A DNA stretch of 64,000 nt, taken from a virus. Within the stretch, counting starts at the first letter, position 1. Each line of letters begins with the position of its first letter. Below, in pieces: positions 1 to 64,000 of the stretch. Both the position numbers and the translations under genes were made by a program. The notes beneath the pieces were generated by a model. That model ran no database searches. It worked only from the letters and a program-made list of their open reading frames with translations, and was not told the DNA's origin. The stretch spans positions 1-64,000 of the IMG/VR virus record IMGVR_UViG_3300031227_000034. One strand, written 5' to 3'.

Positions 1-161
1 CAGGAAAAGATAGTTGTCGCATATTTCTTAATAATATTTTTGATATACACAAAAGACACAATAATTCCTCGTATACGGAAAAAGAAATAAGTCAAGAGAT
101 ATACGATCTGCGTATGCTATTTCGATATGCTGAAGAATATGATGATTTTGTTTGGAGCTAA
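1..161 (+). CDS. C-terminal end of an unidentified protein (partial)
   Basis: Reading from base 3, the + strand is open for 52 codons and ends at a TAA at 159-161. The peptide is charged and looks coding (it contains EKEISQEIYDLRMLF and ends EEYDDFVWS). It enters from outside the window, so the start and family are unknown. Its stop overlaps the stop of the terminase gene on the other strand by about three bases, a tight convergent arrangement. The + strand genes at the far end of the window (helicase, phosphoesterase) suggest it belongs to a replication-side operon if the genome is circular, but that is inference. Confidence 0.6.
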   Translation, partial: GKDSCRIFLNNIFDIHKRHNNSSYTEKEISQEIYDLRMLFRYAEEYDDFVWS

Positions 162-1735
162 CCATTGTTTGCGGACTTCTTTGGTCTATAAATGAAAAAC
201 ACATTGTTAGTCGGAACTTTTGAATCAACATAGTCGTTTATATATTGAGACATGCAATCAATCTCATCATTCTTTTCAAGACGAACACCACGAAATATCT
301 TACAATTATTTATAAATTCCAATATCCAGCCGTGTCCGGGGATTGTTGCTTCTGGCAAAACCATGTTGCCAGATGCACAAAAATCAGATGCCGTCATCGC
401 TCGCCCAAGCTTGTTTCCGTCTGGATGTAGAGCTATTAACCCCGGAATTAGTTTTTTTAAATCATCAACAATAGCAGGACCGTTTGCTTTGTCTTCTATT
501 AAAATTCTTGTGCATTGAGGCCATTTGCCATGCATATATTTCAAAGCTTTTTTCATGTCCACATATCCAACCTGCTCTTTGTATTGGTCGATTAGATAAT
601 GTGTCTCGCCAATCCTGCACCATAACTGCCCAGTTGTAAAAGATGCCTTTGAGTTTAGCGAACCAAATGTCATATCCCAAGATTGTGTCCAGCTATCTAC
701 GGTTATGTCACCGCTTATAATCTTGTCTCTAAAACTTGTATCATAGAACTGCCACCAGTGTTCCTTAAATACAGAACCGCCCTCTGGTGTTGGGTCCTGC
801 TGATACTGTGAGGAAAAGATTGACGGGGTGTTCTTTTCGATTTTCTTTAATTCTTTTGCCGGAAATCTTTCTTCCCAAAGTGCGTCACCAATTTCTCTAG
901 GATCATTTTTGTCGTCATCACTTTTCTTTAGTGCCGGATAGCTAATTATTTCCCACTCGTCTTCTGTGTCTGGGTTTGCTAAATATTTTTTAAGCTTGCG
1001 ACCACACAAATCATCTTCATGCCATCTTGTATTAATAATTACTATTGCACCGTCTACCATGCTGTCAAGTCTTGTTTTTAATGTTCCATCGTACCAAGCC
1101 TCGGTTGCCTCTCTCAGAGTTGGAGACAAAGCTTCTTGTTGTGATTTAACAGGGTCGTCAATAAGTATTATGTCTGCACCCTTACCAACAATAGAGCCAC
1201 CAACTCCGGCACAAAGATAGCTTCCCTTGTGTCCAACAATTTCAAATTGCTTTACGTTTCTAAGCCGTGGCTTGTTGCCTTCTTTATCTCGAACATTTGT
1301 TGCAATGTTTCTTTCTGACAGTCTTGTCTTTGGATACATCGCTTTATATTTATCACGATCAATAATATCCTGAGTGTCCTTATTCATTGAAGACGCTAAA
1401 TCTTGCGAGTAAGATGTAGATATTATTTTAAGGTTTGGGTTTTCACCAAATGCATATGCTGGAAAATATCTCGATATGATTTCAGATTTACCGTGTCGAG
1501 GAGGCATAAACACCATTAGTCTTTTACACTCGCCACTCAAAATTCTATCCATTGCCTTACATACACTCTTGTGAAACCATTTCACTTTATAGTTATCGTG
1601 AGTCCCCTTAATAAATTGTAAAAGATTTTTAGGACGTAGGTCTTTTTTATCTTTTTCTCTTTGTTTTTTTGCGGCAAGTGCCACAATCATTTCTATTTCA
1701 CTTAACTTGCCTGAGTCAACGTATTTTTTTGCCAC
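158..1735 (-). CDS. terL: terminase large subunit
   Basis: 525 residues, the usual size for a large terminase: the ATPase/nuclease motor that packages DNA into the prohead through the portal. The ATPase domain shows a Walker A motif PPRHGKS at residues 78-84 and a Walker B motif IILIDDP near 189-195. The C-terminal half has the RNase H-like nuclease start (SWDMTFG near residue 350) and an acidic IEDKANG segment. The start is GTG at 1735, preceded by AGGATTTTAAA. The gene lies on the - strand about 35 kb from the portal gene, which is on the + strand; terminase and portal are adjacent in most phages. No small terminase is recognised next to it. Confidence 0.95.
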   Translation of the reverse strand: MAKKYVDSGKLSEIEMIVALAAKKQREKDKKDLRPKNLLQFIKGTHDNYKVKWFHKSVCKAMDRILSGECKRLMVFMPPRHGKSEIISRYFPAYAFGENPNLKIISTSYSQDLASSMNKDTQDIIDRDKYKAMYPKTRLSERNIATNVRDKEGNKPRLRNVKQFEIVGHKGSYLCAGVGGSIVGKGADIILIDDPVKSQQEALSPTLREATEAWYDGTLKTRLDSMVDGAIVIINTRWHEDDLCGRKLKKYLANPDTEDEWEIISYPALKKSDDDKNDPREIGDALWEERFPAKELKKIEKNTPSIFSSQYQQDPTPEGGSVFKEHWWQFYDTSFRDKIISGDITVDSWTQSWDMTFGSLNSKASFTTGQLWCRIGETHYLIDQYKEQVGYVDMKKALKYMHGKWPQCTRILIEDKANGPAIVDDLKKLIPGLIALHPDGNKLGRAMTASDFCASGNMVLPEATIPGHGWILEFINNCKIFRGVRLEKNDEIDCMSQYINDYVDSKVPTNNVFFIYRPKKSANNG

Positions 1736-1793
1736 TTTAAAATCCTATATAATAAAACAACCCTTGTCTATTATACATTATTTTGGCGTGGTG

Positions 1794-1970
1794 TCAAGTT
1801 TTGGCTTTGTTTTCCTTATTCAAAGCATCTACTATTTGTTTGCCGAACGAAACAGGTGGACACGCCTCTCTTAAATCAATAACGAGAATCATAAGTCCCT
1901 CGCTATCACATATTCCCCAACAGTCCTCGTCTTGTTCATAGCTTTCTACTAATGTATATTTTTCAGCCAT
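1794..1970 (-). CDS. small protein, 58 aa
   Basis: Open reading frame starting ATG at 1970, inside the last codons of the upstream gene (8-base overlap), and ending TGA at 1794-1796. The product begins MAEKYTLVESYEQDED and has a hydrophobic stretch GLMILVIDLR in the middle. Overlap with the upstream gene suggests translational coupling. No family recognised. The overlap, codon use and strand agree with the surrounding operon. Confidence 0.65.
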   Translation of the reverse strand: MAEKYTLVESYEQDEDCWGICDSEGLMILVIDLREACPPVSFGKQIVDALNKENKAKT

Positions 1971-2388
1971 TGTCCACCCCGTATTTCTCTTTTATCTTTC
2001 TTGCAAACTCCAACCCATCCTCAGCTTCTTTTTTTAAATAAATAAGATATTTTTTATCATCGTCAGTATATACAGGATTTAATTTTCTTTCCCTGATTGT
2101 TTCTTGTAATAATTCTTCCTCGTCTTCTTTTGTAAAAACTTCTCCAGAATATTTTTTGTCAATTAGCTTTTCTCTTTTTGTATATTCTGTTCTGTTTTCT
2201 TGCTCCATCCTAAAGCGAAGTGCTTCGATTTTTGTTGGCTCGTCAACAAAATATTCATCAGCCTCATATCTTTCAATAATTTCAGAAAGATATCCGAGCC
2301 TGTCAGATTCTTTTGTTCCTGCATCTGGGTCGATATCAATCAGAGATTCAATTTCTTCCATGTATGCATCGTATTCTTCATTTTTCAT
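1963..2388 (-). CDS. HigA-like N-terminal domain protein without HTH
   Basis: 141 residues. Residues about 18-63 (DPDAGTKESDRL, IIERYEADEYFVDEP, IEALRFRMEQ) match the conserved N-terminal segment of HigA-type antitoxins of the COG5499 group, where it precedes a helix-turn-helix DNA-binding domain. Here the C-terminal half is a charged helical region (KEDEEELLQETIRERK, EDGLEFARKIKEKYG) with no visible HTH and no partner toxin beside it. It could be a scavenged antitoxin fragment used as an antitoxin mimic, or an unrelated adaptor; this is inference. The start at 2388 overlaps the preceding ORF. Confidence 0.7.
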   Translation of the reverse strand: MKNEEYDAYMEEIESLIDIDPDAGTKESDRLGYLSEIIERYEADEYFVDEPTKIEALRFRMEQENRTEYTKREKLIDKKYSGEVFTKEDEEELLQETIRERKLNPVYTDDDKKYLIYLKKEAEDGLEFARKIKEKYGVDNG

Positions 2389-2575
2389 TCCTATTTTCCT
2401 TCCGACACCAAAGCCAATATTTATATTCTGCCCTCTTAGGTATAATTGTATAGCAAAACAACATTAAAAACATTACAAACTTTGTATACAATCCGGTTTC
2501 CATCAGCGACATACTTATTATATGAAGCATCCTGCTAGGCATTAATATTATGTAAAAAAATATCCATTCAGTCAT
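2378..2575 (-). CDS. small membrane protein, 65 aa
   Basis: Starts ATG at 2575, just after the RtcB gene, and overlaps the next gene by 11 bases. The product has two hydrophobic stretches (WIFFYIILM near residues 4-12 and KFVMFLMLFCYTII near 32-45) and a basic C-terminus, so it is probably a small inner-membrane protein. No family recognised. It is supported mainly by its fit between neighbours. Confidence 0.55.
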   Translation of the reverse strand: MTEWIFFYIILMPSRMLHIISMSLMETGLYTKFVMFLMLFCYTIIPKRAEYKYWLWCRKENRNEK

Positions 2576-2579
2576 TGTT

Positions 2580-3791
2580 TTATCCTATCAAGTTTCCCAA
2601 AGGAATAAGTTCAGAAACAATTTCAACCAAGTCAGATTGGTTATCCATGACTGTTTTAATATCCTTGTAACACCTTGGAGATTCTTCAATTATATTTCCT
2701 GATTTTGACAAAGTAATTACATTTGCATTTAACAAATCACTCTTTGCCATATCCTCAGTGAATTGTCTCTTGGCTTCTTTCCTTCCCATAGCTCTGCCTG
2801 CTCCGTGAGACGCAGAACAAAAAGAATTTACGTTACCTTTTCCTTTTACAATATAAGAAGGTGTTGCCATAGACGAAGGAATAATTCCAATCTCATCTTT
2901 TCTTGCACTGATTGCACCTTTTCTGTGTACCCAAACATTCTTCCCAAAATGGTTTTCTAATGAAGCATAGTTGTGGTGAACATCAATATTGTCTTTTGTA
3001 AGCCACACGTCTCTTGTAATGGGAGATATAATATCTTTTGTCGCCTTAACAGCCTTGTCCATCATTATCAATCTGCTTTTCTTGGCAAAATCTAAGGCAC
3101 AGTTCATTGCACAAAGATAGTCTTGTCCAAGTCTTGAGTCAGCACGAAAGAAAGCCAAATCTTTAAACTCGTCAGCCATCCAAGAATAGTTTTCTTTCAT
3201 GCTTTTTTGTGCAAGTTTGTTATATGTCTTTGCAATCTTATATCCGAATCCACGACTTCCACTGTGTAGCATAATACATAAATCATTTGTTTCAGAATCA
3301 ACCTGTAATGCAATAAAATGATTTCCGCCACCAAGAGTTCCAAGGCTTGAGTCAATTATCTTTTGGACTTCTATCTCGTCACCGATATATCTCAGTGCAT
3401 TAAATTCAGCAGCACTTGGCACAAAATCTGTATCAGGGTTTTTGTTGTGACTAAATCCTGTTGGGATTGCATCTGAAATTTTATTAAGTATTTCCTCAAT
3501 AGAAACATTGTCTTTAATGTCATCCCATTTTAGGGGAAGTCTTGCAAAACGCATTCCGCAGGCGATATCTACCCCCACCATATTGCTACATATAAACCCA
3601 TCAAGAGCAGCAACGCCACCAATAGGCATGCCGTATCCAAGATGTCCGTCAGGCATTAGTGAAACCCATTTATAAAGCATCGGCAGGTTTGCGACATTTT
3701 CAATCTGACCGACAAGAAGTTTGTCATCTAAAAATTCAGACTCATCCATCCATACTTTTAAAAGTTTATTATTGTGTTTGTTTACATACAT
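2580..3791 (-). CDS. rtcB: RtcB-family RNA-splicing ligase
   Basis: 403 residues from ATG 3791, chosen because AAAAGGAGAAGATTA lies directly upstream; a longer frame to 3851 lacks such a site. RtcB joins 2',3'-cyclic phosphate and 5'-OH RNA ends using GTP and manganese. Signature motifs are present in order: PDGHLGYGMPIGGV (47-60), GVDIACGM (73-80, with the metal-binding Asp and Cys), GTLGGGNHF (151-159), HSGSRGFG (176-183) and SHGAGR (328-333, containing the conserved His of the guanylation region). Length and motifs suggest an active enzyme. In a phage it plausibly repairs tRNAs or mRNAs cleaved by host defence nucleases; that role is inferred. Confidence 0.95.
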   Translation of the reverse strand: MYVNKHNNKLLKVWMDESEFLDDKLLVGQIENVANLPMLYKWVSLMPDGHLGYGMPIGGVAALDGFICSNMVGVDIACGMRFARLPLKWDDIKDNVSIEEILNKISDAIPTGFSHNKNPDTDFVPSAAEFNALRYIGDEIEVQKIIDSSLGTLGGGNHFIALQVDSETNDLCIMLHSGSRGFGYKIAKTYNKLAQKSMKENYSWMADEFKDLAFFRADSRLGQDYLCAMNCALDFAKKSRLIMMDKAVKATKDIISPITRDVWLTKDNIDVHHNYASLENHFGKNVWVHRKGAISARKDEIGIIPSSMATPSYIVKGKGNVNSFCSASHGAGRAMGRKEAKRQFTEDMAKSDLLNANVITLSKSGNIIEESPRCYKDIKTVMDNQSDLVEIVSELIPLGNLIG

Positions 3792-3844
3792 TAATCTTCT
3801 CCTTTTGGTTTGTGTATTATTTGTTGCATATTGAAACAGCCAGA

Positions 3845-4408
3845 CTACCACCCGCTATAAATCAGATAATCTTTGTCCCAATCGAAGGTGTGCAATATGT
3901 GAACTAGATTAAATAAAGAATATTCAATTTTCCACGAACTAGCAAGCGGACCATTTTGTCCTTTTTTTAGGTTGTATGGTGACAGACCAAGCCGCTCCCT
4001 GCTACTCCACTCTGACCGCATTGATTTCATATAGCGATACACTTCCAAACCAGATTCATTGTCTGTAAAAGATGTTTTCTTATCGTCTCCAAAAACAAAG
4101 GCATCTACCAGCTCTGTGAAATAATCAGACAACCCGTCATGAAATTCATTTATCAGCTTAATCAACCATTCTTTTGTGACTATACTAAATTCACAATCGT
4201 CAAGTTCAAAGGCAAAAAACGGACTAGACCCGTCTGAATAGTTGACATATTTTCCTATCTCCCAAATTTCTTGATATTCTGGTAGGGCATATACAATATT
4301 GCTTTCTTTTATTCCGGCTACATGTATTACATCATCCTCTGTTGCAAGTGAGCCATATTTTTTGTGAGCATCTTTGCTTATTTTGCCTATTCTAAGTCGA
4401 TATCCCAT
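3845..4408 (-). CDS. hypothetical protein, 187 aa
   Basis: Soluble, mixed-composition protein starting MGYRLRIGKISKDAHKKYG. It has aromatic-rich segments (EYQEIWEIGKYVNY, EWLIKLINEFHDGLSDYF) and a C-terminus ending DYLIYSGW. The start shares its first base with the stop of the upstream gene (4408), as expected in a compact operon. No catalytic motif is visible and I do not recognise the family; it looks like a conserved phage protein of unknown function. Confidence 0.8.
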   Translation of the reverse strand: MGYRLRIGKISKDAHKKYGSLATEDDVIHVAGIKESNIVYALPEYQEIWEIGKYVNYSDGSSPFFAFELDDCEFSIVTKEWLIKLINEFHDGLSDYFTELVDAFVFGDDKKTSFTDNESGLEVYRYMKSMRSEWSSRERLGLSPYNLKKGQNGPLASSWKIEYSLFNLVHILHTFDWDKDYLIYSGW

Positions 4409-4605
4409 TAATCTTCTCCTTTAAAATATCGTTCCATCTCAATATCTGCGGCAACACGCCTCTTTGTGTCAAAAAACATTCTTTTAGCACAACAATATTT
4501 GCACGTACCATGATTTTTGCAAGTACAATCCACAGACCTAGAATCGGAATCTCTATATTGTTTGCGTCTGTCTTTTCTGTTTTTGTAATGTTTATAAAAT
4601 CCCAC
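4408..4605 (-). CDS. small Cys-rich basic protein, 65 aa (GTG start)
   Basis: The reading frame starts GTG at 4605, preceded by AAAGGGAAATAAACTT, and ends exactly at the start of the next gene. A second frame over the same DNA (4392-4607) lacks such a site and is treated as a shadow. The product is basic and contains CTCKNHGTCKYCCAKR, five Cys plus a His that could bind zinc, and ends EMERYFKGED. Possible nucleic-acid-binding zinc knuckle; function unknown. Confidence 0.65.
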   Translation of the reverse strand: MGFYKHYKNRKDRRKQYRDSDSRSVDCTCKNHGTCKYCCAKRMFFDTKRRVAADIEMERYFKGED

Positions 4606-4609
4606 AAGT

Positions 4610-4900
4610 TTATTTCCCTTTGAATTTTAAATCGCTTATTTTACACCCGCCCTTTTTATAATACCCGCTATCAAAAAGCAGATTTGAAGAATCTTTTTCA
4701 CAATAAACTTTTGGAGTAAAGGGAAAGTCTTGAGTATATGGCTTTATGTCCACAGTTCCAATAGCGTCAACGTCTTTGTCTGACTTAATTAAAATTTCGG
4801 TTACGCTTTCGCCTTCAAGTCTCTCTCTTTGGGATATTATAACTTGTTTTTGAAGTTCAACTATATATTTGAGATATTTAATTTCTTCTTGTGGTGTCAT
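4610..4900 (-). CDS. hypothetical protein, 96 aa
   Basis: Begins MTPQEEIKYLKYIVELQKQ, a predicted helix or short coiled coil of about 30 residues, then a region with FPFTPKVYCEK and a basic C-terminus. Overlaps the upstream gene by four bases (ATGA type), so it is probably translated by reinitiation. No family recognised. Confidence 0.7.
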   Translation of the reverse strand: MTPQEEIKYLKYIVELQKQVIISQRERLEGESVTEILIKSDKDVDAIGTVDIKPYTQDFPFTPKVYCEKDSSNLLFDSGYYKKGGCKISDLKFKGK

Positions 4901-5100
4901 TTGTTTTCTCCATTATATTTGTTATGTTGGTTGATTACATTTTTTACCAACTCGTCATTTATGCATTTATCAAACCTTGTTCCGTCACACTTTTGTCCAT
5001 AAAAATAACAATAACATTCAGAGCTATGGTCGTTGAACATATTGCAAGAATCACATTCTGTTTCCGAATACCCTTTTGCGGTTAATTGTTTTGTGTGCAT
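4897..5100 (-). CDS. Cys-rich small protein, 67 aa
   Basis: Contains ECDSCNMF, SSECYCYFYGQKCDG and FDKCIND, seven Cys within about 35 residues, resembling the many small Cys-rich phage proteins that bind zinc or an iron-sulfur cluster. ATG at 5100 is preceded by AAAGGAGAAACACA. No named family recognised. It shares general composition with the Cys-rich genes at 6316-6611 and 8404-8880. Confidence 0.7.
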   Translation of the reverse strand: MHTKQLTAKGYSETECDSCNMFNDHSSECYCYFYGQKCDGTRFDKCINDELVKNVINQHNKYNGENK

Positions 5101-5153
5101 TGTGTTTCTCCTTTAGGATATAGTCTCACAAATAAAACAAAATGTCAAGACAT

Positions 5154-5552
5154 TTATCTTATAAATACATCAAACACACAGGAATTTGACATTTCATTTG
5201 CCATTCTAGTAATTAATCTGCTTCTTGATTTGTTATAGTTTCTTTTTTGGTCAACTAAATCTTCACCTTTTGTCGCAATGATTCTTTCTTTTCTGGCAGA
5301 CTCAGTATCAAAGAATAAATTTAACATAGACTTTTTCTCTGATCTAAACTTTACACCCTTAACAAAATCCATACACAACTTTCCAAGAATTGCGTTCTGT
5401 GCTATTTGAATATCTATCGTTGGTGTTTTATAAGACTTTCCTGCCATCGGTGCTGAGAGGTCAGGTGAGCCTATAAATTGGTATCCATCCATGAGTTCAG
5501 ACTTGTAGTTTACAAACCAGTGTAGTATTTGAGCGTGTGAGCTAAATTTCAA
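5154..5552 (-). CDS. hypothetical protein, 132 aa
   Basis: Starts MKFSSHAQILHWFVNYK and overlaps the methyltransferase stop by four bases, so it is probably coupled to it. Basic, helical, no membrane segment. It contains SPDLSAPMAGKSYKTPT in the middle and an Arg/Lys-rich C-terminal third. It may act with the adjacent methyltransferase, but only position suggests this. Family not recognised. Confidence 0.75.
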   Translation of the reverse strand: MKFSSHAQILHWFVNYKSELMDGYQFIGSPDLSAPMAGKSYKTPTIDIQIAQNAILGKLCMDFVKGVKFRSEKKSMLNLFFDTESARKERIIATKGEDLVDQKRNYNKSRSRLITRMANEMSNSCVFDVFIR

Positions 5553-6319
5553 AACATAACCTCTTGTTTTTCTGTTTTTTCTGGAATTATATCTGTAAAT
5601 AAATCTCTTGCATCGTCAATCCGCTTTTGAGCAATCTTGAAGTATTCAGGGTCTTTTTCAATGCCGATAAATTTCCTGTTTAGTTTTCTGGCGGCGATTC
5701 CAGTAGTACCGCTCCCCATAGTAAAATCTAAAACCGTGTCGCCATCGTCGGTGTATGTTTTTATCAGGTAGGCCATCAATGCAACTGGCTTTTGGGTGGG
5801 GTGGATTGTGTTTGATTCACTTTCGATGTTCAAAACTTGCCTTGGATAACCCGTAAACTCTTGGATGTACTTGCCTACATTTACGCTTCCATAATTATCC
5901 GAATTGCCGTTACCGCTATCGCCTGTAGAAGAAATCTTTTTGCATAATATAATTCCTTGTGGATTATAAATGCTTTGTCCACCACAAAAAACAACAACAT
6001 CTTCAACACATCGCAGGGGCTGCTTTTTTGCGTTCAATACGCCTGTGACAACATTCTTATCCCATACCCAACAATACTTGAACATCTGATAATTCGAGGC
6101 AATCAATTTTGTAGTAAACGGCTGGCTTGCACACATAACTATTGCCGCATTCGGTTTTGTGACTCTTTTAATTTGCTCCCACATTGGAACAAAGGGGATT
6201 ATCGTATCCCATGCACAAGCGGTTGTGCCATATGGCAAATCAACTAAAACCATATCAACAGATTCAGGCTCAAGCTTTGGCAGCTCAATCAGGCAATCAC
6301 CTTTAATAAGTTTAATCAT
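5549..6319 (-). CDS. DNA methyltransferase, beta class (adenine-N6 or cytosine-N4)
   Basis: 256 residues. The catalytic motif IV is DLPYGTT at 27-33 (a DPPY variant) and the SAM-binding motif I is FTMGSGTTG near 199-207, followed by FIGIEKDPEYF. Catalytic motif before SAM motif is the beta-class order. The enzyme should methylate an exocyclic amine in DNA using S-adenosylmethionine; the target site cannot be read. In phages such orphan methyltransferases commonly protect against host restriction. A second member of the same class is at 31320-32027. The start overlaps the end of the interrupted upstream gene by four bases. Confidence 0.92.
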   Translation of the reverse strand: MIKLIKGDCLIELPKLEPESVDMVLVDLPYGTTACAWDTIIPFVPMWEQIKRVTKPNAAIVMCASQPFTTKLIASNYQMFKYCWVWDKNVVTGVLNAKKQPLRCVEDVVVFCGGQSIYNPQGIILCKKISSTGDSGNGNSDNYGSVNVGKYIQEFTGYPRQVLNIESESNTIHPTQKPVALMAYLIKTYTDDGDTVLDFTMGSGTTGIAARKLNRKFIGIEKDPEYFKIAQKRIDDARDLFTDIIPEKTEKQEVMF

Positions 6320-6611
6320 CTTTTCCTTTTCTTCTTTTTCTTTTTATTATCCGCCAACTCTCTTGCTGTCTTTGGATTTCCTAAAATATAATGTTCACAA
6401 TTTATATCTTCTATCACGTCTGGTTTAAAAAACTCTTGATGAAAATATCGGCAACTAAAAAAAACATATGTTTAGTTCACATGTTTCACATTGCTTTACA
6501 TATATTTTATGAAACCATTCTTTATACAAAACTGTCACCACCGATACATAAGTGGTGACATAAATATCGACCATGAAGGTCTTGAGGATATTTTTGAAGC
6601 ATGTATCTCAT
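6316..6611 (-). pseudogene. small Cys-rich gene broken by two homopolymer frameshifts
   Basis: The expected gene begins ATG at 6611, overlapping the upstream stop in an ATGA, and ends TGA at 6316-6318, overlapping the methyltransferase ATG. Between them three consecutive frames read as good coding sequence: first MRYMLQKYPQDLHG...HHLCIGGDS; then, after an A4 run on the + strand (6528-6531), YKEWFHKIYVKQCETCEL; then, after an A8 run (6457-6464), SCRYFHQEFFKPDV and a Lys/Arg-rich tail. Each change equals one extra base in a homopolymer. Removing both gives one protein of about 96 residues that fits both flanking overlaps. It is either a decaying gene, a sequencing or assembly error, or recoded. 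Confidence 0.7.
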
Positions 6612-6841
6612 GAGGTTGGTTCTATTTCATCTAAATAATCAAGAAGTATTTTATGTTCCTGACTTGTAATGTTTTCCATAATTATATACCCGCAAGTTTC
6701 TCCAGTCCATCCAACATTTTTATCCTTCATTTTTTTATTAATTGCCAGAACATTTCTGTTTCTTTCTTCTTCAGAATAAAAATCAGAAAGCACTTTATGT
6801 TTTCCGAAATAAGAAATTGGTTTTCCTGCAAGATTTGTCAT
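6608..6841 (-). CDS. hypothetical protein, 77 aa
   Basis: The start is placed at ATG 6841 because it overlaps the upstream stop codon as ATGA; a frame three codons longer also exists. Begins MTNLAGKPISYFGKHK, charged with an acidic C-terminus (HKILLDYLDEIEPTS). No family recognised. It sits in a run of genes linked by four-base overlaps, which implies one polycistronic message. Confidence 0.7.
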   Translation of the reverse strand: MTNLAGKPISYFGKHKVLSDFYSEEERNRNVLAINKKMKDKNVGWTGETCGYIIMENITSQEHKILLDYLDEIEPTS

Positions 6842-7248
6842 TTTACACAATGCCTTTCGTATTCTTTCAACATTAAATTAACAACTGGGCAAATTTTCTT
6901 TTTACAAATGTTACATCTTGCCTTGCATCCTTTGTGCTTTTTTTCTACAGCATAAAGGTTTTTCCTGATAACTGTAACACAAAGGACTTGATTAAGCAAA
7001 TCTTTGTTCGCTCGAAGCCATTCATTATAATCCATATCGTACTCGACACATATTGCAGGCATAGATTGGTGCGTAATGTCTCCTTTATCATGGCTGGCTG
7101 CATAATGTAAATCCGCCATCATATCTTCCATGTCTGCATATTCAACGATATCGGCGGGATGTTTCTTAGCATTCTTTGCCATTGCAGATTTCCATGTGTT
7201 GTGTGCTTCTCTCAGCAACTTAATCATAGGGTCTTTATTCTCTGTCAT
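6838..7248 (-). CDS. hypothetical protein with C-terminal Cys cluster, 136 aa
   Basis: Start at ATG 7248, preceded by GGAGCTATAATA; the frame is open further upstream but without a ribosome site. Begins MTENKDPMIKLLREAHNTWK. The C-terminus carries GCKARCNICKKKICP and ERHCVK, a likely zinc-binding cluster. First gene of the leftward operon that begins at the promoter near 7.3 kb. Confidence 0.75.
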   Translation of the reverse strand: MTENKDPMIKLLREAHNTWKSAMAKNAKKHPADIVEYADMEDMMADLHYAASHDKGDITHQSMPAICVEYDMDYNEWLRANKDLLNQVLCVTVIRKNLYAVEKKHKGCKARCNICKKKICPVVNLMLKEYERHCVK

Positions 7249-7293
7249 TATTATAGCTCCACGGTTAAATTGAATATTCCAAATTCTGAAACG

Positions 7294-7322
7294 ACTATAA
7301 CAAAATAAAAACAACAAGTCAA
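7294..7322 (-). promoter_or_regulatory. sigma-70-like promoter, leftward
   Basis: On the - strand TTGACT (7317-7322) and TATAGT (7294-7299) are separated by 17 bases. It lies just upstream of the start at 7248 and back to back with a rightward promoter, so the 7.3 kb region is a divergent control point. Confidence 0.7.
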
Positions 7323-7334
7323 GTAAAAAATCTC

Positions 7335-7363
7335 TTGACTTTATTTATTTTTTGTAGTAAAGT
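7335..7363 (+). promoter_or_regulatory. sigma-70-like promoter, rightward
   Basis: TTGACT (7335-7340), a 17-base spacer, then TAAAGT (7358-7363), upstream of the gene starting at 7414. The -10 matches the consensus at four of six positions. Confidence 0.6.
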
Positions 7364-7413
7364 CTTTTTAATCAGACTTACTGGTTTTGTTTATTTTACA
7401 ATGGAGGCAAGCA

Positions 7414-7611
7414 ATGGAAACAATTTGTGTAGATTGTGGAAAAGAAACAGAAGAAACGTGTAAAATTTGTGGACAGCCACTTTGCGATGAGTGCATAACC
7501 ACAGAACCATATAAGGAAGATTTGGTTGGGTGTTATTTTTGTCGTCAAGAAATTAAAGACGAAGATGCTGAACACGAAGATTATTTGCACATGACAGCAA
7601 AAGGAGATTGA
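7414..7611 (+). CDS. zinc-ribbon protein, 65 aa
   Basis: Start ATG 7414 follows GGAGGCAAGCA; a frame back to 7387 has no ribosome site. The product begins METICVDCGKETEETC and carries four CxxC-type knuckles (CVDC, CKIC, CDEC, CYFC), typical of a double zinc-binding domain such as a B-box or rubredoxin-like fold. It is probably a small nucleic-acid or protein-binding factor expressed first from the rightward promoter. Function unknown. Confidence 0.75.
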   Translation: METICVDCGKETEETCKICGQPLCDECITTEPYKEDLVGCYFCRQEIKDEDAEHEDYLHMTAKGD

Positions 7612-7614
7612 CTA

Positions 7615-8031
7615 ATGAGTGAATTTAATCCAGAGTTATGTAAGGTCAAGGCGTTGGACTTCAATAACGCATGGTGTGAGGGTTATCCAATACCCAGAAC
7701 TAATCCAAATGCTACAGTATGGTTTTTGGATATGAACGATGATAGAGGTGGTATTGTAAGAATAAAGACTGACACCATATGCAGGTGTACGGGAAGGCTA
7801 GTTGGTGGTGATCGTTTGGTTTTTGAAAGCGATTGTTTTTGTATAGACAATGAATGTTACGGGGTTATTGTTTGGGATGATGACGGTTTGTGGGAAGTTG
7901 AATACTACGACAAAAACCCTGTAGGTAAATATCTTAATATAGGATACCTAAAAGGCGGGGATTGTCTCGCTGATCTGATTAGTCTTGGCGGGTATGAATT
8001 TATTGGCAACATCCACGACAAGGGAGAATGA
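7615..8031 (+). CDS. YopX-like phage protein, 138 aa
   Basis: The pattern TICRCTGRL, then VIVWDDDGLWEVEYYD and a C-terminus YEFIGNIHDKGE resembles YopX-family phage proteins, which carry an ICxxTG segment and end in a conserved IGNI motif. The N-terminal 45 residues differ from the core family. Known members are of unknown biochemical function. It follows the zinc-ribbon gene by three bases and overlaps the next gene. Confidence 0.65.
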   Translation: MSEFNPELCKVKALDFNNAWCEGYPIPRTNPNATVWFLDMNDDRGGIVRIKTDTICRCTGRLVGGDRLVFESDCFCIDNECYGVIVWDDDGLWEVEYYDKNPVGKYLNIGYLKGGDCLADLISLGGYEFIGNIHDKGE

Positions 8032-8228
8032 GCATGGATAAGAAATATAAAAACATAATCAGGCGACTACTAATCAGCATGGAATTGTGGGCATCTGAGG
8101 AGGACGGCATTCCAGATTTTGAATATAAAAAATTTGGTGTAAATCCTTATAGAGTATATATGGATGCAAAGACAAAGCTCGGTATTGATGAGGAAACAAC
8201 AGTTATTTCTCACGACAAGGAGGACTAA
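8028..8228 (+). CDS. hypothetical protein, 66 aa
   Basis: ATG overlaps the previous stop (ATGA). Begins MSMDKKYKNIIRRLLISME, an amphipathic basic helix, followed by an acidic region and FGVNPYRVYMDAKTKLG. Soluble; no family recognised. Part of the rightward operon. Confidence 0.65.
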   Translation: MSMDKKYKNIIRRLLISMELWASEEDGIPDFEYKKFGVNPYRVYMDAKTKLGIDEETTVISHDKED

Positions 8229-8230
8229 GG

Positions 8231-8407
8231 ATGAAGTACTACTATGTATGGGGAAACAATCCAGTAAGATTGAAATACAAAGGCAAATTATGTAACATGC
8301 TTGCAAGCGGAAAAATGGGCAGCGTTCTTATCGAATTTGAATGCGGTCACAAAATGGTAACAAGTAGAAGGGCAATCAGACTAATAAAAAAGAAAGGCAG
8401 ACCATGA
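8231..8407 (+). CDS. small basic protein, 58 aa
   Basis: ATG at 8231, two bases after the previous stop, with AAGGAGGACTAAGG as ribosome site. The product starts MKYYYVWGNNPVRLKYKGK and includes GSVLIEFECGHKMVTSRR, a small beta-rich basic protein that could be an SH3-like nucleic-acid binder. Its TGA overlaps the ATG of the next gene. The fit between neighbours makes it convincing. Confidence 0.7.
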   Translation: MKYYYVWGNNPVRLKYKGKLCNMLASGKMGSVLIEFECGHKMVTSRRAIRLIKKKGRP

Positions 8408-8880
8408 GAAATCCAGATGATAAAACAACTCGCCTACCCGTAAGGATACTTGGAATGATGTCTGCGGAAACGAAAACAAAAACATTTACCGCACCAGTAG
8501 AGATAACTCCGCATGAGGACGGAGAGCATTGCGGAGAGTGTGGATGGCTAAAAAAAAATTTCTATTATGATTTTTATCACAAGTGTATTTTTAAAAACTG
8601 GAATGGTCGAAAGATAAAAACAACAAAAAAACTAGATACTTGTGGCACTGCAATATATTTTTTTATTCGACACAACCAATGCCTTGAGGCCGAACGGAAA
8701 GCAAAGGTCAGCGGATCAAAAGAAGCTTGTGCTGAAGATATGTATGATATGCTAGAAAAAGTTGTGCCTGCACTTGATAAATTATACAAATTTGTAGCTA
8801 TCCAAACGAATGCTATGAAATCACACAACCCGTTTGCTGACAAAATCAACGCACTACTAAAGAAAGCACGAGGTGAATAA
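8404..8880 (+). CDS. Cys-rich protein sharing a domain with the 30.6 kb gene, 158 aa
   Basis: The middle contains APVEITPHEDGEHCGECGW and, further on, NQCLEAERKAK. The gene at 30627-30812 has the same framework (PVEITPDEDGVHCGDC and ECLEAEQE), so the two are paralogues of a Cys-rich zinc-binding domain. The C-terminal 60 residues are a helical extension absent in the other copy. Four-base overlap with the previous gene and one-base overlap (TAATG) with the next. Function unknown. Confidence 0.75.
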   Translation: MRNPDDKTTRLPVRILGMMSAETKTKTFTAPVEITPHEDGEHCGECGWLKKNFYYDFYHKCIFKNWNGRKIKTTKKLDTCGTAIYFFIRHNQCLEAERKAKVSGSKEACAEDMYDMLEKVVPALDKLYKFVAIQTNAMKSHNPFADKINALLKKARGE

Positions 8881-9170
8881 TGCCTACAGTTGATTTAGTA
8901 TTTAGGGATTTGCCGGATAAATTTGAGTGGGTGGAAGGTTGTATCGGGAATAACAGGATTCATTTCAATCTTGCTTTAGGAAACTTTGAGATACTTTTAA
9001 GACACACTATGCACCCGTTTGGTGATGGATACGGATGGCTTTCTTGTTTATATATGTTCGGGTCTTCATTTAATATGGACAGAGAACCTTTTAATATAGA
9101 CTATTGCGACACTCCAGACGAGGCCAAGCAAGCTTTTGAAAAATGGATAAGAGCCAGGGAGGTGAAGTAA
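8880..9170 (+). CDS. DLPD-FEW domain protein, 96 aa
   Basis: Starts MPTVDLVFRDLPDKFEWVEG and ends AFEKWIRAREVK. The same framework occurs twice in the protein at 29883-30488, so this is a single-domain paralogue. The family looks like a small alpha/beta phage domain; I cannot name it. Start overlaps the previous stop. Confidence 0.75.
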   Translation: MPTVDLVFRDLPDKFEWVEGCIGNNRIHFNLALGNFEILLRHTMHPFGDGYGWLSCLYMFGSSFNMDREPFNIDYCDTPDEAKQAFEKWIRAREVK

Positions 9171-9171
9171 A

Positions 9172-9225
9172 ATGAGGGATTACGTTGACGTTTGCGTTGA
9201 CTACAACAATAAGTGCTGTGTTTAA
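9172..9225 (+). CDS. possible 17-aa ORF
   Basis: ATG at 9172 two bases after the previous stop, preceded by GGGAGGTGAAGTAAA; reads MRDYVDVCVDYNNKCCV and stops. It has a good ribosome site but is very short; it may be the truncated head of a former gene. Confidence 0.3.
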   Translation: MRDYVDVCVDYNNKCCV

Positions 9226-9256
9226 TTGATTATTATCTGGATAAACGGAGGATATA

Positions 9257-10024
9257 ATGGAGTTTGAAACAGTTTGTGGATTTCAAAACATAACACATAA
9301 AAACTTTACAATATATTTCAAGGAAGAAACACAGAAATACGTTCAAAAAACAATAACAGATATAGACGACAATGTTGACAAAATGTGTAGAGATTTGGGA
9401 TTTTCATTTAAAAAAGATATGTTGATATATATTGTTGACAACGGGCTTGACTTTGAGCGTGCGTCTGGGCTATATTCAGAAGACTTGACCCATATTGTCG
9501 GTGTTGCCCAGCACGGCATTGATTCAGTTAAGATAGTTATAGCAACTTATGGACAAGATTTTACAGAAACGCTGCTACATGAAATTTCTCATTCAATAAT
9601 AGACTACATGGTGTTGGCAAACATACCTATGTGGTTCAAGGAGGGAATGGCTATGTGGCATTCAGGAGAAAGAGTTTGTGGGCTTATCCCATCGCTTACA
9701 AATAATGAACTTTATTCAACAGAGCGTCCAGAAGATATACAAGATGTATTAAATGTTTGTAAGTCCGGTTTTTCTCTTGTTGAATACCTAATTAGAAAAG
9801 AAGGAATATGCTCTGTATCAGACCTAATGGACTGTCTGGTTTTTGGAAATGGATTTGCGTGTTCATTCAAGATGGCGTTCGGAGAAAGTATGGAATCGCA
9901 GTTAAATAATTGCATACTAGATTCTAAGATGAATTTCAATGATTCAATATGGTTTGATGAAAAAGACATTGTTTCTATCTCTATAAATCTAAGGGTGGAA
10001 AACAACGAAGGAATTGCCATATAG
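9257..10024 (+). CDS. putative zinc metallopeptidase (HExxH, gluzincin-like)
   Basis: 255 residues. HEISH at 108-112 gives the zinc-binding HExxH, and 17 residues later WFKEGMAMW supplies a Glu at 129 as likely third ligand. This arrangement matches gluzincin peptidases of the M1/peptidase-MA-like group. No signal peptide or membrane segment is seen, so it would act in the cytoplasm or be a virion component. Start ATG follows ACGGAGGATATA. Last gene before a promoter and operator. Substrate unknown; it could cleave host proteins early in infection or process phage proteins. Confidence 0.75.
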   Translation: MEFETVCGFQNITHKNFTIYFKEETQKYVQKTITDIDDNVDKMCRDLGFSFKKDMLIYIVDNGLDFERASGLYSEDLTHIVGVAQHGIDSVKIVIATYGQDFTETLLHEISHSIIDYMVLANIPMWFKEGMAMWHSGERVCGLIPSLTNNELYSTERPEDIQDVLNVCKSGFSLVEYLIRKEGICSVSDLMDCLVFGNGFACSFKMAFGESMESQLNNCILDSKMNFNDSIWFDEKDIVSISINLRVENNEGIAI

Positions 10025-10030
10025 AAAAAC

Positions 10031-10073
10031 TTGACATCTAACACATTTGCATGTACTATGTAGGTGTGTTAGA
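10031..10073 (+). promoter_or_regulatory. promoter embedded in a 9-bp inverted repeat (operator)
   Basis: TTGACA (10031-10036), 17-base spacer, TACTAT (10054-10059). TCTAACACA (10037-10045) just after the -35 and TGTGTTAGA (10065-10073) just after the -10 are perfect inverted repeats, so a dimeric regulator could cover the promoter. It drives the gene at 10091. Confidence 0.65.
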
Positions 10074-10090
10074 TTGTTAAGAGATTTGAA

Positions 10091-10936
10091 ATGGAATTAG
10101 AGCAAGAGTTAGAAAATCAAAAAGTAGAAGTTACCGACAAGGACAACTTTGTTGTTGTAAAAAACAACATAGAAGCCGCCATCGGTCAGGCTATAAGAAA
10201 AAAACGTCCAGATTTCAGAGAAAAATATTATAGGGCGGCTTGGGATTATTGTCTCGACCCAAGAATATCAACAGTTCAAAAATCAATGAAATTAAAATCT
10301 CTTGAGTTGGCATTCAAATACGTAAACAAGGGGCTGGTTAGGTCTAGGCTTAGTCCAATTAAGGAAATACGCAACGAACTGTTAAAGCACAAGATAAACT
10401 ATCTTGAACGGTCATATGGGAAATCTTGGGCAGATGTAGAAAATAATTGGCTGGTGATATATGATAGCCAGCAGCAGCTCGCATCTCAAATAACAAACAT
10501 GTTGACAAAAATATTAAGACAAAACGGGTTTGACGACAAGGTTGTAAAGAAAGCTAAAAAGATATTTGTTTCTGGAAACATAAACCCAGATGACGAACAT
10601 AATATTGACGGTTTGGAAAGTAAGCCACAAACAATAGAAGAACTTGAGAAACAAAAAAACGATCTTGAGTCAGACATAATTTCCTGTTCAGAGAAACTGT
10701 CAATAAAAGAGCTTAAAGTTGTAACAGAAATGTTAAACTCAGTTGTGTCAACTTCAAAGAAAATACTTGAGGCACAAAACATGGCTTTTGGCGGAGCAGA
10801 TGCAAGAAGATTGATAGAAAAAGAAGAATTTATAAAGAACATGGCAGTTAAATATGGATTTGACATCAACGACATTGAAAATATTTATTCAAATGTAATT
10901 GATGCCAAGAAACAGTCTGACGGTAGCTGGGAGTAA
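10091..10936 (+). CDS. hypothetical protein, 281 aa, helical
   Basis: Helix-rich, charged protein beginning MELEQELENQKVEVTDKDN, with a central heptad-like segment EELEKQKNDLESDII (about residues 185-200). No catalytic motif. It has its own regulated promoter and stands alone between the rightward and leftward blocks. The DNA-packaging small subunit is otherwise missing from the window and this helical oligomer-like protein is one weak candidate, but no diagnostic HTH is seen. Confidence 0.7.
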   Translation: MELEQELENQKVEVTDKDNFVVVKNNIEAAIGQAIRKKRPDFREKYYRAAWDYCLDPRISTVQKSMKLKSLELAFKYVNKGLVRSRLSPIKEIRNELLKHKINYLERSYGKSWADVENNWLVIYDSQQQLASQITNMLTKILRQNGFDDKVVKKAKKIFVSGNINPDDEHNIDGLESKPQTIEELEKQKNDLESDIISCSEKLSIKELKVVTEMLNSVVSTSKKILEAQNMAFGGADARRLIEKEEFIKNMAVKYGFDINDIENIYSNVIDAKKQSDGSWE

Positions 10937-10950
10937 TAAAGAGTAAACGT

Positions 10951-10985
10951 CAACACTGGCTATAGCACTTAGAGCCAATGTGTTG
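10951..10985 (+). terminator. hairpin between convergent genes
   Basis: CAACACTGGCT (10951-10961) pairs with AGCCA-AT-GTGTTG (10973-10985), an 11-bp stem with a two-base bulge. No T-run follows, so it may be a weak or bidirectional terminator for the convergent genes at 10936 and 11026. Confidence 0.4.
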
Positions 10986-11025
10986 TCATTTAGGTCGCCT
11001 ATCACCAGTCTTTAACTCCCTTGGG

Positions 11026-11601
11026 TTAATTGCTTTTCTTATTTATATAGGCACAGGTTGCAAGATTTTCTATATTCTTATAAATTAGATCAAGATTTTC
11101 TTGTCTATCGTCATCAATATCAATTTTTGTTATAAAAAACTCTATGTCACAAAATTTGCAACTCTCTTTTTCTGTCATCTGCAAATTGTGTTCAACATAA
11201 AAAATAGTTTTGTTTTTAATTTCTTTAACTTCTAATATTGAAAACCAATATGAAGACACGAACCATGCTATACTTTCAAGCCCGCAATTCTCAAATTTAG
11301 TTGTACTTGCGTGACTGCTTTCTAAAAATTCTCCAACTTTAATTTTCTTTTTACACTCTGCTCTTCTTTTTTCGGTCACAATAAGAATTTCAGCATTTGT
11401 TTTCTCTGTTTGTGCCGCAATTTTTTCATCAAGGGTGCGGGACAGAGTGTCTGTTTCATCCTTATTTGCATGCTCTAAATCACGTCTTAACCTTAACTTG
11501 CCATCCGAGGATAACCTATTTCGTCTCTGTATGTGAAGAAACAACCAATAACACAAAATAAATACGACACATATTGCAATAACTATATAGGCTGTTTCCA
11601 T
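11026..11601 (-). CDS. membrane-anchored hypothetical protein, 191 aa
   Basis: One N-terminal transmembrane helix (IVIAICVVFILCYWLFL, residues 6-22) followed by a charged coiled-coil-like region to about residue 95 and a soluble C-terminal domain with CKFCDIEFF. Likely inner-membrane protein with a cytoplasmic domain. First + strand ATTCGT motif of the leftward block lies just upstream (11622). Function unknown. Confidence 0.75.
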   Translation of the reverse strand: METAYIVIAICVVFILCYWLFLHIQRRNRLSSDGKLRLRRDLEHANKDETDTLSRTLDEKIAAQTEKTNAEILIVTEKRRAECKKKIKVGEFLESSHASTTKFENCGLESIAWFVSSYWFSILEVKEIKNKTIFYVEHNLQMTEKESCKFCDIEFFITKIDIDDDRQENLDLIYKNIENLATCAYINKKSN

Positions 11602-11662
11602 TTTAGTTCTCCTTAAGTTTAATTCGTGTCACACACAGATGTTTTTTAATCAAACTTTCCGT

Positions 11663-11917
11663 TTACTTTTTATACAAACGATAGTTTTCTAAAAAGTCAC
11701 AAAAAGACGAGTCGCCAGATATTGCATAATCATAAGACTTTAAAATAAGCCCCAATTTTTTACACGACTCTGATAAAAACGAAACAGCATCCAGCAGTTC
11801 GTCTCTATCTTGGTGTTCTAAAATCTCGGAGTCTTCACTAGTCTCCATGTCATATTTGAGTCTGCCGCTAATACTTATTAAATTTCTATCTTCGTAATCA
11901 AAGTGTCCGCCACTCAT
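11663..11917 (-). CDS. MSGGHFDY-type phage protein, 84 aa
   Basis: Begins MSGGHFDYEDRNLISISG, the N-terminal signature of a widespread small phage protein family of unknown function. Acidic and helical thereafter. ATG preceded by AAAGGAACAGCC. Confidence 0.75.
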   Translation of the reverse strand: MSGGHFDYEDRNLISISGRLKYDMETSEDSEILEHQDRDELLDAVSFLSESCKKLGLILKSYDYAISGDSSFCDFLENYRLYKK

Positions 11918-11941
11918 GGCTGTTCCTTTCGGTAAAGTTTT

Positions 11942-12187
11942 TTAACACACTCTTTCTTGAATAAAGTATGTTGCATAGTCTCTATCGCCAGACCTCGGCA
12001 GTCTAGCAGTTCTAAGCGACTTGGTTCGTCTTAATACCAAAGTTTTATTTCCCCGTTTCAATACTTCGTGTCTCGTTCCAATAAAACTTCTTTCAAAAAT
12101 AATAGGAAACCTAACCCCTAGCACACTTGAAATCATTTTGTGTGCTTTTCTTCTTTCAAGTCTTTTTTCTGCCTTGTAGAGTCTCAC
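11942..12187 (-). CDS. small basic protein, 81 aa
   Basis: Very basic (MRLYKAEKRLERRKAHK; KRGNKTLVLRRTKSLRTARL), consistent with nucleic-acid binding. Overlaps the upstream gene by four bases. No family recognised. Confidence 0.65.
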   Translation of the reverse strand: MRLYKAEKRLERRKAHKMISSVLGVRFPIIFERSFIGTRHEVLKRGNKTLVLRRTKSLRTARLPRSGDRDYATYFIQERVC

Positions 12188-12573
12188 TTTGTCACCTCGC
12201 TTTCATTAATCAATCCTGAAAATAAAATATCATAATAGCTGGTATGGAAACTCTCTTTAAAATCAGCTTTGTCGTTTATTTCGTCAATAAAATTGGGTTG
12301 ACTGCATTTTGGCAAGTACTCAAGGCTAAATTTCTCGTTCATAACCATAGTGTTTTCATTTAGTAATCTGCAATTAAAGCCTTTGTTTTTACATTCTTTC
12401 AGTGCTGCTTTCAAAAGAAGTGACCTTCCAACAATCATATCACCTTTTGTTGTAAAGCCTGTTGATACATTAGTCATAGCAAGAAGCTCGTTTGGTTTAT
12501 AAGTTCCATCCTTACAGTCAATGAATACCGTGAACCATTCTGACCAATATTTTTCAGCATTATATTTACTCAC
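12184..12573 (-). CDS. hypothetical protein, 129 aa
   Basis: Starts MSKYNAEKYWSEWFTVFID; soluble, mixed alpha/beta composition with DGTYKPNELLAMTNVSTGF. Four-base overlaps at both ends tie it to its neighbours. No family recognised. Confidence 0.7.
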   Translation of the reverse strand: MSKYNAEKYWSEWFTVFIDCKDGTYKPNELLAMTNVSTGFTTKGDMIVGRSLLLKAALKECKNKGFNCRLLNENTMVMNEKFSLEYLPKCSQPNFIDEINDKADFKESFHTSYYDILFSGLINESEVTK

Positions 12574-12764
12574 AGTATCACCTCCTCCGCAGCACAGTTA
12601 ATATTACTAAAATATTTACCACAAACATTAAATCCTCCTAAAGTCTCATATACATCGCAAGACTCAAAGACTTGATCCGGCTTGCCATCGCAGCTTACAA
12701 CTACGATTGATTGCATAGGGGAGCGGCCAGCTATCAGGAAAGCTATTAAAAGTATTATTCGCAT
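12570..12764 (-). CDS. small exported or membrane protein, 64 aa
   Basis: N-terminus MRIILLIAFLIAGRSPM looks like a short signal peptide or membrane anchor; the rest has four Cys (VSCDG, ESCDV, NVCGK, INCAA) that could form disulfides if exported. Overlaps the next gene by four bases and the previous by ten. No family recognised. Confidence 0.6.
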   Translation of the reverse strand: MRIILLIAFLIAGRSPMQSIVVVSCDGKPDQVFESCDVYETLGGFNVCGKYFSNINCAAEEVIL

Positions 12765-13141
12765 TGGTCACCATCACAATAATCATCAGCAATCTGTGCC
12801 TCAAGCTCGTTGGCCTGTTTCTTTTCGTCACGGCCTTCGCTGTCTGAATCAATAATCTCATTGAGCTTGTCGCAAATCATACGTTGGTCTTCATGCGAAT
12901 AAGCACCACCCTGCAAAATAGTAAATCTGTAACCAACAATTTCAAATTCCATCGACTTGTCTTTGAAATCCCTTGTTATTTCCCAAACACTGACTTCCGG
13001 CTTATCACAATGACTGTGGAAGTTTACCGCATAACCCGGAATTTCAAACAGGCATGAAATAGATGCACGTTTGTAATTAAGTTCTGCACTTACTATCTTG
13101 TAATTTTGTACCGCCTCTTGCATTCTTTCAATAATTTTCAT
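12755..13141 (-). CDS. hypothetical protein, 128 aa
   Basis: Start ATG 13141 is preceded by ATGGAGGTAATACAA, a strong ribosome site; a frame to 13171 is open but less likely. Begins MKIIERMQEAVQNYK, acidic C-terminus with DEKKQANELEAQIADD. Soluble. No family recognised. Confidence 0.7.
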   Translation of the reverse strand: MKIIERMQEAVQNYKIVSAELNYKRASISCLFEIPGYAVNFHSHCDKPEVSVWEITRDFKDKSMEFEIVGYRFTILQGGAYSHEDQRMICDKLNEIIDSDSEGRDEKKQANELEAQIADDYCDGDQCE

Positions 13142-13179
13142 TTGTATTACCTCCATTAGTTGTTGTTCCAAATTTTAGA

Positions 13180-13596
13180 TTATTCTGATTTTGGTTTTAG
13201 CCCAGATAAATTCCACGAATGGCAATCCATAACTTGCTTTCGCCATTCTTTATCTGTAACACCCTTGGCTCTTGCACTGTGACGATTTTCATAATAAACA
13301 ACTTCTCTTTCTTTATCGCTATTATTTTTTTGGTTTTTTTCCTCAAGATCGGTAACTTTCTTTTCTAATCTTTCAAGTATTGGAATTGTGCTTTCTCCAC
13401 CATCCCTAAAAGATATTTCTGAGGAGCTAATTATTTTAATTATTGGGTCTTCTTTGCTTTGCTCAAGCTTGCCACCATTCTCCAATAGGCCAATAATAGA
13501 AGATAATGCTTCAATAACCGAACTTGTCGCCTCTATAGCAATTCTACTAGAACCATAGTTTGTGCTTTCAATAACCACCATCATTTTTTTATTCAT
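13180..13596 (-). CDS. hypothetical coiled-coil protein, 138 aa
   Basis: Start ATG 13596 follows CAGGAGAAAAAG. Begins MNKKMMVVIESTNYGSSR; residues near 70-95 form a coiled coil (ILERLEKKVTDLEEKN). The C-terminus contains DKEWRKQVMDCHSWNLSG. No family recognised. Confidence 0.7.
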   Translation of the reverse strand: MNKKMMVVIESTNYGSSRIAIEATSSVIEALSSIIGLLENGGKLEQSKEDPIIKIISSSEISFRDGGESTIPILERLEKKVTDLEEKNQKNNSDKEREVVYYENRHSARAKGVTDKEWRKQVMDCHSWNLSGLKPKSE

Positions 13597-13618
13597 CTTT
13601 TTCTCCTGTTCATTTAAG

Positions 13619-13846
13619 TTATTCACATCCCACTAAATCAACATATCCTTCATCGTGGATATTTGTAATTTTAAGATTATAATCTGTTCCGGGAACATTT
13701 ACCGTATCCCCAACTTCATAATCGTCTAAATCTGTAACATTATCTTCTGGATATACGCTACTGAAACAATAATTTCCTATAACCAAATCTCCACAAAGTT
13801 CGTCATCAAAGTCAAGATTTAATTCAACTGCTTCAAGAAATGTCAT
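13619..13846 (-). CDS. hypothetical protein, 75 aa
   Basis: Start chosen at ATG 13846 with GGAAAGATGCAGACA upstream; an earlier ATG at 13888 is possible but would overlap the preceding gene further. Acidic beta-rich small protein with a YEVGDTVNVPGTDYNLKI segment that resembles a small SH3-like barrel. Function unknown. Confidence 0.65.
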   Translation of the reverse strand: MTFLEAVELNLDFDDELCGDLVIGNYCFSSVYPEDNVTDLDDYEVGDTVNVPGTDYNLKITNIHDEGYVDLVGCE

Positions 13847-14054
13847 TGTCTGCATCTTTCCAAAATACAGGAATTTGATTTTTGTCATAATGCCCTGCAC
13901 TCCAATAAGCATTTTTACCTATCCTGCCAATCAGGTTAATGTCAAATAGAGACAAGACAACATCTTTTGCTTCATCAATGGAGATGCAGTTTGTCCAAAA
14001 ATGTTCGTGGCGTTCTAGCTCTGGGTGTCTCTCGTTGTAATTTTCGATTATCAT
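13833..14054 (-). CDS. hypothetical protein, 73 aa
   Basis: Starts MIIENYNERHPELERHEHF, contains SIDEAKDVVLSLFDINLIG. ATG overlaps the upstream stop as TAATG. No family recognised. Confidence 0.65.
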   Translation of the reverse strand: MIIENYNERHPELERHEHFWTNCISIDEAKDVVLSLFDINLIGRIGKNAYWSAGHYDKNQIPVFWKDADNDIS

Positions 14055-14200
14055 TATTTTTTTCCTTCATTCGTGTCCTCGTCAGATTCGTAATCCCTGC
14101 CATATAATGTTTCATCAATGTCGCCATCAACAAACAATCCAGACAGATCATCAAACATGCTTTCTCTATCCATACTTTTTACAAAATCATCATATTCCAT
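14054..14200 (-). CDS. small acidic protein, 48 aa
   Basis: ATG 14200, preceded by AAAAAGGTGGTAGAC; TAA at 14054-14056 overlaps the next ATG. Product begins MEYDDFVKSMDRESMFDDL. It resembles the 39-aa ORF at 18959-19078 (MNEYNEFIGSLDGGDI) and, more weakly, the one at 14225-14353, so these look like a small family of acidic proteins in this block. Confidence 0.6.
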   Translation of the reverse strand: MEYDDFVKSMDRESMFDDLSGLFVDGDIDETLYGRDYESDEDTNEGKK

Positions 14201-14224
14201 GTCTACCACCTTTTTAAATTAATG

Positions 14225-14353
14225 TCAAGGTAAATTTTGGTCCTGTGATTCGTCACACAGATACAACTCGTCACTACCAAAAATTTCTTTGATGTCATTA
14301 TCCATATCTGTGCTGTCTATCATTCCAACATAGCTTTCTACGTAATTATCCAT
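14225..14353 (-). CDS. small acidic protein, 42 aa
   Basis: ATG 14353, preceded by AAAAGGAGAATATC; ends TGA at 14225-14227. Begins MDNYVESYVGMIDSTDMDN; strongly acidic, similar in size and composition to the 14054-14200 product. Function unknown. Confidence 0.6.
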   Translation of the reverse strand: MDNYVESYVGMIDSTDMDNDIKEIFGSDELYLCDESQDQNLP

Positions 14354-14387
14354 GATATTCTCCTTTTGTTTTTTTAAGAACTAATTA

Positions 14388-15050
14388 TCAGTGGCCGTTT
14401 TCTATTATAAACTCAATTATTTTTTGGTATTCATTAATTTGTTCTTTATCGTAATCATTTTCAACACCAATTTTTTTAAAGTCACTTCTCCATTCAGCGA
14501 AAGAGTGGACTTCACATCCTATTGAAATAAATCCAAACTTACAATTAGTTGCCGCATGAAACGACCCTTGTATATATAATGGGCTTTTTTCCCATGCATC
14601 ACCATATACCCGTGCATCACCATATACCCGTGCATCACCAGATACCCGTGCATCACCATATACCCATGCATCACCAGATACCAGTGCATTACCAGATACC
14701 CATGCATCACCAGATACCAGTGCATTACCATATACCCGTGCATCACCATATACCAGTGCATTACCATATACCCGTGCATCACCAGATACCCATGCATCAC
14801 CAGATACCCGTGCATTACCATATATCCGTGCATCACCAGATACCCGTGCATCACCAGATACCCGTGCATCACCATATACCCGTGCATCACCAGATACCCG
14901 TGCATTTGTTGATATGTGTACGCTTAAATCAATTTCAACAGAAACCCCGACCCATCCACCAAGTTCGCCGTTTTTGTTTCTCCATCCAAGGTGTAGTTCC
15001 CCGCCAAACAATTTCTTTAATCCTGTTTTGCCAAATGTTTTTTTTGTCAT
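14388..15050 (-). CDS. hexapeptide-repeat protein (YdcK-like left-handed beta-helix), 220 aa
   Basis: After an N-terminal region (residues 1-49) comes a run of about 17 six-residue repeats of the form G(D/N)A(R/W/L)V(S/Y), residues about 50-153, then a 65-residue C-terminal domain. Hexapeptide repeats of this kind build a left-handed parallel beta-helix; the closest known pattern is in YdcK-like phage and bacterial proteins. No acyltransferase active site is seen. The solenoid could be a structural or DNA-mimic-like rod. At DNA level the repeat unit is 18 bp and almost invariant except at three codon positions. Confidence 0.8.
   Translation of the reverse strand: MTKKTFGKTGLKKLFGGELHLGWRNKNGELGGWVGVSVEIDLSVHISTNARVSGDARVYGDARVSGDARVSGDARIYGNARVSGDAWVSGDARVYGNALVYGDARVYGNALVSGDAWVSGNALVSGDAWVYGDARVSGDARVYGDARVYGDAWEKSPLYIQGSFHAATNCKFGFISIGCEVHSFAEWRSDFKKIGVENDYDKEQINEYQKIIEFIIENGH
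14592..14906 (-). repeat. 18-bp tandem repeat, about 17 copies, inside the hexapeptide-repeat gene
   Basis: Each unit encodes one hexapeptide. The variable positions are GAT/AAT (Asp/Asn), CGG/TGG/CTG (Arg/Trp/Leu, one unit with Ile) and TCT/TAT (Ser/Tyr); the other bases are identical across most units. Such uniformity implies recent expansion or gene conversion. Confidence 0.9.
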
Positions 15051-15068
15051 AATATTAATCCCTTTCAG

Positions 15069-15329
15069 TTAAATTAAATTCGTGTGACACAATGTGTTTT
15101 TCTTATATATACAAAACCCATCATTTGTAAAAGAGTGTTTGCTAAAAACTTCAAAATGCTGGTTGTTTAAGTTTTTTGGCATTAATTCGTATTGCTCCCA
15201 AGAATCGCACCCTATAAATAAAACAACTTCACATTCGCTTTCTATTGTCCACTCAGGAGAAAACTCAAAGCCTGAATCTACCTTGCTATTATCTTTTAGC
15301 CTCATTTGAAGAAACCCTTGAAACTTCAT
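15069..15329 (-). CDS. hypothetical protein, 86 aa
   Basis: Begins MKFQGFLQMRLKDNSKVD; alternating hydrophobic pattern suggests a beta-sandwich. ATG preceded by TAGGAGAATAAATT. ATTCGT motifs occur inside (15184) and just downstream (15079). No family recognised. Confidence 0.65.
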   Translation of the reverse strand: MKFQGFLQMRLKDNSKVDSGFEFSPEWTIESECEVVLFIGCDSWEQYELMPKNLNNQHFEVFSKHSFTNDGFCIYKKNTLCHTNLI

Positions 15330-15346
15330 AATTTATTCTCCTATAG

Positions 15347-15402
15347 TTAGACAATCCACATGCTGACACCAACCAAATGATGCCAGCAAATTGAGTGTCT
15401 AA
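15347..15402. repeat. inverted repeat in intergenic leader
   Basis: TTAGACA (15347-15353) and TGTCTAA (15396-15402) are perfect inverted arms with TGCTG/CAGCA arms inside. It reaches into the end of the gene at 15399. It may fold in RNA as a terminator or processing hairpin. Confidence 0.4.
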
Positions 15403-15773
15403 TGGTTACAAATATTGTCTAGTGTATTCACTAATTCGTTAGCCCTGTCAATAGCTCCACTTGCAATTTCGCAATATACTTTGCACCAATGAAGGGGGAA
15501 TTGTTTTGACAAAATACTGAAATAAGGAATTGAAATGTTGCCAGACTCCTTACCACTAAACTTGTATGTTCCGTATACCTCAACACGTCTATCGGTAAAC
15601 ACATAATTATAATCATCTTTTGACGTGGGGATTTCTTCACAATCGCACCGTTCGTCCTGATTAAGATGTTTAATTATATCCCTGATTCGTGGTTCGTGCT
15701 GTTTAATAAATTCTTGCTCTTTTGATCTTAATTCGTGCGATATGGACACTAAATCTTTTATTAAATTATTCAT
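15399..15773 (-). CDS. hypothetical protein, 124 aa
   Basis: Starts MNNLIKDLVSISHELRSKEQ, helical; contains DERCDCEEIPTSKDDYNY and a C-terminal helix. Separated from the upstream gene by two bases. Three ATTCGT motifs fall inside it in different reading frames (HEL, RI, NEL). No family recognised. Confidence 0.65.
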   Translation of the reverse strand: MNNLIKDLVSISHELRSKEQEFIKQHEPRIRDIIKHLNQDERCDCEEIPTSKDDYNYVFTDRRVEVYGTYKFSGKESGNISIPYFSILSKQFPLHWCKVYCEIASGAIDRANELVNTLDNICNH

Positions 15774-15775
15774 GC

Positions 15776-16003
15776 TTATTCTCCTGATAAGTTTTCTTCA
15801 AACTGTTTAATAACATTCTCTACTGGCTCGCCACTGTAACAGCAAACAGTAGATATAAGCGAATCATTTTTATATAATCCGAACATTGATACATCAGAAT
15901 TATAGTGGCATTCGTAATCACCATCTTTTTTTCTATTGAAATATCCCTCTACTATGGTTTCATTTTCTTGTCGCTCTAATCGCTCTCGTGTTTCAGGTTT
16001 CAT
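15776..16003 (-). CDS. hypothetical protein, 75 aa, paralogue of 20139-20339
   Basis: Begins MKPETRERLERQENETIVEG. The C-terminal half SDVSMFGLYKNDSLISTVCC then YSGEPVENVIKQF matches the protein at 20139-20339, which has CYSGEPVENVI in the same place. The two are paralogues within the block. Ribosome site AAAAAGGATAATTATC belongs to a leader shared by several genes here. Confidence 0.7.
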   Translation of the reverse strand: MKPETRERLERQENETIVEGYFNRKKDGDYECHYNSDVSMFGLYKNDSLISTVCCYSGEPVENVIKQFEENLSGE

Positions 16004-16040
16004 GATAATTATCCTTTTTTAAGTTAGTCAATAACTCCAC

Positions 16041-16073
16041 ATATCCACACTAGCAGTTAACTAATGTGGATAA
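16041..16073. repeat. inverted repeat containing a consensus DnaA box
   Basis: ATATCCACAC-TAG and CTA-ATGTGGATAA form inverted arms between dnaN and the next gene. The - strand of the right arm reads TTATCCACA (16065-16073), the exact E. coli-type DnaA box; the left arm is one mismatch away. It could be a DnaA site or simply a terminator hairpin. Confidence 0.45.
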
Positions 16074-16082
16074 ATTGAGATA

Positions 16083-17213
16083 TTAACTTATGCGTACTGG
16101 CATGATAACACAATGAAAACCATCAGACTTGATTGAACAAGGTGATAACTCATCTGTAAATGAAAGTTCAACTTCTTTTGCAACTGTTTTGCTCAGGTAT
16201 CTTTTGAAGTAATTCGTGGAATAGACAGCCTTAAGATCATTCTGCCATGTGATATCTGATTCAACAATTTGACTCATAACATTCTTGCCAAATTCGCGCA
16301 AATTAAAACTCACTTCATTGCCGATTGACTTTAAAACAAAACATCCGTTATAACTATCAAGAGTTTTGCCAACCTTTTCAATTTTAACTAATGTTTTCAC
16401 AAGGCTTTTCGGATTTGCACAAAATGTTTTGTCCGACTCTCTTGGAATTACCATATTATAATCAGGATAATCACCATCAATCAATCTTGACCATGCTGTA
16501 ATATTGCCACATTCAAATTTTACGCTTGTATAGTCGAGAGATGTTTCATAATTGCCTTTTGATACCGACAAGACTGTGCAAGAGTCATCTTTTTTCGTGC
16601 AAGCTATAAACAATTTGATAGCTTGCCTTGTAACAATGATCTGTTCCATTTCACCTTTACAGTCAACTGTGGAATGTAACAAGGTGTATCCATCAGTAGA
16701 CACCATAACAAGTTTACCATCAACTTTTTCAAATAACATTCCATTCAAAAACACTCTTGGGTCATCATTGGCAATAGATTCATAGTGTGGAAGTAAATGT
16801 TTATACAATTCGCTTGAAAACATTATATCAATTTCTTTTGACTCACCAAATTCAACACTTGGATATTCACTTAAATCACCATCAATTACAAGTTTAATCG
16901 GTGATTCGTTTTCGCCAGTAATAAGCAATGTATCATCAAATTTTTCAATCCGAATGCTACCCTTGTTTGCAGTTTCTACCAAGGCATAAAGTCTTGTGAA
17001 GTCAATAAGGCATTCACCTTGTTCAAAGCCTTTACCAGAAAAGTTTGCAGTTACAATATTGTCAAGGTCAGTAACAGTAATTGAAAAGTTAAATTCGCTG
17101 TCAACTTTCAATTTAGCTTGTTTAAGGATTGGCAATGATGTTTTTGTGTTAACCACCAATTTGAGTTTTTTTAATTCTGCCAATAATTCGTTTTTCAAGA
17201 TGCTTGTTTTCAT
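16083..17213 (-). CDS. dnaN: DNA polymerase III subunit beta (sliding clamp)
   Basis: 376 residues from ATG 17213, chosen for the AAAAGGATAACTATT site; a frame to 17264 is open but lacks one. The N-terminus (MKTSILKNELLAELKKLK, VVNTKTSLPILKQAKL) is the classic clamp opening, followed by three clamp-like domains and a C-terminus ending HCVIMPVRIS, where bacterial clamps end in MPMRL. The ring-shaped dimer tethers DNA polymerase and other factors to DNA. A phage-encoded bacterial-type clamp implies that the phage or host replisome is redirected. It has a consensus promoter at 17264-17291. Confidence 0.93.
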   Translation of the reverse strand: MKTSILKNELLAELKKLKLVVNTKTSLPILKQAKLKVDSEFNFSITVTDLDNIVTANFSGKGFEQGECLIDFTRLYALVETANKGSIRIEKFDDTLLITGENESPIKLVIDGDLSEYPSVEFGESKEIDIMFSSELYKHLLPHYESIANDDPRVFLNGMLFEKVDGKLVMVSTDGYTLLHSTVDCKGEMEQIIVTRQAIKLFIACTKKDDSCTVLSVSKGNYETSLDYTSVKFECGNITAWSRLIDGDYPDYNMVIPRESDKTFCANPKSLVKTLVKIEKVGKTLDSYNGCFVLKSIGNEVSFNLREFGKNVMSQIVESDITWQNDLKAVYSTNYFKRYLSKTVAKEVELSFTDELSPCSIKSDGFHCVIMPVRIS

Positions 17214-17263
17214 AATAGTTATCCTTTTTAAAAGTTTTGTAACACTCCATATGCTACAAGACA

Positions 17264-17291
17264 ATTATACACAATTTAATTCGTATGTCAA
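17264..17291 (-). promoter_or_regulatory. consensus sigma-70 promoter for dnaN
   Basis: On the - strand TTGACA (17286-17291), 16-base spacer, TATAAT (17264-17269). The ACGAATT form of the block-specific motif lies inside the spacer. Confidence 0.8.
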
Positions 17292-17301
17292 GAGTTTTCT
17301 T

Positions 17302-17502
17302 TTATTTATATCCATTTTCTTTCAAAACGTCCATAGCCTTAATTCGTGTTACATTGCATTTTCTAAATTTAATATCCAGAAAATCGCCACCGATTATCAT
17401 TTTGCTTGGTCGGTCGGTAGCAGCAAATATTGATTCACCATCTCTTTTTACAATAACATACCCGTTTTCTTTAGATAAACACCATTTCATAACTTGCATC
17501 AA
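17302..17502 (-). CDS. hypothetical protein, 66 aa
   Basis: Begins MMQVMKWCLSKENGYVIVK and reads as a small beta-rich domain (DRPSKMIIGGDFLDIKF) with a C-terminal helix. Overlaps the upstream stop by four bases. The ATTCGTGTT motif at 17342 encodes TRI here, not the HEL seen elsewhere. No family recognised. Confidence 0.65.
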   Translation of the reverse strand: MMQVMKWCLSKENGYVIVKRDGESIFAATDRPSKMIIGGDFLDIKFRKCNVTRIKAMDVLKENGYK

Positions 17503-17690
17503 TTCGTTAAAATTTTATTGAAAATGCAAATCCAACAATCAAACAAATCATCGCAAATATCGCCGTGTAATTCGTGTCCTGAATAGCGTTCAATATCATT
17601 ATTAAATGCTTTTAAAGTCAATTCAGCATTAACTTCGTGGGCTACATATAAACTTAACCTAATCGCTTCGTACATTTTTTCGGTATACAT
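17499..17690 (-). CDS. hypothetical protein, 63 aa
   Basis: ATG 17690 follows AAAGGAGTAAAC; a longer frame to 17735 lacks a site. Starts MYTEKMYEAIRLSLYVAHE, helical and acidic with SGHELHGDICDDLFDCW. No family recognised. Confidence 0.65.
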   Translation of the reverse strand: MYTEKMYEAIRLSLYVAHEVNAELTLKAFNNDIERYSGHELHGDICDDLFDCWICIFNKILTN

Positions 17691-17775
17691 GTTTACTCCT
17701 TTCAAAATTAAATTACCAAGCGACAAGGCTATCAAATAAATAACCTTGCCTATCGTAAGCTAATCTTTTTCTGGC

Positions 17776-17964
17776 TTATTCTCCTGTAAGTGCATAGCGT
17801 GCTGATTTTGCGGCATCTTGTTCTATTCTTTCTTTAATCATTCGCTTGGCAGTTTTCAATCCGGTCAAAATTCCGTAATGATGTGCCGCAAGGATATTAG
17901 ACTCGTGGTCTTGTTTTTCCTAAAATTCAATTTTTTTCTTTACTTCTGCCAGTAGATTTTTCAT
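17776..17964 (-). pseudogene. 62-codon gene interrupted by an in-frame TAG
   Basis: ATG 17964 opens MKNLLAEVKKKIEF, then TAG (17920-17922, codon 15), and the same frame continues for 47 good codons (EKQDHESNILAAHHYGILTG ... ARYALTGE) to TAA 17776-17778. The continuation has no suitable restart codon near its beginning. The first codons resemble those of the next gene (MKNLLLEVKKE), whose leader is also similar. Other genes in the window terminate at TAG, so general amber reassignment is unlikely; this is a nonsense mutation or a readthrough site. Confidence 0.65.
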
Positions 17965-17981
17965 AATTATACCCCTAAAAA

Positions 17982-18503
17982 TTATTCTTGAAACTTGCAC
18001 AGGTAATCATTTAAAATTTCTGTTACCTTTTCAATCCCACCATATATTTCATAATAGATTGATTCGTCACCAACAAGTATTGATAATCCGCTGATGTTTT
18101 CATCTTCTTCAACACCTTCCGGACACGGGTCAACATTAAAACCAAAGTCATCCGCCCAGCTTAGGCAATATAATCCATTAAAAAACGTCCAATTTTTAAT
18201 GGATATTTTTTCGTCATACTTTCTGGCCTGCTTAAGAAACCCAACTCCGTTTTGCAATGCACCTTGAAGCGTATCAGACGGGTAAAAAGTTGCTCCACTA
18301 ACAAGCACCAAATCTAAATTTTTTTCATCGCCAAAACACAAATCAAGCTCAAATCTATGCTTACCATAATTATCTGCACTAAACTCTCGTATATTAACAA
18401 GATTGTGTCCATTTACTACAAGTGTTAATGGAAGTCCCCGAACGTCTGAAATATATTTAATTTCTTTAGTTTCTTTTTTGACTTCTAACAATAGATTTTT
18501 CAT
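17982..18503 (-). CDS. hypothetical protein, 173 aa
   Basis: Starts MKNLLLEVKKETKEIKYI; soluble, acidic, with SIKNWTFFNGLYCLSWADDF in the middle. The leader and first residues look duplicated in the broken gene just downstream. No family recognised. Confidence 0.7.
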   Translation of the reverse strand: MKNLLLEVKKETKEIKYISDVRGLPLTLVVNGHNLVNIREFSADNYGKHRFELDLCFGDEKNLDLVLVSGATFYPSDTLQGALQNGVGFLKQARKYDEKISIKNWTFFNGLYCLSWADDFGFNVDPCPEGVEEDENISGLSILVGDESIYYEIYGGIEKVTEILNDYLCKFQE

Positions 18504-18521
18504 GATTATACTCCTTTTAAG

Positions 18522-18596
18522 TTATCTTAATTCTGAATTTCTTGACGCACCAAAAACTTTTTCTGAATCATATCTAAACAATATTTTTTTATCCAT
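18522..18596 (-). CDS. possible 24-aa ORF
   Basis: ATG 18596 overlaps the end of the upstream gene; reads MDKKILFRYDSEKVFGASRN and stops at 18522. Basic and short. Overlap and strand fit, but support is limited. Confidence 0.35.
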   Translation of the reverse strand: MDKKILFRYDSEKVFGASRNSELR

Positions 18597-18945
18597 TTGT
18601 CGCCTCTGACAATAAGTTTGCTTTAATTTTGTTAAGTAAATCAAGGGCTTTGTTAATTGAATTTACTATAACTTCCTTATCAAGTTCATCATATACGCTA
18701 TCCAGAACTGATCTATAGACAGAACGGATGTGATAGCAATCACATCCACTAGTGGCTGTGACAACACAGCGAAAACAATCAACTCCACCATTCCCTTCAC
18801 GGTAGACACCGCATATCTCACAGCTATCCCTAAATGCTGATATTAATTTCTTCCTATTCCCTCCCAAAGCTAATGTTTTCATCAGTTCGTACTTGACAAT
18901 ACTTTTGTCTACTGCAATAAGCAGTTCGTTATCTTTAATGTCCAT
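18589..18945 (-). CDS. hypothetical Cys-rich protein, 118 aa
   Basis: Begins MDIKDNELLIAVDKSIVKYE. The centre carries CEICGVYREG, DCFRC and GCDCYH, a probable zinc-binding site of five or six Cys with a His, flanked by helices. ATG preceded by ATAGGAGTGTATA. Function unknown. Confidence 0.7.
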   Translation of the reverse strand: MDIKDNELLIAVDKSIVKYELMKTLALGGNRKKLISAFRDSCEICGVYREGNGGVDCFRCVVTATSGCDCYHIRSVYRSVLDSVYDELDKEVIVNSINKALDLLNKIKANLLSEATNG

Positions 18946-18958
18946 TATACACTCCTAT

Positions 18959-19078
18959 CTAATCGGTTAATTCGTATTCAGCAAGGTCAAAATCACCTGA
19001 GATATCAAACATATCACTAACACCGTCTAATATATCGCCACCATCTAAACTTCCAATAAATTCGTTATACTCATTCAT
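18959..19078 (-). CDS. small acidic protein, 39 aa
   Basis: ATG 19078 overlaps the upstream TGA; ends TAG at 18959. Reads MNEYNEFIGSLDGGDILDGV and ends AEYELTD. Similar layout to the 14054-14200 product (M-x-Y-x-x-F-(V/I)-x-S-(M/L)-D), indicating a repeated small acidic family in this block. Confidence 0.55.
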   Translation of the reverse strand: MNEYNEFIGSLDGGDILDGVSDMFDISGDFDLAEYELTD

Positions 19079-19482
19079 TTTGATTCTCCTTTGTAGTCAA
19101 TATTATAAAAGCATTCACTTAAATAATCAAGCAAATCATCAATAATGCAATCGTCTGCACTAGAGCCATTATTCATAACTAAAATATCAATATTCAATCC
19201 AGACAAACTGGCAGAAATTACAATTTTCAAACCGATAAATCCATCATAGTATCCATCGGCATGCATATAGTGGAAGTCAGTTAAAATAATCAATTCGTTT
19301 TCACTGCAATCATCTTGTGAAAAACAAACTTCACAATCTAAACCACTACCGCTAGGCAATAGCTTTTCTAGTTCGTTTATTTTCAATTCGTGTTTATATT
19401 CCCAGTCTGAATTGCCTGAATTTTGACAATTTCTAATAGCTACAATCAAGCTTGAAATTCTTGAATAGTATTGTAATGACAT
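19075..19482 (-). CDS. hypothetical protein, 135 aa
   Basis: Start at ATG 19482 with AAAAGGAAGATATT upstream. The frame is open to 19560 and would add a hydrophobic 26-residue N-terminus (MLIAGISFLVLVSEFF), so a membrane-anchored longer form is possible. Core begins MSLQYYSRISSLIVAIRN and is acidic with CEVCFSQDDCSENELI. No family recognised. Confidence 0.65.
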   Translation of the reverse strand: MSLQYYSRISSLIVAIRNCQNSGNSDWEYKHELKINELEKLLPSGSGLDCEVCFSQDDCSENELIILTDFHYMHADGYYDGFIGLKIVISASLSGLNIDILVMNNGSSADDCIIDDLLDYLSECFYNIDYKGESK

Positions 19483-19561
19483 AATATCTTCCTTTTCAAA
19501 ATTCGTGTTATTAAAAAACTCACTAACAAGCACTAGAAAACTAATGCCTGCTATCAGCATT

Positions 19562-20065
19562 TTAATCTATTGATTCTGGCAAGAGTCTGTTTAATTCGCT
19601 TTTAAGAAGTTTGTCTTCGCCTCTCATTTTCAAAATACTGGCTATTACTTCGGTTTTATCGTAACTGTAATTATCATACAACAAGTCAAAAGTCATATAA
19701 TCAGTTCCATTAATCGTAACTAATAAAAAGACAGGGCTATCGTAAAACAAGTTATGACATTCTTTTCTTAAATCAGCAAGGGAAATTGCATTCCCAAAAA
19801 CTTCAAGACATTCTTTAGAGTTAACATATATCGTAGCATAATCGCCTTGACAATAACCTATTATTTCAACCTTTTCGTAATTACAACTATCATCATAATC
19901 ACTTGACAAATTGCCATAGTCAACATAAAGCCAAGAATTACTCCCCTTTTCTGGTAGGGAAATAAAACTTTCAATAAAATTACTTCTACCCAATTCGTGA
20001 TCGTGGTCAACTTCTACTTCGATATCAATTCCGCACTCGCTCTTGGTAAAATTAGATGTTTTCAT
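19562..20065 (-). CDS. hypothetical protein, 167 aa
   Basis: Acidic, Tyr-rich protein starting MKTSNFTKSECGIDIEVEV, with DHDHELGRSNF and DLLYDNYSYDKTEVIAS. Leader AAAAAAGGATAAAGATT plus the consensus promoter at 20103-20130 lies upstream of the next gene rather than this one. No family recognised. Confidence 0.65.
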   Translation of the reverse strand: MKTSNFTKSECGIDIEVEVDHDHELGRSNFIESFISLPEKGSNSWLYVDYGNLSSDYDDSCNYEKVEIIGYCQGDYATIYVNSKECLEVFGNAISLADLRKECHNLFYDSPVFLLVTINGTDYMTFDLLYDNYSYDKTEVIASILKMRGEDKLLKSELNRLLPESID

Positions 20066-20102
20066 AATCTTTATCCTTTTTTAAATTGTCAATCTACAGT
20101 GA

Positions 20103-20130
20103 ATTATATACTAATGATTCGTGCTGTCAA
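20103..20130 (-). promoter_or_regulatory. consensus sigma-70 promoter for the 19562-20065 gene
   Basis: On the - strand TTGACA (20125-20130), 16-base spacer, TATAAT (20103-20108), reading toward the ATG at 20065. The spacer contains CACGAATC, a form of the block motif. A near copy is at 20713-20740. Confidence 0.8.
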
Positions 20131-20138
20131 GTAAATAA

Positions 20139-20339
20139 TTAAATTAATTCGTATCCAACCAAAAAATCATTAATTTCTGCAATTACATTTTCAACTGGTT
20201 CACCTGAATAGCATGATATACTATGCACAAGTTTTTCATTCCAGTAAATCCCATATTCAGACATTGTATTATACCAATAGCACTTACAATTATCCGGCAA
20301 TGCCTCGTTTATTTTAGCTTCGTTTTCAAATATTGACAT
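20139..20339 (-). CDS. hypothetical protein, 66 aa, paralogue of 15776-16003
   Basis: ATG 20339 with TAAGGAGTGTATC upstream. Begins MSIFENEAKINEALPDNCK and carries SISCYSGEPVENVIAEI, which matches the other copy. The paralogues differ in their N-terminal halves. Function unknown. Confidence 0.7.
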   Translation of the reverse strand: MSIFENEAKINEALPDNCKCYWYNTMSEYGIYWNEKLVHSISCYSGEPVENVIAEINDFLVGYELI

Positions 20340-20356
20340 GATACACTCCTTAGTTG

Positions 20357-20620
20357 TTATCTGTCTCTGCAAATAAATCCGCCTTCGCTATCATTATAGT
20401 TAGTTTCAATATTATATAAATCACAGTATCCTGCTTGATTCAAGTCGCAGCCCACACACTCATTGACATACTGTGAATAATAACTCAATTCGTGACGCAT
20501 TATCATTGGTTTTTGCCAGCATAGCAAATTATTAAATCTGCCAAAACAATAATCTGTTTTGCCTATAGTTTCAAACAACTTCCCAGAATTATCAACATAA
20601 ACACTCTTGTTAATTTTCAT
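20357..20620 (-). CDS. hypothetical Cys-containing protein, 87 aa
   Basis: Begins MKINKSVYVDNSGKLFETIG and has CVGCDLNQAGYCDLYN near the C-terminus, a possible metal site. No family recognised. Preceded by a short ORF whose stop overlaps its ATG. Confidence 0.65.
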   Translation of the reverse strand: MKINKSVYVDNSGKLFETIGKTDYCFGRFNNLLCWQKPMIMRHELSYYSQYVNECVGCDLNQAGYCDLYNIETNYNDSEGGFICRDR

Positions 20621-20676
20621 AATTCGTACCCCATATCATCCGATTCTAAAAAAATTTCCAAGTTAATCAGTTTCAT
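20617..20676 (-). CDS. possible 19-aa leader ORF
   Basis: ATG 20676 with AAAAAAGGATAATTATT upstream; reads MKLINLEIFLESDDMGYEL and stops overlapping the next ATG (ATGA). It has the shared leader and promoter of this block, so it may be a translated leader peptide for the 20357-20620 gene. Confidence 0.4.
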   Translation of the reverse strand: MKLINLEIFLESDDMGYEL

Positions 20677-20712
20677 AATAATTATCCTTTTTTAAATTGT
20701 CAATCTACAGTA

Positions 20713-20740
20713 ATTATATACTAATGATTTGTGTTGTCAA
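20713..20740 (-). promoter_or_regulatory. consensus sigma-70 promoter, near copy of 20103-20130
   Basis: On the - strand TTGACA (20735-20740), 16-base spacer with ACACAAATC, TATAAT (20713-20718). The promoter and following leader (AGATTGACAATTTAAAAAAG) are nearly identical to the copy 610 bases away, a segment duplication. Confidence 0.8.
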
Positions 20741-21139
20741 GTAAATAATTATTTTACTAGTGTTTTGTGCGTTAGCCACTGCCCTATTCCAAATGTCGTG
20801 TATGGCTTTAAATGCATCGTGCCAATTATTTCCATCAGACAAATGTTCCCACCATTTAGGCAAAACAGACTTGTCAAAAAAAGATGATTCAAAATCATAG
20901 TCCACGCTATTTTTTAAATTTGCAAAGCTAATAGGGTACTTAGGGGTATTGTTATCCAAAGCCCAAGCAAAACAAAATTTTTCATAAGCCTTTATCAATG
21001 CCGGGTAGATGTCATTTACAGACCAAAGATAATCTTGTTTTTTATCAAGATAATCAGGCATTGAACAATTAAATTTCCTTCTTGCCTTAAGTAATTTGCC
21101 AAATTTCTTTATTGTTTTTATTTCCTGTTTTGTCAACAT
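20714..21139 (-). CDS. hypothetical protein, 141 aa
   Basis: ATG 21139 is preceded by GAGGATACGAATT; a slightly longer frame to 21154 exists. Starts MLTKQEIKTIKKFGKLLKAR, basic helical N-terminus, then WHDAFKAIHDIWNRAVANA. The C-terminal tail overlaps the -10 of the downstream promoter. No family recognised. Confidence 0.65.
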   Translation of the reverse strand: MLTKQEIKTIKKFGKLLKARRKFNCSMPDYLDKKQDYLWSVNDIYPALIKAYEKFCFAWALDNNTPKYPISFANLKNSVDYDFESSFFDKSVLPKWWEHLSDGNNWHDAFKAIHDIWNRAVANAQNTSKIIIYLTTQIISI

Positions 21140-21154
21140 AATTCGTATCCTCAT

Positions 21155-21616
21155 AGTTAATTTAATTCGTTAATAACAACCCAAAGTTACCAAATGTTAC
21201 AGTATAATAAACAATATCATATACTTAACTCAAATAAAAAGTGTAACTTTTGTGAAGTAAAATAAGTCAATTCGTTATAGCATACCACATATGGTGTACA
21301 ATTCGTAACACACTACACTACATATGGTATAGCCAAACTATACTAAAAAATACAGATTTAACCAGTGATATCAAATAAATCTAATATATTACACTGCCGT
21401 TCGTCTCATATATCCACCAATCCGTGACAAATTTTCACGGTTTACCAAGGATTAAGCGGATAATTCGTGTTTATGTTGCATAATCAACGGAAATTCGTGT
21501 TATATTCCGTTTAATCCTTGGTATTATACCGTAATTTATACATAATTATATACAAACTATAGGCGTTTTCACGGGATAACACTTTTTTCTGTTTTAAAAG
21601 AGCAGTTTAATTCGTG
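21155..21616. other. non-coding region with hairpins and motif repeats; candidate origin or control region
   Basis: About 460 bases without a convincing ORF. It contains six ATTCGT motifs, two CATATG-centred elements near 21290 and 21325, a hairpin CCGTGA/TCACGG at 21422-21440, and a long inverted repeat (21443-21523). It lies beside the dnaN-containing block near the switch from - to + transcription. The structure resembles phage origins, but no experimental signal can be read. Confidence 0.5.
21443..21523. repeat. long inverted repeat around two ATTCGTG motifs
   Basis: TACCAAGGATTAAGCGGA (21443-21460) faces TCCGTTTAATCCTTGGTA (21506-21523) with one mismatch over 18 bases. The 45-base centre holds two ATTCGTG copies. 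Confidence 0.85.
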
Positions 21617-21835
21617 TTAGCAAATATCTCTCATTTTTGCAGAAAAGTCACACAAGTATTCCCCAACAATTTCACCGTCCCAAAAGTCATCCATTGTTAA
21701 CACCCCTTCGTGTGATAGATTAAAGTTTTTATCGTATGAAAACGCTTCCTTTTTCGCCTCGTTAAACAATTTATCGCTTTGTTGTTTGCTCAATCCAAAA
21801 GAACAAGCAATATCCTTAACTGAAATTTTATACAT
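21617..21835 (-). CDS. putative HTH protein, 72 aa
   Basis: Residues about 5-28 (SVKDIACSFGLSKQQSDKLF) fit a helix-turn-helix: first helix, GLS turn, second helix. The rest is acidic. Lying between two repeat-rich non-coding regions, it may be a DNA-binding regulator of this centre; function inferred only. Confidence 0.55.
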   Translation of the reverse strand: MYKISVKDIACSFGLSKQQSDKLFNEAKKEAFSYDKNFNLSHEGVLTMDDFWDGEIVGEYLCDFSAKMRDIC

Positions 21836-21849
21836 TTTGTTTTAATCCT

Positions 21850-21925
21850 CAGTTCGTGTTAGGTTTAATTCGTCTCAATTCGTGTTATAATTCGTTATAC
21901 ATTTCAATTCGTGTCCAATTCGTGT
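21850..21925. repeat. cluster of five ATTCGT motifs (plus one GTTCGT)
   Basis: Within about 75 non-coding bases ATTCGT occurs at about 21869, 21878, 21890, 21907 and 21918, plus GTTCGT at 21852, mostly extended to AATTCGTGT. This is the densest cluster of the motif in the window. Confidence 0.85.
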
Positions 21926-21934
21926 TACATTTTT

Positions 21935-22107
21935 CAAATGTCACTGGCACACTGCTATTCAAATGTCACTGCTCTGCTGTCCTTTGCCCAAATGTCACTC
22001 TCGCACTGTCATTGACATTTTTGTCATAGTACGCAAATTTTGCACGACATTTCTGTCATATGACAAATCTGTCCGACATTATTTTGACGCTACGACATTT
22101 CTGTCAT
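21935..22107. repeat. iteron-like repeats (CAAATGTCACT and GACATTTNTGTCA)
   Basis: CAAATGTCACT occurs at 21935, 21960 and 21989, then TGACATTTTTGTCA at 22013, CGACATTTCTGTCA at 22046 and 22094, and a variant at 22075. The common core is TGACATT in both orientations. Further copies lie at 23031-23046 and near 23310. No ORF is convincing here. Confidence 0.75.
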
Positions 22108-22145
22108 TGGCACGAATTTTGCTATTGCATTTTTTATGCCAACAA

Positions 22146-22355
22146 TTATTTTTGGTTTTGACCAAACTCAATTCCGAAGTCAAACATACTTTTGGCAAGT
22201 TCAAAGCCGAGCTTGCCCGAATCGCATCTTAGCAGATAATCACCTCCTTTTGGATATCTGCCGAGGAAGTTACAATTAAAATTATTGTCAAGACTTCTTG
22301 CCAAGTCAACAACATACTCAAAGCCACACTCAAAACCAATAAAATAGTCTTGCAT
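22146..22355 (-). CDS. hypothetical protein, 69 aa
   Basis: Begins MQDYFIGFECGFEYVVDLAR, small alpha/beta protein ending ELAKSMFDFGIEFGQNQK. Phe- and Gly-rich. No family recognised. Confidence 0.6.
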   Translation of the reverse strand: MQDYFIGFECGFEYVVDLARSLDNNFNCNFLGRYPKGGDYLLRCDSGKLGFELAKSMFDFGIEFGQNQK

Positions 22356-22398
22356 TTTTTTTACTCCAAAGTTTAAAAAATAGAATCATAACTTTTGA

Positions 22399-22707
22399 TT
22401 ATACATAATAATCTATGAATACTCCATCATAACTATTCATAGATTGAATAGCCCAAGATAAAAAATTATTGTCAAGAGTTTCTAAGACCTCGCTTTTTGA
22501 CTGACCGATATAATCAAAAAAACCTTGCTCCTCATCCTGCAAAGCTTCTTTGATATCATCGAACGATAAAAATGAAACCACCGCAATATATTTCCCTGCG
22601 TGATTGTATTGCATCATAACCGTTTTGCCTGTTATCGGATTTCTAATACAGCCTTGCTCATGCAAAGAGACAATAGCGTCAATATCTGTTTTGTCAGTGA
22701 ACAACAT
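22399..22707 (-). CDS. hypothetical protein, 102 aa
   Basis: Starts MLFTDKTDIDAIVSLHEQG; contains NPITGKTVMMQYNHAGKYIA and an acidic helix FDDIKEALQDEEQGF. ATG preceded by AAAAGGAGTAAAAACA. No family recognised. Confidence 0.65.
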   Translation of the reverse strand: MLFTDKTDIDAIVSLHEQGCIRNPITGKTVMMQYNHAGKYIAVVSFLSFDDIKEALQDEEQGFFDYIGQSKSEVLETLDNNFLSWAIQSMNSYDGVFIDYYV

Positions 22708-22724
22708 TGTTTTTACTCCTTTTG

Positions 22725-22925
22725 TTATATTGTCATATTGTCAAGATTGAATTGTATCTGATGGCCAGCTATTTTTTTATAATCACAATCGCATATCAAG
22801 GCATAATCACGCCTTGACAAGCCTTTTGTTCTTATATCCGAATTGATACCTTTATTGAATAAGTACCATTTAAAATTCATAAAATAAACTAAACTTGTAT
22901 TTTTTTTAAACTGATATTCTAACAT
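22725..22925 (-). CDS. hypothetical protein, 66 aa
   Basis: Begins MLEYQFKKNTSLVYFMNFKW; small basic protein with SRRDYALICDCDYKKIAGH. First gene after the consensus promoter at 22969-22996, so it heads the leftward block. No family recognised. Confidence 0.6.
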   Translation of the reverse strand: MLEYQFKKNTSLVYFMNFKWYLFNKGINSDIRTKGLSRRDYALICDCDYKKIAGHQIQFNLDNMTI

Positions 22926-22968
22926 TTTTTTTATCCTTTTTAAGTTGTTAAACGATCATCTAAGTATG

Positions 22969-22996
22969 ATTATATAGTAATGATATCGCTTGTCAA
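22969..22996 (-). promoter_or_regulatory. consensus sigma-70 promoter heading the leftward block
   Basis: On the - strand TTGACA (22991-22996), 16-base spacer carrying GATATC, TATAAT (22969-22974). Confidence 0.8.
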
Positions 22997-23086
22997 GCTT
23001 TTTTTTTGCTTTTATTTAATTTATTTTGCTATGACATTAATGTCATATATAAGTGCGAGTGTAAAGTAAACGGTACACAAAACCGA

Positions 23087-23167
23087 AACGATATCGACCA
23101 CCAATAGCAAGGTGATTTGATGTTTTGATTAAATAAAACGATATCAACCACCAATAGTAACGATATC
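23087..23167. repeat. direct repeats, 50-bp period
   Basis: The 21-base units at 23087-23107 and 23137-23157 differ at one base (AACGATATC followed by G or A, then ACCACCAATAG). A partial third copy, AACGATATC, is at 23159-23167. Confidence 0.85.
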
Positions 23168-23427
23168 CGGCCGCCTAAAATAAAAACCGGATTGTAAACC
23201 AAACTTGACACAAAACAGCCTAAATTGCCATAATGTCAAAATACCAAGTCGATGGGCAGAATTGACGCGGTGTGTATACCTATAAGGTACATTATGCATA
23301 GTCAAACCACGACATTTTTGTCAATTTTAAAATCCATGCCAAGATGCTTTACTAAAGAATTGAGATAGTAAAGTTTAGTTTACAACTTGTCGGTTATGGT
23401 AGATATAACCTGTTATTTGCTCTTAGC

Positions 23428-23500
23428 TTGCCTTGTATGACGTGTTATCAATTATGCTTATGATACTATTCAAACTTGAATATAAAAGCATACAAGGCAA
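23428..23500. repeat. nested inverted repeat
   Basis: TTGCCTTGTATG (23428-23439) and CATACAAGGCAA (23489-23500) are perfect 12-bp arms; inside them TATTCAA-AC-TTGAATA (23467-23482) forms another hairpin. Could be a cruciform or a small structured RNA. Confidence 0.75.
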
Positions 23501-23748
23501 TATAGAGGCACAAGTTTTTTTGCTTATTTTAAAAAAATAACTTGACAAACAGAAAAAAATAACACTCTGATTATTGACTAAAATAAAACAAAAAAAACCT
23601 TGCAATCAAAAATAAAAACATGTTACAATGAAAGAGTAGAAGACCAAGACCAAAAAAAATAGTTTTATACTGTTTCATAAATGCATATATCGGAAATTTG
23701 AACTGGTAAAATAAATTAAAATAAAATGCATTTTTATTAAAAAAAAGC

Positions 23749-23776
23749 TTGACAAGTAAAATTATTTCTATATAAT
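23749..23776 (+). promoter_or_regulatory. consensus promoter module, copy 1
   Basis: TTGACA, 16-base spacer, TATAAT. It is preceded by a conserved AT-rich block (from about 23704) shared with the copies at 24101 and 25025. Confidence 0.85.
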
Positions 23777-23826
23777 AGATAGCAGATAAGGAAATAATTT
23801 TACAACTTTAAAAAGGTAGGTATAAG

Positions 23827-24081
23827 ATGTTTTTACATGATGGCGAGTTAGACCTGATAATCACGATACGTCAAAAAGAATTAAAGTGTTTTGAGGAATA
23901 CTCCTGTTTTAAGGAATTTTATGACAGGATTTGGCCGTTTGCAAAAAAATATAATGGCACAAGTGCGATCAGTGGCGATAAAATTGAAATTTATCAATAC
24001 AGACAAGGCCAATTATCTGTAGACTTATATGATTTTATTTTAGGATTTTTGGAAGGGTACAGGGCTGGTAAAATAAATTAA
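23827..24081 (+). CDS. hypothetical protein, 84 aa
   Basis: Begins MFLHDGELDLIITIRQKELK; aromatic, helical, ending FILGFLEGYRAGKIN. ATG preceded by AAAAGGTAGGTATAAG. First product of the tripled promoter modules. The end of the gene lies within the repeated block that precedes the second promoter. No family recognised. Confidence 0.65.
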   Translation: MFLHDGELDLIITIRQKELKCFEEYSCFKEFYDRIWPFAKKYNGTSAISGDKIEIYQYRQGQLSVDLYDFILGFLEGYRAGKIN

Positions 24082-24100
24082 AATAAAATGCATTTTTTAC

Positions 24101-24128
24101 TTGACATGTAAAATCATTTCTATATAAT
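24101..24128 (+). promoter_or_regulatory. consensus promoter module, copy 2
   Basis: TTGACA, 16-base spacer, TATAAT; spacer and upstream block almost identical to copies 1 and 3. Confidence 0.85.
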
Positions 24129-24178
24129 AGATAACAGTTAAGGAAATAGTTTTACAACTTAAAACAAAAGGATAAATT

Positions 24179-24361
24179 ATGAATGAGGCAGAGATTGCAA
24201 TCTTAAGCGAAACAAGAAAAATATTGTTTGATGTTGTAACAAGATATCAAAATGAGGGAGTGATATCGGGCAAGAGCTTTAAAAATCTCAAATCAATAAA
24301 CAAATCAATCAGGCAGAGAATTATAAACACTGAACAAAAAAGGAGTGTCAACAATGACTAA
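24179..24361 (+). CDS. hypothetical protein, 60 aa
   Basis: Helical basic protein starting MNEAEIAILSETRKILFDVV with SFKNLKSINKSIRQRI. ATG preceded by AAAAGGATAAATT. Second product of the tripled promoter modules. No family recognised. Confidence 0.6.
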   Translation: MNEAEIAILSETRKILFDVVTRYQNEGVISGKSFKNLKSINKSIRQRIINTEQKRSVNND

Positions 24362-24473
24362 ACAGGAAATAAAAAAACTGGGATTGACAGACAGGTTTTT
24401 GATTAGCTGGCTTTCAGATGTTTTACTAGGCTTAGCTGCTATAATCGTTTTTATAATTTTACTCGTAATTTAA
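24354..24473 (+). CDS. small membrane protein, 39 aa
   Basis: ATG 24354 overlaps the previous stop and follows AAAGGAGTGTCAACA. Begins MTKQEIKKLGLTDRFLISW and has one transmembrane helix (LLGLAAIIVFIILLVI) at the C-terminus. It could be a tail-anchored host-takeover peptide; function unknown. Confidence 0.65.
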   Translation: MTKQEIKKLGLTDRFLISWLSDVLLGLAAIIVFIILLVI

Positions 24474-24489
24474 AAAAAGGTGGTATACA

Positions 24490-24801
24490 ATGGCAATTAT
24501 TAATACAGTGTCAGAATATGAATTTTGCGATGCTTTCAGATTAGCAGGACGACCGGATAACTTCTCCTATGAAGGCAGAAAAGCATTATACGAATATCTT
24601 GAGCAACTAAGCGAGGATATAGACGAAAATATTGATTTTGATGTTATAGCTATTTGTTGCGACTATTACGAATATGACAGTCTTGCTGATTTTCAAGAGG
24701 AATATGGCAGAGAGGATTATCAGACTCTTGAGGATATAAGCAATGCCACAACATTAATAGAAATCCCATGCGAGGCGGGTTTTATCATTCAGGGATTCTA
24801 A
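24490..24801 (+). CDS. conserved acidic phage protein, 103 aa
   Basis: Begins MAIINTVSEYEFCDAFRLAG, contains YEYLEQLSEDIDENIDFDVI and AICCDYYEYDSLADFQEEY. This acidic layout is common in small phage proteins found in many genomes; function unknown. ATG preceded by AAAAAGGTGGTATACA. Confidence 0.75.
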   Translation: MAIINTVSEYEFCDAFRLAGRPDNFSYEGRKALYEYLEQLSEDIDENIDFDVIAICCDYYEYDSLADFQEEYGREDYQTLEDISNATTLIEIPCEAGFIIQGF

Positions 24802-24873
24802 ACCATAACAAAAAGGAATCACTGGTATGATTTATTCATATCAGTTTTTTTTGTGCATTTTTTAAAATAAAGC

Positions 24874-24903
24874 TTGACATAACATTTTGTTTTTTGGTAT
24901 AAT
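24874..24903 (+). promoter_or_regulatory. probable promoter with 18-base spacer
   Basis: TTGACA (24874-24879) and TATAAT (24898-24903) with an 18-base spacer, upstream of the palindrome at 24952 and copy 3 of the promoter module. Confidence 0.6.
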
Positions 24904-24951
24904 GGATTGACGACCTAAAAAAGTTTTTTCACATATGCATATATCATAAAG

Positions 24952-24970
24952 TCATATTTCCGAAATATGA
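24952..24970. promoter_or_regulatory. palindromic operator-like site
   Basis: TCATATTTC-C-GAAATATGA, perfect 9-bp arms around one base. The same core recurs at 25405-25421 and 25436-25451. Confidence 0.7.
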
Positions 24971-25024
24971 ATATCTTAAAAAATAGACTGGTAAAAATAA
25001 ACTAAAATAAAATGCATTTTTTAC

Positions 25025-25052
25025 TTGACATATAAAATCATTTCTATATAAT
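25025..25052 (+). promoter_or_regulatory. consensus promoter module, copy 3
   Basis: TTGACA, 16-base spacer, TATAAT, upstream of the 25104 gene; same upstream AT-rich block as copies 1 and 2. Confidence 0.85.
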
Positions 25053-25103
25053 CAATCTTGCAAGTCGGAAATATTTTTTAACTTAATAAAAAGGATACAG
25101 AAA

Positions 25104-25343
25104 ATGACAAACGAAAACAGAAAAAACTTATTAAGCCTAGAATCATATTGTGAAGATAACGAGATAAATATTGATGATGTTAGCGGTGAAATAAACGAAG
25201 CACTAAATAGCGAAGAAGGCAACATTATAAAAGCAACTGGGGAAGGCTATCTTCTCAGCGAACATGTGGCTTTTCAGCTTGCTGAAAATTACGGAGATGA
25301 GATATATGATACAGTTTATAAATTGATTGATAGTTATATGTAA
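25104..25343 (+). CDS. hypothetical acidic protein, 79 aa
   Basis: Begins MTNENRKNLLSLESYCEDNE; acidic helical protein, third product of the repeated promoter modules. ATG preceded by AAAAGGATACAGAAA. Followed directly by a terminator. No family recognised. Confidence 0.65.
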   Translation: MTNENRKNLLSLESYCEDNEINIDDVSGEINEALNSEEGNIIKATGEGYLLSEHVAFQLAENYGDEIYDTVYKLIDSYM

Positions 25344-25364
25344 TATAACTAAAAAGAATACTTT

Positions 25365-25393
25365 GATCGGCCTGAATGGTCGGTCATTTTTTT
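25365..25393 (+). terminator. intrinsic terminator
   Basis: GATCGGCC - TGAAT - GGTCGGTC stem (two G-U pairs) followed by ATTTTTTT, just after the 25104-25343 gene. Confidence 0.75.
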
Positions 25394-25404
25394 GTCCTTA
25401 TTTC

Positions 25405-25481
25405 CATATTTCCGAAATATGACTTTATGAAATACGTATTTCCGAAATATGGCTTTATGAAATATGATAATCCGAAATACG
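25405..25481. promoter_or_regulatory. operator array A: three sites at about 30-bp spacing
   Basis: CATATTTC-C-GAAATATG (25405-25421), a close variant (25436-25451) and a degenerate third site (about 25465-25481) lie in a 30-bp direct repeat. The only ORF across it is an accident of the repeats. Confidence 0.7.
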
Positions 25482-25526
25482 AAAAAAAACACCGACCGGA
25501 TTTTGAATATAACAACAGTACATATA

Positions 25527-25634
25527 TTACATTTGAATGTAATAACACTTCTTATGTTACATTTGAATGTAATAACAGTGCTTATGTTACATTACCCCCC
25601 CCCTATTTGTAATAACAGTACTGTTGTTACATTT
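25527..25634. promoter_or_regulatory. operator array B: TTACATT-TG-AATGTAA sites at 30-bp spacing
   Basis: Perfect 16-bp palindromes at 25527-25542 and 25557-25572, a third with a C9 insertion at about 25587-25611, and a half site near 25627. The spacing of 30 bp matches array A and would put sites on a similar face of the helix. Confidence 0.7.
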
Positions 25635-25731
25635 AACGTCTGTATTGCCCTAATAAATTTATTCGTAATTTTTTTTAGCAAAAACGCTTTTTCCCTTGCA
25701 TTGTTGTTGTTTTTGTGTTATGTTCTTTGTT

Positions 25732-26694
25732 ATGAAAATATTATTGATTGATGCAGACTCGAAAATACCTAATTTAGCTCTTATGAAGCTAAGTGCTTAT
25801 CACAAATCTATTGGCGATACGATCTCTCTTTGTCGGCTTGGTTTGCCCTATTATCCTTCGAGAAATAAGCGGCATTATTCTTTTTCTTCTGGCATTTATG
25901 ATAAAATATATTGTAGTGTTGTTTTTGATGGAAATTTGGGGTGGATACATGGCGATGATATTGACTTTGGCGGAACGGGATATTCTCTTGATAAAGATTT
26001 GCCAGACCATATTGAATGCTTGTTGCCCGACTACGGCATATATCCAGAAAACAAAGTTTCCTATGGATTTATAAGCCGTGGGTGCATAAGAAATTGCTAC
26101 TTTTGTAAAGTACCCAAGAAGGAGGGGCATATAAGACAGGTTGGTTTCATTAGCGATATAGTCAGGCATAAGGTTGTTAAATTTATGGACAACAACATTC
26201 TTGCCCTCCCGAACCATAAAGAAATACTGCAAGAGATTGTAGATAAGAAAATAAGATGTAGTTTTAATCAGGGGTTAGATTTAAGATTAGTTGATTCTGA
26301 GAACTCGATACTATTGAGCAATATTAATTACGAAGGAGAATACATCTTTGCGTTTGATGACTGGTCGTATTTGAAACTTATAGAAAAGAAAATAAAACTT
26401 CTTGATTGGGCTAAAGACTGGAAATTAAAGTTTTTTGTTTATTGCCACCCAGACATGGAAATATCTAATATTGTCGATAGGATTTCTTGGCTTAAGGAAA
26501 GAAAATATTTACCCTACATTATGAGAGATGTTGATTGTTATGGGTCACAGAACGACAATTTTTATAAAGACATAAGCGCTTGGTGTAATCAGGCTGGATT
26601 TTTCAAAAAGAAGTCATTTAAAGATTTTTTAAACACAAGGCACACAAGCCTTAAAAGAATAAATAAAAGTTTAAACTTGTATAAAGGAGAATAG
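25732..26694 (+). CDS. radical SAM protein with B12-binding-like N-terminus
   Basis: 320 residues from ATG 25732. C118-x3-C122-x2-C125 (RGCIRNCYFCKVP) binds the 4Fe-4S cluster that cleaves S-adenosylmethionine to a radical. The first about 105 residues (MKILLIDADSKIPNLALMKL) resemble the cobalamin-binding-like domain of the B12-dependent radical SAM class, though no DxHxxG motif is seen, so cobalamin may not bind. No Shine-Dalgarno site precedes the ATG. It is followed by a deoxyribosyltransferase-like gene, which hints at nucleotide or RNA modification; the substrate is unknown. Confidence 0.85.
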   Translation: MKILLIDADSKIPNLALMKLSAYHKSIGDTISLCRLGLPYYPSRNKRHYSFSSGIYDKIYCSVVFDGNLGWIHGDDIDFGGTGYSLDKDLPDHIECLLPDYGIYPENKVSYGFISRGCIRNCYFCKVPKKEGHIRQVGFISDIVRHKVVKFMDNNILALPNHKEILQEIVDKKIRCSFNQGLDLRLVDSENSILLSNINYEGEYIFAFDDWSYLKLIEKKIKLLDWAKDWKLKFFVYCHPDMEISNIVDRISWLKERKYLPYIMRDVDCYGSQNDNFYKDISAWCNQAGFFKKKSFKDFLNTRHTSLKRINKSLNLYKGE

Positions 26695-26696
26695 CG

Positions 26697-27047
26697 ATGA
26701 ATATCTATTTGGTTTGCAGTGTAAGAAATTGCAGTGACGGAGACCTTGAGTCTTTAACGGGATATGTGTCAGGTCTTGAATCTATTGGGCATACGGTTCA
26801 CTTTCCACACAGAGATACAAACCAAGGCGAAACCGGTATTAATATTTGCGAACAAAACACCGAGGCCATGATGTCGTGCGATGAGGCCCATATTTTTTTT
26901 GATAAAACATCATTTGGCAGTCATTTTGACCTTGGTGTTTTGTTCGCGCTTAAAAAGAAAATAGTTGTTATTAAAAATGTTTCCTATGGGGAGGGGAAAT
27001 CTTTTCCAAGAATGATAGACGAGTGGGAAAGTCGGAAGAAACCATAA
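26697..27047 (+). CDS. nucleoside 2-deoxyribosyltransferase-like protein
   Basis: 116 residues. MNIYLVCSVRN then VSGLESIGHTVHFPHRDTNQ, ICEQNTEAMMSCDEAHIFFD and SHFDLGVLFALKKKIVVIK follow the Rossmann-like fold of nucleoside 2-deoxyribosyltransferases and the related DUF4406 proteins. Such enzymes swap or hydrolyse bases of deoxynucleosides or nucleotides. The nucleophile position is not certain. RBS AAAGGAGAATAGCG; coupled to the radical SAM gene, with which it may form a pathway. Confidence 0.75.
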   Translation: MNIYLVCSVRNCSDGDLESLTGYVSGLESIGHTVHFPHRDTNQGETGINICEQNTEAMMSCDEAHIFFDKTSFGSHFDLGVLFALKKKIVVIKNVSYGEGKSFPRMIDEWESRKKP

Positions 27048-27174
27048 ATTTATTCTTATTTTTTTTATTAGAAAGTGGTTTTTTGTGTTGTGTCCCCATA
27101 ATTTTGCTAGTATTTTTTTTATATAATTTGGTTTTTTGCGGTTATGCCCCGTAGGTTTGTTTTTGTTTTCACGA
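27048..27174. other. T-rich intergenic region between convergent genes
   Basis: About 127 bases with several T-runs. No clear stem-loop terminator or ORF is visible; weak termination may depend on the T-runs. Confidence 0.4.
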
Positions 27175-27627
27175 TTACTCCATCCATTCTTGTTTACCGT
27201 TGTCGATTAATTTTTGTAATTCTTTGTGTGGCTTCATGTTTTTGTGTTTCAGCTTGTATATTATTAGCCATGCCAATTTTTCTTTATCGTTGTATATTTC
27301 TTCTTTTTCTTTCAGTCCGATAATCACTTGGAAACATTCTTTTGAGCATGTTGCTTTCTTTTTGCCTTGAGGGTTTGTAAATTCTCGCCCACATAGCTCG
27401 CAGGTCTGTATTGCGAGTCTACCCCTGCCCCAAGTTCCGTCTTCGCAGTGAATCTTGGCGTGGCAAGCTCTACAGACGGTAATTAGGTTTGATTCTCTAT
27501 TGTCTGTCTTGTCTTTATTAATGTGGTGAACGTCAAGCATCCTTTTGAATAGTCTTTGGTGTTTGTCGCATTTCTCACATTTTGTTTTTCTGTATTTTGT
27601 ATACTGATTTTCGTTTCTATCGCTCAT
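27175..27627 (-). CDS. HNH endonuclease
   Basis: 150 residues. CEKCDKHQRLFKRMLDVHHI, then NLITVCRACHAKIH, give the HNH core with four zinc-binding Cys (CxxC twice). A second CELC...CSKEC cluster near residues 75-97 is another zinc-binding part. HNH nucleases in phages act as homing enzymes or in packaging and defence. It lies among ordinary phage genes with no obvious intron, so it looks free-standing. Confidence 0.85.
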   Translation of the reverse strand: MSDRNENQYTKYRKTKCEKCDKHQRLFKRMLDVHHINKDKTDNRESNLITVCRACHAKIHCEDGTWGRGRLAIQTCELCGREFTNPQGKKKATCSKECFQVIIGLKEKEEIYNDKEKLAWLIIYKLKHKNMKPHKELQKLIDNGKQEWME

Positions 27628-28110
27628 TTATTGGCACTCCTTAATTTTGTTAAAGTGCTTTTTAAAAATCGCCAACAGATCATCACTACAAATTTGGTCT
27701 TCCTCCTTCTTATAATATAAACCATGATATTCTTCAATGACTTCAATGGCACATTCAAGATCAAGAAACATCCTCTTAGAATTTCTAACCATTGATGACA
27801 GTTGATTAGAATAAAGCTCATCCTTAAAGCATTCTCCACTCCGAATAAAATCATCGTGTTCCTCATCGTATGTCAAGTCGTTGCCAGACTTAAAAACGAC
27901 ACAGCTAAACTCATGTTCGCTTCCTGTATATTCATCTTTCATCATATTGCAGTTTTTACAATGTTTTTTTCCGAATCCAGTAATATTTATAAATTTTTCA
28001 TAATGATTATTAATAGGTGTTGCGAGATTTCTTGGGTCTGATTGTTTATATGGTCTGCCAGTTCTCTTTTCAATTTCCATCTCAAACCATTTTTTGGGTA
28101 CTATTGGCAT
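27628..28110 (-). CDS. hypothetical protein, 160 aa
   Basis: Begins MPIVPKKWFEMEIEKRTGRP; contains HCKNCNMMKDEYTGSEHEFS and a CFKDE segment that could bind metal. Ends just before the HNH gene. No family recognised. Confidence 0.7.
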   Translation of the reverse strand: MPIVPKKWFEMEIEKRTGRPYKQSDPRNLATPINNHYEKFINITGFGKKHCKNCNMMKDEYTGSEHEFSCVVFKSGNDLTYDEEHDDFIRSGECFKDELYSNQLSSMVRNSKRMFLDLECAIEVIEEYHGLYYKKEEDQICSDDLLAIFKKHFNKIKECQ

Positions 28111-28125
28111 TTTTTATTCTCCCTT

Positions 28126-28677
28126 TTAGACCGAAGTTCTAATATTTCCTGCCCACCAAGAAACAGGTTCTTTGTTTTCTGATATCACTTTGTTTAGGTT
28201 GTCGAAAGCGTCAACAACATCTTGTGGAAAGGAACTCTCGTCTCCGTCTTCTGGAAGTATATCATTGTAAATGTCTACCATTTCAAGCTCGTGAACAGTT
28301 TGTGAAACACACAAAACCAACATTAAGTCTCCAATATCACAATCGTTTTCTTCACAATAACAATCAACGTCATATTCATCGTAAAAATATTCATCAGAAT
28401 CATATAAAGCCATTGGTGTTTTTCCGTCCCATTTTTCATATGCTAGATTAGAATACTTATCTCTTTCAGACTTTGCCAAACAGGAAGGGCATAAAGTGTA
28501 GAAAGACTTTTTATCAAACGCCATTCCACATTGGCTACATTCTTTATGTGTCATTCCCTCAAGCCTAGCAGCACGCTCATTTTCACTAAATAGCAAACCG
28601 TTTGCCACCCAGCCTTTGACCTTAACTTCTTTGTATTCTGCCGCTTTGTCATCTTCCATAAATATTATTTCACTCAT
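28126..28677 (-). CDS. zinc-ribbon phage protein, 183 aa
   Basis: CSQCGMAFDKKSFYTLCPSC gives a zinc ribbon near residues 47-66. The remainder is very acidic with DVDCYCEENDCDIGD. N-terminus MSEIIFMEDDKAAEYKE. Likely a protein-protein or nucleic-acid adaptor; function unknown. Confidence 0.7.
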   Translation of the reverse strand: MSEIIFMEDDKAAEYKEVKVKGWVANGLLFSENERAARLEGMTHKECSQCGMAFDKKSFYTLCPSCLAKSERDKYSNLAYEKWDGKTPMALYDSDEYFYDEYDVDCYCEENDCDIGDLMLVLCVSQTVHELEMVDIYNDILPEDGDESSFPQDVVDAFDNLNKVISENKEPVSWWAGNIRTSV

Positions 28678-28680
28678 TAT

Positions 28681-28980
28681 TTATCTCCCCAATATGTTTA
28701 AAAGTTTTGTAACGTCACTTAAGTTTACAGCCATTGCAACAGTGTCAACCAAAAGATTGTCATATAAATATTTACTAACAACATCTGGAGCATCAATATC
28801 GAGTGACCAGATTTTATCAGAATATCCAATGTCCCCAAATTCAATATCGTCAGACGATTCAGATAATGTTGGGTATCCTTCCTGTTTTATTGATTTGTTT
28901 ATTCCGCAAATGTTTATTTTCAAGTCGAAGTCTTCAAGGTTGTTTGTCTTTATATATTCTACCAGTTCTTTTACTTTCAT
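28681..28980 (-). CDS. hypothetical acidic protein, 99 aa
   Basis: ATG 28980 with AAAAAGGGATTAAA upstream; a frame to 29028 is open without a ribosome site. Begins MKVKELVEYIKTNNLEDFDL, a helix plus acidic beta region, ends VTKLLNILGR. No family recognised. Confidence 0.65.
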   Translation of the reverse strand: MKVKELVEYIKTNNLEDFDLKINICGINKSIKQEGYPTLSESSDDIEFGDIGYSDKIWSLDIDAPDVVSKYLYDNLLVDTVAMAVNLSDVTKLLNILGR

Positions 28981-28999
28981 TTTAATCCCTTTTTGTTTA

Positions 29000-29716
29000 T
29001 TATAATTGGGCCGGATGCAGCGAATCAAGACCTGCCGGAGTCTTATCTAATCCAAAGGCTACAATCGTATTTCGCAATATATTAACCATCGTAGAAGACA
29101 TGTTAAATCTCTTAGCATTAATTTTCAGAGACTCCACGATGTCTCCATCGTCATGACGCATGGTGGCCGCTTTCCAGTCACAAAGCAATTTCAATAGATC
29201 AAGCAGCGTCATATCTTCCATACCATTCTCATAATACTCTGGATGGTGAGAATTGTTAGCATAGTGATGATCCAATGCGGGTTTCATTTCTGAAAGGAAT
29301 TGTTTATATTCATCTGACCCATAGGTAGAACCCTTTAGCTTAGCGGTATACTTTGCGAATGTCTCTGATTCTGGTGAATGCAGCTTGCTTTGGTCATGCA
29401 AAAGCATACGATCCATAAGGTCCTGAATAAACACAGTCATAATTCTCTGAACTTGCTGAATATGTTTTAGAGTAGCATTATTTGCTTCTAGCTGTTTTGT
29501 GTCTTTTACTTTCATTTTGTCTAGTTCCATATTTATCTTTTTGACAAGACTTGTCATTTGTAGATGTAAGTCTTGTGCCTGTTTGTTTCCAGACAAATAG
29601 TCATCGCCGGATTCTAATGCCCGCAGTTTAGGCTCTACACTGGCTAACGTCTCCCTGATTTCTTTTTCATAATTAACTATTTTTTCAAAAGCATCTTGTA
29701 CGAAATTTTCACTCAT
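29000..29716 (-). CDS. DUF5662-like protein, 238 aa
   Basis: Residues about 95-205 contain LLHDQSKLHSPESETF, a DHHYANNSHHPEYY segment and LLKLLCDWKAATMRH, the pattern of the DUF5662 family, helical proteins with conserved His/Asp that may be metal-dependent HD-like. The N-terminal 90 residues are a helical extension. ATG follows AAAAAGGAGAAAACAAA; the promoter at 29745-29773 drives it. Confidence 0.75.
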   Translation of the reverse strand: MSENFVQDAFEKIVNYEKEIRETLASVEPKLRALESGDDYLSGNKQAQDLHLQMTSLVKKINMELDKMKVKDTKQLEANNATLKHIQQVQRIMTVFIQDLMDRMLLHDQSKLHSPESETFAKYTAKLKGSTYGSDEYKQFLSEMKPALDHHYANNSHHPEYYENGMEDMTLLDLLKLLCDWKAATMRHDDGDIVESLKINAKRFNMSSTMVNILRNTIVAFGLDKTPAGLDSLHPAQL

Positions 29717-29744
29717 TTTGTTTTCTCCTTTTTAAGTTGTGTGT

Positions 29745-29773
29745 ATATTAGAACATTATTACCGTTATGTCAA
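29745..29773 (-). promoter_or_regulatory. sigma-70-like promoter
   Basis: On the - strand TTGACA (29768-29773), 17-base spacer, TAATAT (29745-29750), reading toward the DUF5662-like gene. Confidence 0.75.
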
Positions 29774-29882
29774 GGTTTTTTTTTGTGTGACCAGCATAAA
29801 ATTATTTTTAATTTTTATCTTGTATTTTTGGTTTTAGTGTGTTATTGTGTTTTTATTGTTAATTTATATGGAGATTTTTGAC

Positions 29883-30488
29883 ATGGCTACAGTTGATTTA
29901 GTATTTAGAGATTTGCCAGATGTTTTTGAGTGGGACAAATATAGCAATCTTGAGGTTGGAAAGTTTTGTTTCACAACATTTAAAAACGGGACGCTTTACG
30001 ACTGTTACTGTGGTGTATTTAGCAAAGGCTGCGACAAGTACATTGATGTTGGTTATCTATTTGATTTCACGGGATTTCACAGTGATGATCTCGGCAAAGT
30101 TTGTAGAGCCGTTGAGCGATGGATAAGAGAGAGAGAATATATTGAAGAAGATTGTGACGATAGATGCGAAACTGATTACAAAAAGGCTATGGATGGAGGG
30201 CTTGACATGAATACTAGACTGGGATTATTGTTTATTGACTTGCCGGATGAGTTTGAGTGGGTTGATAGAAATAACCCCGTGAACTATTCTTTAAAGTCAA
30301 TATTGGTGCTTGGAGATATTTTAATATATTTAAAAGAATATGACAGTGGTTGCACCTATGTTGCGGAGTCTGGAAAGATTTATACTGATGGTGCTTTAAT
30401 TCCGTCATTTTCTTTAACTGTCTATGAGTCTTGTGTTGACGATGCAAAATTTGCTGTTGAAAAATGGCTTAGAAGTCACGGGGTATAA
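29883..30488 (+). CDS. tandem DLPD-FEW domain protein, 201 aa
   Basis: Start ATG 29883 is chosen because MATVDLVFRDLPDVFEW aligns with the start of the 8880-9170 product and GGAGATTTTTGAC precedes it. Two copies of the domain are seen: residues 1-85 and about 108-201 (RLGLLFIDLPDEFEWVD to FAVEKWLRSHGV), joined by an acidic linker with EEDCDDRCETD. The stop at 30486 is followed in the same frame by 42 more coding-like codons. Confidence 0.75.
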   Translation: MATVDLVFRDLPDVFEWDKYSNLEVGKFCFTTFKNGTLYDCYCGVFSKGCDKYIDVGYLFDFTGFHSDDLGKVCRAVERWIREREYIEEDCDDRCETDYKKAMDGGLDMNTRLGLLFIDLPDEFEWVDRNNPVNYSLKSILVLGDILIYLKEYDSGCTYVAESGKIYTDGALIPSFSLTVYESCVDDAKFAVEKWLRSHGV

Positions 30489-30617
30489 AACGAGTATTGT
30501 GAGTTTATTGAAGTTGGCAACCATATGTTTATTCAACTAATAGAGCCTGAGTTTTCTTGTGATTTTTATACAAGATGGAGTTATGGCGAACCTATGGCGT
30601 GGTATTTTGAAATTTAA
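30489..30617 (+). other. in-frame continuation after the TAA of the 29883 gene
   Basis: Directly after the stop the frame reads EYCEFIEVGNHMFIQLIEPE ... GEPMAWYFEI and stops at 30615-30617, just before GGAGACTTC and the next ATG. It resembles part of a third domain copy but has no usable start codon at its beginning (first ATG is internal). Likely remnant or readthrough extension. Confidence 0.5.
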
Positions 30618-30626
30618 GGAGACTTC

Positions 30627-30812
30627 ATGAAATCTTTTACAATACCTGTAGAAATTACTCCAGACGAGGATGGCGTTCATTGTGGCGATTGTAATGAGGC
30701 TTTTGGGGGAATATGTTTGCGTGGTTATCTTACAGACGGAAGTTTAAACCTAAAATGTGACGGTGAAGATACAGTCAGACCGGAAGAATGTCTGGAGGCG
30801 GAGCAAGAATAA
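30627..30812 (+). CDS. Cys-rich protein, 61 aa, paralogue of the 8404-8880 domain
   Basis: MKSFTIPVEITPDEDGVHCG and EECLEAEQE match the 8404-8880 protein. Conserved Cys (HCGDC, CLRG, KCDG, ECLEA) suggest a zinc site. ATG preceded by AAGGAGACTTC. It lies next to DLPD-FEW genes in both places, so this looks like a duplicated two-gene cassette. Confidence 0.65.
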   Translation: MKSFTIPVEITPDEDGVHCGDCNEAFGGICLRGYLTDGSLNLKCDGEDTVRPEECLEAEQE

Positions 30813-30914
30813 TTCATTTATAACCACAAAGATTTTCACGAATGCAAGAAGTGTGGCAATATTGATTGTGATGGTGCTAAATCCCGATGTGACGACTTTA
30901 TTGAGAAGACTTAA
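30813..30914 (+). other. in-frame continuation after the TAA of the 30627 gene
   Basis: The frame continues for 33 codons (FIYNHKDFHECKKCGNIDCD ... DDFIEKT) to TAA 30912-30914. It is Cys-rich and looks coding, but has no start codon of its own. With the case at 30486, two neighbouring genes show the same pattern. Confidence 0.5.
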
Positions 30915-30969
30915 AATAAGTCCATACTTTTTCTTTGAAGCTGGCCAGTCTCGGTTTGTATTTTTTTGT

Positions 30970-31320
30970 TTAAATTGTGCTTGGGTTTACTTTGACAAAA
31001 TATCTAAACTCTTTGTTTATGTCATAATTGTCAGTAATAACCATCGGAAGCAATTTTGTAAACTTTATTTCATTTGCTCTGGTTGACATAAATTTTATTA
31101 GTTCAGTCTCGTTTTTAATTTCTCTGAGACGGTATTGAAAAAACCCGATTGCGATCTTGGTTCTCTCCACGCTAATCTGAGGGAACAATAATTGAATCCT
31201 TGAAGTGTCAGATGTCATTTGGTAATCGCAACCCTTTTCTTTTATAACCACTATGCCGATATTTACTGCTTCAAAGTTTTCTCTATATTGTATAATTGTG
31301 TATTTTGCTTTTTCTTTCAT
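30970..31320 (-). CDS. DUF3037-like protein, 116 aa
   Basis: KYTIIQYRENFEAVNIGIVV at residues 6-25 resembles the opening of DUF3037 proteins (a YxxxQY...E.vNIG pattern). Function of the family is unknown. The ATG overlaps the stop of the methyltransferase by one base, so the two are coupled. Confidence 0.65.
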   Translation of the reverse strand: MKEKAKYTIIQYRENFEAVNIGIVVIKEKGCDYQMTSDTSRIQLLFPQISVERTKIAIGFFQYRLREIKNETELIKFMSTRANEIKFTKLLPMVITDNYDINKEFRYFVKVNPSTI

Positions 31321-32027
31321 TATCTTAGCCTTTCCGTAAGAACATCAAAATAATGTTTATCGTTTTCAATTAATATACAATCTCTCCCTGTATTTTTACA
31401 CGCTAAACCTGTTGTTCCAGAGCCGGCACAATTATCCAAAACAACATCTCCGTGATTTGTATATGTATTAATTAAAAACTCACATAACGCTAAAGGTTTT
31501 TGTGTCTCGTGTAATTTTGACTTGTCACGATTAAATTTAAGAACCTGTGTAGGATATCTTGTTCCGTTATCTACATATGGTGTAACTTTAATTAAATTTG
31601 TGGCACTTGTGCCTGTGTGATTTCCTTTTGGGCTGTTTGTTACTGGTTTTCCTGTGTGAATTAACATTTGTGGATTATATGTTGGCTGTTTTTTATAGAA
31701 CACAGATATTGTCTCGATTGTTTTTCCTGCTCTTTTCTTTACTTGAAAAACATTTGTTAATCTTTCTTTTTCCCAATACCAATCATATTTATAGTTTTTT
31801 ACATTACTTAATCTAAGGCTGCTAGAAAATGGTTCTTGACCAAACAGAAGTATTGCCGAATTTTCTTTTGTTATTCTGTCATATTGTTTCCACAATTCTT
31901 TTAAGTCAATTTCTGTATCCCAACTTAATTTTGTTTGTCTGTATGGCAGGTCACACAAGACCATGTTTACAGAATTGTCTTTCAGTCCACTCATTATTTG
32001 TAAGCAGTCTCCGAATATTGTTGTCAT
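31320..32027 (-). CDS. DNA methyltransferase, beta class
   Basis: 235 residues. Catalytic DLPY at 26-29 and SAM motif NCAGSGTTG at 199-207 followed by ILIENDKHYF; this is the beta-class order. Substrate motif in the DNA is unknown. The sequence differs enough from the methyltransferase at 5549-6319 that the two probably have different specificities. The start overlaps the end of the cytosine-5 methyltransferase fragment. Confidence 0.9.
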   Translation of the reverse strand: MTTIFGDCLQIMSGLKDNSVNMVLCDLPYRQTKLSWDTEIDLKELWKQYDRITKENSAILLFGQEPFSSSLRLSNVKNYKYDWYWEKERLTNVFQVKKRAGKTIETISVFYKKQPTYNPQMLIHTGKPVTNSPKGNHTGTSATNLIKVTPYVDNGTRYPTQVLKFNRDKSKLHETQKPLALCEFLINTYTNHGDVVLDNCAGSGTTGLACKNTGRDCILIENDKHYFDVLTERLR

Positions 32028-32170
32028 TGTTTCAGTCCTTTAAATATATGACAAATAACGTCTATTGTCCAGCAGTTACCAAGAGCCTGATATCGCCTTG
32101 AGTTGCTTACACAGTCAGTGTATCCATCGTCAACTGTTTGTAATCTTTTTGTGAAATATTTTTCCTCCAA
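32024..32170 (-). pseudogene. C-terminal fragment of a cytosine-5 DNA methyltransferase
   Basis: A 48-residue frame from a possible TTG at 32170 reads EEKYFTKRLQTVDDGYTDCV, SNSRRYQALGNCWTIDVI and ends HIFKGLKQ, with TGA overlapping the next gene's ATG. This is the last conserved segment (motif IX/X region) of phage and bacterial C5-methyltransferases, where RYxxLGNxWxVDV is typical. The N-terminal catalytic and SAM parts are absent, and the frame is closed upstream by a stop. A remnant or split-off domain, not an active enzyme alone. Confidence 0.7.
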
Positions 32171-32351
32171 CGCTTAGATAAACATCTGTTAGTCTTTTTA
32201 TAGTTGTTGCGATTATTGTTTCCTCATCGCTTTCATTTCCGCATCTTGAACAATATACTCCGCCTTTACTGTTTTCAAAAAGAGAATATTTTGTATTACA
32301 GAAAATACATCTTTGATCGAATCTCAGTTTCTTTTCAAATGTTTCAGCCAT
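32130..32351 (-). CDS. zinc-ribbon protein, 73 aa
   Basis: CIFCNTKYSLFENSKGG then VYCSRCGNE is a four-Cys zinc ribbon of about 25 residues. Begins MAETFEKKLRFDQR. It overlaps the methyltransferase fragment in another frame and the upstream gene by eight bases. Function unknown. Confidence 0.7.
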   Translation of the reverse strand: MAETFEKKLRFDQRCIFCNTKYSLFENSKGGVYCSRCGNESDEETIIATTIKRLTDVYLSVGGKIFHKKITNS

Positions 32352-32589
32352 TTTTAATATCCTGTTGTCTCTTGTTTACTTCAATACTGTAAAACAAACA
32401 TGCGACACCTTCTTTTGGTTTTTTCTTCATCATATCTTTTTCAGACTTATCAAAAATATAGTCGTATATCTGAATCGAAGTTAGTCCCCAGTCTTCAATT
32501 ATTCCAGAATATGTGCCAACAATAGTCTCGCCATCTTTGTTTTCAGCAGAAAGCGTTATAATATAAAACAAATCTTTTTCTTTACTCAT
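32344..32589 (-). CDS. hypothetical protein, 81 aa
   Basis: Starts MSKEKDLFYIITLSAENKDG; small alpha/beta protein. Overlaps neighbours at both ends. No family recognised. Confidence 0.65.
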   Translation of the reverse strand: MSKEKDLFYIITLSAENKDGETIVGTYSGIIEDWGLTSIQIYDYIFDKSEKDMMKKKPKEGVACLFYSIEVNKRQQDIKNG

Positions 32590-32758
32590 TATTTAACCAC
32601 CTGTCTTGTTTTTTTGCATCTTTATTTTCATTTAACTTCTTTCCATCGCCAACGATAACCGTACTTTCTATGCTCTCTATCGGATTGTTAAGCACTAAAT
32701 AGATTATTATTGTCCGCTCGCTGTTATCTACATATATGTTACAAATATTGTCAACCAT
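32582..32758 (-). CDS. hypothetical protein, 58 aa
   Basis: ATG 32758 overlaps the upstream gene, TAA at 32582-32584 overlaps the downstream one. Begins MVDNICNIYVDNSERTIIIY and has a basic C-terminus KKLNENKDAKKQDRWLNNE. Fits the operon; no family recognised. Confidence 0.65.
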   Translation of the reverse strand: MVDNICNIYVDNSERTIIIYLVLNNPIESIESTVIVGDGKKLNENKDAKKQDRWLNNE

Positions 32759-32936
32759 TTTTTTCTTTCTTGTCGTCTAGGTTAATTGTAATTGTTGCCT
32801 CAATATTGTGAACAGTAAAGTATGGCTGCAAATAAAATCCACGGTAAACTCTATTTTCTTTATCTTCTTCTGCTGGCTCTTTTTCTGGTATTACCAGTTT
32901 GTATTTAATGTTGCTCACTCCGGTTGCTCCATCCAA
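32751..32936 (-). CDS. hypothetical protein, 61 aa
   Basis: Starts MDGATGVSNIKYKLVIPEKE; beta-rich, acidic. Overlaps the DUF551-like frame upstream by 22 bases. No family recognised. Confidence 0.65.
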   Translation of the reverse strand: MDGATGVSNIKYKLVIPEKEPAEEDKENRVYRGFYLQPYFTVHNIEATITINLDDKKEKNG

Positions 32937-33115
32937 TATTCTGCGACACCGATACTAAATTTAAAACACAAAATTCTTACAAAACAAGTTAACCCAAGAC
33001 CGTCATCGTTATATTTGGCACCAATTATAATCCCGCTTTTCATTTTTAAAAGACATTTCTGTCCGTGTTCTGGAAGTTTATCTTTTGGTAAAATCCAATT
33101 GGTTTTCGTATCTTT
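32915..33115 (-). CDS. DUF551-like protein lacking a canonical start codon
   Basis: The frame reads NWILPKDKLPEHGQKCLLKM and ends FSIGVAEYWMEQPE, the opening and closing pattern of the DUF551 phage family (WxxxxxxLPxxGxxVL ... W..LPEP). The first ATG (33043) would remove the family core, and upstream of the Trp the only options are ATT-type codons before a TAG at 33116-33118. Either it starts at a rare codon or is expressed by coupling to the overlapping upstream gene, or it is damaged. Function of the family is unknown. Confidence 0.6.
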   Translation of the reverse strand, partial: KDTKTNWILPKDKLPEHGQKCLLKMKSGIIIGAKYNDDGLGLTCFVRILCFKFSIGVAEYWMEQPE

Positions 33116-33389
33116 CTAAGAAGTCATTATTTTTTAAAAACTTATGATGATCTAACTTTTCAACAACAACCCAATCTCCGTCTGACATCTCTGCATTAAA
33201 TGAGTGTTTATGTTTTTTCTTGTAGTCGATCACAAGCCATTTTCTTCCGCTTGCAGACTCTAACTCAACAACATCGTATCCCAAGAAGTCAGATATCACC
33301 TCTCTGCTTTCTTTTGTTCCATTATATTGAGTTGCCCATACCGTCTTTGTTCTTTCTTTGTATTTTTTAACGCTTATTGTTTTTTTCAT
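33078..33389 (-). CDS. hypothetical protein, 103 aa
   Basis: Begins MKKTISVKKYKERTKTVWAT, contains SFNAEMSDGDWVVVEKLDH and ends FLERYENQLDFTKR. The GDWVV...F...YE layout is common in a small phage protein family. First gene of the leftward operon; promoter at 33420-33448. Confidence 0.7.
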   Translation of the reverse strand: MKKTISVKKYKERTKTVWATQYNGTKESREVISDFLGYDVVELESASGRKWLVIDYKKKHKHSFNAEMSDGDWVVVEKLDHHKFLKNNDFLERYENQLDFTKR

Positions 33390-33419
33390 TTACATTTTCC
33401 TTTCGTTTAAGTTTTGAGT

Positions 33420-33448
33420 ATATTACAGTTTTTTATGTTATAAGTCAA
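33420..33448 (-). promoter_or_regulatory. sigma-70-like promoter, leftward
   Basis: On the - strand TTGACT (33443-33448), 17-base spacer, TAATAT (33420-33425). Back to back with the rightward promoter at 33472. Confidence 0.75.
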
Positions 33449-33471
33449 GTGTTTTTATTTTTATTTTTTTG

Positions 33472-33500
33472 TTGACATTTGGTTTTTTATTTGCTAGTAT
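33472..33500 (+). promoter_or_regulatory. sigma-70-like promoter, rightward
   Basis: TTGACA (33472-33477), 17-base spacer, TAGTAT (33495-33500), upstream of the gene at 33524. Confidence 0.75.
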
Positions 33501-33523
33501 TCTTTTCACAGGAGGAAACTAAA

Positions 33524-33823
33524 ATGAAAAAAAACTGGAAAAAAGAAAACGAAAAATTGTTTGTGATGAAACATGACACCATTGAATTTAGTGTTGAACT
33601 CGAAGGAAGCCCGAACTGGATTGTTTCTAGCGAAGAGCTTGGTGAGTATTACACTTTGGGGTATGTAGTTTATGGAAGCGAAAAGCAACTGCTAGAAGAC
33701 GCAACAAAACTTGTGGTGAAAGAACTCAGGGCATGTGTGTCGCTGTTAATTAATAAGCTTTTTGAGGTCAACGAAAGGCTTGAGGGTCTTGACGGAAAGC
33801 CACGAACTTTCGATGGAGAATAA
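33524..33823 (+). CDS. hypothetical protein, 99 aa
   Basis: ATG 33524 follows CAGGAGGAAACTAAA. Starts MKKNWKKENEKLFVMKHDT, C-terminal helix LLINKLFEVNERLEGLDG. First gene of the 33.5-36.8 kb rightward operon. No family recognised. Confidence 0.65.
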   Translation: MKKNWKKENEKLFVMKHDTIEFSVELEGSPNWIVSSEELGEYYTLGYVVYGSEKQLLEDATKLVVKELRACVSLLINKLFEVNERLEGLDGKPRTFDGE

Positions 33824-33824
33824 A

Positions 33825-34178
33825 ATGGCTAATAGTCCTAAAATTTACAAAAGCACACTTAAGCCAAAAATATTTGTTGACAATATTTATCCAAAACTAA
33901 ACAAGTGTCCATCGGGATTTGTTGTTGATTATTATTTTGCAGATATGTGCAAATACGATGTGTGGTCAATAGACTGCCCAAATAGAGAGCCGTGTAAATA
34001 CGAAGACTTATGCGAAAGCATTGGAACAAACGATAAAGAGCATACAATGCTTTCAGAAAACGAACAAATACAAATAGTTGCAGACATGTGGAACAAGTGG
34101 ACTAAAGAAATTGAAATTTGCGATTCCTGCAAAAACGAAAACCAAAATGAATGTCACGAATGTAAAGGAGATGAATAA
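33825..34178 (+). CDS. hypothetical Cys-rich protein, 117 aa
   Basis: ATG 33825 after GGAGAATAAA. Begins MANSPKIYKSTLKPKIFVDN; C-terminus has CDSCKNENQNECHECKGDE, a four-Cys cluster, and a central CPNREPCKYEDLCES. Likely zinc-binding. Stop overlaps the next ATG (TAATG). Confidence 0.65.
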   Translation: MANSPKIYKSTLKPKIFVDNIYPKLNKCPSGFVVDYYFADMCKYDVWSIDCPNREPCKYEDLCESIGTNDKEHTMLSENEQIQIVADMWNKWTKEIEICDSCKNENQNECHECKGDE

Positions 34179-34441
34179 TGAGTATCGAAGATTTTGTAAA
34201 ATCTAATGACCAATTTAGTGTAGCAGGAATATCCGAAACAGAGATGTTGTCAATAGTTCAATATTTGCACGAATTAGAGCCAACATTTTTTGAATGCGAA
34301 GATGGTCTTTTTTCATTATTATCCGCTGCCGAAAATAGCGCAAGTTATACCAAGGGCGAGGCTGCTGATGTAATTACTGGTTTTTTGTTTGCAATAAGGT
34401 GTTTTGAGGTTTTTGAGCCGCAAGAAAATGGAGAGGAATAA
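34178..34441 (+). CDS. hypothetical protein, 87 aa
   Basis: Starts MSIEDFVKSNDQFSVAGISE; acidic, helical. No family recognised. Part of the operon with overlaps to both neighbours. Confidence 0.6.
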   Translation: MSIEDFVKSNDQFSVAGISETEMLSIVQYLHELEPTFFECEDGLFSLLSAAENSASYTKGEAADVITGFLFAIRCFEVFEPQENGEE

Positions 34442-34442
34442 T

Positions 34443-34823
34443 ATGACAGCCCATGAAATTTTAGCATATGCTTTTTGTATAATATTTTTCGTTCCTGTGG
34501 TGACTTTTGTTTGGAGATTTGATTCTGGATTTTTTTCTATTGTTAAGTCTTTCTTTGTTCATTTTGCATATGCAAGCTTTTGTTTAAATATTGTTGGCAT
34601 TAATATTGTGTTTTTTCTTTGCCTGATATTGCCTACAGTAACTATTGTTTTTTTTAGTGAGGAAAAAGAAAATATAATTACCTTCGCAAAACTAAAGACG
34701 CTTGAAAATATGCATAAATATTTAACCACAAGATGCGAAAAAAGCAAAAAAGCAATGGTTAGATGGGCGAATGTTTGTAGTTTTTTATATAAGTGTGGCG
34801 TAAAGGATAAAGATAATGCCTGA
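34443..34823 (+). CDS. membrane protein, 126 aa
   Basis: ATG 34443 after GGAGAGGAATAAT. Two transmembrane helices (residues about 6-23 and 42-70, IVGINIVFFLCLILPTVTIV), followed by a basic cytoplasmic tail with CEKSKKAMVRWANVC. No family recognised. Confidence 0.65.
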   Translation: MTAHEILAYAFCIIFFVPVVTFVWRFDSGFFSIVKSFFVHFAYASFCLNIVGINIVFFLCLILPTVTIVFFSEEKENIITFAKLKTLENMHKYLTTRCEKSKKAMVRWANVCSFLYKCGVKDKDNA

Positions 34824-35142
34824 ATACAGTATATATAAAATACACAAAGACGGAAAGTTTTCTAGTGGCGGCACATATCCTAAGTTTACACGCCTCGGAA
34901 AAACGTGGAATTGTATGGGCCATGTAAATTCTCACCTTAAGTTTTGCAAAAGATATAATGATGATACGTATTCACAACACAAACTTGATGTATATAAAGA
35001 TGCAGAACTCTTGGAAATTACATTCTGTATAGAAACTGGATGGTCACAGATTGTTAAAACAAAAATGAGCGACATAATGAAAACCACAAAGCCAGAACTG
35101 ACTAAACCGCAATATATTTGCAAATCAGACGAAAGGAAATAA
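34816..35142 (+). CDS. hypothetical protein, 108 aa
   Basis: Begins MPEYSIYKIHKDGKFSSGGT; beta-rich with KLDVYKDAELLEITFCIETG. Resembles small phage proteins that relate to display of requests or settings only by composition; no named family recognised. Overlaps the previous gene by eight bases. Confidence 0.6.
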   Translation: MPEYSIYKIHKDGKFSSGGTYPKFTRLGKTWNCMGHVNSHLKFCKRYNDDTYSQHKLDVYKDAELLEITFCIETGWSQIVKTKMSDIMKTTKPELTKPQYICKSDERK

Positions 35143-35144
35143 AG

Positions 35145-35375
35145 ATGACTATAGAAATAATAATGTTTTTAATTGGATTTCTTGCAGGGGTTGGTACAAT
35201 GATAATTATGTTTATACCACGAATAAACCTAGCAAAACAGTTATTAAACCTGCAAAATGATTACGAGACACTATTTGGCAAGCAAAAGAGTTTGATGAAA
35301 GACTATATTGACCTAATGAATGCTGTTAAAAAATCAAAGGAGAAAGAATTATGCATAGAGACACAAGAAAAGTAA
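35145..35375 (+). CDS. membrane-anchored coiled-coil protein, 76 aa
   Basis: ATG 35145 after AAAGGAAATAAAG. One N-terminal transmembrane helix (IIMFLIGFLAGVGTMIIMF) then a coiled coil (AKQLLNLQNDYETLFGKQKS). The next ORF overlaps its end and also has a transmembrane helix. This pair could be a lysis or membrane complex such as a spanin pair; only topology supports that. Confidence 0.6.
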   Translation: MTIEIIMFLIGFLAGVGTMIIMFIPRINLAKQLLNLQNDYETLFGKQKSLMKDYIDLMNAVKKSKEKELCIETQEK

Positions 35376-35449
35376 TACAGGATATATTTGTTATCATACT
35401 CGGAGCAGGACTTATTTTGGGATTAATGTATAAAATTACAGCAATATAG
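35351..35449 (+). CDS. small membrane protein, 32 aa
   Basis: ATG 35351 inside the end of the previous gene, with AAGGAGAAAGAATT upstream; reads MHRDTRKVIQDIFVIILGAG and ends with TAG at 35447. One transmembrane helix. Embedded overlapping membrane genes are typical of phage lysis or superinfection proteins, but the function is unknown. Confidence 0.5.
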   Translation: MHRDTRKVIQDIFVIILGAGLILGLMYKITAI

Positions 35450-35543
35450 ACAACGACAAAATACACCTAAAAATAAAAGTAATAAGCCATGTCGTATCAA
35501 CAGAAAGCATTATTTTCGTTTTTGTATATAAAGGAGAGAATCA

Positions 35544-36476
35544 GTGGATAACTGGGAGCTAGAAGAAAGACAAAAACTACCGCTAGATATTAAAATAAAC
35601 ATGACTAAAGAAAGAATTAAAGAGTGGTACAACCATTTTGACGGCAAGGTTTATGTAAGTTTTTCTGGAGGCAAAGATTCTACCGTTTTATTGGATATCG
35701 TCAGGTCTGTTTATCCCGATGTTGTTGGCGTGTTTGTGGATACTGGCTTGGAATATCCAGAAATAAGAAGTTTTGTCAAAACTGTTGATAATGTAATTTG
35801 GCTTAAACCCAAAATGAGTTTTAGAGACGTGATAAAAAAGCACGGGTATCCCGTGATCTCCAAAGAGCAATCTTGTGCGATTAGCAGATATAGAAATACA
35901 AAGGATATAGTACAGAAATACCGAAGGTTGAATGGGTGGCCAAAAGGTAAAAAAGGTATGATTTCTAAAAAATGGCAGTATTTAATAACTGCTGATTTTA
36001 AGATTAGTGATGCTTGTTGTGATAAGTTGAAGAAAAACCCATTAAAGCTTTTTGCTAAAAAATCAGGAAAACATCCGATGATGGGGATGATGGCAGGAGA
36101 GAGTAGAAACAGGCAAATGATGTATTTAAAAAACGGGTGCAATGGGTTTGAAATGAAATCACCTGTTTCTTGGCCTATTGCATTTTGGTCAGAAAAAGAC
36201 ATTTGGGATTATATAAAAACTAATGAAATAGCATATTCTAAAATATACGACATGGGATACGACAGAACAGGATGTATGTTTTGCATGTTTGGAGTTCATT
36301 TTGAAGATAATGGAAACAACAGATTTCATAAAATGAAAAAGACACACCCAAAACAATATAAATATTGTATTGAAAAACTTGGGATAGGAGAGGTTCTTGA
36401 TTTTATGAATATTGATTATAACGGAAGATATGAAATGATGTTTGGAGAAGACAATGAAGAGATGCGAAACGTATGA
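35544..36476 (+). CDS. PAPS reductase-like PP-loop protein (phage type)
   Basis: 310 residues; GTG start at 35544 with GGAGAGAATCA upstream. The PP-loop SGGKDST is at 41-47 after VYVSF. Cys residues at DACCDKLKK and RTGCMFCMFGVHF could bind an iron-sulfur cluster or zinc as in PAPS reductase-family phage proteins. Members activate a substrate with ATP; in phages the substrate is uncertain (sulfur incorporation, tRNA or DNA modification). The WSEKDIWDYI segment near residue 215 is typical of the PAPS reductase/DndC family. Confidence 0.85.
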   Translation: MDNWELEERQKLPLDIKINMTKERIKEWYNHFDGKVYVSFSGGKDSTVLLDIVRSVYPDVVGVFVDTGLEYPEIRSFVKTVDNVIWLKPKMSFRDVIKKHGYPVISKEQSCAISRYRNTKDIVQKYRRLNGWPKGKKGMISKKWQYLITADFKISDACCDKLKKNPLKLFAKKSGKHPMMGMMAGESRNRQMMYLKNGCNGFEMKSPVSWPIAFWSEKDIWDYIKTNEIAYSKIYDMGYDRTGCMFCMFGVHFEDNGNNRFHKMKKTHPKQYKYCIEKLGIGEVLDFMNIDYNGRYEMMFGEDNEEMRNV

Positions 36477-36783
36477 AATAAAAATATACTGTGGTGCGAT
36501 GCATAATGGAAAAACAGTTGAATTTAGCAAAATACTAAAAATAATGCAGTCATATTGTAATAATGGTTTTTGTGTCTCGGTAACTGAAACGCATTATGTA
36601 TACAAAAACGGAATGGAGAGAGGGGTCGTTGTGGGATTAATAAACTACCCAAGATTCCCTGTTTCTGTTTTTGTACTTGAGCAACATGCGAAAAACATTG
36701 CTGCCATGCTGAAAGAAAAGCTGAGCCAAGACCGTTTGAGCATAGTTTATCCAGACAGAACCGAGACTATAGGAGTTTTATAG
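36454..36783 (+). CDS. hypothetical protein, 109 aa
   Basis: ATG 36454 after GGAGAAGACA. Begins MKRCETYEIKIYCGAMHNGK; contains HAKNIAAMLKEKLSQDRLSI and DRTETIGVL. Overlaps the PAPS-reductase-like gene by 23 bases. It is the last gene before the late promoter. No family recognised. Confidence 0.6.
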   Translation: MKRCETYEIKIYCGAMHNGKTVEFSKILKIMQSYCNNGFCVSVTETHYVYKNGMERGVVVGLINYPRFPVSVFVLEQHAKNIAAMLKEKLSQDRLSIVYPDRTETIGVL

Positions 36784-36826
36784 TGGTTCGCAAACTGTTA
36801 TAAATAATACGCCTAAAAATAAAAAC

Positions 36827-36855
36827 TTGACAAAGGGGGACAGATATGCTATTTT
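36827..36855 (+). promoter_or_regulatory. promoter for the structural module
   Basis: TTGACA (36827-36832), 17-base spacer, TATTTT (36850-36855), 38 bases before the portal start. It would initiate transcription of the head and tail genes. Confidence 0.65.
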
Positions 36856-36893
36856 TATATAAGATGAAATAAATGTATAAATTTAGGTGATAT

Positions 36894-38231
36894 TTGACAA
36901 CCAAGTATATTGATACAAAGCTCGACCCTAACCAAGATAACTCTTGGGCGGAGCTTTTAGACCAACCTAGCGTTCCCACCATACAGAAAAAAAGCAAAGC
37001 CACCAGAATTGTAATACCATCTTCCGCAAACAACCAAAAAGTCGCAAAAAACTATAGCCTACAAGAATCTGTTGACTTTGGATACAAAATAAACCCCATA
37101 GTTTTCTCCTGTATTAAAATGAATATGGGTGCTTGTGCAAATCCGCCGTGGATTGTAAAAGAAAGAAAAGGAAACCGTTGGGAACTTGCGAAACCAGAAC
37201 ACGAACTCTACGACATCCTGAGAAAACCTAATCCGTTTTTAACTTGGGATATGTTGATGCAGTTTATGTCAGCAAGGTCAGACCTTTCTGGAACATTTTA
37301 CCTTTTTAAAAATAAACTTAAGGGGAAAACAAAAGAACTGTGGATTTTAAACCCAGACTATGTTGCCCCTGTAATATCTCAAAGCAAATTTATTTCTCAT
37401 TATGAATATAATGTTGGCGGAACAATACAAAAAATTCCGGCAAAGGATATAATTTCTTATTTGCAGGTTGACCCGTCAAGTCTATTCAAGGGAATAGGGG
37501 CGACACAGGCCGGAGCGTCAACCATTGATTCAGACAACAGCGCAGCCGATTGGCAAAAAACATCTTTTGAAAATGGATGTAAACCAGCCGGAGCGTTTAT
37601 GTTTACTCATCCAATGGATGAAGATCAATATCAGGCAGCCTCAGAAGCAATGCACGAAACCGTTTTAGGAACACCAAACTCAGGCGTACCGCTTATATTA
37701 GGCTCTGACGTAAAATATCAACAGCTATCTCTTAATGCAACAGAAATGGATTATGTTGCGTCAAGGAATGCAAGCCAAGCACAAATATGTGCAATGTATG
37801 GAGTCCCAGAAACACTAATTGACCCCGGAAATAGCCAAAACTCAAGTGACTATCCAACCGCAAAACAATCCCTGTGGGACTTTTCAATACTTCCAAGATT
37901 AAAGTCATTTGTTGATACTGTTAATTTTTATTTAGTTACTCCCGAATACGGCAACGATGTAAAATACTCCATAGACATATCAAAGGTTGACGCACTTCTC
38001 CCGATGCTTAAGGCAAAACTTGAAAGTGCAAAAATAATGGATAGCATGGGAATACCGCTCAGAGACACAGACGAACTATTAGGGATAAACTTAGACATAG
38101 ACAAAATCATTGGTGCGGACAAGGGATACAGAGCTATGAATTTGTGGCCTGTCACCGGAAAAAACCCTGTTGTTGAAAATGCAAAACCAACTGCCGAGGG
38201 GCAAACAGGAATAGCAAAACCAAAGAAATAA
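36894..38231 (+). CDS. portal protein (HK97 family)
   Basis: 445 residues, TTG start with AGGTGATAT upstream. VDPSSLFKGIGATQAGASTI and DPGNSQNSSDYPTAKQSLWD segments and the C-terminal domain match HK97-type portals, which form the dodecameric ring at the capsid vertex through which DNA passes. First gene of the structural module, followed by the protease. The N-terminal 30 residues are low in structure. Confidence 0.9.
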   Translation: MTTKYIDTKLDPNQDNSWAELLDQPSVPTIQKKSKATRIVIPSSANNQKVAKNYSLQESVDFGYKINPIVFSCIKMNMGACANPPWIVKERKGNRWELAKPEHELYDILRKPNPFLTWDMLMQFMSARSDLSGTFYLFKNKLKGKTKELWILNPDYVAPVISQSKFISHYEYNVGGTIQKIPAKDIISYLQVDPSSLFKGIGATQAGASTIDSDNSAADWQKTSFENGCKPAGAFMFTHPMDEDQYQAASEAMHETVLGTPNSGVPLILGSDVKYQQLSLNATEMDYVASRNASQAQICAMYGVPETLIDPGNSQNSSDYPTAKQSLWDFSILPRLKSFVDTVNFYLVTPEYGNDVKYSIDISKVDALLPMLKAKLESAKIMDSMGIPLRDTDELLGINLDIDKIIGADKGYRAMNLWPVTGKNPVVENAKPTAEGQTGIAKPKK

Positions 38232-38241
38232 GAGGAATAGA

Positions 38242-38931
38242 ATGAAGCGAGAAACAAAAGCACTACCATTCAGTTATGAGATAAAAGAAAAAGAAGACGG
38301 AGATTGGGAGTTTTCTGGATATGCAGCAACTTTTGGCGGAAAGCCAGACAGCTATGGAGACGTAATTCAAAAAGGTGCTTTTAAGAAAACTATTGACGAG
38401 CGTTTCCCAAAAAATCAAATTAAGATTCTTTGGCAGCACGACACAAGGCAACCGCTTGGAATCCCAATAAAAATATACGAAGACGAAGTTGGTCTTTTTG
38501 TTGAAGGAAAAATCACGGGAACCACATTCGGAAAAGATGTAAAAAAACACGTTGTCGCTAAAGTTATAGACAAGATGTCTATTGGATATAGAACAATTAT
38601 ACAAGAATACAACCAAGAAACAGAGATAAGAACACTTAAAGAGGTTAAGTTATACGAGTTTTCTCTGGTTACATTCCCTGCAAACGATAACGCAACAATA
38701 GACAGCGTGAAAGAAGAAAACGAAATGAAAGAAGAACTAAAAGAATTAACCGATTTGGTTAAAGAGTTGACTGAAAAAGTCAAAACATTGGAAGATATTA
38801 ACTGTAAAGCACTCGAATCAGAAAATGAGCCGGAAGATTCCACTCAAGAAGATGTTGAGCCGCAAGAAAAAACAGATGATGAAGTAGAGCAGGATGACAT
38901 GGCGAATCTTGCAGATTTTTTAAGAAATTAA
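38242..38931 (+). CDS. prohead protease (U35-type)
   Basis: 229 residues. WQHDTRQPLG with catalytic His66 and KMSIGYR with Ser113 match the HK97 prohead protease family (peptidase U35). The last 75 residues form an acidic coiled coil (ELTDLVKELTEKVKTLED) that may be a scaffold-like tail removed in maturation. It processes the capsid proteins before DNA packaging. Confidence 0.9.
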   Translation: MKRETKALPFSYEIKEKEDGDWEFSGYAATFGGKPDSYGDVIQKGAFKKTIDERFPKNQIKILWQHDTRQPLGIPIKIYEDEVGLFVEGKITGTTFGKDVKKHVVAKVIDKMSIGYRTIIQEYNQETEIRTLKEVKLYEFSLVTFPANDNATIDSVKEENEMKEELKELTDLVKELTEKVKTLEDINCKALESENEPEDSTQEDVEPQEKTDDEVEQDDMANLADFLRN

Positions 38932-38944
38932 ACGAGGAAAAACA

Positions 38945-40384
38945 ATGGCTACCGAAAACTTAACAGAAGTAAAAGAACTACTGAGCGAAAAATTCAGCGG
39001 TGTAGAAGAAAAATTTAAAACAATCTCCGAGAGTATCGAAGAGCGAGATGTTGCCAGCGGTAAAGACAAAGAAGAAGCCGCCAAGCGTGGTGACGAAGCT
39101 GCCGAGCAAATCAAGTCTATGGAAGCAGAAATGTTGCAACTGAAGACCGAAAACTCAGAAATTAAAAAATGGCAAGAAGAAAAAGAGCTTGCTGCTGGCC
39201 GTCTTGAAGAAAACCAAGAAAACAGCCACAAGTCTGTTGGCGAAATGCTTACCGACAACCCGGAATTTAAAAAAGCAGTTGACAACAAGCAGAATTTTGG
39301 AATGCATATTGAAGGCAAAGCACTCACGTCTTCGACTGTTGGCTCTATGGCAACATCAACCATCTATACCAATCCAGAACTTCTCGCCAACCCAGACCCC
39401 CTGTTGCACATGAGAGATTTGCTTAGAATGGTTCCGGTACAGGGCGGAACAGTGCAATTAATTAAAGAAACTGGCTTTTCTAACTTGCTGACATCCCTAA
39501 CTGCGACTGTTGGTTCTGGTGCTACCAGTGTTGCCGTTGCAAATCCACAGGGTTTTTATGTTGGACAAACCGTAACATTGGTTGACGGTGCCAACACTGT
39601 AGATTTTGTTGTAACTGTCGTTGACTTGGCAGCCAAAACTCTGGCCTGTGCGTCAATCACAACTTCGCACACCTACGCCGTTGCAACCACAAGAGTTACT
39701 ACAACTTCTTTTGCACCGACACAAGAGGGAGAAATTAAAATAGAGAGTGATTTTACGACTGCCCTCGAAACACTGACCCTAGAAACTCTGGCTCACTTTA
39801 TTGATGTGACAAACCAAATGTTGCAGGATGCACCTCTTTTGAGAGATCGCATTAACAATAAGTTGTTGCAGGGTCTTTACACATCCGAAGATCAACAGTT
39901 GATGTCCGGGACAGGAACAGACCCCAACTTAACTGGTATTTTGAACACAACCGGAATCCAGACTTACTCTTGGAGTTCAGGCGTTATTGGCGACAACCAA
40001 ATTGATGCAGTATTGAAGGCTTCAATTTTGGCAACCGTAACCAATTACGTTTCAGACGCAGTAGTGATGAATTTCACCGACTATGCCAATCTGAAAACTA
40101 TGAAGGGTACTTCCTCAAATTATCTCTTGGCACAGGATGCTAAAGAAATTTGGATGATTCCGATGGTTCCAGCAACATTTATTACAGCCGGAACATTCCT
40201 TACTGGTTCATTCAGCCAAGGTGCTGCTGTTTATTACCATGACGGAGTTGAAATTGCATACGACCCCTATGGTTCTAACTTCAAGAAAAATATGTCCACA
40301 ATCCGTGGTGAAGAAAGACTCATCCTTGGTGTTGAAAGACCACAAGCATTTGTCAAAGGTACTTGGGACAACGCACCAGTTTAA
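38945..40384 (+). CDS. major capsid protein (HK97 fold)
   Basis: 479 residues. The first about 100 residues are a charged coiled coil, likely the scaffolding delta domain, followed by an HK97-type capsid body (VPVQGGTVQLIKETGFSNLL, IDVTNQMLQDAPLLRDRINN, GERLILGVERPQAFVKG). The N-terminal part is expected to be cleaved by the protease. An inserted domain near residues 185-260 (VGSGATSVAVANPQGFYVGQ) may face the outside. Confidence 0.9.
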   Translation: MATENLTEVKELLSEKFSGVEEKFKTISESIEERDVASGKDKEEAAKRGDEAAEQIKSMEAEMLQLKTENSEIKKWQEEKELAAGRLEENQENSHKSVGEMLTDNPEFKKAVDNKQNFGMHIEGKALTSSTVGSMATSTIYTNPELLANPDPLLHMRDLLRMVPVQGGTVQLIKETGFSNLLTSLTATVGSGATSVAVANPQGFYVGQTVTLVDGANTVDFVVTVVDLAAKTLACASITTSHTYAVATTRVTTTSFAPTQEGEIKIESDFTTALETLTLETLAHFIDVTNQMLQDAPLLRDRINNKLLQGLYTSEDQQLMSGTGTDPNLTGILNTTGIQTYSWSSGVIGDNQIDAVLKASILATVTNYVSDAVVMNFTDYANLKTMKGTSSNYLLAQDAKEIWMIPMVPATFITAGTFLTGSFSQGAAVYYHDGVEIAYDPYGSNFKKNMSTIRGEERLILGVERPQAFVKGTWDNAPV

Positions 40385-40394
40385 ACAACAACTT

Positions 40395-40420
40395 TAAAGG
40401 GGTCGATATCGACCCCTTTA
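40395..40420 (+). terminator. palindromic hairpin after the capsid gene
   Basis: A perfect 26-bp palindrome around GGGGTCGATATCGACCCC, followed by little T. It may attenuate or protect transcripts so that capsid mRNA is more abundant than the genes downstream. Confidence 0.6.
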
Positions 40421-40439
40421 TCCTTTAAGGAGGAAATAA

Positions 40440-41339
40440 ATGGCAGCATTAAGCGGTCAATGTAAAATATTCGGAGCTACACTAATTGGTGAAAGCTCCA
40501 TAACAACTTTAAATACTGCAATAGATGTATATTTAACAAACGGAGTTGACGGAATAGAAGATGGCTCAAAAATATCTAGTGATACATCTGTATCAAATTC
40601 TGAGTCTGCTATAATTCAAGTTTCATCTGTTTGTGTTGGTGGCGAAAGAGCCGGAGCAACACCTTTGGCAAATGAAGCTAAAGTGTTTAGAACAATCTTC
40701 CATAAAGACGCAATCCCGGCTCGGGTCATTGCTTTACAGGCTGAAATTGATGACTGGCTTGACAATGGAATTAATGGCGGATCAAGAATTGATTGCCAAC
40801 TTTCTCTTGAACCTGCTGGAAACGGCGCTGTAGCGGCTGTTGCTATTGTTTCTGTGGTGTATATTGATACTGATGCATATGCTGCAAGTGCAATTTCAAT
40901 CGAAGATACCGCAGGTGTATTTACAGGCGAAAATGTCGAAACAGTCACCAATGAGCTTTATGACAAAATTCAAGACTATGAAAATGTTGTAACACCTGCT
41001 CTGGATGAACTCTTCAAATACCAAATGTTAGGCTACGGCGACCCCGGCGATGGTAATGCAATTCCGGTGGATGTTAGTGGTTCTTATGCAATAACTACAG
41101 CCGCAGCCGAAACAAATCCTTTGGCAATCCCGACCTTTGAAGGCCAACGGATTCAGATCAACTGCGATGTATATGCTGTTGGCGATAGAGTAATCACAGC
41201 GGCAAGTGCAATCAATGTTGGCGGCAACACAATTATGACCTTTGGCGCTGCCGATGATATGATTTTGTTGCAGGCTGTACAGGTTGCGGGTGTCCTTGCT
41301 TGGCGCATTATTGTTAATATTGGTGTGGCATTAAGCTAA
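40440..41339 (+). CDS. virion protein with a C-terminal beta domain
   Basis: 299 residues. The last about 95 residues (DGNAIPVDVSGSYAITT, ETNPLAIPTFEGQRI, AINVGGNTIMTFG) match a beta domain found at the ends of many phage head and tail proteins. The remainder is a structural region with no known motif. It directly follows the capsid gene and has AAGGAGGAAATAA; could be a decoration protein. Confidence 0.75.
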   Translation: MAALSGQCKIFGATLIGESSITTLNTAIDVYLTNGVDGIEDGSKISSDTSVSNSESAIIQVSSVCVGGERAGATPLANEAKVFRTIFHKDAIPARVIALQAEIDDWLDNGINGGSRIDCQLSLEPAGNGAVAAVAIVSVVYIDTDAYAASAISIEDTAGVFTGENVETVTNELYDKIQDYENVVTPALDELFKYQMLGYGDPGDGNAIPVDVSGSYAITTAAAETNPLAIPTFEGQRIQINCDVYAVGDRVITAASAINVGGNTIMTFGAADDMILLQAVQVAGVLAWRIIVNIGVALS

Positions 41340-41351
41340 TAAGGAGCGGAC

Positions 41352-41801
41352 ATGATTAAAGTTATTGCAACAAAAGAATGTCAATGCACCGAAAGCATTG
41401 AACAGGGTAGACTTCATTTTGAAATAGGCGAAGTATTTGGTGTTGTTGATGAAAACAGGGTTTCTGCCCTAGAGCAAGTTGGCTTGGCAGAATTATATAT
41501 TGAGCCAGAAATAGACGAGACTAAAATGCTCGAGCCTATTTTTGAGAACAAAATGGAAAGTTCTTTTTTTGAAAACAAAGAAGAAATTCCAGAAACAAAG
41601 ACGGAAGAAATTGAAGAAATAAAGACAGAAGAGACAGAAGAAACAAAGATAGAAGAGACAGAAGAAACAAAGATAGAAGAGATAGAAGAAATTCCTGAAA
41701 CAAAGATAGAAGAGCCAAAAGAAGTTATTAAAGAGAAAGCCCCCGACAAGGCGAAAGTGGAGACAAAGAAACGCAAACGCAAGAATAAAAACAGAAAGTA
41801 A
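41352..41801 (+). CDS. head-associated protein with Glu-Thr repeats and Lys-rich tail, 149 aa
   Basis: N-terminal 50 residues are globular (MIKVIATKECQCTESIEQGR); residues 65-125 are an EETEETKIEE-type repeat, and the C-terminus is Lys/Arg-rich (KKRKRKNKNRK). Likely an unstructured acidic-then-basic linker; function unknown. Upstream of a terminator. Confidence 0.7.
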   Translation: MIKVIATKECQCTESIEQGRLHFEIGEVFGVVDENRVSALEQVGLAELYIEPEIDETKMLEPIFENKMESSFFENKEEIPETKTEEIEEIKTEETEETKIEETEETKIEEIEEIPETKIEEPKEVIKEKAPDKAKVETKKRKRKNKNRK

Positions 41802-41813
41802 TTTTTGTTCCCT

Positions 41814-41850
41814 CTTGGTGGTATTATCTCCGCTGCCAAGTGGGTTTTTT
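41814..41850 (+). terminator. intrinsic terminator
   Basis: CTTGGTGG pairs with CTGCCAAG (eight bp with two G-U pairs) and is followed by TGGGTTTTTT. Confidence 0.6.
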
Positions 41851-41864
41851 AAGGAAAAAACAAT

Positions 41865-42188
41865 ATGGCCGAAGACACAATAAAATCACCCTTTGTAATA
41901 TTAAGGGAAACAAGCTCCGCAGCACTAGCAGAAAACTGGAATGACCTCAAGGGGAATTTTGATTTCCCATGTGGTTATGTTACCATAACGATAAAATCTA
42001 GCGTTGCAGCTATTTTTTCCGTTAAGGGAAGCAAAAACGAAGACGGAACTGGATATCACGAAATTGGAACAATGGCTTTTTCTGGCTCTGACACAGACCA
42101 TGTTTCTTTTGCCAACTCATATAGATATATAAGTGTATCAACGGCAACCTCTGTAACAAGCAGAGTAGAAATTATAGGTAAAATGTAA
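41865..42188 (+). CDS. small virion protein, 107 aa
   Basis: Beta-rich; starts MAEDTIKSPFVILRETSSAA. ATG after TTTTAAGGAAAAAACAAT. It precedes another beta-rich protein overlapped at its stop. Possibly a head decoration or fibre-related protein; no family recognised. Confidence 0.65.
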   Translation: MAEDTIKSPFVILRETSSAALAENWNDLKGNFDFPCGYVTITIKSSVAAIFSVKGSKNEDGTGYHEIGTMAFSGSDTDHVSFANSYRYISVSTATSVTSRVEIIGKM

Positions 42189-42559
42189 TGGCTGTTATTA
42201 AGACGGGATTTGAAAGCATTGTTGTAGACGTTGGGTCAATAGGCTCAATGCCTGCTCCAACGGCAACGGCATCCACCCTTGGAATGATTGATTCAAAAAC
42301 AGTCACGGCTGCCGGAACTGCCGAACAAATAACTGCCACATCCACAAACTGTATTAAAATAGACATTATGGCTTTGGCTGCAAACACTGGCAAGGTTTTT
42401 ATCGGGTCATCTGCGGTTAATAGTTTGAATATCTTCCTTGAAGCAGGAGGTTCTTATTCTGTTACAGTGCCGAGTGGAAACTATGTTGATTTAAGTGAAT
42501 ATTATGTTGACTCTGCTGTTAGCGGAGAAGGCATTACCGTAAATTATTTGAGCATATAA
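42188..42559 (+). CDS. beta-rich virion protein, 123 aa
   Basis: Starts MAVIKTGFESIVVDVGSIGS; TAATG overlap with previous gene. The sequence has AAGTAEQITATSTNCIKIDI, a pattern found in phage head and fibre accessory proteins. No family recognised. Confidence 0.65.
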   Translation: MAVIKTGFESIVVDVGSIGSMPAPTATASTLGMIDSKTVTAAGTAEQITATSTNCIKIDIMALAANTGKVFIGSSAVNSLNIFLEAGGSYSVTVPSGNYVDLSEYYVDSAVSGEGITVNYLSI

Positions 42560-42560
42560 A

Positions 42561-42689
42561 ATGATAAACAGAGCAAAATCCAACATAACAAGAGTGCCGC
42601 AATTTGGTGGACAGATTTGGTATGTTGACAAAAACGATGGCGATAACGCCAATGTTGCAAAACTTGACGTTACATTTTTGGAAGCATAA
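42561..42689 (+). CDS. 42-aa ORF resembling the start of a beta-helix fibre protein
   Basis: ATG 42561; contains GGQIWYVDKNDGDNANVAKL, similar to the IWYVDxNxGxDxN opening of beta-helix tail spike and fibre proteins. It stops after 42 residues, at the next gene's ATG. Perhaps a truncated fibre or a domain stub. Confidence 0.5.
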   Translation: MINRAKSNITRVPQFGGQIWYVDKNDGDNANVAKLDVTFLEA

Positions 42690-44189
42690 ATGAGTAAAAT
42701 ATTAAATCCAGAAAAATTCCCCTATGTTGGTAGCGATGCATTATCTGCTGTAACAGATGTAAAGAGTGCATTAGATTTTGTTGATGCAGGCGGAACACCT
42801 TCAAGCCCATTGTTGGCAGAAACAAACGATACAGGCATAACAACTGGTGATGTCAATATTATCAAATTACTTCCACCGCTTATTGTGGTCGGCGTTGATG
42901 TTGTTGGCAGGCATTACCCTGATGACTCGCAAAATATGTTAGCCGAACTTGTTGAGTTTGATGTGAGCAATGGTGAAATGGATGGATTATTAAATTCAGC
43001 ATTGCCTGCCGGAATCAAAATTGACCCAATTACATCCACAAGATTGGCTTTTGAAACGCTCGGAGTGGGCAAAACAGCACTGGGAATGATTGAAGTAAAT
43101 AAATCAACAGGAAAATATAGAGTTGTATCGTCCGCACAACCAGCTACTGCAAGCTCCACAGCGTACGAGACAAATCAGACGGTCATATATAAAAATCCGG
43201 TGACAACGGGTAAACATTTGATGCAACGATATATTGCTCAATCGGCATTGAGTATATCAAAACTTGGAATGTTTTTGCATCAATCAGTTTTGGGAATGTC
43301 AAGTGAATACGATTTTGTTTGCATGCGGGCTAACGGTAACGTGCCTACAGAGGTTGGCAAAATTTCAGCAACTCAAATATCGATATCAATGGGGGTTGGA
43401 AATACATATGTAGAACTGACATTACCTTCAACTTTTGATGTTGCAGCGAGTGAGGAGTTTTATATTGGAGTCAAAAAAGTCTCGGCTGTGACTGATACAA
43501 GGCTAGCCGTATTAAACACTACGGATCAAGCAGGTTTTGCAAATCTTGGAGACCTTAGATTGACTTTGCCATACAGCTCCAGTGCCACATATAATGCCTG
43601 TGTTGGCGATGATTCTGGTGGTTGGGCGGGTGGAGTGGGCTATAACTATCCGATACACGGTTTGTATATAGCATCGCTACCGAGTCCTGATTTTCCAGAT
43701 GTGGACACCGTAAACGGCTATGAAACATTCGCCAAAATCGGAGACAAAGACAAGGGATTATTTATACTCGGTGGAACAAATCAATCTTACAGACTATGTA
43801 GAGCCTCACAGCGTGAAGCGGCGGCGGGTTCTTACAGCGATCCGGCATTAGTTGGTGCTGAAATTCCGATAACTATTGAGCCGGGTGCTTTGAGTGGCAA
43901 AAATAGCCACAATCACACTGAGCCGACAAGAGTCACCACAACACCCTACACCGTTTTGATTAGCGATGAGGTGTTATTTGTCGATACCGATGTGGGGATT
44001 ATTGTTGTAAATTTGCCCGCTGGAATCAGTAGCAGAAGTTTAGAAATTATAAATTGCGGAAGCAGCGGAAATGATATAACCTTGACCCCAGATGGCTCAG
44101 AGAAAATAAATGGGGTGGCGGCAACCGTTGCCATAACAGACGGAAACAAATTGAGACTAACTTTTGAAACCACAGAACAGTGGTGGTAA
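42690..44189 (+). CDS. large virion protein, probably fibre or decoration, 499 aa
   Basis: Beta-rich with few Cys; begins MSKILNPEKFPYVGSDALSA. The C-terminal about 80 residues (TTPYTVLISDEVLFVDTDVG, EIINCGSSGNDITLTPDG, NKLRLTFETTEQWW) resemble a C-terminal fibre or adhesin domain. Its place between head and connector genes is unusual for a tail fibre, so it may be a head fibre. Confidence 0.7.
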   Translation: MSKILNPEKFPYVGSDALSAVTDVKSALDFVDAGGTPSSPLLAETNDTGITTGDVNIIKLLPPLIVVGVDVVGRHYPDDSQNMLAELVEFDVSNGEMDGLLNSALPAGIKIDPITSTRLAFETLGVGKTALGMIEVNKSTGKYRVVSSAQPATASSTAYETNQTVIYKNPVTTGKHLMQRYIAQSALSISKLGMFLHQSVLGMSSEYDFVCMRANGNVPTEVGKISATQISISMGVGNTYVELTLPSTFDVAASEEFYIGVKKVSAVTDTRLAVLNTTDQAGFANLGDLRLTLPYSSSATYNACVGDDSGGWAGGVGYNYPIHGLYIASLPSPDFPDVDTVNGYETFAKIGDKDKGLFILGGTNQSYRLCRASQREAAAGSYSDPALVGAEIPITIEPGALSGKNSHNHTEPTRVTTTPYTVLISDEVLFVDTDVGIIVVNLPAGISSRSLEIINCGSSGNDITLTPDGSEKINGVAATVAITDGNKLRLTFETTEQWW

Positions 44190-44199
44190 CGATAAATAA

Positions 44200-44976
44200 A
44201 TGGGTGTAACAGCAATACAAGATAGACTAACCATAACCTTGCAAGACGCAAAGATATGGCTAGGTTTGGGGGTTGATTACGAAACAGAATGCAAGGTTTC
44301 GATTAATGCAGACCCTCCAGATGCTACAGATTTTTGCATAACAATAAACGGAACAAACATAGCGTACACAAGCGGAACTCCGGCAGATATATTTAATGTT
44401 GCGGCTGGAATTGTAAATAAAATAACTCTTGAAGCATTAACTGGAATAACTGCAATAACAAATGGTGACGGAACATATACAATAGCTGGAACTTCTGAGT
44501 TTTCCTGCACGATAGATTCTCTGCAAAGTTTGATAGCAAACAGTGTTGACGAAACAATCTTAGAAACATTAATTACGGTTGCGAAACAAATGGCAGATAA
44601 ATTTTGCAACAATCCGTTTTATGATAGAAATGAAAATGGGAAACTTATTGACTCAAGTGGTGACGAATTAACAATAATAGATGGCGTTCCATCTGATACA
44701 GACGAACTTGTTGAAATAACAATACCAGAAGCAGTAAAGACTGGAGTTTTACAAATGTTAAGACTCTTGTGGACTGATTATCAAAACTCAAGTGGCTCTG
44801 ACTCAGGCTCTACTGTTACTGGAAAAATAAAGTCAGAAAAAACTGGAGACAGAAGTGTTTCTTTTGAGACAAGAAGCGAACTCAGTGGGAGTTCAAGTGT
44901 AAGCGAATCTGCAATGTTAATGCCAGTATATATTCAATCAATATTGTTGGCTTATCGTTTTGTTCCGGGGTTTTAA
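44200..44976 (+). CDS. head-tail connector with inserted beta domain, 258 aa
   Basis: The N-terminal 20 residues (IQDRLTITLQDAKIWLG) and LETLITVAKQMADKFCNNPF onward fit the gp6/HK97-type connector. Between them, residues about 28-105 (FCITINGTNIAYTSGTPADI, ITNGDGTYTIAGTSEF) form an inserted beta domain similar to inserts in the 46857 and 56919 proteins. It binds the portal and extends the neck. Confidence 0.75.
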   Translation: MGVTAIQDRLTITLQDAKIWLGLGVDYETECKVSINADPPDATDFCITINGTNIAYTSGTPADIFNVAAGIVNKITLEALTGITAITNGDGTYTIAGTSEFSCTIDSLQSLIANSVDETILETLITVAKQMADKFCNNPFYDRNENGKLIDSSGDELTIIDGVPSDTDELVEITIPEAVKTGVLQMLRLLWTDYQNSSGSDSGSTVTGKIKSEKTGDRSVSFETRSELSGSSSVSESAMLMPVYIQSILLAYRFVPGF

Positions 44977-45318
44977 ATGAAAATAAGAAGTGTAAACGCA
45001 ACCTATATAAGTATAGTCCATGATGATGACAAAGAAGAAAGTGCTTGTTTAACTTGGAGCGATGGAAAAGTTAAGCACAAGGGAGACTTAAAGAAGTCTG
45101 CCAAAGTGTTTAAGCATGTATGTGAGAAATATTCAAAAAGAGACTGTACTGTTTTTGCATTTGGTGGTGTGAAAAAATACCAAACAGCAAAAATAGATAT
45201 GAAAAACGGTCTATGTGTTTTAGAAGGTGATTTTGACAAATCTACCGTAAGTTTATTTAAAGAAGTGAACAAACTTTTATCTGGTAAAAAAGAAAAGAAA
45301 ATTGTCAAAGCTTTATAG
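44977..45318 (+). CDS. hypothetical neck-region protein, 113 aa
   Basis: Begins MKIRSVNATYISIVHDDDKE; soluble basic protein with Lys-rich C-terminus. No family recognised; position suggests a head-tail joining role. Confidence 0.6.
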   Translation: MKIRSVNATYISIVHDDDKEESACLTWSDGKVKHKGDLKKSAKVFKHVCEKYSKRDCTVFAFGGVKKYQTAKIDMKNGLCVLEGDFDKSTVSLFKEVNKLLSGKKEKKIVKAL

Positions 45319-45676
45319 TCAAAAAATTATTATAAATAGAACCGCAGCCGGAACGTGGAGTTCTGATGGCGAGGACTTTAACAATGGATTTGTGTCTACG
45401 TTTACAATAAAATGTAGCGTTCAGCCGTTGACAAGCAAAGAGTTACAAGTGTTGCCAGAGGGCATGAGATCAAGCCGTATTTTAAAGGTTTATACGTCTA
45501 GATCAAGTGCAAACAAGATAAGAACTGTAGACAGAGACGGTGCAACAATCCCAGATTACATAACGTATCAAGGGAAATCTTTTCAGATTTATTCCACAGA
45601 AGATTGGAATGAAAGCTTATCTGGAAAAACACCACATTTTAAGTTTTATATAAGTGAGACTTCGGCTAATGGGTAA
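45302..45676 (+). CDS. head closure-like protein, 124 aa
   Basis: TTG start inside the end of the previous gene (MSKLYSQKIIINRTAAGTWS). SVQPLTSKELQVLPEGMRSS and YQGKSFQIYSTEDWNE are typical of head-tail joining (stopper) proteins. Closes the neck after packaging. Confidence 0.7.
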   Translation: MSKLYSQKIIINRTAAGTWSSDGEDFNNGFVSTFTIKCSVQPLTSKELQVLPEGMRSSRILKVYTSRSSANKIRTVDRDGATIPDYITYQGKSFQIYSTEDWNESLSGKTPHFKFYISETSANG

Positions 45677-46226
45677 ACTTTTGGAGAGTGATATTAAAAC
45701 AGTCGATATTGACAAAGGATTTGCAAAGTCTGTTGCCAGCATGATTAAGGCAAACAATGTTGAAGTAAGTGTTGGATATTTTCCTTTCAGCAAAAGGAAG
45801 TCTGTATCTGCTGGGAGCAAGTCTTCAAAAAGAAAAAAAAGAACTGGCAGGTCTTTATATGCTGCCGAGGTTGCTGTTATTCAAGAGTTTGGAAGCAGAA
45901 AAACAAATGTTCCAGAGAGATCGTTTATGCGGTCAACTTTTGACACAAATAGCCCTATATATATAAGAGAAATTAAAAAAATGTTTGGAAAACTAGTTGA
46001 TCCAAGCGATAAAACTAAAATAAATGATGTTACAAAAAGAATCGGTGGAATAATGTCTTTTGATATTAAAAGAAAAATAATTGCATTAAAAAGCCCACCG
46101 CTATCCGAGAGGCGAATAAGAGAAAAGGGACATTCAAACCCACTTGTTGACACAAAACAAATGTTAAACGCTACAACGTGGGTTGCGACTAAGGACAAAG
46201 TTATAACATCAAAAGGTAAAGTGTAA
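45669..46226 (+). CDS. tail completion or minor head protein, 185 aa
   Basis: Start placed at ATG 45669. AAEVAVIQEFGSRKTNVPER then SFMRSTFD and NPLVDTKQMLNATTW are hallmarks of HK97 gp10/Mu gpG-type neck proteins. A basic insert (KRKKRTGRSL) precedes the motif. Overlaps the head closure gene by eight bases. Confidence 0.8.
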   Translation: MGKLLESDIKTVDIDKGFAKSVASMIKANNVEVSVGYFPFSKRKSVSAGSKSSKRKKRTGRSLYAAEVAVIQEFGSRKTNVPERSFMRSTFDTNSPIYIREIKKMFGKLVDPSDKTKINDVTKRIGGIMSFDIKRKIIALKSPPLSERRIREKGHSNPLVDTKQMLNATTWVATKDKVITSKGKV

Positions 46227-46855
46227 TGGGAACGCCTGTTGTTAATGATAGTTGGGGCGGAATTATATCTGCCGATATTGATGTTGTGGTTGGAACACCA
46301 TTCGATTTACAAATAACTCCTGATGCTGGAAACTCGATTACAGATTTGGACTTGTCTGGCGATGGTTTTTTGTATGTTTACAATCCAGACGATATACTTC
46401 CGAAATTAAAATGTAGACTTTCTGGATGGAACGGAAATACAAACCTTACGCTAAACGATGTAAATTCAGACGTGTCACTATCTCTATTGTATGGATGGCG
46501 TATTGATGTTTCTTTCGGTAAATACGAATATGACAATCTTGTTTCCTCAATATCTATATTAAGCGACAAATCTTGGTTAGCAAAAACAGCTAATTATAGC
46601 CTAGCGGTAGCAGACCTTGTTTATCACACATATGCAACAAATGCAATAAATGTTGAATTGCCAAGCGTATCAACAACCGAAGATGGAATAATATCAGATA
46701 TAAGAAACGGGAATGCGGCAACACATAGCGTAACCGTTCAAGGAAACATTGCAGACGGTGACACAATAGAGGGTGCTGCAACTTATCCCTTGTTGCCAAC
46801 AGAAAATGGTAAGTTTAAATATCATCATGCAGATACAGATTGGAAATTAATTTAA
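46226..46855 (+). CDS. virion protein, 209 aa
   Basis: Beta-rich; starts MGTPVVNDSWGGIISADIDV. The C-terminal 60 residues (TEDGIISDIRNGNAATHSVT, ATYPLLPTENGKFKYHH) resemble phage fibre or structural C-terminal domains. TAATG overlap with the previous gene. Function unknown. Confidence 0.65.
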   Translation: MGTPVVNDSWGGIISADIDVVVGTPFDLQITPDAGNSITDLDLSGDGFLYVYNPDDILPKLKCRLSGWNGNTNLTLNDVNSDVSLSLLYGWRIDVSFGKYEYDNLVSSISILSDKSWLAKTANYSLAVADLVYHTYATNAINVELPSVSTTEDGIISDIRNGNAATHSVTVQGNIADGDTIEGAATYPLLPTENGKFKYHHADTDWKLI

Positions 46856-46856
46856 C

Positions 46857-47675
46857 GTGCCTAGCACCAAAGCAATCAGATTAGTTATTCAGAGTTACAT
46901 AAAAGAAGCTACAGGTTTAACCAATGTAATTAATGCTAAGACCGTAGAGGAAAAGATGGGTCCCAAGCCTGACCTTCCATATGCAACATACAGAATGATT
47001 ACTGGCAGAATAAGATATGGATTAAGAGATTCACAAATAACTCCAACGGATTCTTTGTCAGACGAAACAAGGCAAGAAGGTTTAAGAAAGTTTACTATTA
47101 GCTTTAACGCATATGGAGACGGAAACACAGAATCGGCAGATATTATTGAGGACCTTATAGACAGGCTTCAAAACAATTATTATGCCAGCGACCTTCAACA
47201 AAGACAAGAAGTTGATATTAGTGTAGACACGGTTATAGATGTCATGACATATACGGTTACTATAAGTGGATACGACATTTCAATAACAAGCGGTGTTGGT
47301 GCGACAGCAGAGTCGATTAGAGACTTGCTTTTAGCTGCCGTAAATTTAACAAGCCTTGGAGTTTTAGCCGAAAATGGAACAACAACTGACACTCTTAAAA
47401 TTACAAGTGTTGTTCCCGGATACGAATGGTCATGTGTTGCTGGCTCTAATTTAATAAAAGAAGAGATAAAAGACGGCGTTTATATTTCTTATATAGACGA
47501 GTTTGGAAATACAGATTTAACTGGTGTTTTAGACACTGGATTTGAAGATAGATCGCAAGTTGACATTTGGTTTACTTGCACAAATACGAGTTTTGACGAG
47601 ATTGACCTGATTGAACATGTGGAAGCAGAATATAATCAGGGCGACATTAACGAAGATATAGACGCTGATTTTTAA
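46857..47675 (+). CDS. tail terminator-like protein with inserted beta domain, 272 aa
   Basis: GTG start. The opening MPSTKAIRLVIQSYIKEATG and LPYATYRMITGRIRY match neck/tail terminator proteins (gp12-like). Residues about 118-205 (DVMTYTVTISGYDISITSGV, DTLKITSVVPGYEWSCVAGS) form an inserted beta domain, like those in the connector and baseplate J proteins. It should cap the tail and join it to the head. Confidence 0.7.
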   Translation: MPSTKAIRLVIQSYIKEATGLTNVINAKTVEEKMGPKPDLPYATYRMITGRIRYGLRDSQITPTDSLSDETRQEGLRKFTISFNAYGDGNTESADIIEDLIDRLQNNYYASDLQQRQEVDISVDTVIDVMTYTVTISGYDISITSGVGATAESIRDLLLAAVNLTSLGVLAENGTTTDTLKITSVVPGYEWSCVAGSNLIKEEIKDGVYISYIDEFGNTDLTGVLDTGFEDRSQVDIWFTCTNTSFDEIDLIEHVEAEYNQGDINEDIDADF

Positions 47676-47686
47676 GGAGCATTAAA

Positions 47687-49894
47687 ATGGCAGCAATAAT
47701 TAGTCCCAACATTGTAAACGTACAGGCGGTAATAGAATCGTCATCTGGCGAAGCCGCAGGTTTTGGTATCGGAATGATAACAGGACCTCACACACAATTT
47801 ATGGATAAGTATAAGACTTATTCAAAACAGGATTTTGTAGATGCATTTCCTGTTGGCAATCCATTTAGGACAGCCATGAATGCATATTTTTCTCAAAGTC
47901 CAAGTCCAAAAACTGTTGCTGTTGGAAGAATAGCTATGGACGGTCAGAGAGTTAAAATAACATCAAAAGCACCCGATTATTATGATTACATTTTATACGG
48001 TGCAACTTATATTAACTTTACTGTTAGTAACGGCACTGTCGGAGCTGGCACAAGTTCATTTATTTTTTCTGGCACACAAGCCAATGCCGATGATTTTGAG
48101 TCTGGTGAAGAAATTGTATACTCTGGCGATGGCACTGCCGGAGATGGAACTTATACTGTTGATGGTGACGCAAGCTATACGGGCGGTCTTGTTACTGTTC
48201 CTGTTGTCGAAGAAATTGATGCACTGGCAGACTTTGACGGTAATTTAAAAAGAGATAAAATGGATGATGGTGGTTTTGTCGAACCCCATGAAGAAATAAC
48301 AGCCGATGGCAACGGAAATGTTGCTGCCGCTGGAACGGGAACAATTACGTTTGCTGGTGTAAGTGGTGATAAGGACAAGTTTCTTGTAGACTATACATTT
48401 TCATATGAAGACGATACTGGCACTCTTGCCGACACCACGTTTCAGGTGAAAGCCAATGCTACATACGCAGCGAATGTTATTACCGTTCCTGTTGAAGAGG
48501 CAACAACTGGCGGAAACATGGATGGAACAATTACGCTTAACGTAAACGAATGGAATTGCTCTGGGTCAACAGCCACCGATACAGCCGGGTCTGATGCATT
48601 AATATTTTTGGGAAGCCAGCTTGACGCAGACAAGTTTCAGGCCGGAGAAGTTTTTGCATACTCTGGCGACACAACAACTGCCGTAAACGGAAACTATACA
48701 GTTAGAGCCGCACCGACATATGCTCCGGGCATTGTTACGGTCTTAGTAGAAGAGGCTATTCCGGGGACAATCACAGACGATGGAGTTATTGCTGTTGCAG
48801 AAGATATTGCTGATATTGCTGCTTATTTGTCTCTTGCAGCAAATAACGATGCATATATGAGGTTGTTTGTTTCTTCGGCACACACAGCGGGAAATCCATA
48901 TTTTAATGTGACTCCAATTACTACTGGAGATTTTTACAAACTTAATGTTGGATATAAAAATTCTGACGATGAATTTGTAGAAGACTGGTCTTATGCGTCA
49001 ATAGACTATCTTGCAGCTTTACAAGCTTTATCTGATGCAGCAAGAAAAACAGCATGGCAAGACGGTTTAGACGACATCATGGATGTTAGTAATGATTTTT
49101 ATGGATACGCAATTACAAGCACATCTCTGGCAGATCAAGAATACGTTGCCGAATGGGATGCCACTAAAAACAAAAGACTTATTCTTAGAACATCTGGTGC
49201 TACAAATAAAACAACTACCGTTGCCGCTGATTCAAGTTCTTTGAGTGCTATTATGAAAATTATTGGTAGACGAGGCTCTGTTGTTTACCACTCAAAAGCA
49301 AATCAGTCAACAAGTGACGAGTTTATTGATATGGCAGTGCTTGGTTCAAGACTTTGGATTAATCCAGACATCAAAACAGCAACTTGGTTTAATGTCACAT
49401 TGAATGGAATTACTCCAGACTTAAATACTGCAATGACATCAACAATGCAAGCCAACCTTAAAGCGAAATATTGCAACTTCTATACAAATGGCGGTCCTGC
49501 AAACATTTTATATTGGGGAACTTGTTCAGACGGTCAATTTATTGATACTCATTTGGCTGCTGACTGGGCTGTTGCAAGAACTACCGAATGGATTGCTGAT
49601 ATGCTTCACAGTGCATCGCAGTCTGGCGGAAAAGTTCCTTACACCCAAAAAGGTGCGAACGATCTTAGCACAAATTTGATTAGGCTTGCTAATTTGGGAT
49701 TTAGAACAGGTGCATTTATTGAGGATTATGTAAATTATCCCGGACTTGGTTTTGGACTTATAGTTCCGGTAGTTGCAAACGCATTACCAGCAGATAGAAC
49801 AAATAGGATTTACAAAGGTCTTGTTTTAACAGTTAAAGAGGCTGGAGCAATCCATTCTGTTGACGACACATTTATCAAGATTTCAATATCTTAA
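47687..49894 (+). CDS. contractile tail sheath (DUF3383-type) with inserted repeats, 735 aa
   Basis: N-terminal IISPNIVNVQAVIESSSGEA and the C-terminal half (ITSTSLADQEYVAEWDATKN, FRTGAFIEDYVNYPGLGFG, RIYKGLVLTVKEAG) match DUF3383 sheath proteins. Residues about 105-370 contain three degenerate beta repeats (SGTQANADDFESGEEIVYSG, KANATYAANVITVPVEEA, GSQLDADKFQAGEVFAYSG), an insertion likely on the sheath surface. It contracts during DNA injection. Confidence 0.88.
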   Translation: MAAIISPNIVNVQAVIESSSGEAAGFGIGMITGPHTQFMDKYKTYSKQDFVDAFPVGNPFRTAMNAYFSQSPSPKTVAVGRIAMDGQRVKITSKAPDYYDYILYGATYINFTVSNGTVGAGTSSFIFSGTQANADDFESGEEIVYSGDGTAGDGTYTVDGDASYTGGLVTVPVVEEIDALADFDGNLKRDKMDDGGFVEPHEEITADGNGNVAAAGTGTITFAGVSGDKDKFLVDYTFSYEDDTGTLADTTFQVKANATYAANVITVPVEEATTGGNMDGTITLNVNEWNCSGSTATDTAGSDALIFLGSQLDADKFQAGEVFAYSGDTTTAVNGNYTVRAAPTYAPGIVTVLVEEAIPGTITDDGVIAVAEDIADIAAYLSLAANNDAYMRLFVSSAHTAGNPYFNVTPITTGDFYKLNVGYKNSDDEFVEDWSYASIDYLAALQALSDAARKTAWQDGLDDIMDVSNDFYGYAITSTSLADQEYVAEWDATKNKRLILRTSGATNKTTTVAADSSSLSAIMKIIGRRGSVVYHSKANQSTSDEFIDMAVLGSRLWINPDIKTATWFNVTLNGITPDLNTAMTSTMQANLKAKYCNFYTNGGPANILYWGTCSDGQFIDTHLAADWAVARTTEWIADMLHSASQSGGKVPYTQKGANDLSTNLIRLANLGFRTGAFIEDYVNYPGLGFGLIVPVVANALPADRTNRIYKGLVLTVKEAGAIHSVDDTFIKISIS

Positions 49895-49904
49895 GGAGTA
49901 AATA

Positions 49905-50339
49905 ATGATAATTACATACGACCCTGCTGAAATTTCTTTTGCCTTTGGAGATCATCTCGTAACAGATTGGGCTGAAGACACTCAGGTTAAAATAGAATTT
50001 AATGCTGACTCATACTCTTTAACTAGAGGCGTGAAGTCTAACATTAGAAACAGAATGCACGATTCTACAGCAAAGGTTACAATCTCTGTGCAGCCCCAAG
50101 GGTTAGACAACAAAGCCTTAGATTCTGTCAGAAATATAGACCTGTCTAGTAACGCAGGAACAAAGTCTCTAATCATAAAACATCAAGCAATCGGTCTTGT
50201 TTTTGAAGCACCTGACGCTTGGGTAATGAAAGTTCCAGATACCGATCTTTCAAAAGAGATTGGCGCAACCTCTTGGGTTTTTGAGACTAGCTTTGCAACA
50301 TGCAAACTTGAGTTCGAAGGGGCGGTTCTTGGAGCTTAA
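49905..50339 (+). CDS. tail tube-like protein 1 (DUF3277-like), 144 aa
   Basis: IITYDPAEISFAFGDHLVTD, LTRGVKSNIRNRMHDSTAKV and FETSFATCKLEFEGAVLGA match DUF3277-like tube or tail-core proteins. It is directly followed by a paralogue. Confidence 0.8.
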   Translation: MIITYDPAEISFAFGDHLVTDWAEDTQVKIEFNADSYSLTRGVKSNIRNRMHDSTAKVTISVQPQGLDNKALDSVRNIDLSSNAGTKSLIIKHQAIGLVFEAPDAWVMKVPDTDLSKEIGATSWVFETSFATCKLEFEGAVLGA

Positions 50340-50343
50340 ATAA

Positions 50344-50763
50344 ATGATTAGAACATACGACCCTAAAAGCGTAACCGCTGTTTTTGGCGTTCTCCCACTT
50401 ACGGATTTCGTCAAAGGCACGTTTATAACTGTAAAGCAAAATTCTGCAAAGTGGAATTTTACTCCGGGGTTGGGCGGTAATAATACAAGATCAAGAATTG
50501 ATAATGACAGTGCAACAATTACGTTTTCGCTAATGTCAAATTCAACAGATAACGACATGTTTTATGCTGCGTTTTTGGCAGACGTTATCGGTGCTGGAGC
50601 TTTACCATTAATTATAACAGAAATGGACACTCTTGGAGTTACATTCACATGTCTTGAGGCATGGGTTGAAAAGTTCCCTGACGTATCTATAAGCGAAAAA
50701 GTTGGAAGCACAACATGGACACTAAAGACAGATTCAATAATACCAATTAAAATTAACACTTAG
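50344..50763 (+). CDS. tail tube-like protein 2, 139 aa
   Basis: MIRTYDPKSVTAVFGVLPLT, TPGLGGNNTRSRIDNDSATI and EAWVEKFPDVSISEKVGSTT align along the full length with the preceding protein, though identity looks low. Two tube paralogues in tandem suggest one forms the tube and the other its tip or terminator. Confidence 0.8.
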   Translation: MIRTYDPKSVTAVFGVLPLTDFVKGTFITVKQNSAKWNFTPGLGGNNTRSRIDNDSATITFSLMSNSTDNDMFYAAFLADVIGAGALPLIITEMDTLGVTFTCLEAWVEKFPDVSISEKVGSTTWTLKTDSIIPIKINT

Positions 50764-50774
50764 GAGATAAGAAA

Positions 50775-51248
50775 ATGGCTGAAGAAATTGTAAGAGTTGA
50801 AAAAGAAATAAACGGAACTGTTTATAAGTATCAAAAACTTAGAAACAAAGAATTATTTGAGCAACTTGAATTTTTAAGAAAAGCGATGTCTGGTTTTGAC
50901 GGGACTTCATTGTCTGGCGGAATTTCTGCTGCACAAAAGGTTTCTGCCGCTAGTGCAAAAAAAGATGGCGAAGTAGATACGTCTGAGGCTGAACATTTTA
51001 TGGTTAGTCTGATTTTAGAAATCATGAACTCGTTTACTATGCCAGAGCTATATAATTTCGCAGAAAAATTAAGCAAGGGCGGAAAAACAACACGTCATAT
51101 AAAAGAGACAGATGTTGACATTAATCTCGACATGAATGTTGTTGACATTAAAGATTTACCAGACCTCGTGCTATTTTTCTGCGAGGTGAATGAAGTCGGA
51201 AATTTTTTCAGCACCCTTATTGGACTTGGCAGCAAAATAACGCTGTAA
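50775..51248 (+). CDS. tail assembly chaperone (G-type), 157 aa
   Basis: Acidic helical protein between tube and tape measure genes, where the chaperone lies in nearly all long-tailed phages. It ends EVGNFFSTLIGLGSKITL. A slippery stretch A-AAT-TTT-TTC at 51200-51209 near its end allows -1 shift into the overlapping downstream frame. ATG after TAGGAGATAAGAAA. Confidence 0.8.
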   Translation: MAEEIVRVEKEINGTVYKYQKLRNKELFEQLEFLRKAMSGFDGTSLSGGISAAQKVSAASAKKDGEVDTSEAEHFMVSLILEIMNSFTMPELYNFAEKLSKGGKTTRHIKETDVDINLDMNVVDIKDLPDLVLFFCEVNEVGNFFSTLIGLGSKITL

Positions 51249-51457
51249 CGTCAAATAAGTTGCCGGAAGGAGTGCAGTCTATTACTTATCCAGACTGTCC
51301 CAAAGGATTTATGGATGGCTTATCTGGACTAAAGACTCTTTTGTTTTCTACAAAAAGAGAGAGCTATTCTACGATTGAGAAAATGTGTCCAGTGTCGATA
51401 CTTGATGCGTTGTTATTGAATATAATTACAACGCCTGACATAAAGTATAAAAAATAA
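50775..51457 (+). CDS. tail assembly chaperone, -1 frameshift fusion (GT-type)
   Basis: The -1 frame is open from the slippery site through the downstream region: after NFF it reads QHPYWTWQQNNAVTSNKLPE, then GVQSITYPDCPKGFMDG to the stop at 51457. Switching frame at TTTTTTC (51203-51209) joins the two reading frames into about 227 residues. The downstream ORF alone would need a TTG start with weak support. The fusion product binds the tape measure protein in known systems. Confidence 0.75.
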
Positions 51458-53496
51458 TGGCCGAAACTGTAGTAAGAACATTAGTAACAAAATGGCTTGT
51501 TAAGTCTGATACTAAGGGTATAAAAGACCTTAACAAAGAGCTTGCAAATTCTATGAAGCTTCTTGCGGCAACAGCCGCAGCTTTTACTGCTGTAGTTCTT
51601 CCTGCCGCCAAGCTTCAAGAAGCAATAAGAACAACAATGACCCTTACAGATCAGGCTGGGTCAAAAATATTAAAGCTTGAAAAAGATTTAACAAATTCTG
51701 CAATTAAACTTTCTAACAAATTCGCCATAAGTTCAGCTAAAGTTGCCGATGGTTTTTATCAGTCAAGATCAACTGGTGCGAGATTTTTATCTGAGAGATT
51801 TAACGAGTTGTCAAAAACATCTCTGCAAATGTCTCAGGTTGTTGGAATGTCTATGTACGATGCTGTTGAAGGCTTGAATGATACATTAAACTCTTTTGGA
51901 TTAGAATCAAATGAGTTTGACAGGGTTGCAGACACACTATTTACAACATCAAAACTTGCTGCTACAACTGTTCCTCAATTAGTTGTTGCGATGAAACAAA
52001 CCGCTCCTGCTGCAAGAACAGCCGGAATTGGTATTGAAAAAGCATCCGCAATTCTCGCCACATTTGCAAACAGAGGAATTAAAGCTGCCGATGCTGGAAT
52101 GGCATTTAAACAGATTTTTGTTAGAATGTTGACTGGCAAAAACCTTAAAATGCTTGAAAAGCTAAGGGTGGGTGGTAAAAAAGTAAGTCCATACGATGAG
52201 TTCGGCGAAGTAAGAAACGTAATGGAAGTCTTGAAGGATGTCAAAAAAGCAACAAGCAAAATGAATGCCAGAAAAAGGCTTCAAATTTATAGAGACATCG
52301 CAGGACAGTTCCCGTTTTCAAGATTTGCAGCATTAATGGGTTCAAATCTTGACCAAATGGTTGACTATGAGAAAGCATTAGAGCGTTCTGGTGGTGCTTT
52401 AGACAAAGCATTTAACATCAAAATGGCATCTGCATCAATGCAGCTACAGTTATTTTGGGTAAGAATTAAAAATGTTGCTGCACAAATTGGCGAACCAATG
52501 CTTGCACCGCTTACCAAAATGATAACTGCTGTTAGTGAAGTTGTAGAGAACATTTCTGATTGGATTATGGTAAACGAAGAATTAGCAGAAAGTTTTGCCT
52601 TGTTTGGCGGATCGCTTATGGTCTTGCTGGCTATTACGGCAGTTATCGGTGCGTTAATAACGTCTTTTGGGTTATTAAAGTCCGCAGGCATTGGTGCATG
52701 GATGGCAATGTTGTGGCCTATTATGCTTGTTATTGGCGCTTTAATGGCTGTTTGGGCGTTATATGACGACATAAGCTCATCAGTTACAGACCCGTCTTCT
52801 GATTCTTTTATAACCGCTTTCTTGTCTCCTCATAAAGACGACAACAAGCTTCAAAAAAGTGCAAGGGCATTCTTTGCTCAACAGCTTCATAGTATGCAGA
52901 CTGGAAGTTCTGAAAGCCAACGGGCGGCTATTATGGAAAAAGATACAAGTCTAAAAAAACAATATAAAGAAGACATTGTTGGCAAAACAAATAAAGAAAA
53001 AAGCAAGCTTCTACGTGATCTCAATAGTGACCTAAAAGAAAACAGGGCATTAATGCAGAGAATAAAAGACCAGTGGGGACAGACAATAAAAGACAATGTT
53101 GAAAGAAAAAAACTTTACGATTCACAATCTGGAGAAAGAACACCTATGCCAAGTGTTCTTGATGAACCACTAGAGGTTTTGCGTAGAGGAGCAATAGCCC
53201 CGTTTAATTTCGGCTTTGATGTCGGAAGCTCAATGTCCGAGGGGATTGGGTGGATGGCTGGTCGTGTTGACAAAAACTACAACGATTTTAACGCAAGGTC
53301 TAATAACGTAAAACTTATATATCAGATAAAAACAAAAACACCAGCAGAAACAGAAACCATTAAGCAAGTGTTGATAAGGCAGCGTAGAGATAGTAGTTTT
53401 GCAGATCATCTTAACCCTGCCGTGTTTGGAAGCTACCCAACAATACTAGATAGGTCTCAAGTTTTAGAGTTAGACCCCGGATCAGATGTGGAGTAA
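51457..53496 (+). CDS. tape measure protein, 679 aa
   Basis: KASAILATFANRGIKAADAG, LQMSQVVGMSMYDAVEGLND and RFAALMGSNLDQMVDYEKAL match the TP901-type tape measure core. Two hydrophobic helices near residues 385-430 (MVLLAITAVIGALITSFGLL, IMLVIGALMAVWALYDD) may help membrane penetration. Its ATG overlaps the chaperone stop. Short for a myophage, implying a tail of about 100 nm if the usual 1.5 angstrom per residue holds. Confidence 0.88.
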   Translation: MAETVVRTLVTKWLVKSDTKGIKDLNKELANSMKLLAATAAAFTAVVLPAAKLQEAIRTTMTLTDQAGSKILKLEKDLTNSAIKLSNKFAISSAKVADGFYQSRSTGARFLSERFNELSKTSLQMSQVVGMSMYDAVEGLNDTLNSFGLESNEFDRVADTLFTTSKLAATTVPQLVVAMKQTAPAARTAGIGIEKASAILATFANRGIKAADAGMAFKQIFVRMLTGKNLKMLEKLRVGGKKVSPYDEFGEVRNVMEVLKDVKKATSKMNARKRLQIYRDIAGQFPFSRFAALMGSNLDQMVDYEKALERSGGALDKAFNIKMASASMQLQLFWVRIKNVAAQIGEPMLAPLTKMITAVSEVVENISDWIMVNEELAESFALFGGSLMVLLAITAVIGALITSFGLLKSAGIGAWMAMLWPIMLVIGALMAVWALYDDISSSVTDPSSDSFITAFLSPHKDDNKLQKSARAFFAQQLHSMQTGSSESQRAAIMEKDTSLKKQYKEDIVGKTNKEKSKLLRDLNSDLKENRALMQRIKDQWGQTIKDNVERKKLYDSQSGERTPMPSVLDEPLEVLRRGAIAPFNFGFDVGSSMSEGIGWMAGRVDKNYNDFNARSNNVKLIYQIKTKTPAETETIKQVLIRQRRDSSFADHLNPAVFGSYPTILDRSQVLELDPGSDVE

Positions 53497-53499
53497 ATA

Positions 53500-54246
53500 A
53501 TGCCAATATCAATGTTATTTAGAAAACAGCAACCAACAAGGTTTGTTCCAAAAGGTGCGGAACTAAGCTCTGAGCAAATATGGGGGGAAAGATTTCACTC
53601 AGGAAACTCCTTTGAAGATTTGGCAGTAAATACTGGTATAAAAGAAAAAACAGGAATAATAACTATTGACGCAACTATTGATGAAACGCATACGAACACA
53701 GTAACCATAGCAACATATCCTGTTGAAGACGGTGTAGAGATGACAAGTCACTGCATTAAAAATCCACAAAGATATAGAATGACTGGAGTTATTTCTGACA
53801 CTCCACTCGGATTAAGTCTTTTAAATCCATTGGCGGCAGGCATAGGATCAATAAGTAATTTTAACGAGAACTATAAGTCTCGCTCACAAAACTCGTACAA
53901 TGATATAATAGAACTTCAAAACTTATGTATTCCGTTTTCAATTATATCTGGACTAAAAAGATATGAGAGTATGCTTATGTCAGAGTTTACTGTTACTAAA
54001 GATATAAACACTGCAAATGAAATAAGATTTTCTTGTGATTTAGTGGAAGTTATTGTTGTAAAAAACACGATAGGACTGATTAGGGGGTCAACGCTTGAGA
54101 AAAATGCTGCTCTTACGGAAGCCGCAAACGAAGGCAAGACACCGCCAGTGCCTCTTGACGCAGCAAAAAAGGATTTTATTCGTAACAAACCGTTTCTTAG
54201 AAATTTAACAGAATCGTTTTCTCCGGGTTCGCTAAAGCTAAAGTAA
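53500..54246 (+). CDS. Dit-like baseplate protein, 248 aa
   Basis: IATYPVEDGVEMTSHCIKNP, YRMTGVISDTPLG and LQNLCIPFSIISGLKRYESM match the Dit-like N-terminal domain of Mu-like baseplate proteins that join tube and hub. It follows the tape measure gene by three bases. Confidence 0.75.
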   Translation: MPISMLFRKQQPTRFVPKGAELSSEQIWGERFHSGNSFEDLAVNTGIKEKTGIITIDATIDETHTNTVTIATYPVEDGVEMTSHCIKNPQRYRMTGVISDTPLGLSLLNPLAAGIGSISNFNENYKSRSQNSYNDIIELQNLCIPFSIISGLKRYESMLMSEFTVTKDINTANEIRFSCDLVEVIVVKNTIGLIRGSTLEKNAALTEAANEGKTPPVPLDAAKKDFIRNKPFLRNLTESFSPGSLKLK

Positions 54247-54590
54247 TGATAAAAATACCATTTAATCCAATTGATCCAAATCAATATTTTACGATATCTC
54301 TTTCGGGAAAAGAATATGTACTATTTTTTAAATACAATCCAAGAGTAGAAAATACGGGTGGTGACAGCGGTGCGTGGTATATGGACATAATGTTTGACAT
54401 TGAAACCCCGATAGCCCGTGGAGTAAAAATTGTTCCAGACTATCCATTAAACCTTTCAGATGTAAATCCGTTTTTGCCAGACCAAATATTCGCTGTTTTT
54501 AACGAACATGGCGGAGACGAATCAATAGGAAGAAGAGACTTGGGAATTAGGTCTATCATTATTTATGACCCTTTGGATAATGAAGAATAA
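54246..54590 (+). CDS. baseplate plug-like protein (Pam3 gp18-like), 114 aa
   Basis: FNPIDPNQYFTISLSGKEYV and WYMDIMFDIETPIARGVKIV, then RDLGIRSIIIYDP, resemble the small plug proteins of cyanophage and Mu-like baseplates (DUF6983-like). The stop/start overlaps on both sides tie it to the Dit-like and hub genes. Confidence 0.7.
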   Translation: MIKIPFNPIDPNQYFTISLSGKEYVLFFKYNPRVENTGGDSGAWYMDIMFDIETPIARGVKIVPDYPLNLSDVNPFLPDQIFAVFNEHGGDESIGRRDLGIRSIIIYDPLDNEE

Positions 54591-55552
54591 TGTCGTTGAT
54601 AAATGAAATAAAATTAACATCAGTGTCGCCCGTTGGCACAAGAACCGAACTCGCCAGAAAAACAGGCGGAAGCTGGTCTTTAGAAATATCTGACTTAGCC
54701 ATATCTTTTGATATAAAAAAGACAATAGGAAAAGAAAAAAACACTGCAAAAATAAAAATTTATAATTTAAGCGAAACCAACAGGAGTGAATTTTTAAATA
54801 GAGGGTCAAACGTAACTCTTGGGTTTGGTAAAAAAATAGACGACACCATTCTGGGGCCGCCAAGCCCAAACGATCAGCCAATATTTTTTACAATATTTAA
54901 AGGCGATGTGTTTAACTCTAGTTCATTTGCCGGAAGCGAGGCCGACAAGGAAACACTAATAGAGTGCAGCACTGGAGGCAAGGCTTATAATCAAGTAGTT
55001 AATTGGTCTTTAGGTCCGGCATCAAGAATAGACGAAATCTTGGGTCTTGTAACAAAAAGCCTTAAAGACGCTGGAGTTACAATGGGAACAGATTTTGTCA
55101 GGGAATACAAAGAAAAATCAAAAAAACAAGGTACATTTTTTCCGACAGGCTGGGCAGTTTCGGCAAAACTAGAAAAAGCACTTAGCATGGTTTTTAGCAG
55201 AATTAAACAAAACTATTCAATACAGGACGATGTTTTTTATTACCACTCAGTGTTTGACCCGTCTCAGGTAAACAAGGTTTTGTTAACCCCCCAAACTGGT
55301 CTTATTTCGTCTGTATCAAAAATACAAAAAAGACTCTCAGACCCGACCGAAGAAAGAAGCCAAAAAAAAGAAGTTAATGGCATAAAGTTTAAGTGTCAAA
55401 TCATTCCCGGAATACAGCCGGGAAATTTAGTTGAAATAGACTCTAGGTATGCCAAAGGAGATTATGTATTGCATAATTGTCGCTATGTTGGTGGAACAAG
55501 AGTAGTTGACTGTTATATATTGTGTGAAGCAATAGAATTTGGAACACATTAG
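54590..55552 (+). CDS. baseplate hub protein, 320 aa
   Basis: LAISFDIKKTIGKEKNTAKI, IYNLSETNRSEF and IKFKCQIIPGIQPGNLVEID fit the hub (gp27-like) of Mu/P2-type baseplates. The hub receives the spike and the tube. TAG overlaps the next ATG. Confidence 0.8.
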   Translation: MSLINEIKLTSVSPVGTRTELARKTGGSWSLEISDLAISFDIKKTIGKEKNTAKIKIYNLSETNRSEFLNRGSNVTLGFGKKIDDTILGPPSPNDQPIFFTIFKGDVFNSSSFAGSEADKETLIECSTGGKAYNQVVNWSLGPASRIDEILGLVTKSLKDAGVTMGTDFVREYKEKSKKQGTFFPTGWAVSAKLEKALSMVFSRIKQNYSIQDDVFYYHSVFDPSQVNKVLLTPQTGLISSVSKIQKRLSDPTEERSQKKEVNGIKFKCQIIPGIQPGNLVEIDSRYAKGDYVLHNCRYVGGTRVVDCYILCEAIEFGTH

Positions 55553-56362
55553 ATGCCCCTAGACGATGCAGAAGTAATTAAGAGATATGTAGAAGAAGAA
55601 CAAGGCGAGTTTCGTGTTTTTCTTCCCTGCGTAGTTGTAAAAGTTGACGGAAGAATGGTTGACGTTCAAATAACAACCGACCGTCCTGATTCTTGGCGTT
55701 ATCCAGAAGAATTACCAAAAGAATTAAAGCAACTGCCAGTTATATATTCAATACCTGTAGAACTTCCGAGTGCATGGTTAAGTGCAACGTCACAAGTTGT
55801 ATTTAATATTCCAATTAAAGAGGGAACTCTTGGCAGCTTAATGGTTTCTGATTATGGGTTAGAAAATTGGAACGGCTCTGACGGTGAGGAATTAGTAAAA
55901 ACAAGAGAAGGATATTATCACGACTTTAATTCTGGAAAGTTTGTTCCGGGATTATCTCCAAATGCGAGGCAATATGATCCAAGCGACAACTTTGGAATGA
56001 TATTTAAGGATAAAAAAAGTGAAATTGAATCTCAAATAGTTATCAACCAAAACGGCGATATTGAAGTTTCTGGAAATAGTTCTGTGAAAGTAAATGCTGG
56101 TGGAAGTTTTAGCACAAACAGTGGTGGCTCGACTAGCATATCGTCTGACACAACGGCGAGCTTGGAATCTAATTTGGGAACAACTCTTGATTGCTCAATT
56201 CCGGCAGGAGTAAAGCTTGGAAAACTGGCTGTAAGCCCAGCCGTTCTAGGCCAGGGCCTTAGTTTATATCTTTCAAAGGCGGTTAATATTCTTGGTGTTC
56301 CGATATTTCCAGTTCCGTTAGCCCCAGTTACAGAATTAAGTGCAAAGGTCTTGGTAGAATAA
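55553..56362 (+). CDS. baseplate spike (Gp138 N-terminal OB domain), 269 aa
   Basis: VFLPCVVVKVDGRMVDVQIT then a PVIYSIPVELPSAWLSATSQ region match the Gp138 N-terminal OB domain. A beta-helical segment with NGDIEVSGNSSVKVNAGGSF at residues about 165-215 forms the needle. The C-terminus is hydrophobic and Pro-rich, as in membrane-piercing tips. No His-x-His iron site is obvious. Confidence 0.8.
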   Translation: MPLDDAEVIKRYVEEEQGEFRVFLPCVVVKVDGRMVDVQITTDRPDSWRYPEELPKELKQLPVIYSIPVELPSAWLSATSQVVFNIPIKEGTLGSLMVSDYGLENWNGSDGEELVKTREGYYHDFNSGKFVPGLSPNARQYDPSDNFGMIFKDKKSEIESQIVINQNGDIEVSGNSSVKVNAGGSFSTNSGGSTSISSDTTASLESNLGTTLDCSIPAGVKLGKLAVSPAVLGQGLSLYLSKAVNILGVPIFPVPLAPVTELSAKVLVE

Positions 56363-56553
56363 TGTTAATTGAAAACATAGAAAACTTGCAAGTTGACTTG
56401 AAATCTGCTATACTAAAAAAGTTGAATGAAGATTTCCCTGATGCAGATTCAGGATTAGCGGAAATGTTTAATACATGGATTGATGCGTCAGTCCCATTGG
56501 TAATGCAGTATATTGTTGATAACGCAGTTGTAGTTGGTGATAAAATTGAGTAG
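56362..56553 (+). CDS. small baseplate-associated protein, 63 aa
   Basis: Helical acidic protein starting MLIENIENLQVDLKSAILKK, located between spike and wedge genes. Ends TAG. No family recognised. Confidence 0.6.
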   Translation: MLIENIENLQVDLKSAILKKLNEDFPDADSGLAEMFNTWIDASVPLVMQYIVDNAVVVGDKIE

Positions 56554-56563
56554 TAACTTGAAA

Positions 56564-56926
56564 ATGTCAGAAAACAAAGAAGGTGCTTACGATTTTTCCG
56601 TAACCAAGGGTAGGCTTCAATATACAGAAAATATAGAAACAATTAAGCAGAGAATTACATATGCTTTCGTAACTCTATATGGCGAGTGGTTTCTTGATTA
56701 CGGAAAAGGATTTCCGTGGTATCAAATAGTGTTTATCAAAGACTATGATTCTGGTCAAATACAAGACCAAATTACAAGCACAATATTGGGTGTTGATGGC
56801 GTTATAGAATTGCTTGAAATACCAACACTATCTGTTGACAATAAAACAAGGTCTGCAACAATTAGCATAAGTGTAAGAACAACGTCTGGAACAATTACAG
56901 ACCAGTTTGGAGTAAATAATGTCTAG
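56564..56926 (+). CDS. baseplate wedge protein (gp25-like), 120 aa
   Basis: IKQRITYAFVTLYGEWFLDY followed by GKGFPWYQIVF is the gp25/W lysozyme-like wedge signature. ATG 56564 is used; upstream TTG/GTG starts (from 56534) cannot be excluded since GGTGAT precedes a TTG at 56546. Part of the wedge complex with baseplate J. Confidence 0.8.
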   Translation: MSENKEGAYDFSVTKGRLQYTENIETIKQRITYAFVTLYGEWFLDYGKGFPWYQIVFIKDYDSGQIQDQITSTILGVDGVIELLEIPTLSVDNKTRSATISISVRTTSGTITDQFGVNNV

Positions 56927-58394
56927 TGATTGGGGCGTAACAGCAAACGGGTATAACCTTCCAACATTTTCAGCAATATATGACGAAATTGGGAGCGGAT
57001 ATCGAGTAACATTTAACGCCGCCGGAATTGAAATTGATACACAAGACGAGCCTATTAATCAAATAATATCTGTCACGTCTGATAGAAATTACGAGTTGTG
57101 GCTAAAACTACAAGCTCCATATGATGCACAATCTGTTGACAACGCTACTGGAAAAGCTTTGTCTAATATGGCTTTCAGTATGGCTAAAAGACGCATGGGG
57201 CCTACTAATTCAATTTGTAACATTGTGTTGACAGCGAAAAGCACTACTGGGTTTAGTTCTGCCATTGGTGATTTAGTTGCGAATATAAATACTGGTGAAC
57301 TTTGGGAGGCTACAGAAGTTATTGTTGTTCTAGCCGGAGCCAGCGAAACAGTTGCCTTTAGGTCTGTAGATGTTGGTTCGATATCTGCCACCATCGGCTT
57401 GTTAACCGATATTAAATCAAGTAAATCTGGATGGGACAGTGCAACAAATGTTGTTGACGCAACTTTAGGTCAGCCATACGAAAGCGATTCTGCACTAAGA
57501 TTAAGACTTGTTTCTGATATGTCGCCAAAGGAGCTTGATAATCAGTTGCTTTCATACGTAACTGGCGTAACTCAGGTAAGCGTTTATCAAAACGATACAG
57601 GCGGAATTGACGCTCAAGGAAGGCCGAACGGGGCAGTAGAGGCGGTTGTAGTTGGTGGTGACGACACAGACATAGGAAACATGGTTTTAAAGATAAAAGC
57701 CGATGGTGTTCAAACGTGGGGCAATGATTCAGTAATAGTTCAAGATAGTAATCAGGATAGCAAAACAGTTTATTTCTCACGGGTTGACGAAATAGCTTAT
57801 TGGATAAATGTTAAACTAAGAGTTGGCGATAACTTTAACTTGGGAACAAAACAAGAAGTTAAGGTAACAATAAACAGCGGAGCCGTTGGTGATTACGTAA
57901 TAAAAGTAAATGGAAATGAATTTACAGAAACAGTTGCAGCACCCACAACAGAAATAGCAATAGCAAGTGCATTATCTGTTTTAATAAACGCTGTTCCTTA
58001 CCAACCAGTAACTGCTGTATATAACTCTGGTGACGACTACTTTATGTTAGTTGCCGATTACGCTGGTGTACCGTTTACATACGAGAGGCGTGGAAGTATA
58101 TCATTGTCCGAAAGTGTTGGCAATTCTGGAGATCAAACAACGGTTATTCAAAGAATAGTTGACTTTTCGGATACTTATCAAACAATCGGTGGCGAGGTAT
58201 ATTTAGACAAATATATTGCCGCTGTTTTTAATTCAGACGATGATATAAATTTACAAATTTATGGGGCAGATGTTTTTGCAAATATTGATGGTGGTGCTTT
58301 TGTTGGTCCTGCAACTGGAGCGTCAGATTTAATTATGAGTTATGCAGAACTTGCTACGCTTGACAGTGTTAGAGTAACCGTGGAGATTGTCTAA
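56919..58394 (+). CDS. baseplate J-like protein with inserted beta domain, 491 aa
   Basis: The N-terminus and the central region (SALRLRLVSDMSPKELDNQL, YVTGVTQVSVYQND, GAVEAVVVGGDDTDIGNMVL) match the Mu gp47/T4 gp6 baseplate J family. Residues about 315-395 (GDYVIKVNGNEFTETVAAPT, DDYFMLVADYAGVPFTYERR) are an inserted beta domain like those in the connector and terminator proteins. Wedge component that triggers sheath contraction. Confidence 0.85.
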   Translation: MSSDWGVTANGYNLPTFSAIYDEIGSGYRVTFNAAGIEIDTQDEPINQIISVTSDRNYELWLKLQAPYDAQSVDNATGKALSNMAFSMAKRRMGPTNSICNIVLTAKSTTGFSSAIGDLVANINTGELWEATEVIVVLAGASETVAFRSVDVGSISATIGLLTDIKSSKSGWDSATNVVDATLGQPYESDSALRLRLVSDMSPKELDNQLLSYVTGVTQVSVYQNDTGGIDAQGRPNGAVEAVVVGGDDTDIGNMVLKIKADGVQTWGNDSVIVQDSNQDSKTVYFSRVDEIAYWINVKLRVGDNFNLGTKQEVKVTINSGAVGDYVIKVNGNEFTETVAAPTTEIAIASALSVLINAVPYQPVTAVYNSGDDYFMLVADYAGVPFTYERRGSISLSESVGNSGDQTTVIQRIVDFSDTYQTIGGEVYLDKYIAAVFNSDDDINLQIYGADVFANIDGGAFVGPATGASDLIMSYAELATLDSVRVTVEIV

Positions 58395-59608
58395 TGCCTT
58401 TTGGTGTATTTGGTTTTGGAACAAATCCTTTTGCTGACAGGTCTTTACAGGCTCATACTGCAAACTATATAGACAATCATAAAGAGAGAGCATATAAAAG
58501 GCTTCTAAAAGTAAACAGCGTTATTTATGACCCTGACAGCCAAGATGTATTGCTTAATAACGATGATGGCTCTAGGATTAGACACTCATATATTTTGGGT
58601 TCTATTATTCAAGGCATTGGAACTCAGGTACAGCAACTTGAAGATGGAATTGAAGAATTACTTTTGAGGATTAGCCTTGAGGCAGCACAAGGAGAACTCT
58701 TAGATTTTATCGGAAAGAGAATTGGTCTAAGAAGAAACGAAATACCAAATTCGGCCTATGATGACGAGGTATACCGCACTGCTTTAATTGCAAAAAATGG
58801 ATTGAACTGGGGTCAGGGCGAAGAGAGAGTTTTAAGTAATGCAATTAATGTTTTAACAAATTCAGAAAAAACAGAAAATGTTGAATACTATCCTTTAGCT
58901 TTTTATATTTATTTTCAAGGCGATGTTGATAACGAGGACTTGATTTATAAGATTATGTATAACGGCAAAAAACAGGGCATTTCCATGACTCTAATAAATG
59001 CTGTCAGGTCAGAACTGAATCCATTCAGATTTGCTGCTAATCCTAAATTACATTTACAGGCAACAGCAACTAGCACCATATCAACGGCTAATATTTTACA
59101 AGCCGATTTGGTTGGAGTTATTGCTGGAGATTTTGCCAACGGTCAAATAGCAATATATGACGGAACGGGCAAAAAAGATGTTAGAGATATTGATGCTAGT
59201 GGTGCTGTCCCTAATATTGATGGCATTTCATGGGATTTTTCCGCCACGGTAAATTTCTCTGGAATTATAGACGCAACTAGTTACTTAAATATGTATGACT
59301 ACACAGATGGGTTAGGTCTTGCTGACAATCCAGAATTTAATAACACAACTGTTTCTGGAACTACAAATTCAATTACAACTTCAAACACATTTGTTGGCGG
59401 AGACAGAGCAAATGATTGGATTGTAATCTTTGAGGGAACGGGAAAAACAGATATAAAACAAATTGACTCTATTGGTGCGGTTGCATCAGGCCCCAACTGG
59501 GAATTTACCCTGATTGATGGAAAGAGTTTTATTTATACACCTGATACAAGTTCAAAATTTGATATATATGGCAGCGGTGGCAGACTTGCAGCCGTAATAG
59601 GGAGTTAA
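58394..59608 (+). CDS. baseplate wedge protein (gpI/gp48-like) with C-terminal repeats, 404 aa
   Basis: GELLDFIGKRIGLRRNEIPN then DDEVYRTALIAKNGLNWGQG match P2 gpI/Mu gp48 or DUF2612-type wedge proteins. The C-terminal 190 residues carry two related beta modules (GQIAIYDGTGKKDVRDIDAS and WIVIFEGTGKTDIKQIDSIG) that probably attach fibres. Confidence 0.75.
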   Translation: MPFGVFGFGTNPFADRSLQAHTANYIDNHKERAYKRLLKVNSVIYDPDSQDVLLNNDDGSRIRHSYILGSIIQGIGTQVQQLEDGIEELLLRISLEAAQGELLDFIGKRIGLRRNEIPNSAYDDEVYRTALIAKNGLNWGQGEERVLSNAINVLTNSEKTENVEYYPLAFYIYFQGDVDNEDLIYKIMYNGKKQGISMTLINAVRSELNPFRFAANPKLHLQATATSTISTANILQADLVGVIAGDFANGQIAIYDGTGKKDVRDIDASGAVPNIDGISWDFSATVNFSGIIDATSYLNMYDYTDGLGLADNPEFNNTTVSGTTNSITTSNTFVGGDRANDWIVIFEGTGKTDIKQIDSIGAVASGPNWEFTLIDGKSFIYTPDTSSKFDIYGSGGRLAAVIGS

Positions 59609-59612
59609 TTTA

Positions 59613-61955
59613 ATGAGTGACAGAAATAGACCAGACGTTATAGGCAAGTTTGCCACAGACGCAGGAGCCTCAAAAACTGCTCCGGCAAGTGCAAAAGCAA
59701 CCGAAGGAATGTATGATAATGAATTTTTACCAAGCGATTATGTAAATCACTTTCAGAATACAAACGGTCAGTTTAACGATTACACCGCAGGACTCCCAAG
59801 AGAAATGATTGTTCCGGGAATCCAAAGCGGATTAAAAGTTCATTGGGATTCTGGAATAGCTCCCGGTGGTGAATTTAGCATTTATGGAGAAGATTATGCA
59901 ATTACAACAGGCTCAACAGCTTCTAACTACATGGAAACCAATGGCGACATACGTGCAAGACTATTTGTTGGTCAATATCTCGTTATTGATGGCTCGACTG
60001 GCGGCTCAGCCACAGGCAATGACGGTACATATACTATTGCCACTATTGCCCTTTCTGGAGCTGATACTCGGATAACATTTGAAGAGTCTGTTCCAAGTGG
60101 AGCTTACGATGGCTCTATTTATACGGGCGGAACATTCTTAAGCAGAGAAGGAACTAAAATTGAAATCGCTGCTCAAATGCATTACAATGACGGAACCGGA
60201 ATAAAACCAGCAAACGCTGTAGCCCCCGGAGCAGCAAGAACAGATTATATTGTTTTGCAGTATAATAATGAATCAAACACTCTTTTATTTCCTGCCGTTT
60301 TGGAAGCTACAAGCCCAGATACTTTAGATTATGTTGTTGCAACAATTAGTGCTAACGTAAGTGGCGGTAACTATGTTGTTGAAAGAATCTCAAACGGAGC
60401 AAGACCTTTTGAGGCTAAAAATATAATTTTTGTCGGTGACGGAATTAGCTCTTTTCATTCAGAAATTTTAGACGAAGACGCACCGCTGCAAGATGCATTA
60501 TTTAAGTGTAATCAACGGGGTGGTGGAATTGTTTATATGTCTGGAAGTTTTGACCAAAGAATAACGGCAAACGTGTTTATTCCTTCTCTGGTTACTCTTT
60601 CTGGGACACAAAGCCTGTATACCACTGTGTTTTACGCTGGCATTGATATATTGGGATTTGTGTCGTCTCCCGGATCGTCAACTATTGCGGGAACAAACAC
60701 CGTAAATATATCGTCTGGAGACATTAAAAGAAGCGGTGTTGGTTCTGAATTGATAATATCTACTGGCGCTGATGCCGGAACATATTACATAAGCGAAGTT
60801 CTGTCCGACATAAGCTTTAGGGTTGTATATATAACGGCATCTGGAACTCCTGTTGATGCTGTGTTTTCTGGAACCACGGGGGTTTTTTGTTCTTCAACAG
60901 TTTCTAAGGCTTCTTTATCTTCTATATCAATAAACGGAAATGTATCTATAACCAACGCAAAAGACATAATCATATCTAATGTTTTTGTTGACAACACTAG
61001 GGCGGCTCCAAACGCCACAATAGAGTTTAATGGAAGCGTAGACAACATATTAATTAGCGGTGTTGTTGAAAAAACAAACTTGTCAGGGGAGTCAATAGGC
61101 GACACTCTAGCCTTTGCCGGAACAAAAACATTTATAAGCTCTTGTTCTTTTCTAGGAAATGTTATCTTTGTTGGGTCGGTATCTGGAACTTGGGGAACAA
61201 ACAGGGTTGGCGGAACATTAACCATCCCAGACGCAATGTTGCCAGACATTCAGGCAAATGATATTGATTTAATCGGCGATATTACGCTTAAAGATAATAA
61301 AAGGGTTATTCTTGGTACTGGCGGCGATGCAGAAATTTATTATGACGGAACAGACTTAATAGTAAAGTCTGACGTGGTTGGCTCTGGAAACATTGTTCCA
61401 AAATCAGACGTTGCCTTTCCGGATTACTTTAAAATAATTATGGGTACTGGTGGCGATTCAGAAATGTTTTTTGACGGAGACTCGCTTAATATAACAAAAA
61501 TTCCGCTTATGCAATATGACGTTTCTGCAACAAGTGCAAATCTTTCTATAGCGTCTGGGGCTTATGAAATTGTTGATTATAATATTCCTGACATATATTA
61601 TGCGTCTGGATCAAATAGCTATGAAGTGACCATCGGTTCTGCATGGAAATATACTGCACACAGAAACATGTATGTAGATGTTTCGGCTAGAATTAGCCTT
61701 ACCGGAACACACGTTGCATCAAAACTTATATATCTCGCAATATACAAGGGAGGAATTTTTGAAAGGACTATAGCACGTATAACATCTGTAGTAAGCGGCT
61801 CTTCCGTAACCGGAATATATGGGAATGCCAAAGTGCATCTTTTAAGTGGAGAAAACATAGACATAAGAGTATATCAAAACTCAGGAAACGTATTTACGAT
61901 GAATGTCCTTGACAAAATATCTTCAGTGTCAATAAAAGAAATTTCATCTTTCTAG
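59613..61955 (+). CDS. tail fibre or spike protein, 780 aa
   Basis: Begins MSDRNRPDVIGKFATDAGAS. Beta-helix-like middle (residues about 280-520, DAPLQDALFKCNQRGGGIVY, MSGSFDQRITANVFIP). Two copies of a phage fibre motif near residues 565 and 615 (LGTGGDAEIYYDGTDLIVKS, MGTGGDSEMFFDGDSLNITK). A beta C-terminal domain may bind the host receptor. The final fibre of the late operon. Confidence 0.82.
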   Translation: MSDRNRPDVIGKFATDAGASKTAPASAKATEGMYDNEFLPSDYVNHFQNTNGQFNDYTAGLPREMIVPGIQSGLKVHWDSGIAPGGEFSIYGEDYAITTGSTASNYMETNGDIRARLFVGQYLVIDGSTGGSATGNDGTYTIATIALSGADTRITFEESVPSGAYDGSIYTGGTFLSREGTKIEIAAQMHYNDGTGIKPANAVAPGAARTDYIVLQYNNESNTLLFPAVLEATSPDTLDYVVATISANVSGGNYVVERISNGARPFEAKNIIFVGDGISSFHSEILDEDAPLQDALFKCNQRGGGIVYMSGSFDQRITANVFIPSLVTLSGTQSLYTTVFYAGIDILGFVSSPGSSTIAGTNTVNISSGDIKRSGVGSELIISTGADAGTYYISEVLSDISFRVVYITASGTPVDAVFSGTTGVFCSSTVSKASLSSISINGNVSITNAKDIIISNVFVDNTRAAPNATIEFNGSVDNILISGVVEKTNLSGESIGDTLAFAGTKTFISSCSFLGNVIFVGSVSGTWGTNRVGGTLTIPDAMLPDIQANDIDLIGDITLKDNKRVILGTGGDAEIYYDGTDLIVKSDVVGSGNIVPKSDVAFPDYFKIIMGTGGDSEMFFDGDSLNITKIPLMQYDVSATSANLSIASGAYEIVDYNIPDIYYASGSNSYEVTIGSAWKYTAHRNMYVDVSARISLTGTHVASKLIYLAIYKGGIFERTIARITSVVSGSSVTGIYGNAKVHLLSGENIDIRVYQNSGNVFTMNVLDKISSVSIKEISSF

Positions 61956-61964
61956 GGGACAGAA

Positions 61965-62408
61965 ATGACGATACCGATTGCCATAAATATTGTTGTTGGT
62001 TTTTTTACGATACTCGGAGTTTTGTTTACTGTTTGGTGGACAAATAAAAAAGCCGAGAAAGCCAAGAAGAAAGAAATTATTGAAGGGGTCTTGATTCAAA
62101 CAAAAGCAAACTGCACAGAAAGCCAGTCAGTAATCTTTGAAAAGGTAAACAAAATAAGAACCGACATTACAAAAGCAACATCAGAGCTTGGTTACGCAAA
62201 ATCGTCCATTCAATATATGGACACAAAAATAGACAAACTTAATTTGAACGACTCAATACATAGCACAAAATTAGATTTCATAACAGAAGAAATTAAACAT
62301 ATGAGAAATGGCGACAAAAAAATAGTTGCAGAACTTGTTGTTGAAAAAATATCACACAAAATTGAAGACATTATAGATAATAAAATAAAAAACTTGACAA
62401 CAGAATAA
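61965..62408 (+). CDS. membrane-anchored coiled-coil protein, 147 aa
   Basis: N-terminal transmembrane helix (INIVVGFFTILGVLFTVWW, residues 8-26), then Lys-rich linker and a long coiled coil. Topology resembles phage lysis accessory, i-spanin-like or tail-associated membrane proteins. ATG after GGGGACAGAA. Specific role unknown. Confidence 0.65.
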   Translation: MTIPIAINIVVGFFTILGVLFTVWWTNKKAEKAKKKEIIEGVLIQTKANCTESQSVIFEKVNKIRTDITKATSELGYAKSSIQYMDTKIDKLNLNDSIHSTKLDFITEEIKHMRNGDKKIVAELVVEKISHKIEDIIDNKIKNLTTE

Positions 62409-62465
62409 ATTTATGATACACATATAGTTGCGTGGTTATCCTTTCCCCATGCAGCCTCCATACTT

Positions 62466-62489
62466 AAGGCAGCCTTCGGGCTGTCTTTT
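62466..62489 (+). terminator. intrinsic terminator with UUCG tetraloop
   Basis: GGCAGCC-TTCG-GGCTGTC stem followed by TTTTG, after the late operon. UUCG loops are extra-stable and typical of phage and bacterial terminators. Confidence 0.85.
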
Positions 62490-62500
62490 GTGGTTTTATG

Positions 62501-62529
62501 TTGACATTTGTGTTTTAAAGTGTTATGGT
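62501..62529 (+). promoter_or_regulatory. promoter of the helicase operon
   Basis: TTGACA (62501-62506), 17-base spacer, TATGGT (62524-62529), just after the terminator and before the helicase gene. Confidence 0.7.
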
Positions 62530-62569
62530 TTCAAAACATTAATTGTTATATACAAAAAGGATATAATAA

Positions 62570-63874
62570 ATGATCGGAAGAATACCACCAAAATCTACGG
62601 AGTCAGAACAGGCTGTACTTGGAGGAATATTAATTGACGGAAGGGGAATTGACGCTGTTTCAGATGTTCTTTTTAAGGAACATTTCTATAACCCTTCACA
62701 CCAAATGATTTATGAGGGCTGTATAGCTCTCGCCAAAGACAATGAACCGATTGATTTATTAACCCTTAAAACCAAACTCGAAAACCTTGGAACTCTTGAC
62801 AAGGTTGGCGGTATTGATTACATTGCAGAATTATCGTCCAAAGTTCCCACCAGTGCCAACATAATAAACTACGCAAAAGTCATTAAAGATAAATTTATAT
62901 TGAGGGAGGCAATAAAAGTTTCGGGGGAAACGATTGAGCTTGCTTTTTCTGAGCCGGAATCAATAGATAATTTTATTGACGGTGCCGAAAAAAGAGTTTA
63001 CGATTTATCTGCGAACAAGACTAAAAAACCATTTTCATTAATCCAAGATTTACTTGACCCCACATTTGAGTATATAGAAAACTTAAGTAGCAATAATTTT
63101 AACGTGAGTGGAATTGCGAGTGGACTTGGAGAGCTGGATAGAATAACAACTGGTTTTGGAAATCACGAGCTTGTACTTATCGCAGCAAGGCCAGCTATGG
63201 GTAAAACTAGTTTGGCGATGAATATCGCTGTCCAATCTGCCGTTGCCTATAAAAAGAAGGTTGGAATATTCTCTTTAGAAATGGGAAAGAAAGAAGTAGT
63301 TGCCAGAATGCTTTGCTCGCTTGCTAGAGTTGACTCCCAGAGGTATAGAGAGGGTTCTTTATCTGACGAAGAATGGAAGGGGCTTGGAGAAGCTGCCGAC
63401 ATTTTAAATAACTGTGGAATTTATATTGACGACAGTGCAGACTTAAACGAAATAAGCATTAAATCAAAAGCTCGAAGAATGAAATCGAAACACGGTCTGG
63501 ATATGGTTATTGTTGATTACTTGCAATTAATGAAGAGTTATGATAAGGTGTTTTCAAGAGAGCAAGAAATTGCGACAATCTCAAGAGCCATGAAAAACTT
63601 AACCAAAGAATTAGGAGTGCCAGTAGTGGTTTTAAGTCAGTTAAATAGAGAGCTTGAAAAAAGAACCGACAAAAGACCAATACTTTCTGACCTAAGAGAA
63701 TCTGGTTCTTTGGAGCAAGACGCTGATAAAATATTGTTTATCTATAGAGACGAGCAATATAATGAAAGCTCTGACCCAAACGAAGCAGAAATAATTGTGG
63801 CTAAACATAGAGGCGGCAAAATGGGTACAGCCCATGTAAGATATTTGCCTGAATTTACGTTATTTGATAATTAA
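62570..63874 (+). CDS. dnaB: replicative DNA helicase (DnaB-like)
   Basis: 434 residues. N-terminal DnaB domain (residues 7-105, ESEQAVLGGILIDGRGIDAV), linker, then RecA-type domain with Walker A ARPAMGKT (206-213), GIFSLEMGKKEVVARM, Walker B MVIVDYLQLM and SQLNRELEKRTDKRPILSDL. This hexamer unwinds DNA at the fork. No primase domain is attached. ATG after AAAAAGGATATAATAA. Confidence 0.95.
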   Translation: MIGRIPPKSTESEQAVLGGILIDGRGIDAVSDVLFKEHFYNPSHQMIYEGCIALAKDNEPIDLLTLKTKLENLGTLDKVGGIDYIAELSSKVPTSANIINYAKVIKDKFILREAIKVSGETIELAFSEPESIDNFIDGAEKRVYDLSANKTKKPFSLIQDLLDPTFEYIENLSSNNFNVSGIASGLGELDRITTGFGNHELVLIAARPAMGKTSLAMNIAVQSAVAYKKKVGIFSLEMGKKEVVARMLCSLARVDSQRYREGSLSDEEWKGLGEAADILNNCGIYIDDSADLNEISIKSKARRMKSKHGLDMVIVDYLQLMKSYDKVFSREQEIATISRAMKNLTKELGVPVVVLSQLNRELEKRTDKRPILSDLRESGSLEQDADKILFIYRDEQYNESSDPNEAEIIVAKHRGGKMGTAHVRYLPEFTLFDN

Positions 63875-63889
63875 AGGAGAAATAAAAAA

Positions 63890-64000
63890 ATGACAAAAGA
63901 CAATCCGTTGATGGTTTATTCTGACTTAAAACCGAGAAAAGGTAAGATTAGGCTTATCGGTCTTGGAGATTTACATTTGGGAAGTGCCACAGTAAATGAA
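63890..64000 (+). CDS. metallophosphoesterase (N-terminal part)
   Basis: ATG 63890 after AAAGGAGAAATAAAAA; 37 codons lie in the window. KIRLIGLGDLHLGSATVNE gives the GDxHxG motif of calcineurin-like phosphoesterases, which include SbcD/Mre11-type nucleases and phage phosphatases. Adjacent to the helicase, so a DNA-end processing role is plausible. Confidence 0.75.
   Translation, partial: MTKDNPLMVYSDLKPRKGKIRLIGLGDLHLGSATVNE

Follow-up and report, generated by a model that had tools for sequence, protein, structure and literature searches.

A strand-oriented ACGAATT motif concentrated in one leftward early gene block of a phage contig

The leftward early block and its promoters

The window analysed here, a stretch of 64,000 nucleotides, forms part of a viral contig of 70,968 bp and carries on its minus strand a leftward block of early genes that includes dnaN1, encoding a sliding clamp (Table 1). 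AT-rich overall, the block has a sense strand rich in A, and some of its promoters and genes are duplicated. Genes for a helicase and for a second clamp sit elsewhere in the phage and are devoid of the motif described below. Perfect promoters of the sigma70 type number four, and the spacers of two of them house the motif, these being the dnaN promoter and the promoter at 20103, exactly as an earlier note on this DNA had stated. The phage makes use of Shine-Dalgarno sequences: 52 of 90 ORFs have one, compared with 9 of 90 places chosen at random. Scans of the window with Rfam and for tRNAs returned no match. The first ORF behind the leader array has an N-terminus that resembles a helix-turn-helix by eye only, and its predicted model is poor (pLDDT 54).

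Table 1. Features of the early block and its surroundings (positions in the window)
Feature	Position	Strand	Details
Isolated ACACGAATT, lone intergenic copy (40th site)	11621..11627	-	Leader of next gene group
Leftward early block of 18 ORFs, dnaN1 among them	14054..21835	-	From ORF list; with its leader holds 39/40 ACGAAT
dnaN1, sliding clamp, 393 aa	16083..17264	-	PHROG 947, E 3.8e-40
dnaN1 promoter, TTGACA-16-TATAAT	17264..17291	-	Sequence TTGACA-T-ACGAATT...TATAAT; motif 17278-17284
Promoter, TTGACA-16-TATAAT	20103..20130	-	Sequence TTGACA-GC-ACGAATC...TATAAT; motif 20116-20122
Duplicate of 20103 promoter	20713..20740	-	ACAAAT replaces ACGAAT
Second hairpin	21255..21335	-	Fold z-score -2.2; ACGAATT in loop (21300), another just downstream (21269)
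Strong hairpin, non-coding sense RNA	21440..21530	-	Fold z-score -5.0; two ACGAATT inside (21492, 21462)
boxA-like TGCTCTTTTAAA	21593..21604	-	10/12 match to TGCTCTTTAACA; directly after ACGAATT at 21609
First ORF after array, 72 aa	21617..21835	-	Without database match
Leader array	21851..21923	-	ACGAATT x5, ACGAACT x1
Upstream perfect promoter, TTGACA-16-TATAAT	22969..22996	-	Spacer without motif

Number, orientation and selection of the motif

The earlier note had estimated about 40 copies of ATTCGT on the plus strand between 11.6 and 22.0 kb, with the reverse form ACGAAT almost absent from the same stretch and ATTCGT itself nearly absent from the rest of the window. Exact counting bears this out: there are 40 copies (11,622-21,918) against one ACGAAT (at 13,215), and two further copies give a total of 42 on this strand of the window. 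These two are also the only copies outside 11.6-22.0 kb on the plus strand of the entire contig, the final 7 kb past the window adding none. Longer forms are wholly one-sided between 11.6 and 22.0 kb, with 32 AATTCGT and 12 AATTCGTGT and no reverse form of either. The extent originally proposed, 11.6-22 kb, needs to be trimmed: the block at 14.07-21.92 kb stands, and 39 of the 40 copies fall at about 14.05-21.92 kb (14,054-21,930), while the 11.6-kb end amounts to one outlier, whose flanks share 74% identity with the flanks around the copy at 15077.

Because every gene of the block is leftward, the motif reads ACGAATT in the transcript, where 18 of the 31 copies are coding and 13 non-coding. 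Motif analysis confines the information content to 7-9 bp, with substitutions tolerated from A to G at position 1 and from T to C at positions 6 and 7; the resulting form, RCGAAYY, occurs in the block 47 times in the sense and once in the antisense direction. The flanks of the copies are mostly unrelated to each other. Adjoining leftward and rightward genes are unmarked, and only the sense strand of this one leftward block is tagged. ACGAAT occurs 17 times on the plus strand of the whole contig, and outside the block it is present but below expectation. The proposed division into about 24 genic and 16 non-coding copies was near the mark: within 14,054-21,930, 25 copies are fully coding and 14 are non-coding or span a gene edge. 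As had also been noticed, coding copies occur in different reading frames, all three being used (17, 5 and 3). The distance from a copy to the nearest start has a median of 78 nt, against 120 nt for random positions (p 0.05), and many copies lie deep within genes.

This enrichment is not due to chance. Non-coding DNA of the block holds 13 ACGAATT against 0.30 expected from an order-1 Markov model, and no reverse form, while the coding sequences hold 18 against 4.6 expected from 1000 synonymous shuffles (sd 1.9, maximum 12) and 1.3 from codon-order shuffling. When neighbours no more than 60 nt apart are merged, 24 remain against 1.3 expected (z-score 18.1, the top 7-mer of the contig), so the excess is not the work of a few duplicated leaders. 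The two outcomes that the earlier note had named as fatal to its claim, an excess explained by composition and codon use or one confined to a few duplicated leaders, are thus not what was found.

The proteins of the block carry the imprint of the motif: [HNYD]EL tripeptides occur at 7.8 per 1000 residues, against 1.3 elsewhere, and of the 17 in the block, 11 are encoded by the codons of the motif, compared with 2 of 24 elsewhere. Two paralogous block genes have the motif at non-homologous positions, and an alignment of DnaN1 with DnaN2 places the three ACGAAT copies of dnaN1 where the two clamps of the phage diverge. Since the motif outstrips both synonymous and Markov expectations, in three frames, and raises the frequency of [HNYD]EL, the results support selection on the nucleic acid and not on the protein, as was first suggested. 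The remaining phage genes show a mild depletion, with 3 ACGAATT against 9.3 expected (5 of 300 shuffles being equally low).

Leader array, RNA structure and other occurrences

The leader array consists of ACGAATT at 21917-21923, 21906-21912, 21889-21895, 21877-21883 and 21867-21873, followed by ACGAACT at 21851-21857. Its spacings of 11, 17, 12, 10 and 16 nt show no significant helical phasing, a third pattern having been left out of this test as an artefact of overlapping alternatives. In the folded transcript the motif sites are somewhat more accessible than 7-mers of the same composition (p = 0.0008), but there is no excess over such 7-mers that also contain CG (p = 0.21). Some copies fall in or beside predicted hairpins (Table 1); the copies are without shared structure, and the motif is therefore regarded as a linear site.

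The collections searched yielded no relative of the motif-bearing block. In the viral_contigs collection, neither DnaN1 or TerL as single queries nor an alignment of two paralogous block proteins detected relatives; an alignment of DnaN1 and DnaN2 matched ten loci, of which two (L199 and L200) are 100% identical fragments of the same phage from other assemblies and the remaining eight carry at most two motif copies each. By tblastn against phages, the queries DnaN1, capsid, portal, TerL and three block proteins yielded either nothing or distant matches. Comparable excess was absent from 64 viral contigs that have the motif in a promoter spacer, and among five viral loci with TAACACGAATT pairs none has the motif dispersed through genes. 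A literature search on the string ACACGAATT gave no title on a phage signal among the matches listed.

Tandem ACGAATT arrays do occur by start codons in other phage contigs of IMG/VR, where 40 groups are in the sense orientation and 4 in the other (9 and 11 for a permuted control). They share with the present block an identical 7-mer, sense-oriented before starts, but they are compact, with a 9-nt period, lie directly before the start codon and do not run through genes; their hosts are in many cases probably Bacteroidota, unlike that of this Shine-Dalgarno-using phage. They may be unrelated to the block. Triple arrays of ACGAATT on chromosomes, most of them from Bacteroidota, do not qualify as sense-leader elements (7 against 16). 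An origin of the present phage in Bacteroidota seems unlikely, given its Shine-Dalgarno sequences and TTGACA/TATAAT promoters. A base-pairing guide RNA was rejected, as the tolerated changes do not fit pairing with AAUUCGU; close to the block, the sense strand has a single copy of the complement AATTCGTG (22,111-22,118), which does not exceed chance.

How the motif may be read

Both an RNA element of the sense transcript and an oriented protein-binding site are candidates on the sequence evidence, and of the two, reading of the RNA of a single marked transcript is more likely than reading of DNA. The explanation we tentatively prefer is that ACGAATT (RCGAAYY) is a linear, single-stranded RNA element of one early transcript, read by a protein and serving control after initiation, most plausibly shut-off. 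A sequence-specific phage or host protein would recognise the motif, for example ACACGAAUU, as single-stranded RNA; the packed leader copies would load this reader, and the copies across spacers and genes would hold the long mRNA under its control, so that the transcript would be controlled as a unit once transcription is under way. The favoured outcome would be timed shut-off of early mRNA by cleavage or translational repression. In support of RNA reading are the restriction of the motif to the sense strand of one leftward block, the enrichment in both non-coding and coding sequence with reverse copies absent, the somewhat greater accessibility of its sites than of 7-mers of the same composition, and the sense bias of the arrays near starts in other phage contigs. 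Leader spacings of 10-17 nt without significant helical phasing are what one would expect if a single strand, and not the double helix, is recognised, and the depletion in other phage genes suggests that the motif is costly there, which fits shut-off better than activation. On the other side, the two spacer copies lie outside the RNA made from those promoters, the first three ORFs (22146-22925) behind the 22996 promoter are unmarked, and no reader protein or repressor gave a Pfam or PHROG match among the ORFs scanned, most of which are orphans.

Shut-off of early mRNA of this kind is carried out in T4 by RegB and RegA through other sequences. RegB targets contain GGAG and lie mostly in translation initiation regions (PMC3014915); like RegA operators, they resemble the present motif in being short linear sequences of early RNA, found in spacers and sometimes genes and recognised unpaired. 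No homologue of either protein was recognised among the ORFs scanned, which are a subset of those of the phage.

The main rival, which we judge unlikely, is that an asymmetric repressor or roadblock binds ACGAATT in double-stranded DNA and blocks initiation and elongation in the operon. Among mycobacteriophages, those of cluster A (L5, TipsytheTRex) have stoperators that are 13 bp long and spread genome-wide, mainly in short intergenic gaps, together with a known monomeric repressor (PMC6550527, PMC9283540); in L5-type systems the sites number 20-30 and the cognate repressor has two domains. Here too a short asymmetric phage repeat is oriented with transcription (RCGAAYY 47 against 1) and occurs both in promoters, namely two of the four perfect ones, and inside an operon, which is the known stoperator pattern (PMC6550527, PMC9283540); a rough estimate based on how densely non-coding DNA carries the motif gives 2-3% for two promoter spacers being struck by chance, and the first ORF behind the array has a helix-turn-helix-like look by eye. 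In place of a consensus of about 13 bp and a genome-wide, mostly intergenic spread, though, we find a 7-bp core confined to a single block with more than half of its copies genic, unlike L5-type sites. A protein needing more than 13 bp could not occupy all leader copies simultaneously where these are 10-12 bp apart, and the lack of helical phasing also tells against it, as may the absence of a Pfam or PHROG match to a repressor among the ORFs scanned. The start-associated and related repeats of actinobacteriophages are likewise asymmetric and of one orientation relative to genes, those of Microbacterium cluster EC being 18 bp long, in about 10-12 copies, 21-30 bp before start codons (PMC7302621), but no such fixed distance to starts is seen here.

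Processive antitermination is distinctly less probable. The copies would then serve to load nascent RNA with a complex of phage or Nus type, enabling polymerase to read through the long operon. Like the nut and put sites of lambdoid phages (for put, PMC9378689), which are sense-strand antitermination elements, the copies are sense-only and early in the operon, being densest in the leader, and one boxA-like (TGCTCTTTA-like) sequence follows the copy at 21609. This single match was found post hoc; by expectation, exact TGCTCTTT would turn up 0.08 times in the block's sense strand. The fold downstream of 21604 contains no boxB-like hairpin. Furthermore, nut and put sites known so far are composite or structured and number one or two per operon, against dozens of unstructured 7-mers here; terminator-like sites are no commoner in the region than in shuffles (6 against 5.0); and depletion in other genes is unexpected for a helpful tag.

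Two further readings are very unlikely. A replication, primase, recombination or packaging signal on one DNA strand, part of which the earlier note had raised, would suit an asymmetric, dense motif adjoining a clamp gene, but should not end at the edges of one leftward block or be concentrated in its non-coding spacers; such signals span whole replication arms or sit at a single site, and the helicase and second clamp genes are unmarked. Equally improbable is an RNA sponge, the transcript titrating a host regulator with affinity for ACGAAUU: an early RNA that is presumably abundant and carries many copies would serve, but a compact array would be enough, and selection within conserved genes such as dnaN1 unneeded. 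Absence of any function, the motif reflecting codon use or an AT-rich block with an A-rich sense strand and duplicated promoters and genes, is already refuted and has practically no chance of being right, since synonymous shuffles, codon-order shuffles and Markov models all fail to reproduce the excess, the excess outlasts collapsing of neighbours, and the flanks of the copies are mostly unrelated.

A broader version of the preferred RNA reading, which we regard as quite doubtful, is that ACGAAUU is a general 7-nt sense tag of phage RNA, used in leader arrays by many phages and across a whole operon here, with an unrecognised RNA-binding or RNA-cutting reader. That a 7-nt signal has shaped both spacers and proteins within a single operon, and is mildly shunned in other genes, implies that something reads it sequence-specifically; such a reader would add a new regulator, of phage or host, to those known. 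With the same 7-mer present in sense-oriented leader arrays of unrelated phage contigs, a wider putative class of leader signals becomes directly searchable.

A strand-biased motif in the leftward genes

The virus record (70,968 bp, of which the window covers bases 1-64,000, the last 7 kb being part of the stretch L129) is that of a tailed phage, with genes for tail sheath, HK97-type major head protein, portal and large terminase. It also encodes an RtcB-type RNA ligase, a DnaB helicase and two DnaN sliding clamps that are 28% identical, only the diverged one lying within the motif block. No near match to the 12-kb region searched was found among 50,697 phage records; the IMG/VR contigs L199 and L200 are 100% identical fragments of the present phage from other assemblies.

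Gene direction is leftward throughout 22.9 to 11.0 kb, and therefore the ATTCGT reported on the + strand in the earlier note is ACGAAT in the transcript. Its estimate of about 40 copies proved accurate (42 in the window, of which 40 fall at 11,622-21,918), as did the near-absence of ACGAAT from the + strand there (a single copy). ACGAATT occurs 32 times on the minus strand of the whole contig, always at 11.6-21.93 kb, and three times on the plus strand. The dense part is 14.07-21.92 kb, with the copy at 11,622 standing alone in the leader that precedes the next group of genes.

The excess over chance claimed in the earlier note is not due to composition, codon use or duplication. Non-coding DNA (1,331 nt) holds 13 ACGAATT against 0.30 expected, and coding DNA (6,546 nt) holds 18 against 4.6 under synonymous-codon shuffling (maximum 12 in 1000) and 1.3 under codon-order shuffling, with no reverse copies in either. 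Merging copies within 60 nt leaves 24 against 1.3 expected, the top 7-mer score in the contig.

To judge from single-change variants, the CGAA core (positions 2-5) is strict, with G tolerated at position 1 and C at positions 6 and 7. The tolerated form RCGAAYY occurs 47 times sense and once antisense within the block, from which YCGAAYY is absent. The extended form AATTCGTGT noticed earlier is accounted for by the frequency of AC, the commonest dinucleotide before the motif (11/31). There is modest evidence that the motif is somewhat avoided in the other genes of the phage: synonymous shuffling predicts 9.3 ACGAATT and 22.3 ACGAAT, against 3 and 14 observed (5/300 and 7/300 shuffles as low), and a permuted 7-mer is not avoided (5 against 6.1).

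Placement and turnover of the sites

The leader array, a 73-nt stretch lying 16-88 nt ahead of the first ORF, contains five copies of ACGAATT and one of ACGAACT. Two hairpins have further copies within or next to them, and others occur at gene junctions or within genes, the latter tending weakly towards gene ends (p 0.03-0.18 depending on the measure).

Coordinates of features in the window and in L129 (a stretch that includes the remaining 7 kb of the contig)
Feature	Position	Strand	Remarks
Operator-like region	window 21936-22075		upstream of motif array
Three AAATGTCAC copies	21,936-21,998		within operator-like region
TGACA palindromes	22,013 and 22,061		within operator-like region
Repeated ATTGGTGGTYGATATCGTT elements	window 23065-23180		intergenic control region that separates the leftward from the rightward genes
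DnaN clamp 1 (dnaN1)	window 16083-17264	-	diverged clamp, inside motif block
DnaN clamp 2	L129 5950-7077 (contig 65950-67077)	+	outside motif block
Paralogous small proteins	window 15776-16003 and 20139-20372	both -	CYSGEPVENVI common to both
DNA methyltransferase-like gene	window 5549-6319	-
DNA methyltransferase-like gene	window 31320-32027	-
DNA methyltransferase-like gene	L129 8730-9530	+

The block proteins are bent to the motif: their frequency of [HNYD]EL tripeptides is six times that of the phage's other proteins, and 11/17 of these tripeptides use the motif codons, against 2/24 elsewhere. In a pair of paralogous genes with 35% identity the motif copies do not fall at homologous positions, and a promoter pair 91% identical over 45 nt has ACGAAT in one member and ACAAAT in the other; copies therefore come and go independently. 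No search route gave a relative of the block, nor did the collections searched contain any relative of the two CYSGEPVENVI paralogues.

Several other repeats were seen. Besides the ATTGGTGGTYGATATCGTT elements of the control region, GATATCG is over-represented in the leftward genes at 0-7.4 kb. An 18-bp tandem repeat of about 18 copies (window 14523-14977) encodes a hexapeptide repeat in ORF 14388-15050; tandem SNATNSGD repeats occupy an ORF running off the contig end (L129 10427-10966), and may have broken the assembly there. Two of the three methyltransferase-like genes are up to 84% identical at the DNA level.

Arrays in other phages and in bacteria

The viral contigs scanned contain at least 120 stretches in which three ACGAATT copies lie close together. 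Among the matches listed, a non-random sample, arrays adjoining a start codon were sense in 57 cases and antisense in 9 (40 and 4 groups after collapsing related loci), against 9 and 11 for AACGATT, the single permutation used as control. The commonest spacing among these matches is 9 nt, and several of the arrays run straight into ATG. Triple arrays on bacterial chromosomes, mostly of Bacteroidota (Flavobacterium, Prevotella), lie in intergenic DNA, without orientation relative to gene starts (7 against 16). The phage-contig leader arrays share the 7-mer with the present block, and may share its reader; the present phage uses Shine-Dalgarno sequences and sigma70-type promoters.

Transcript element or DNA site

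Strand bias alone is compatible both with a transcript element and with an oriented, stoperator-like DNA site. RNA-level control of the block transcript is the leading candidate, though a tentative one. In its favour, leader copies are irregularly spaced without significant helical phasing, the motif is spread through coding sequence, and its accessibility in the folded transcript is slightly raised (p = 0.0008 against same-composition 7-mers, but p = 0.21 against those with CG). No protein reading the motif was identified among the ORFs scanned.

Oriented DNA sites like the stoperators of cluster A mycobacteriophages are rather unlikely. Of four perfect TTGACA-16-TATAAT promoters for the leftward genes, two have ACGAAT in the spacer, which hints at a DNA-level role without proving it; rough arithmetic from motif density in the remaining non-coding DNA puts the chance of this at 2-3%. 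However, a stoperator-type protein requires more than its own 13-bp core (PMC9283540), and therefore could not occupy leader sites lying 10-12 bp apart. Antitermination, a separate RNA reading, is improbable. A boxA-like sequence immediately 3' of the 21,609 copy speaks for it, though as a post hoc finding, and the number of terminator-like sites in the region is not raised over shuffles.

Were the block transcript controlled at the RNA level, the mild depletion of the motif elsewhere and the precedent of T4 RegB and RegA (PMC3014915), the sole grounds for a direction, suggest that the effect would be shut-off rather than activation.
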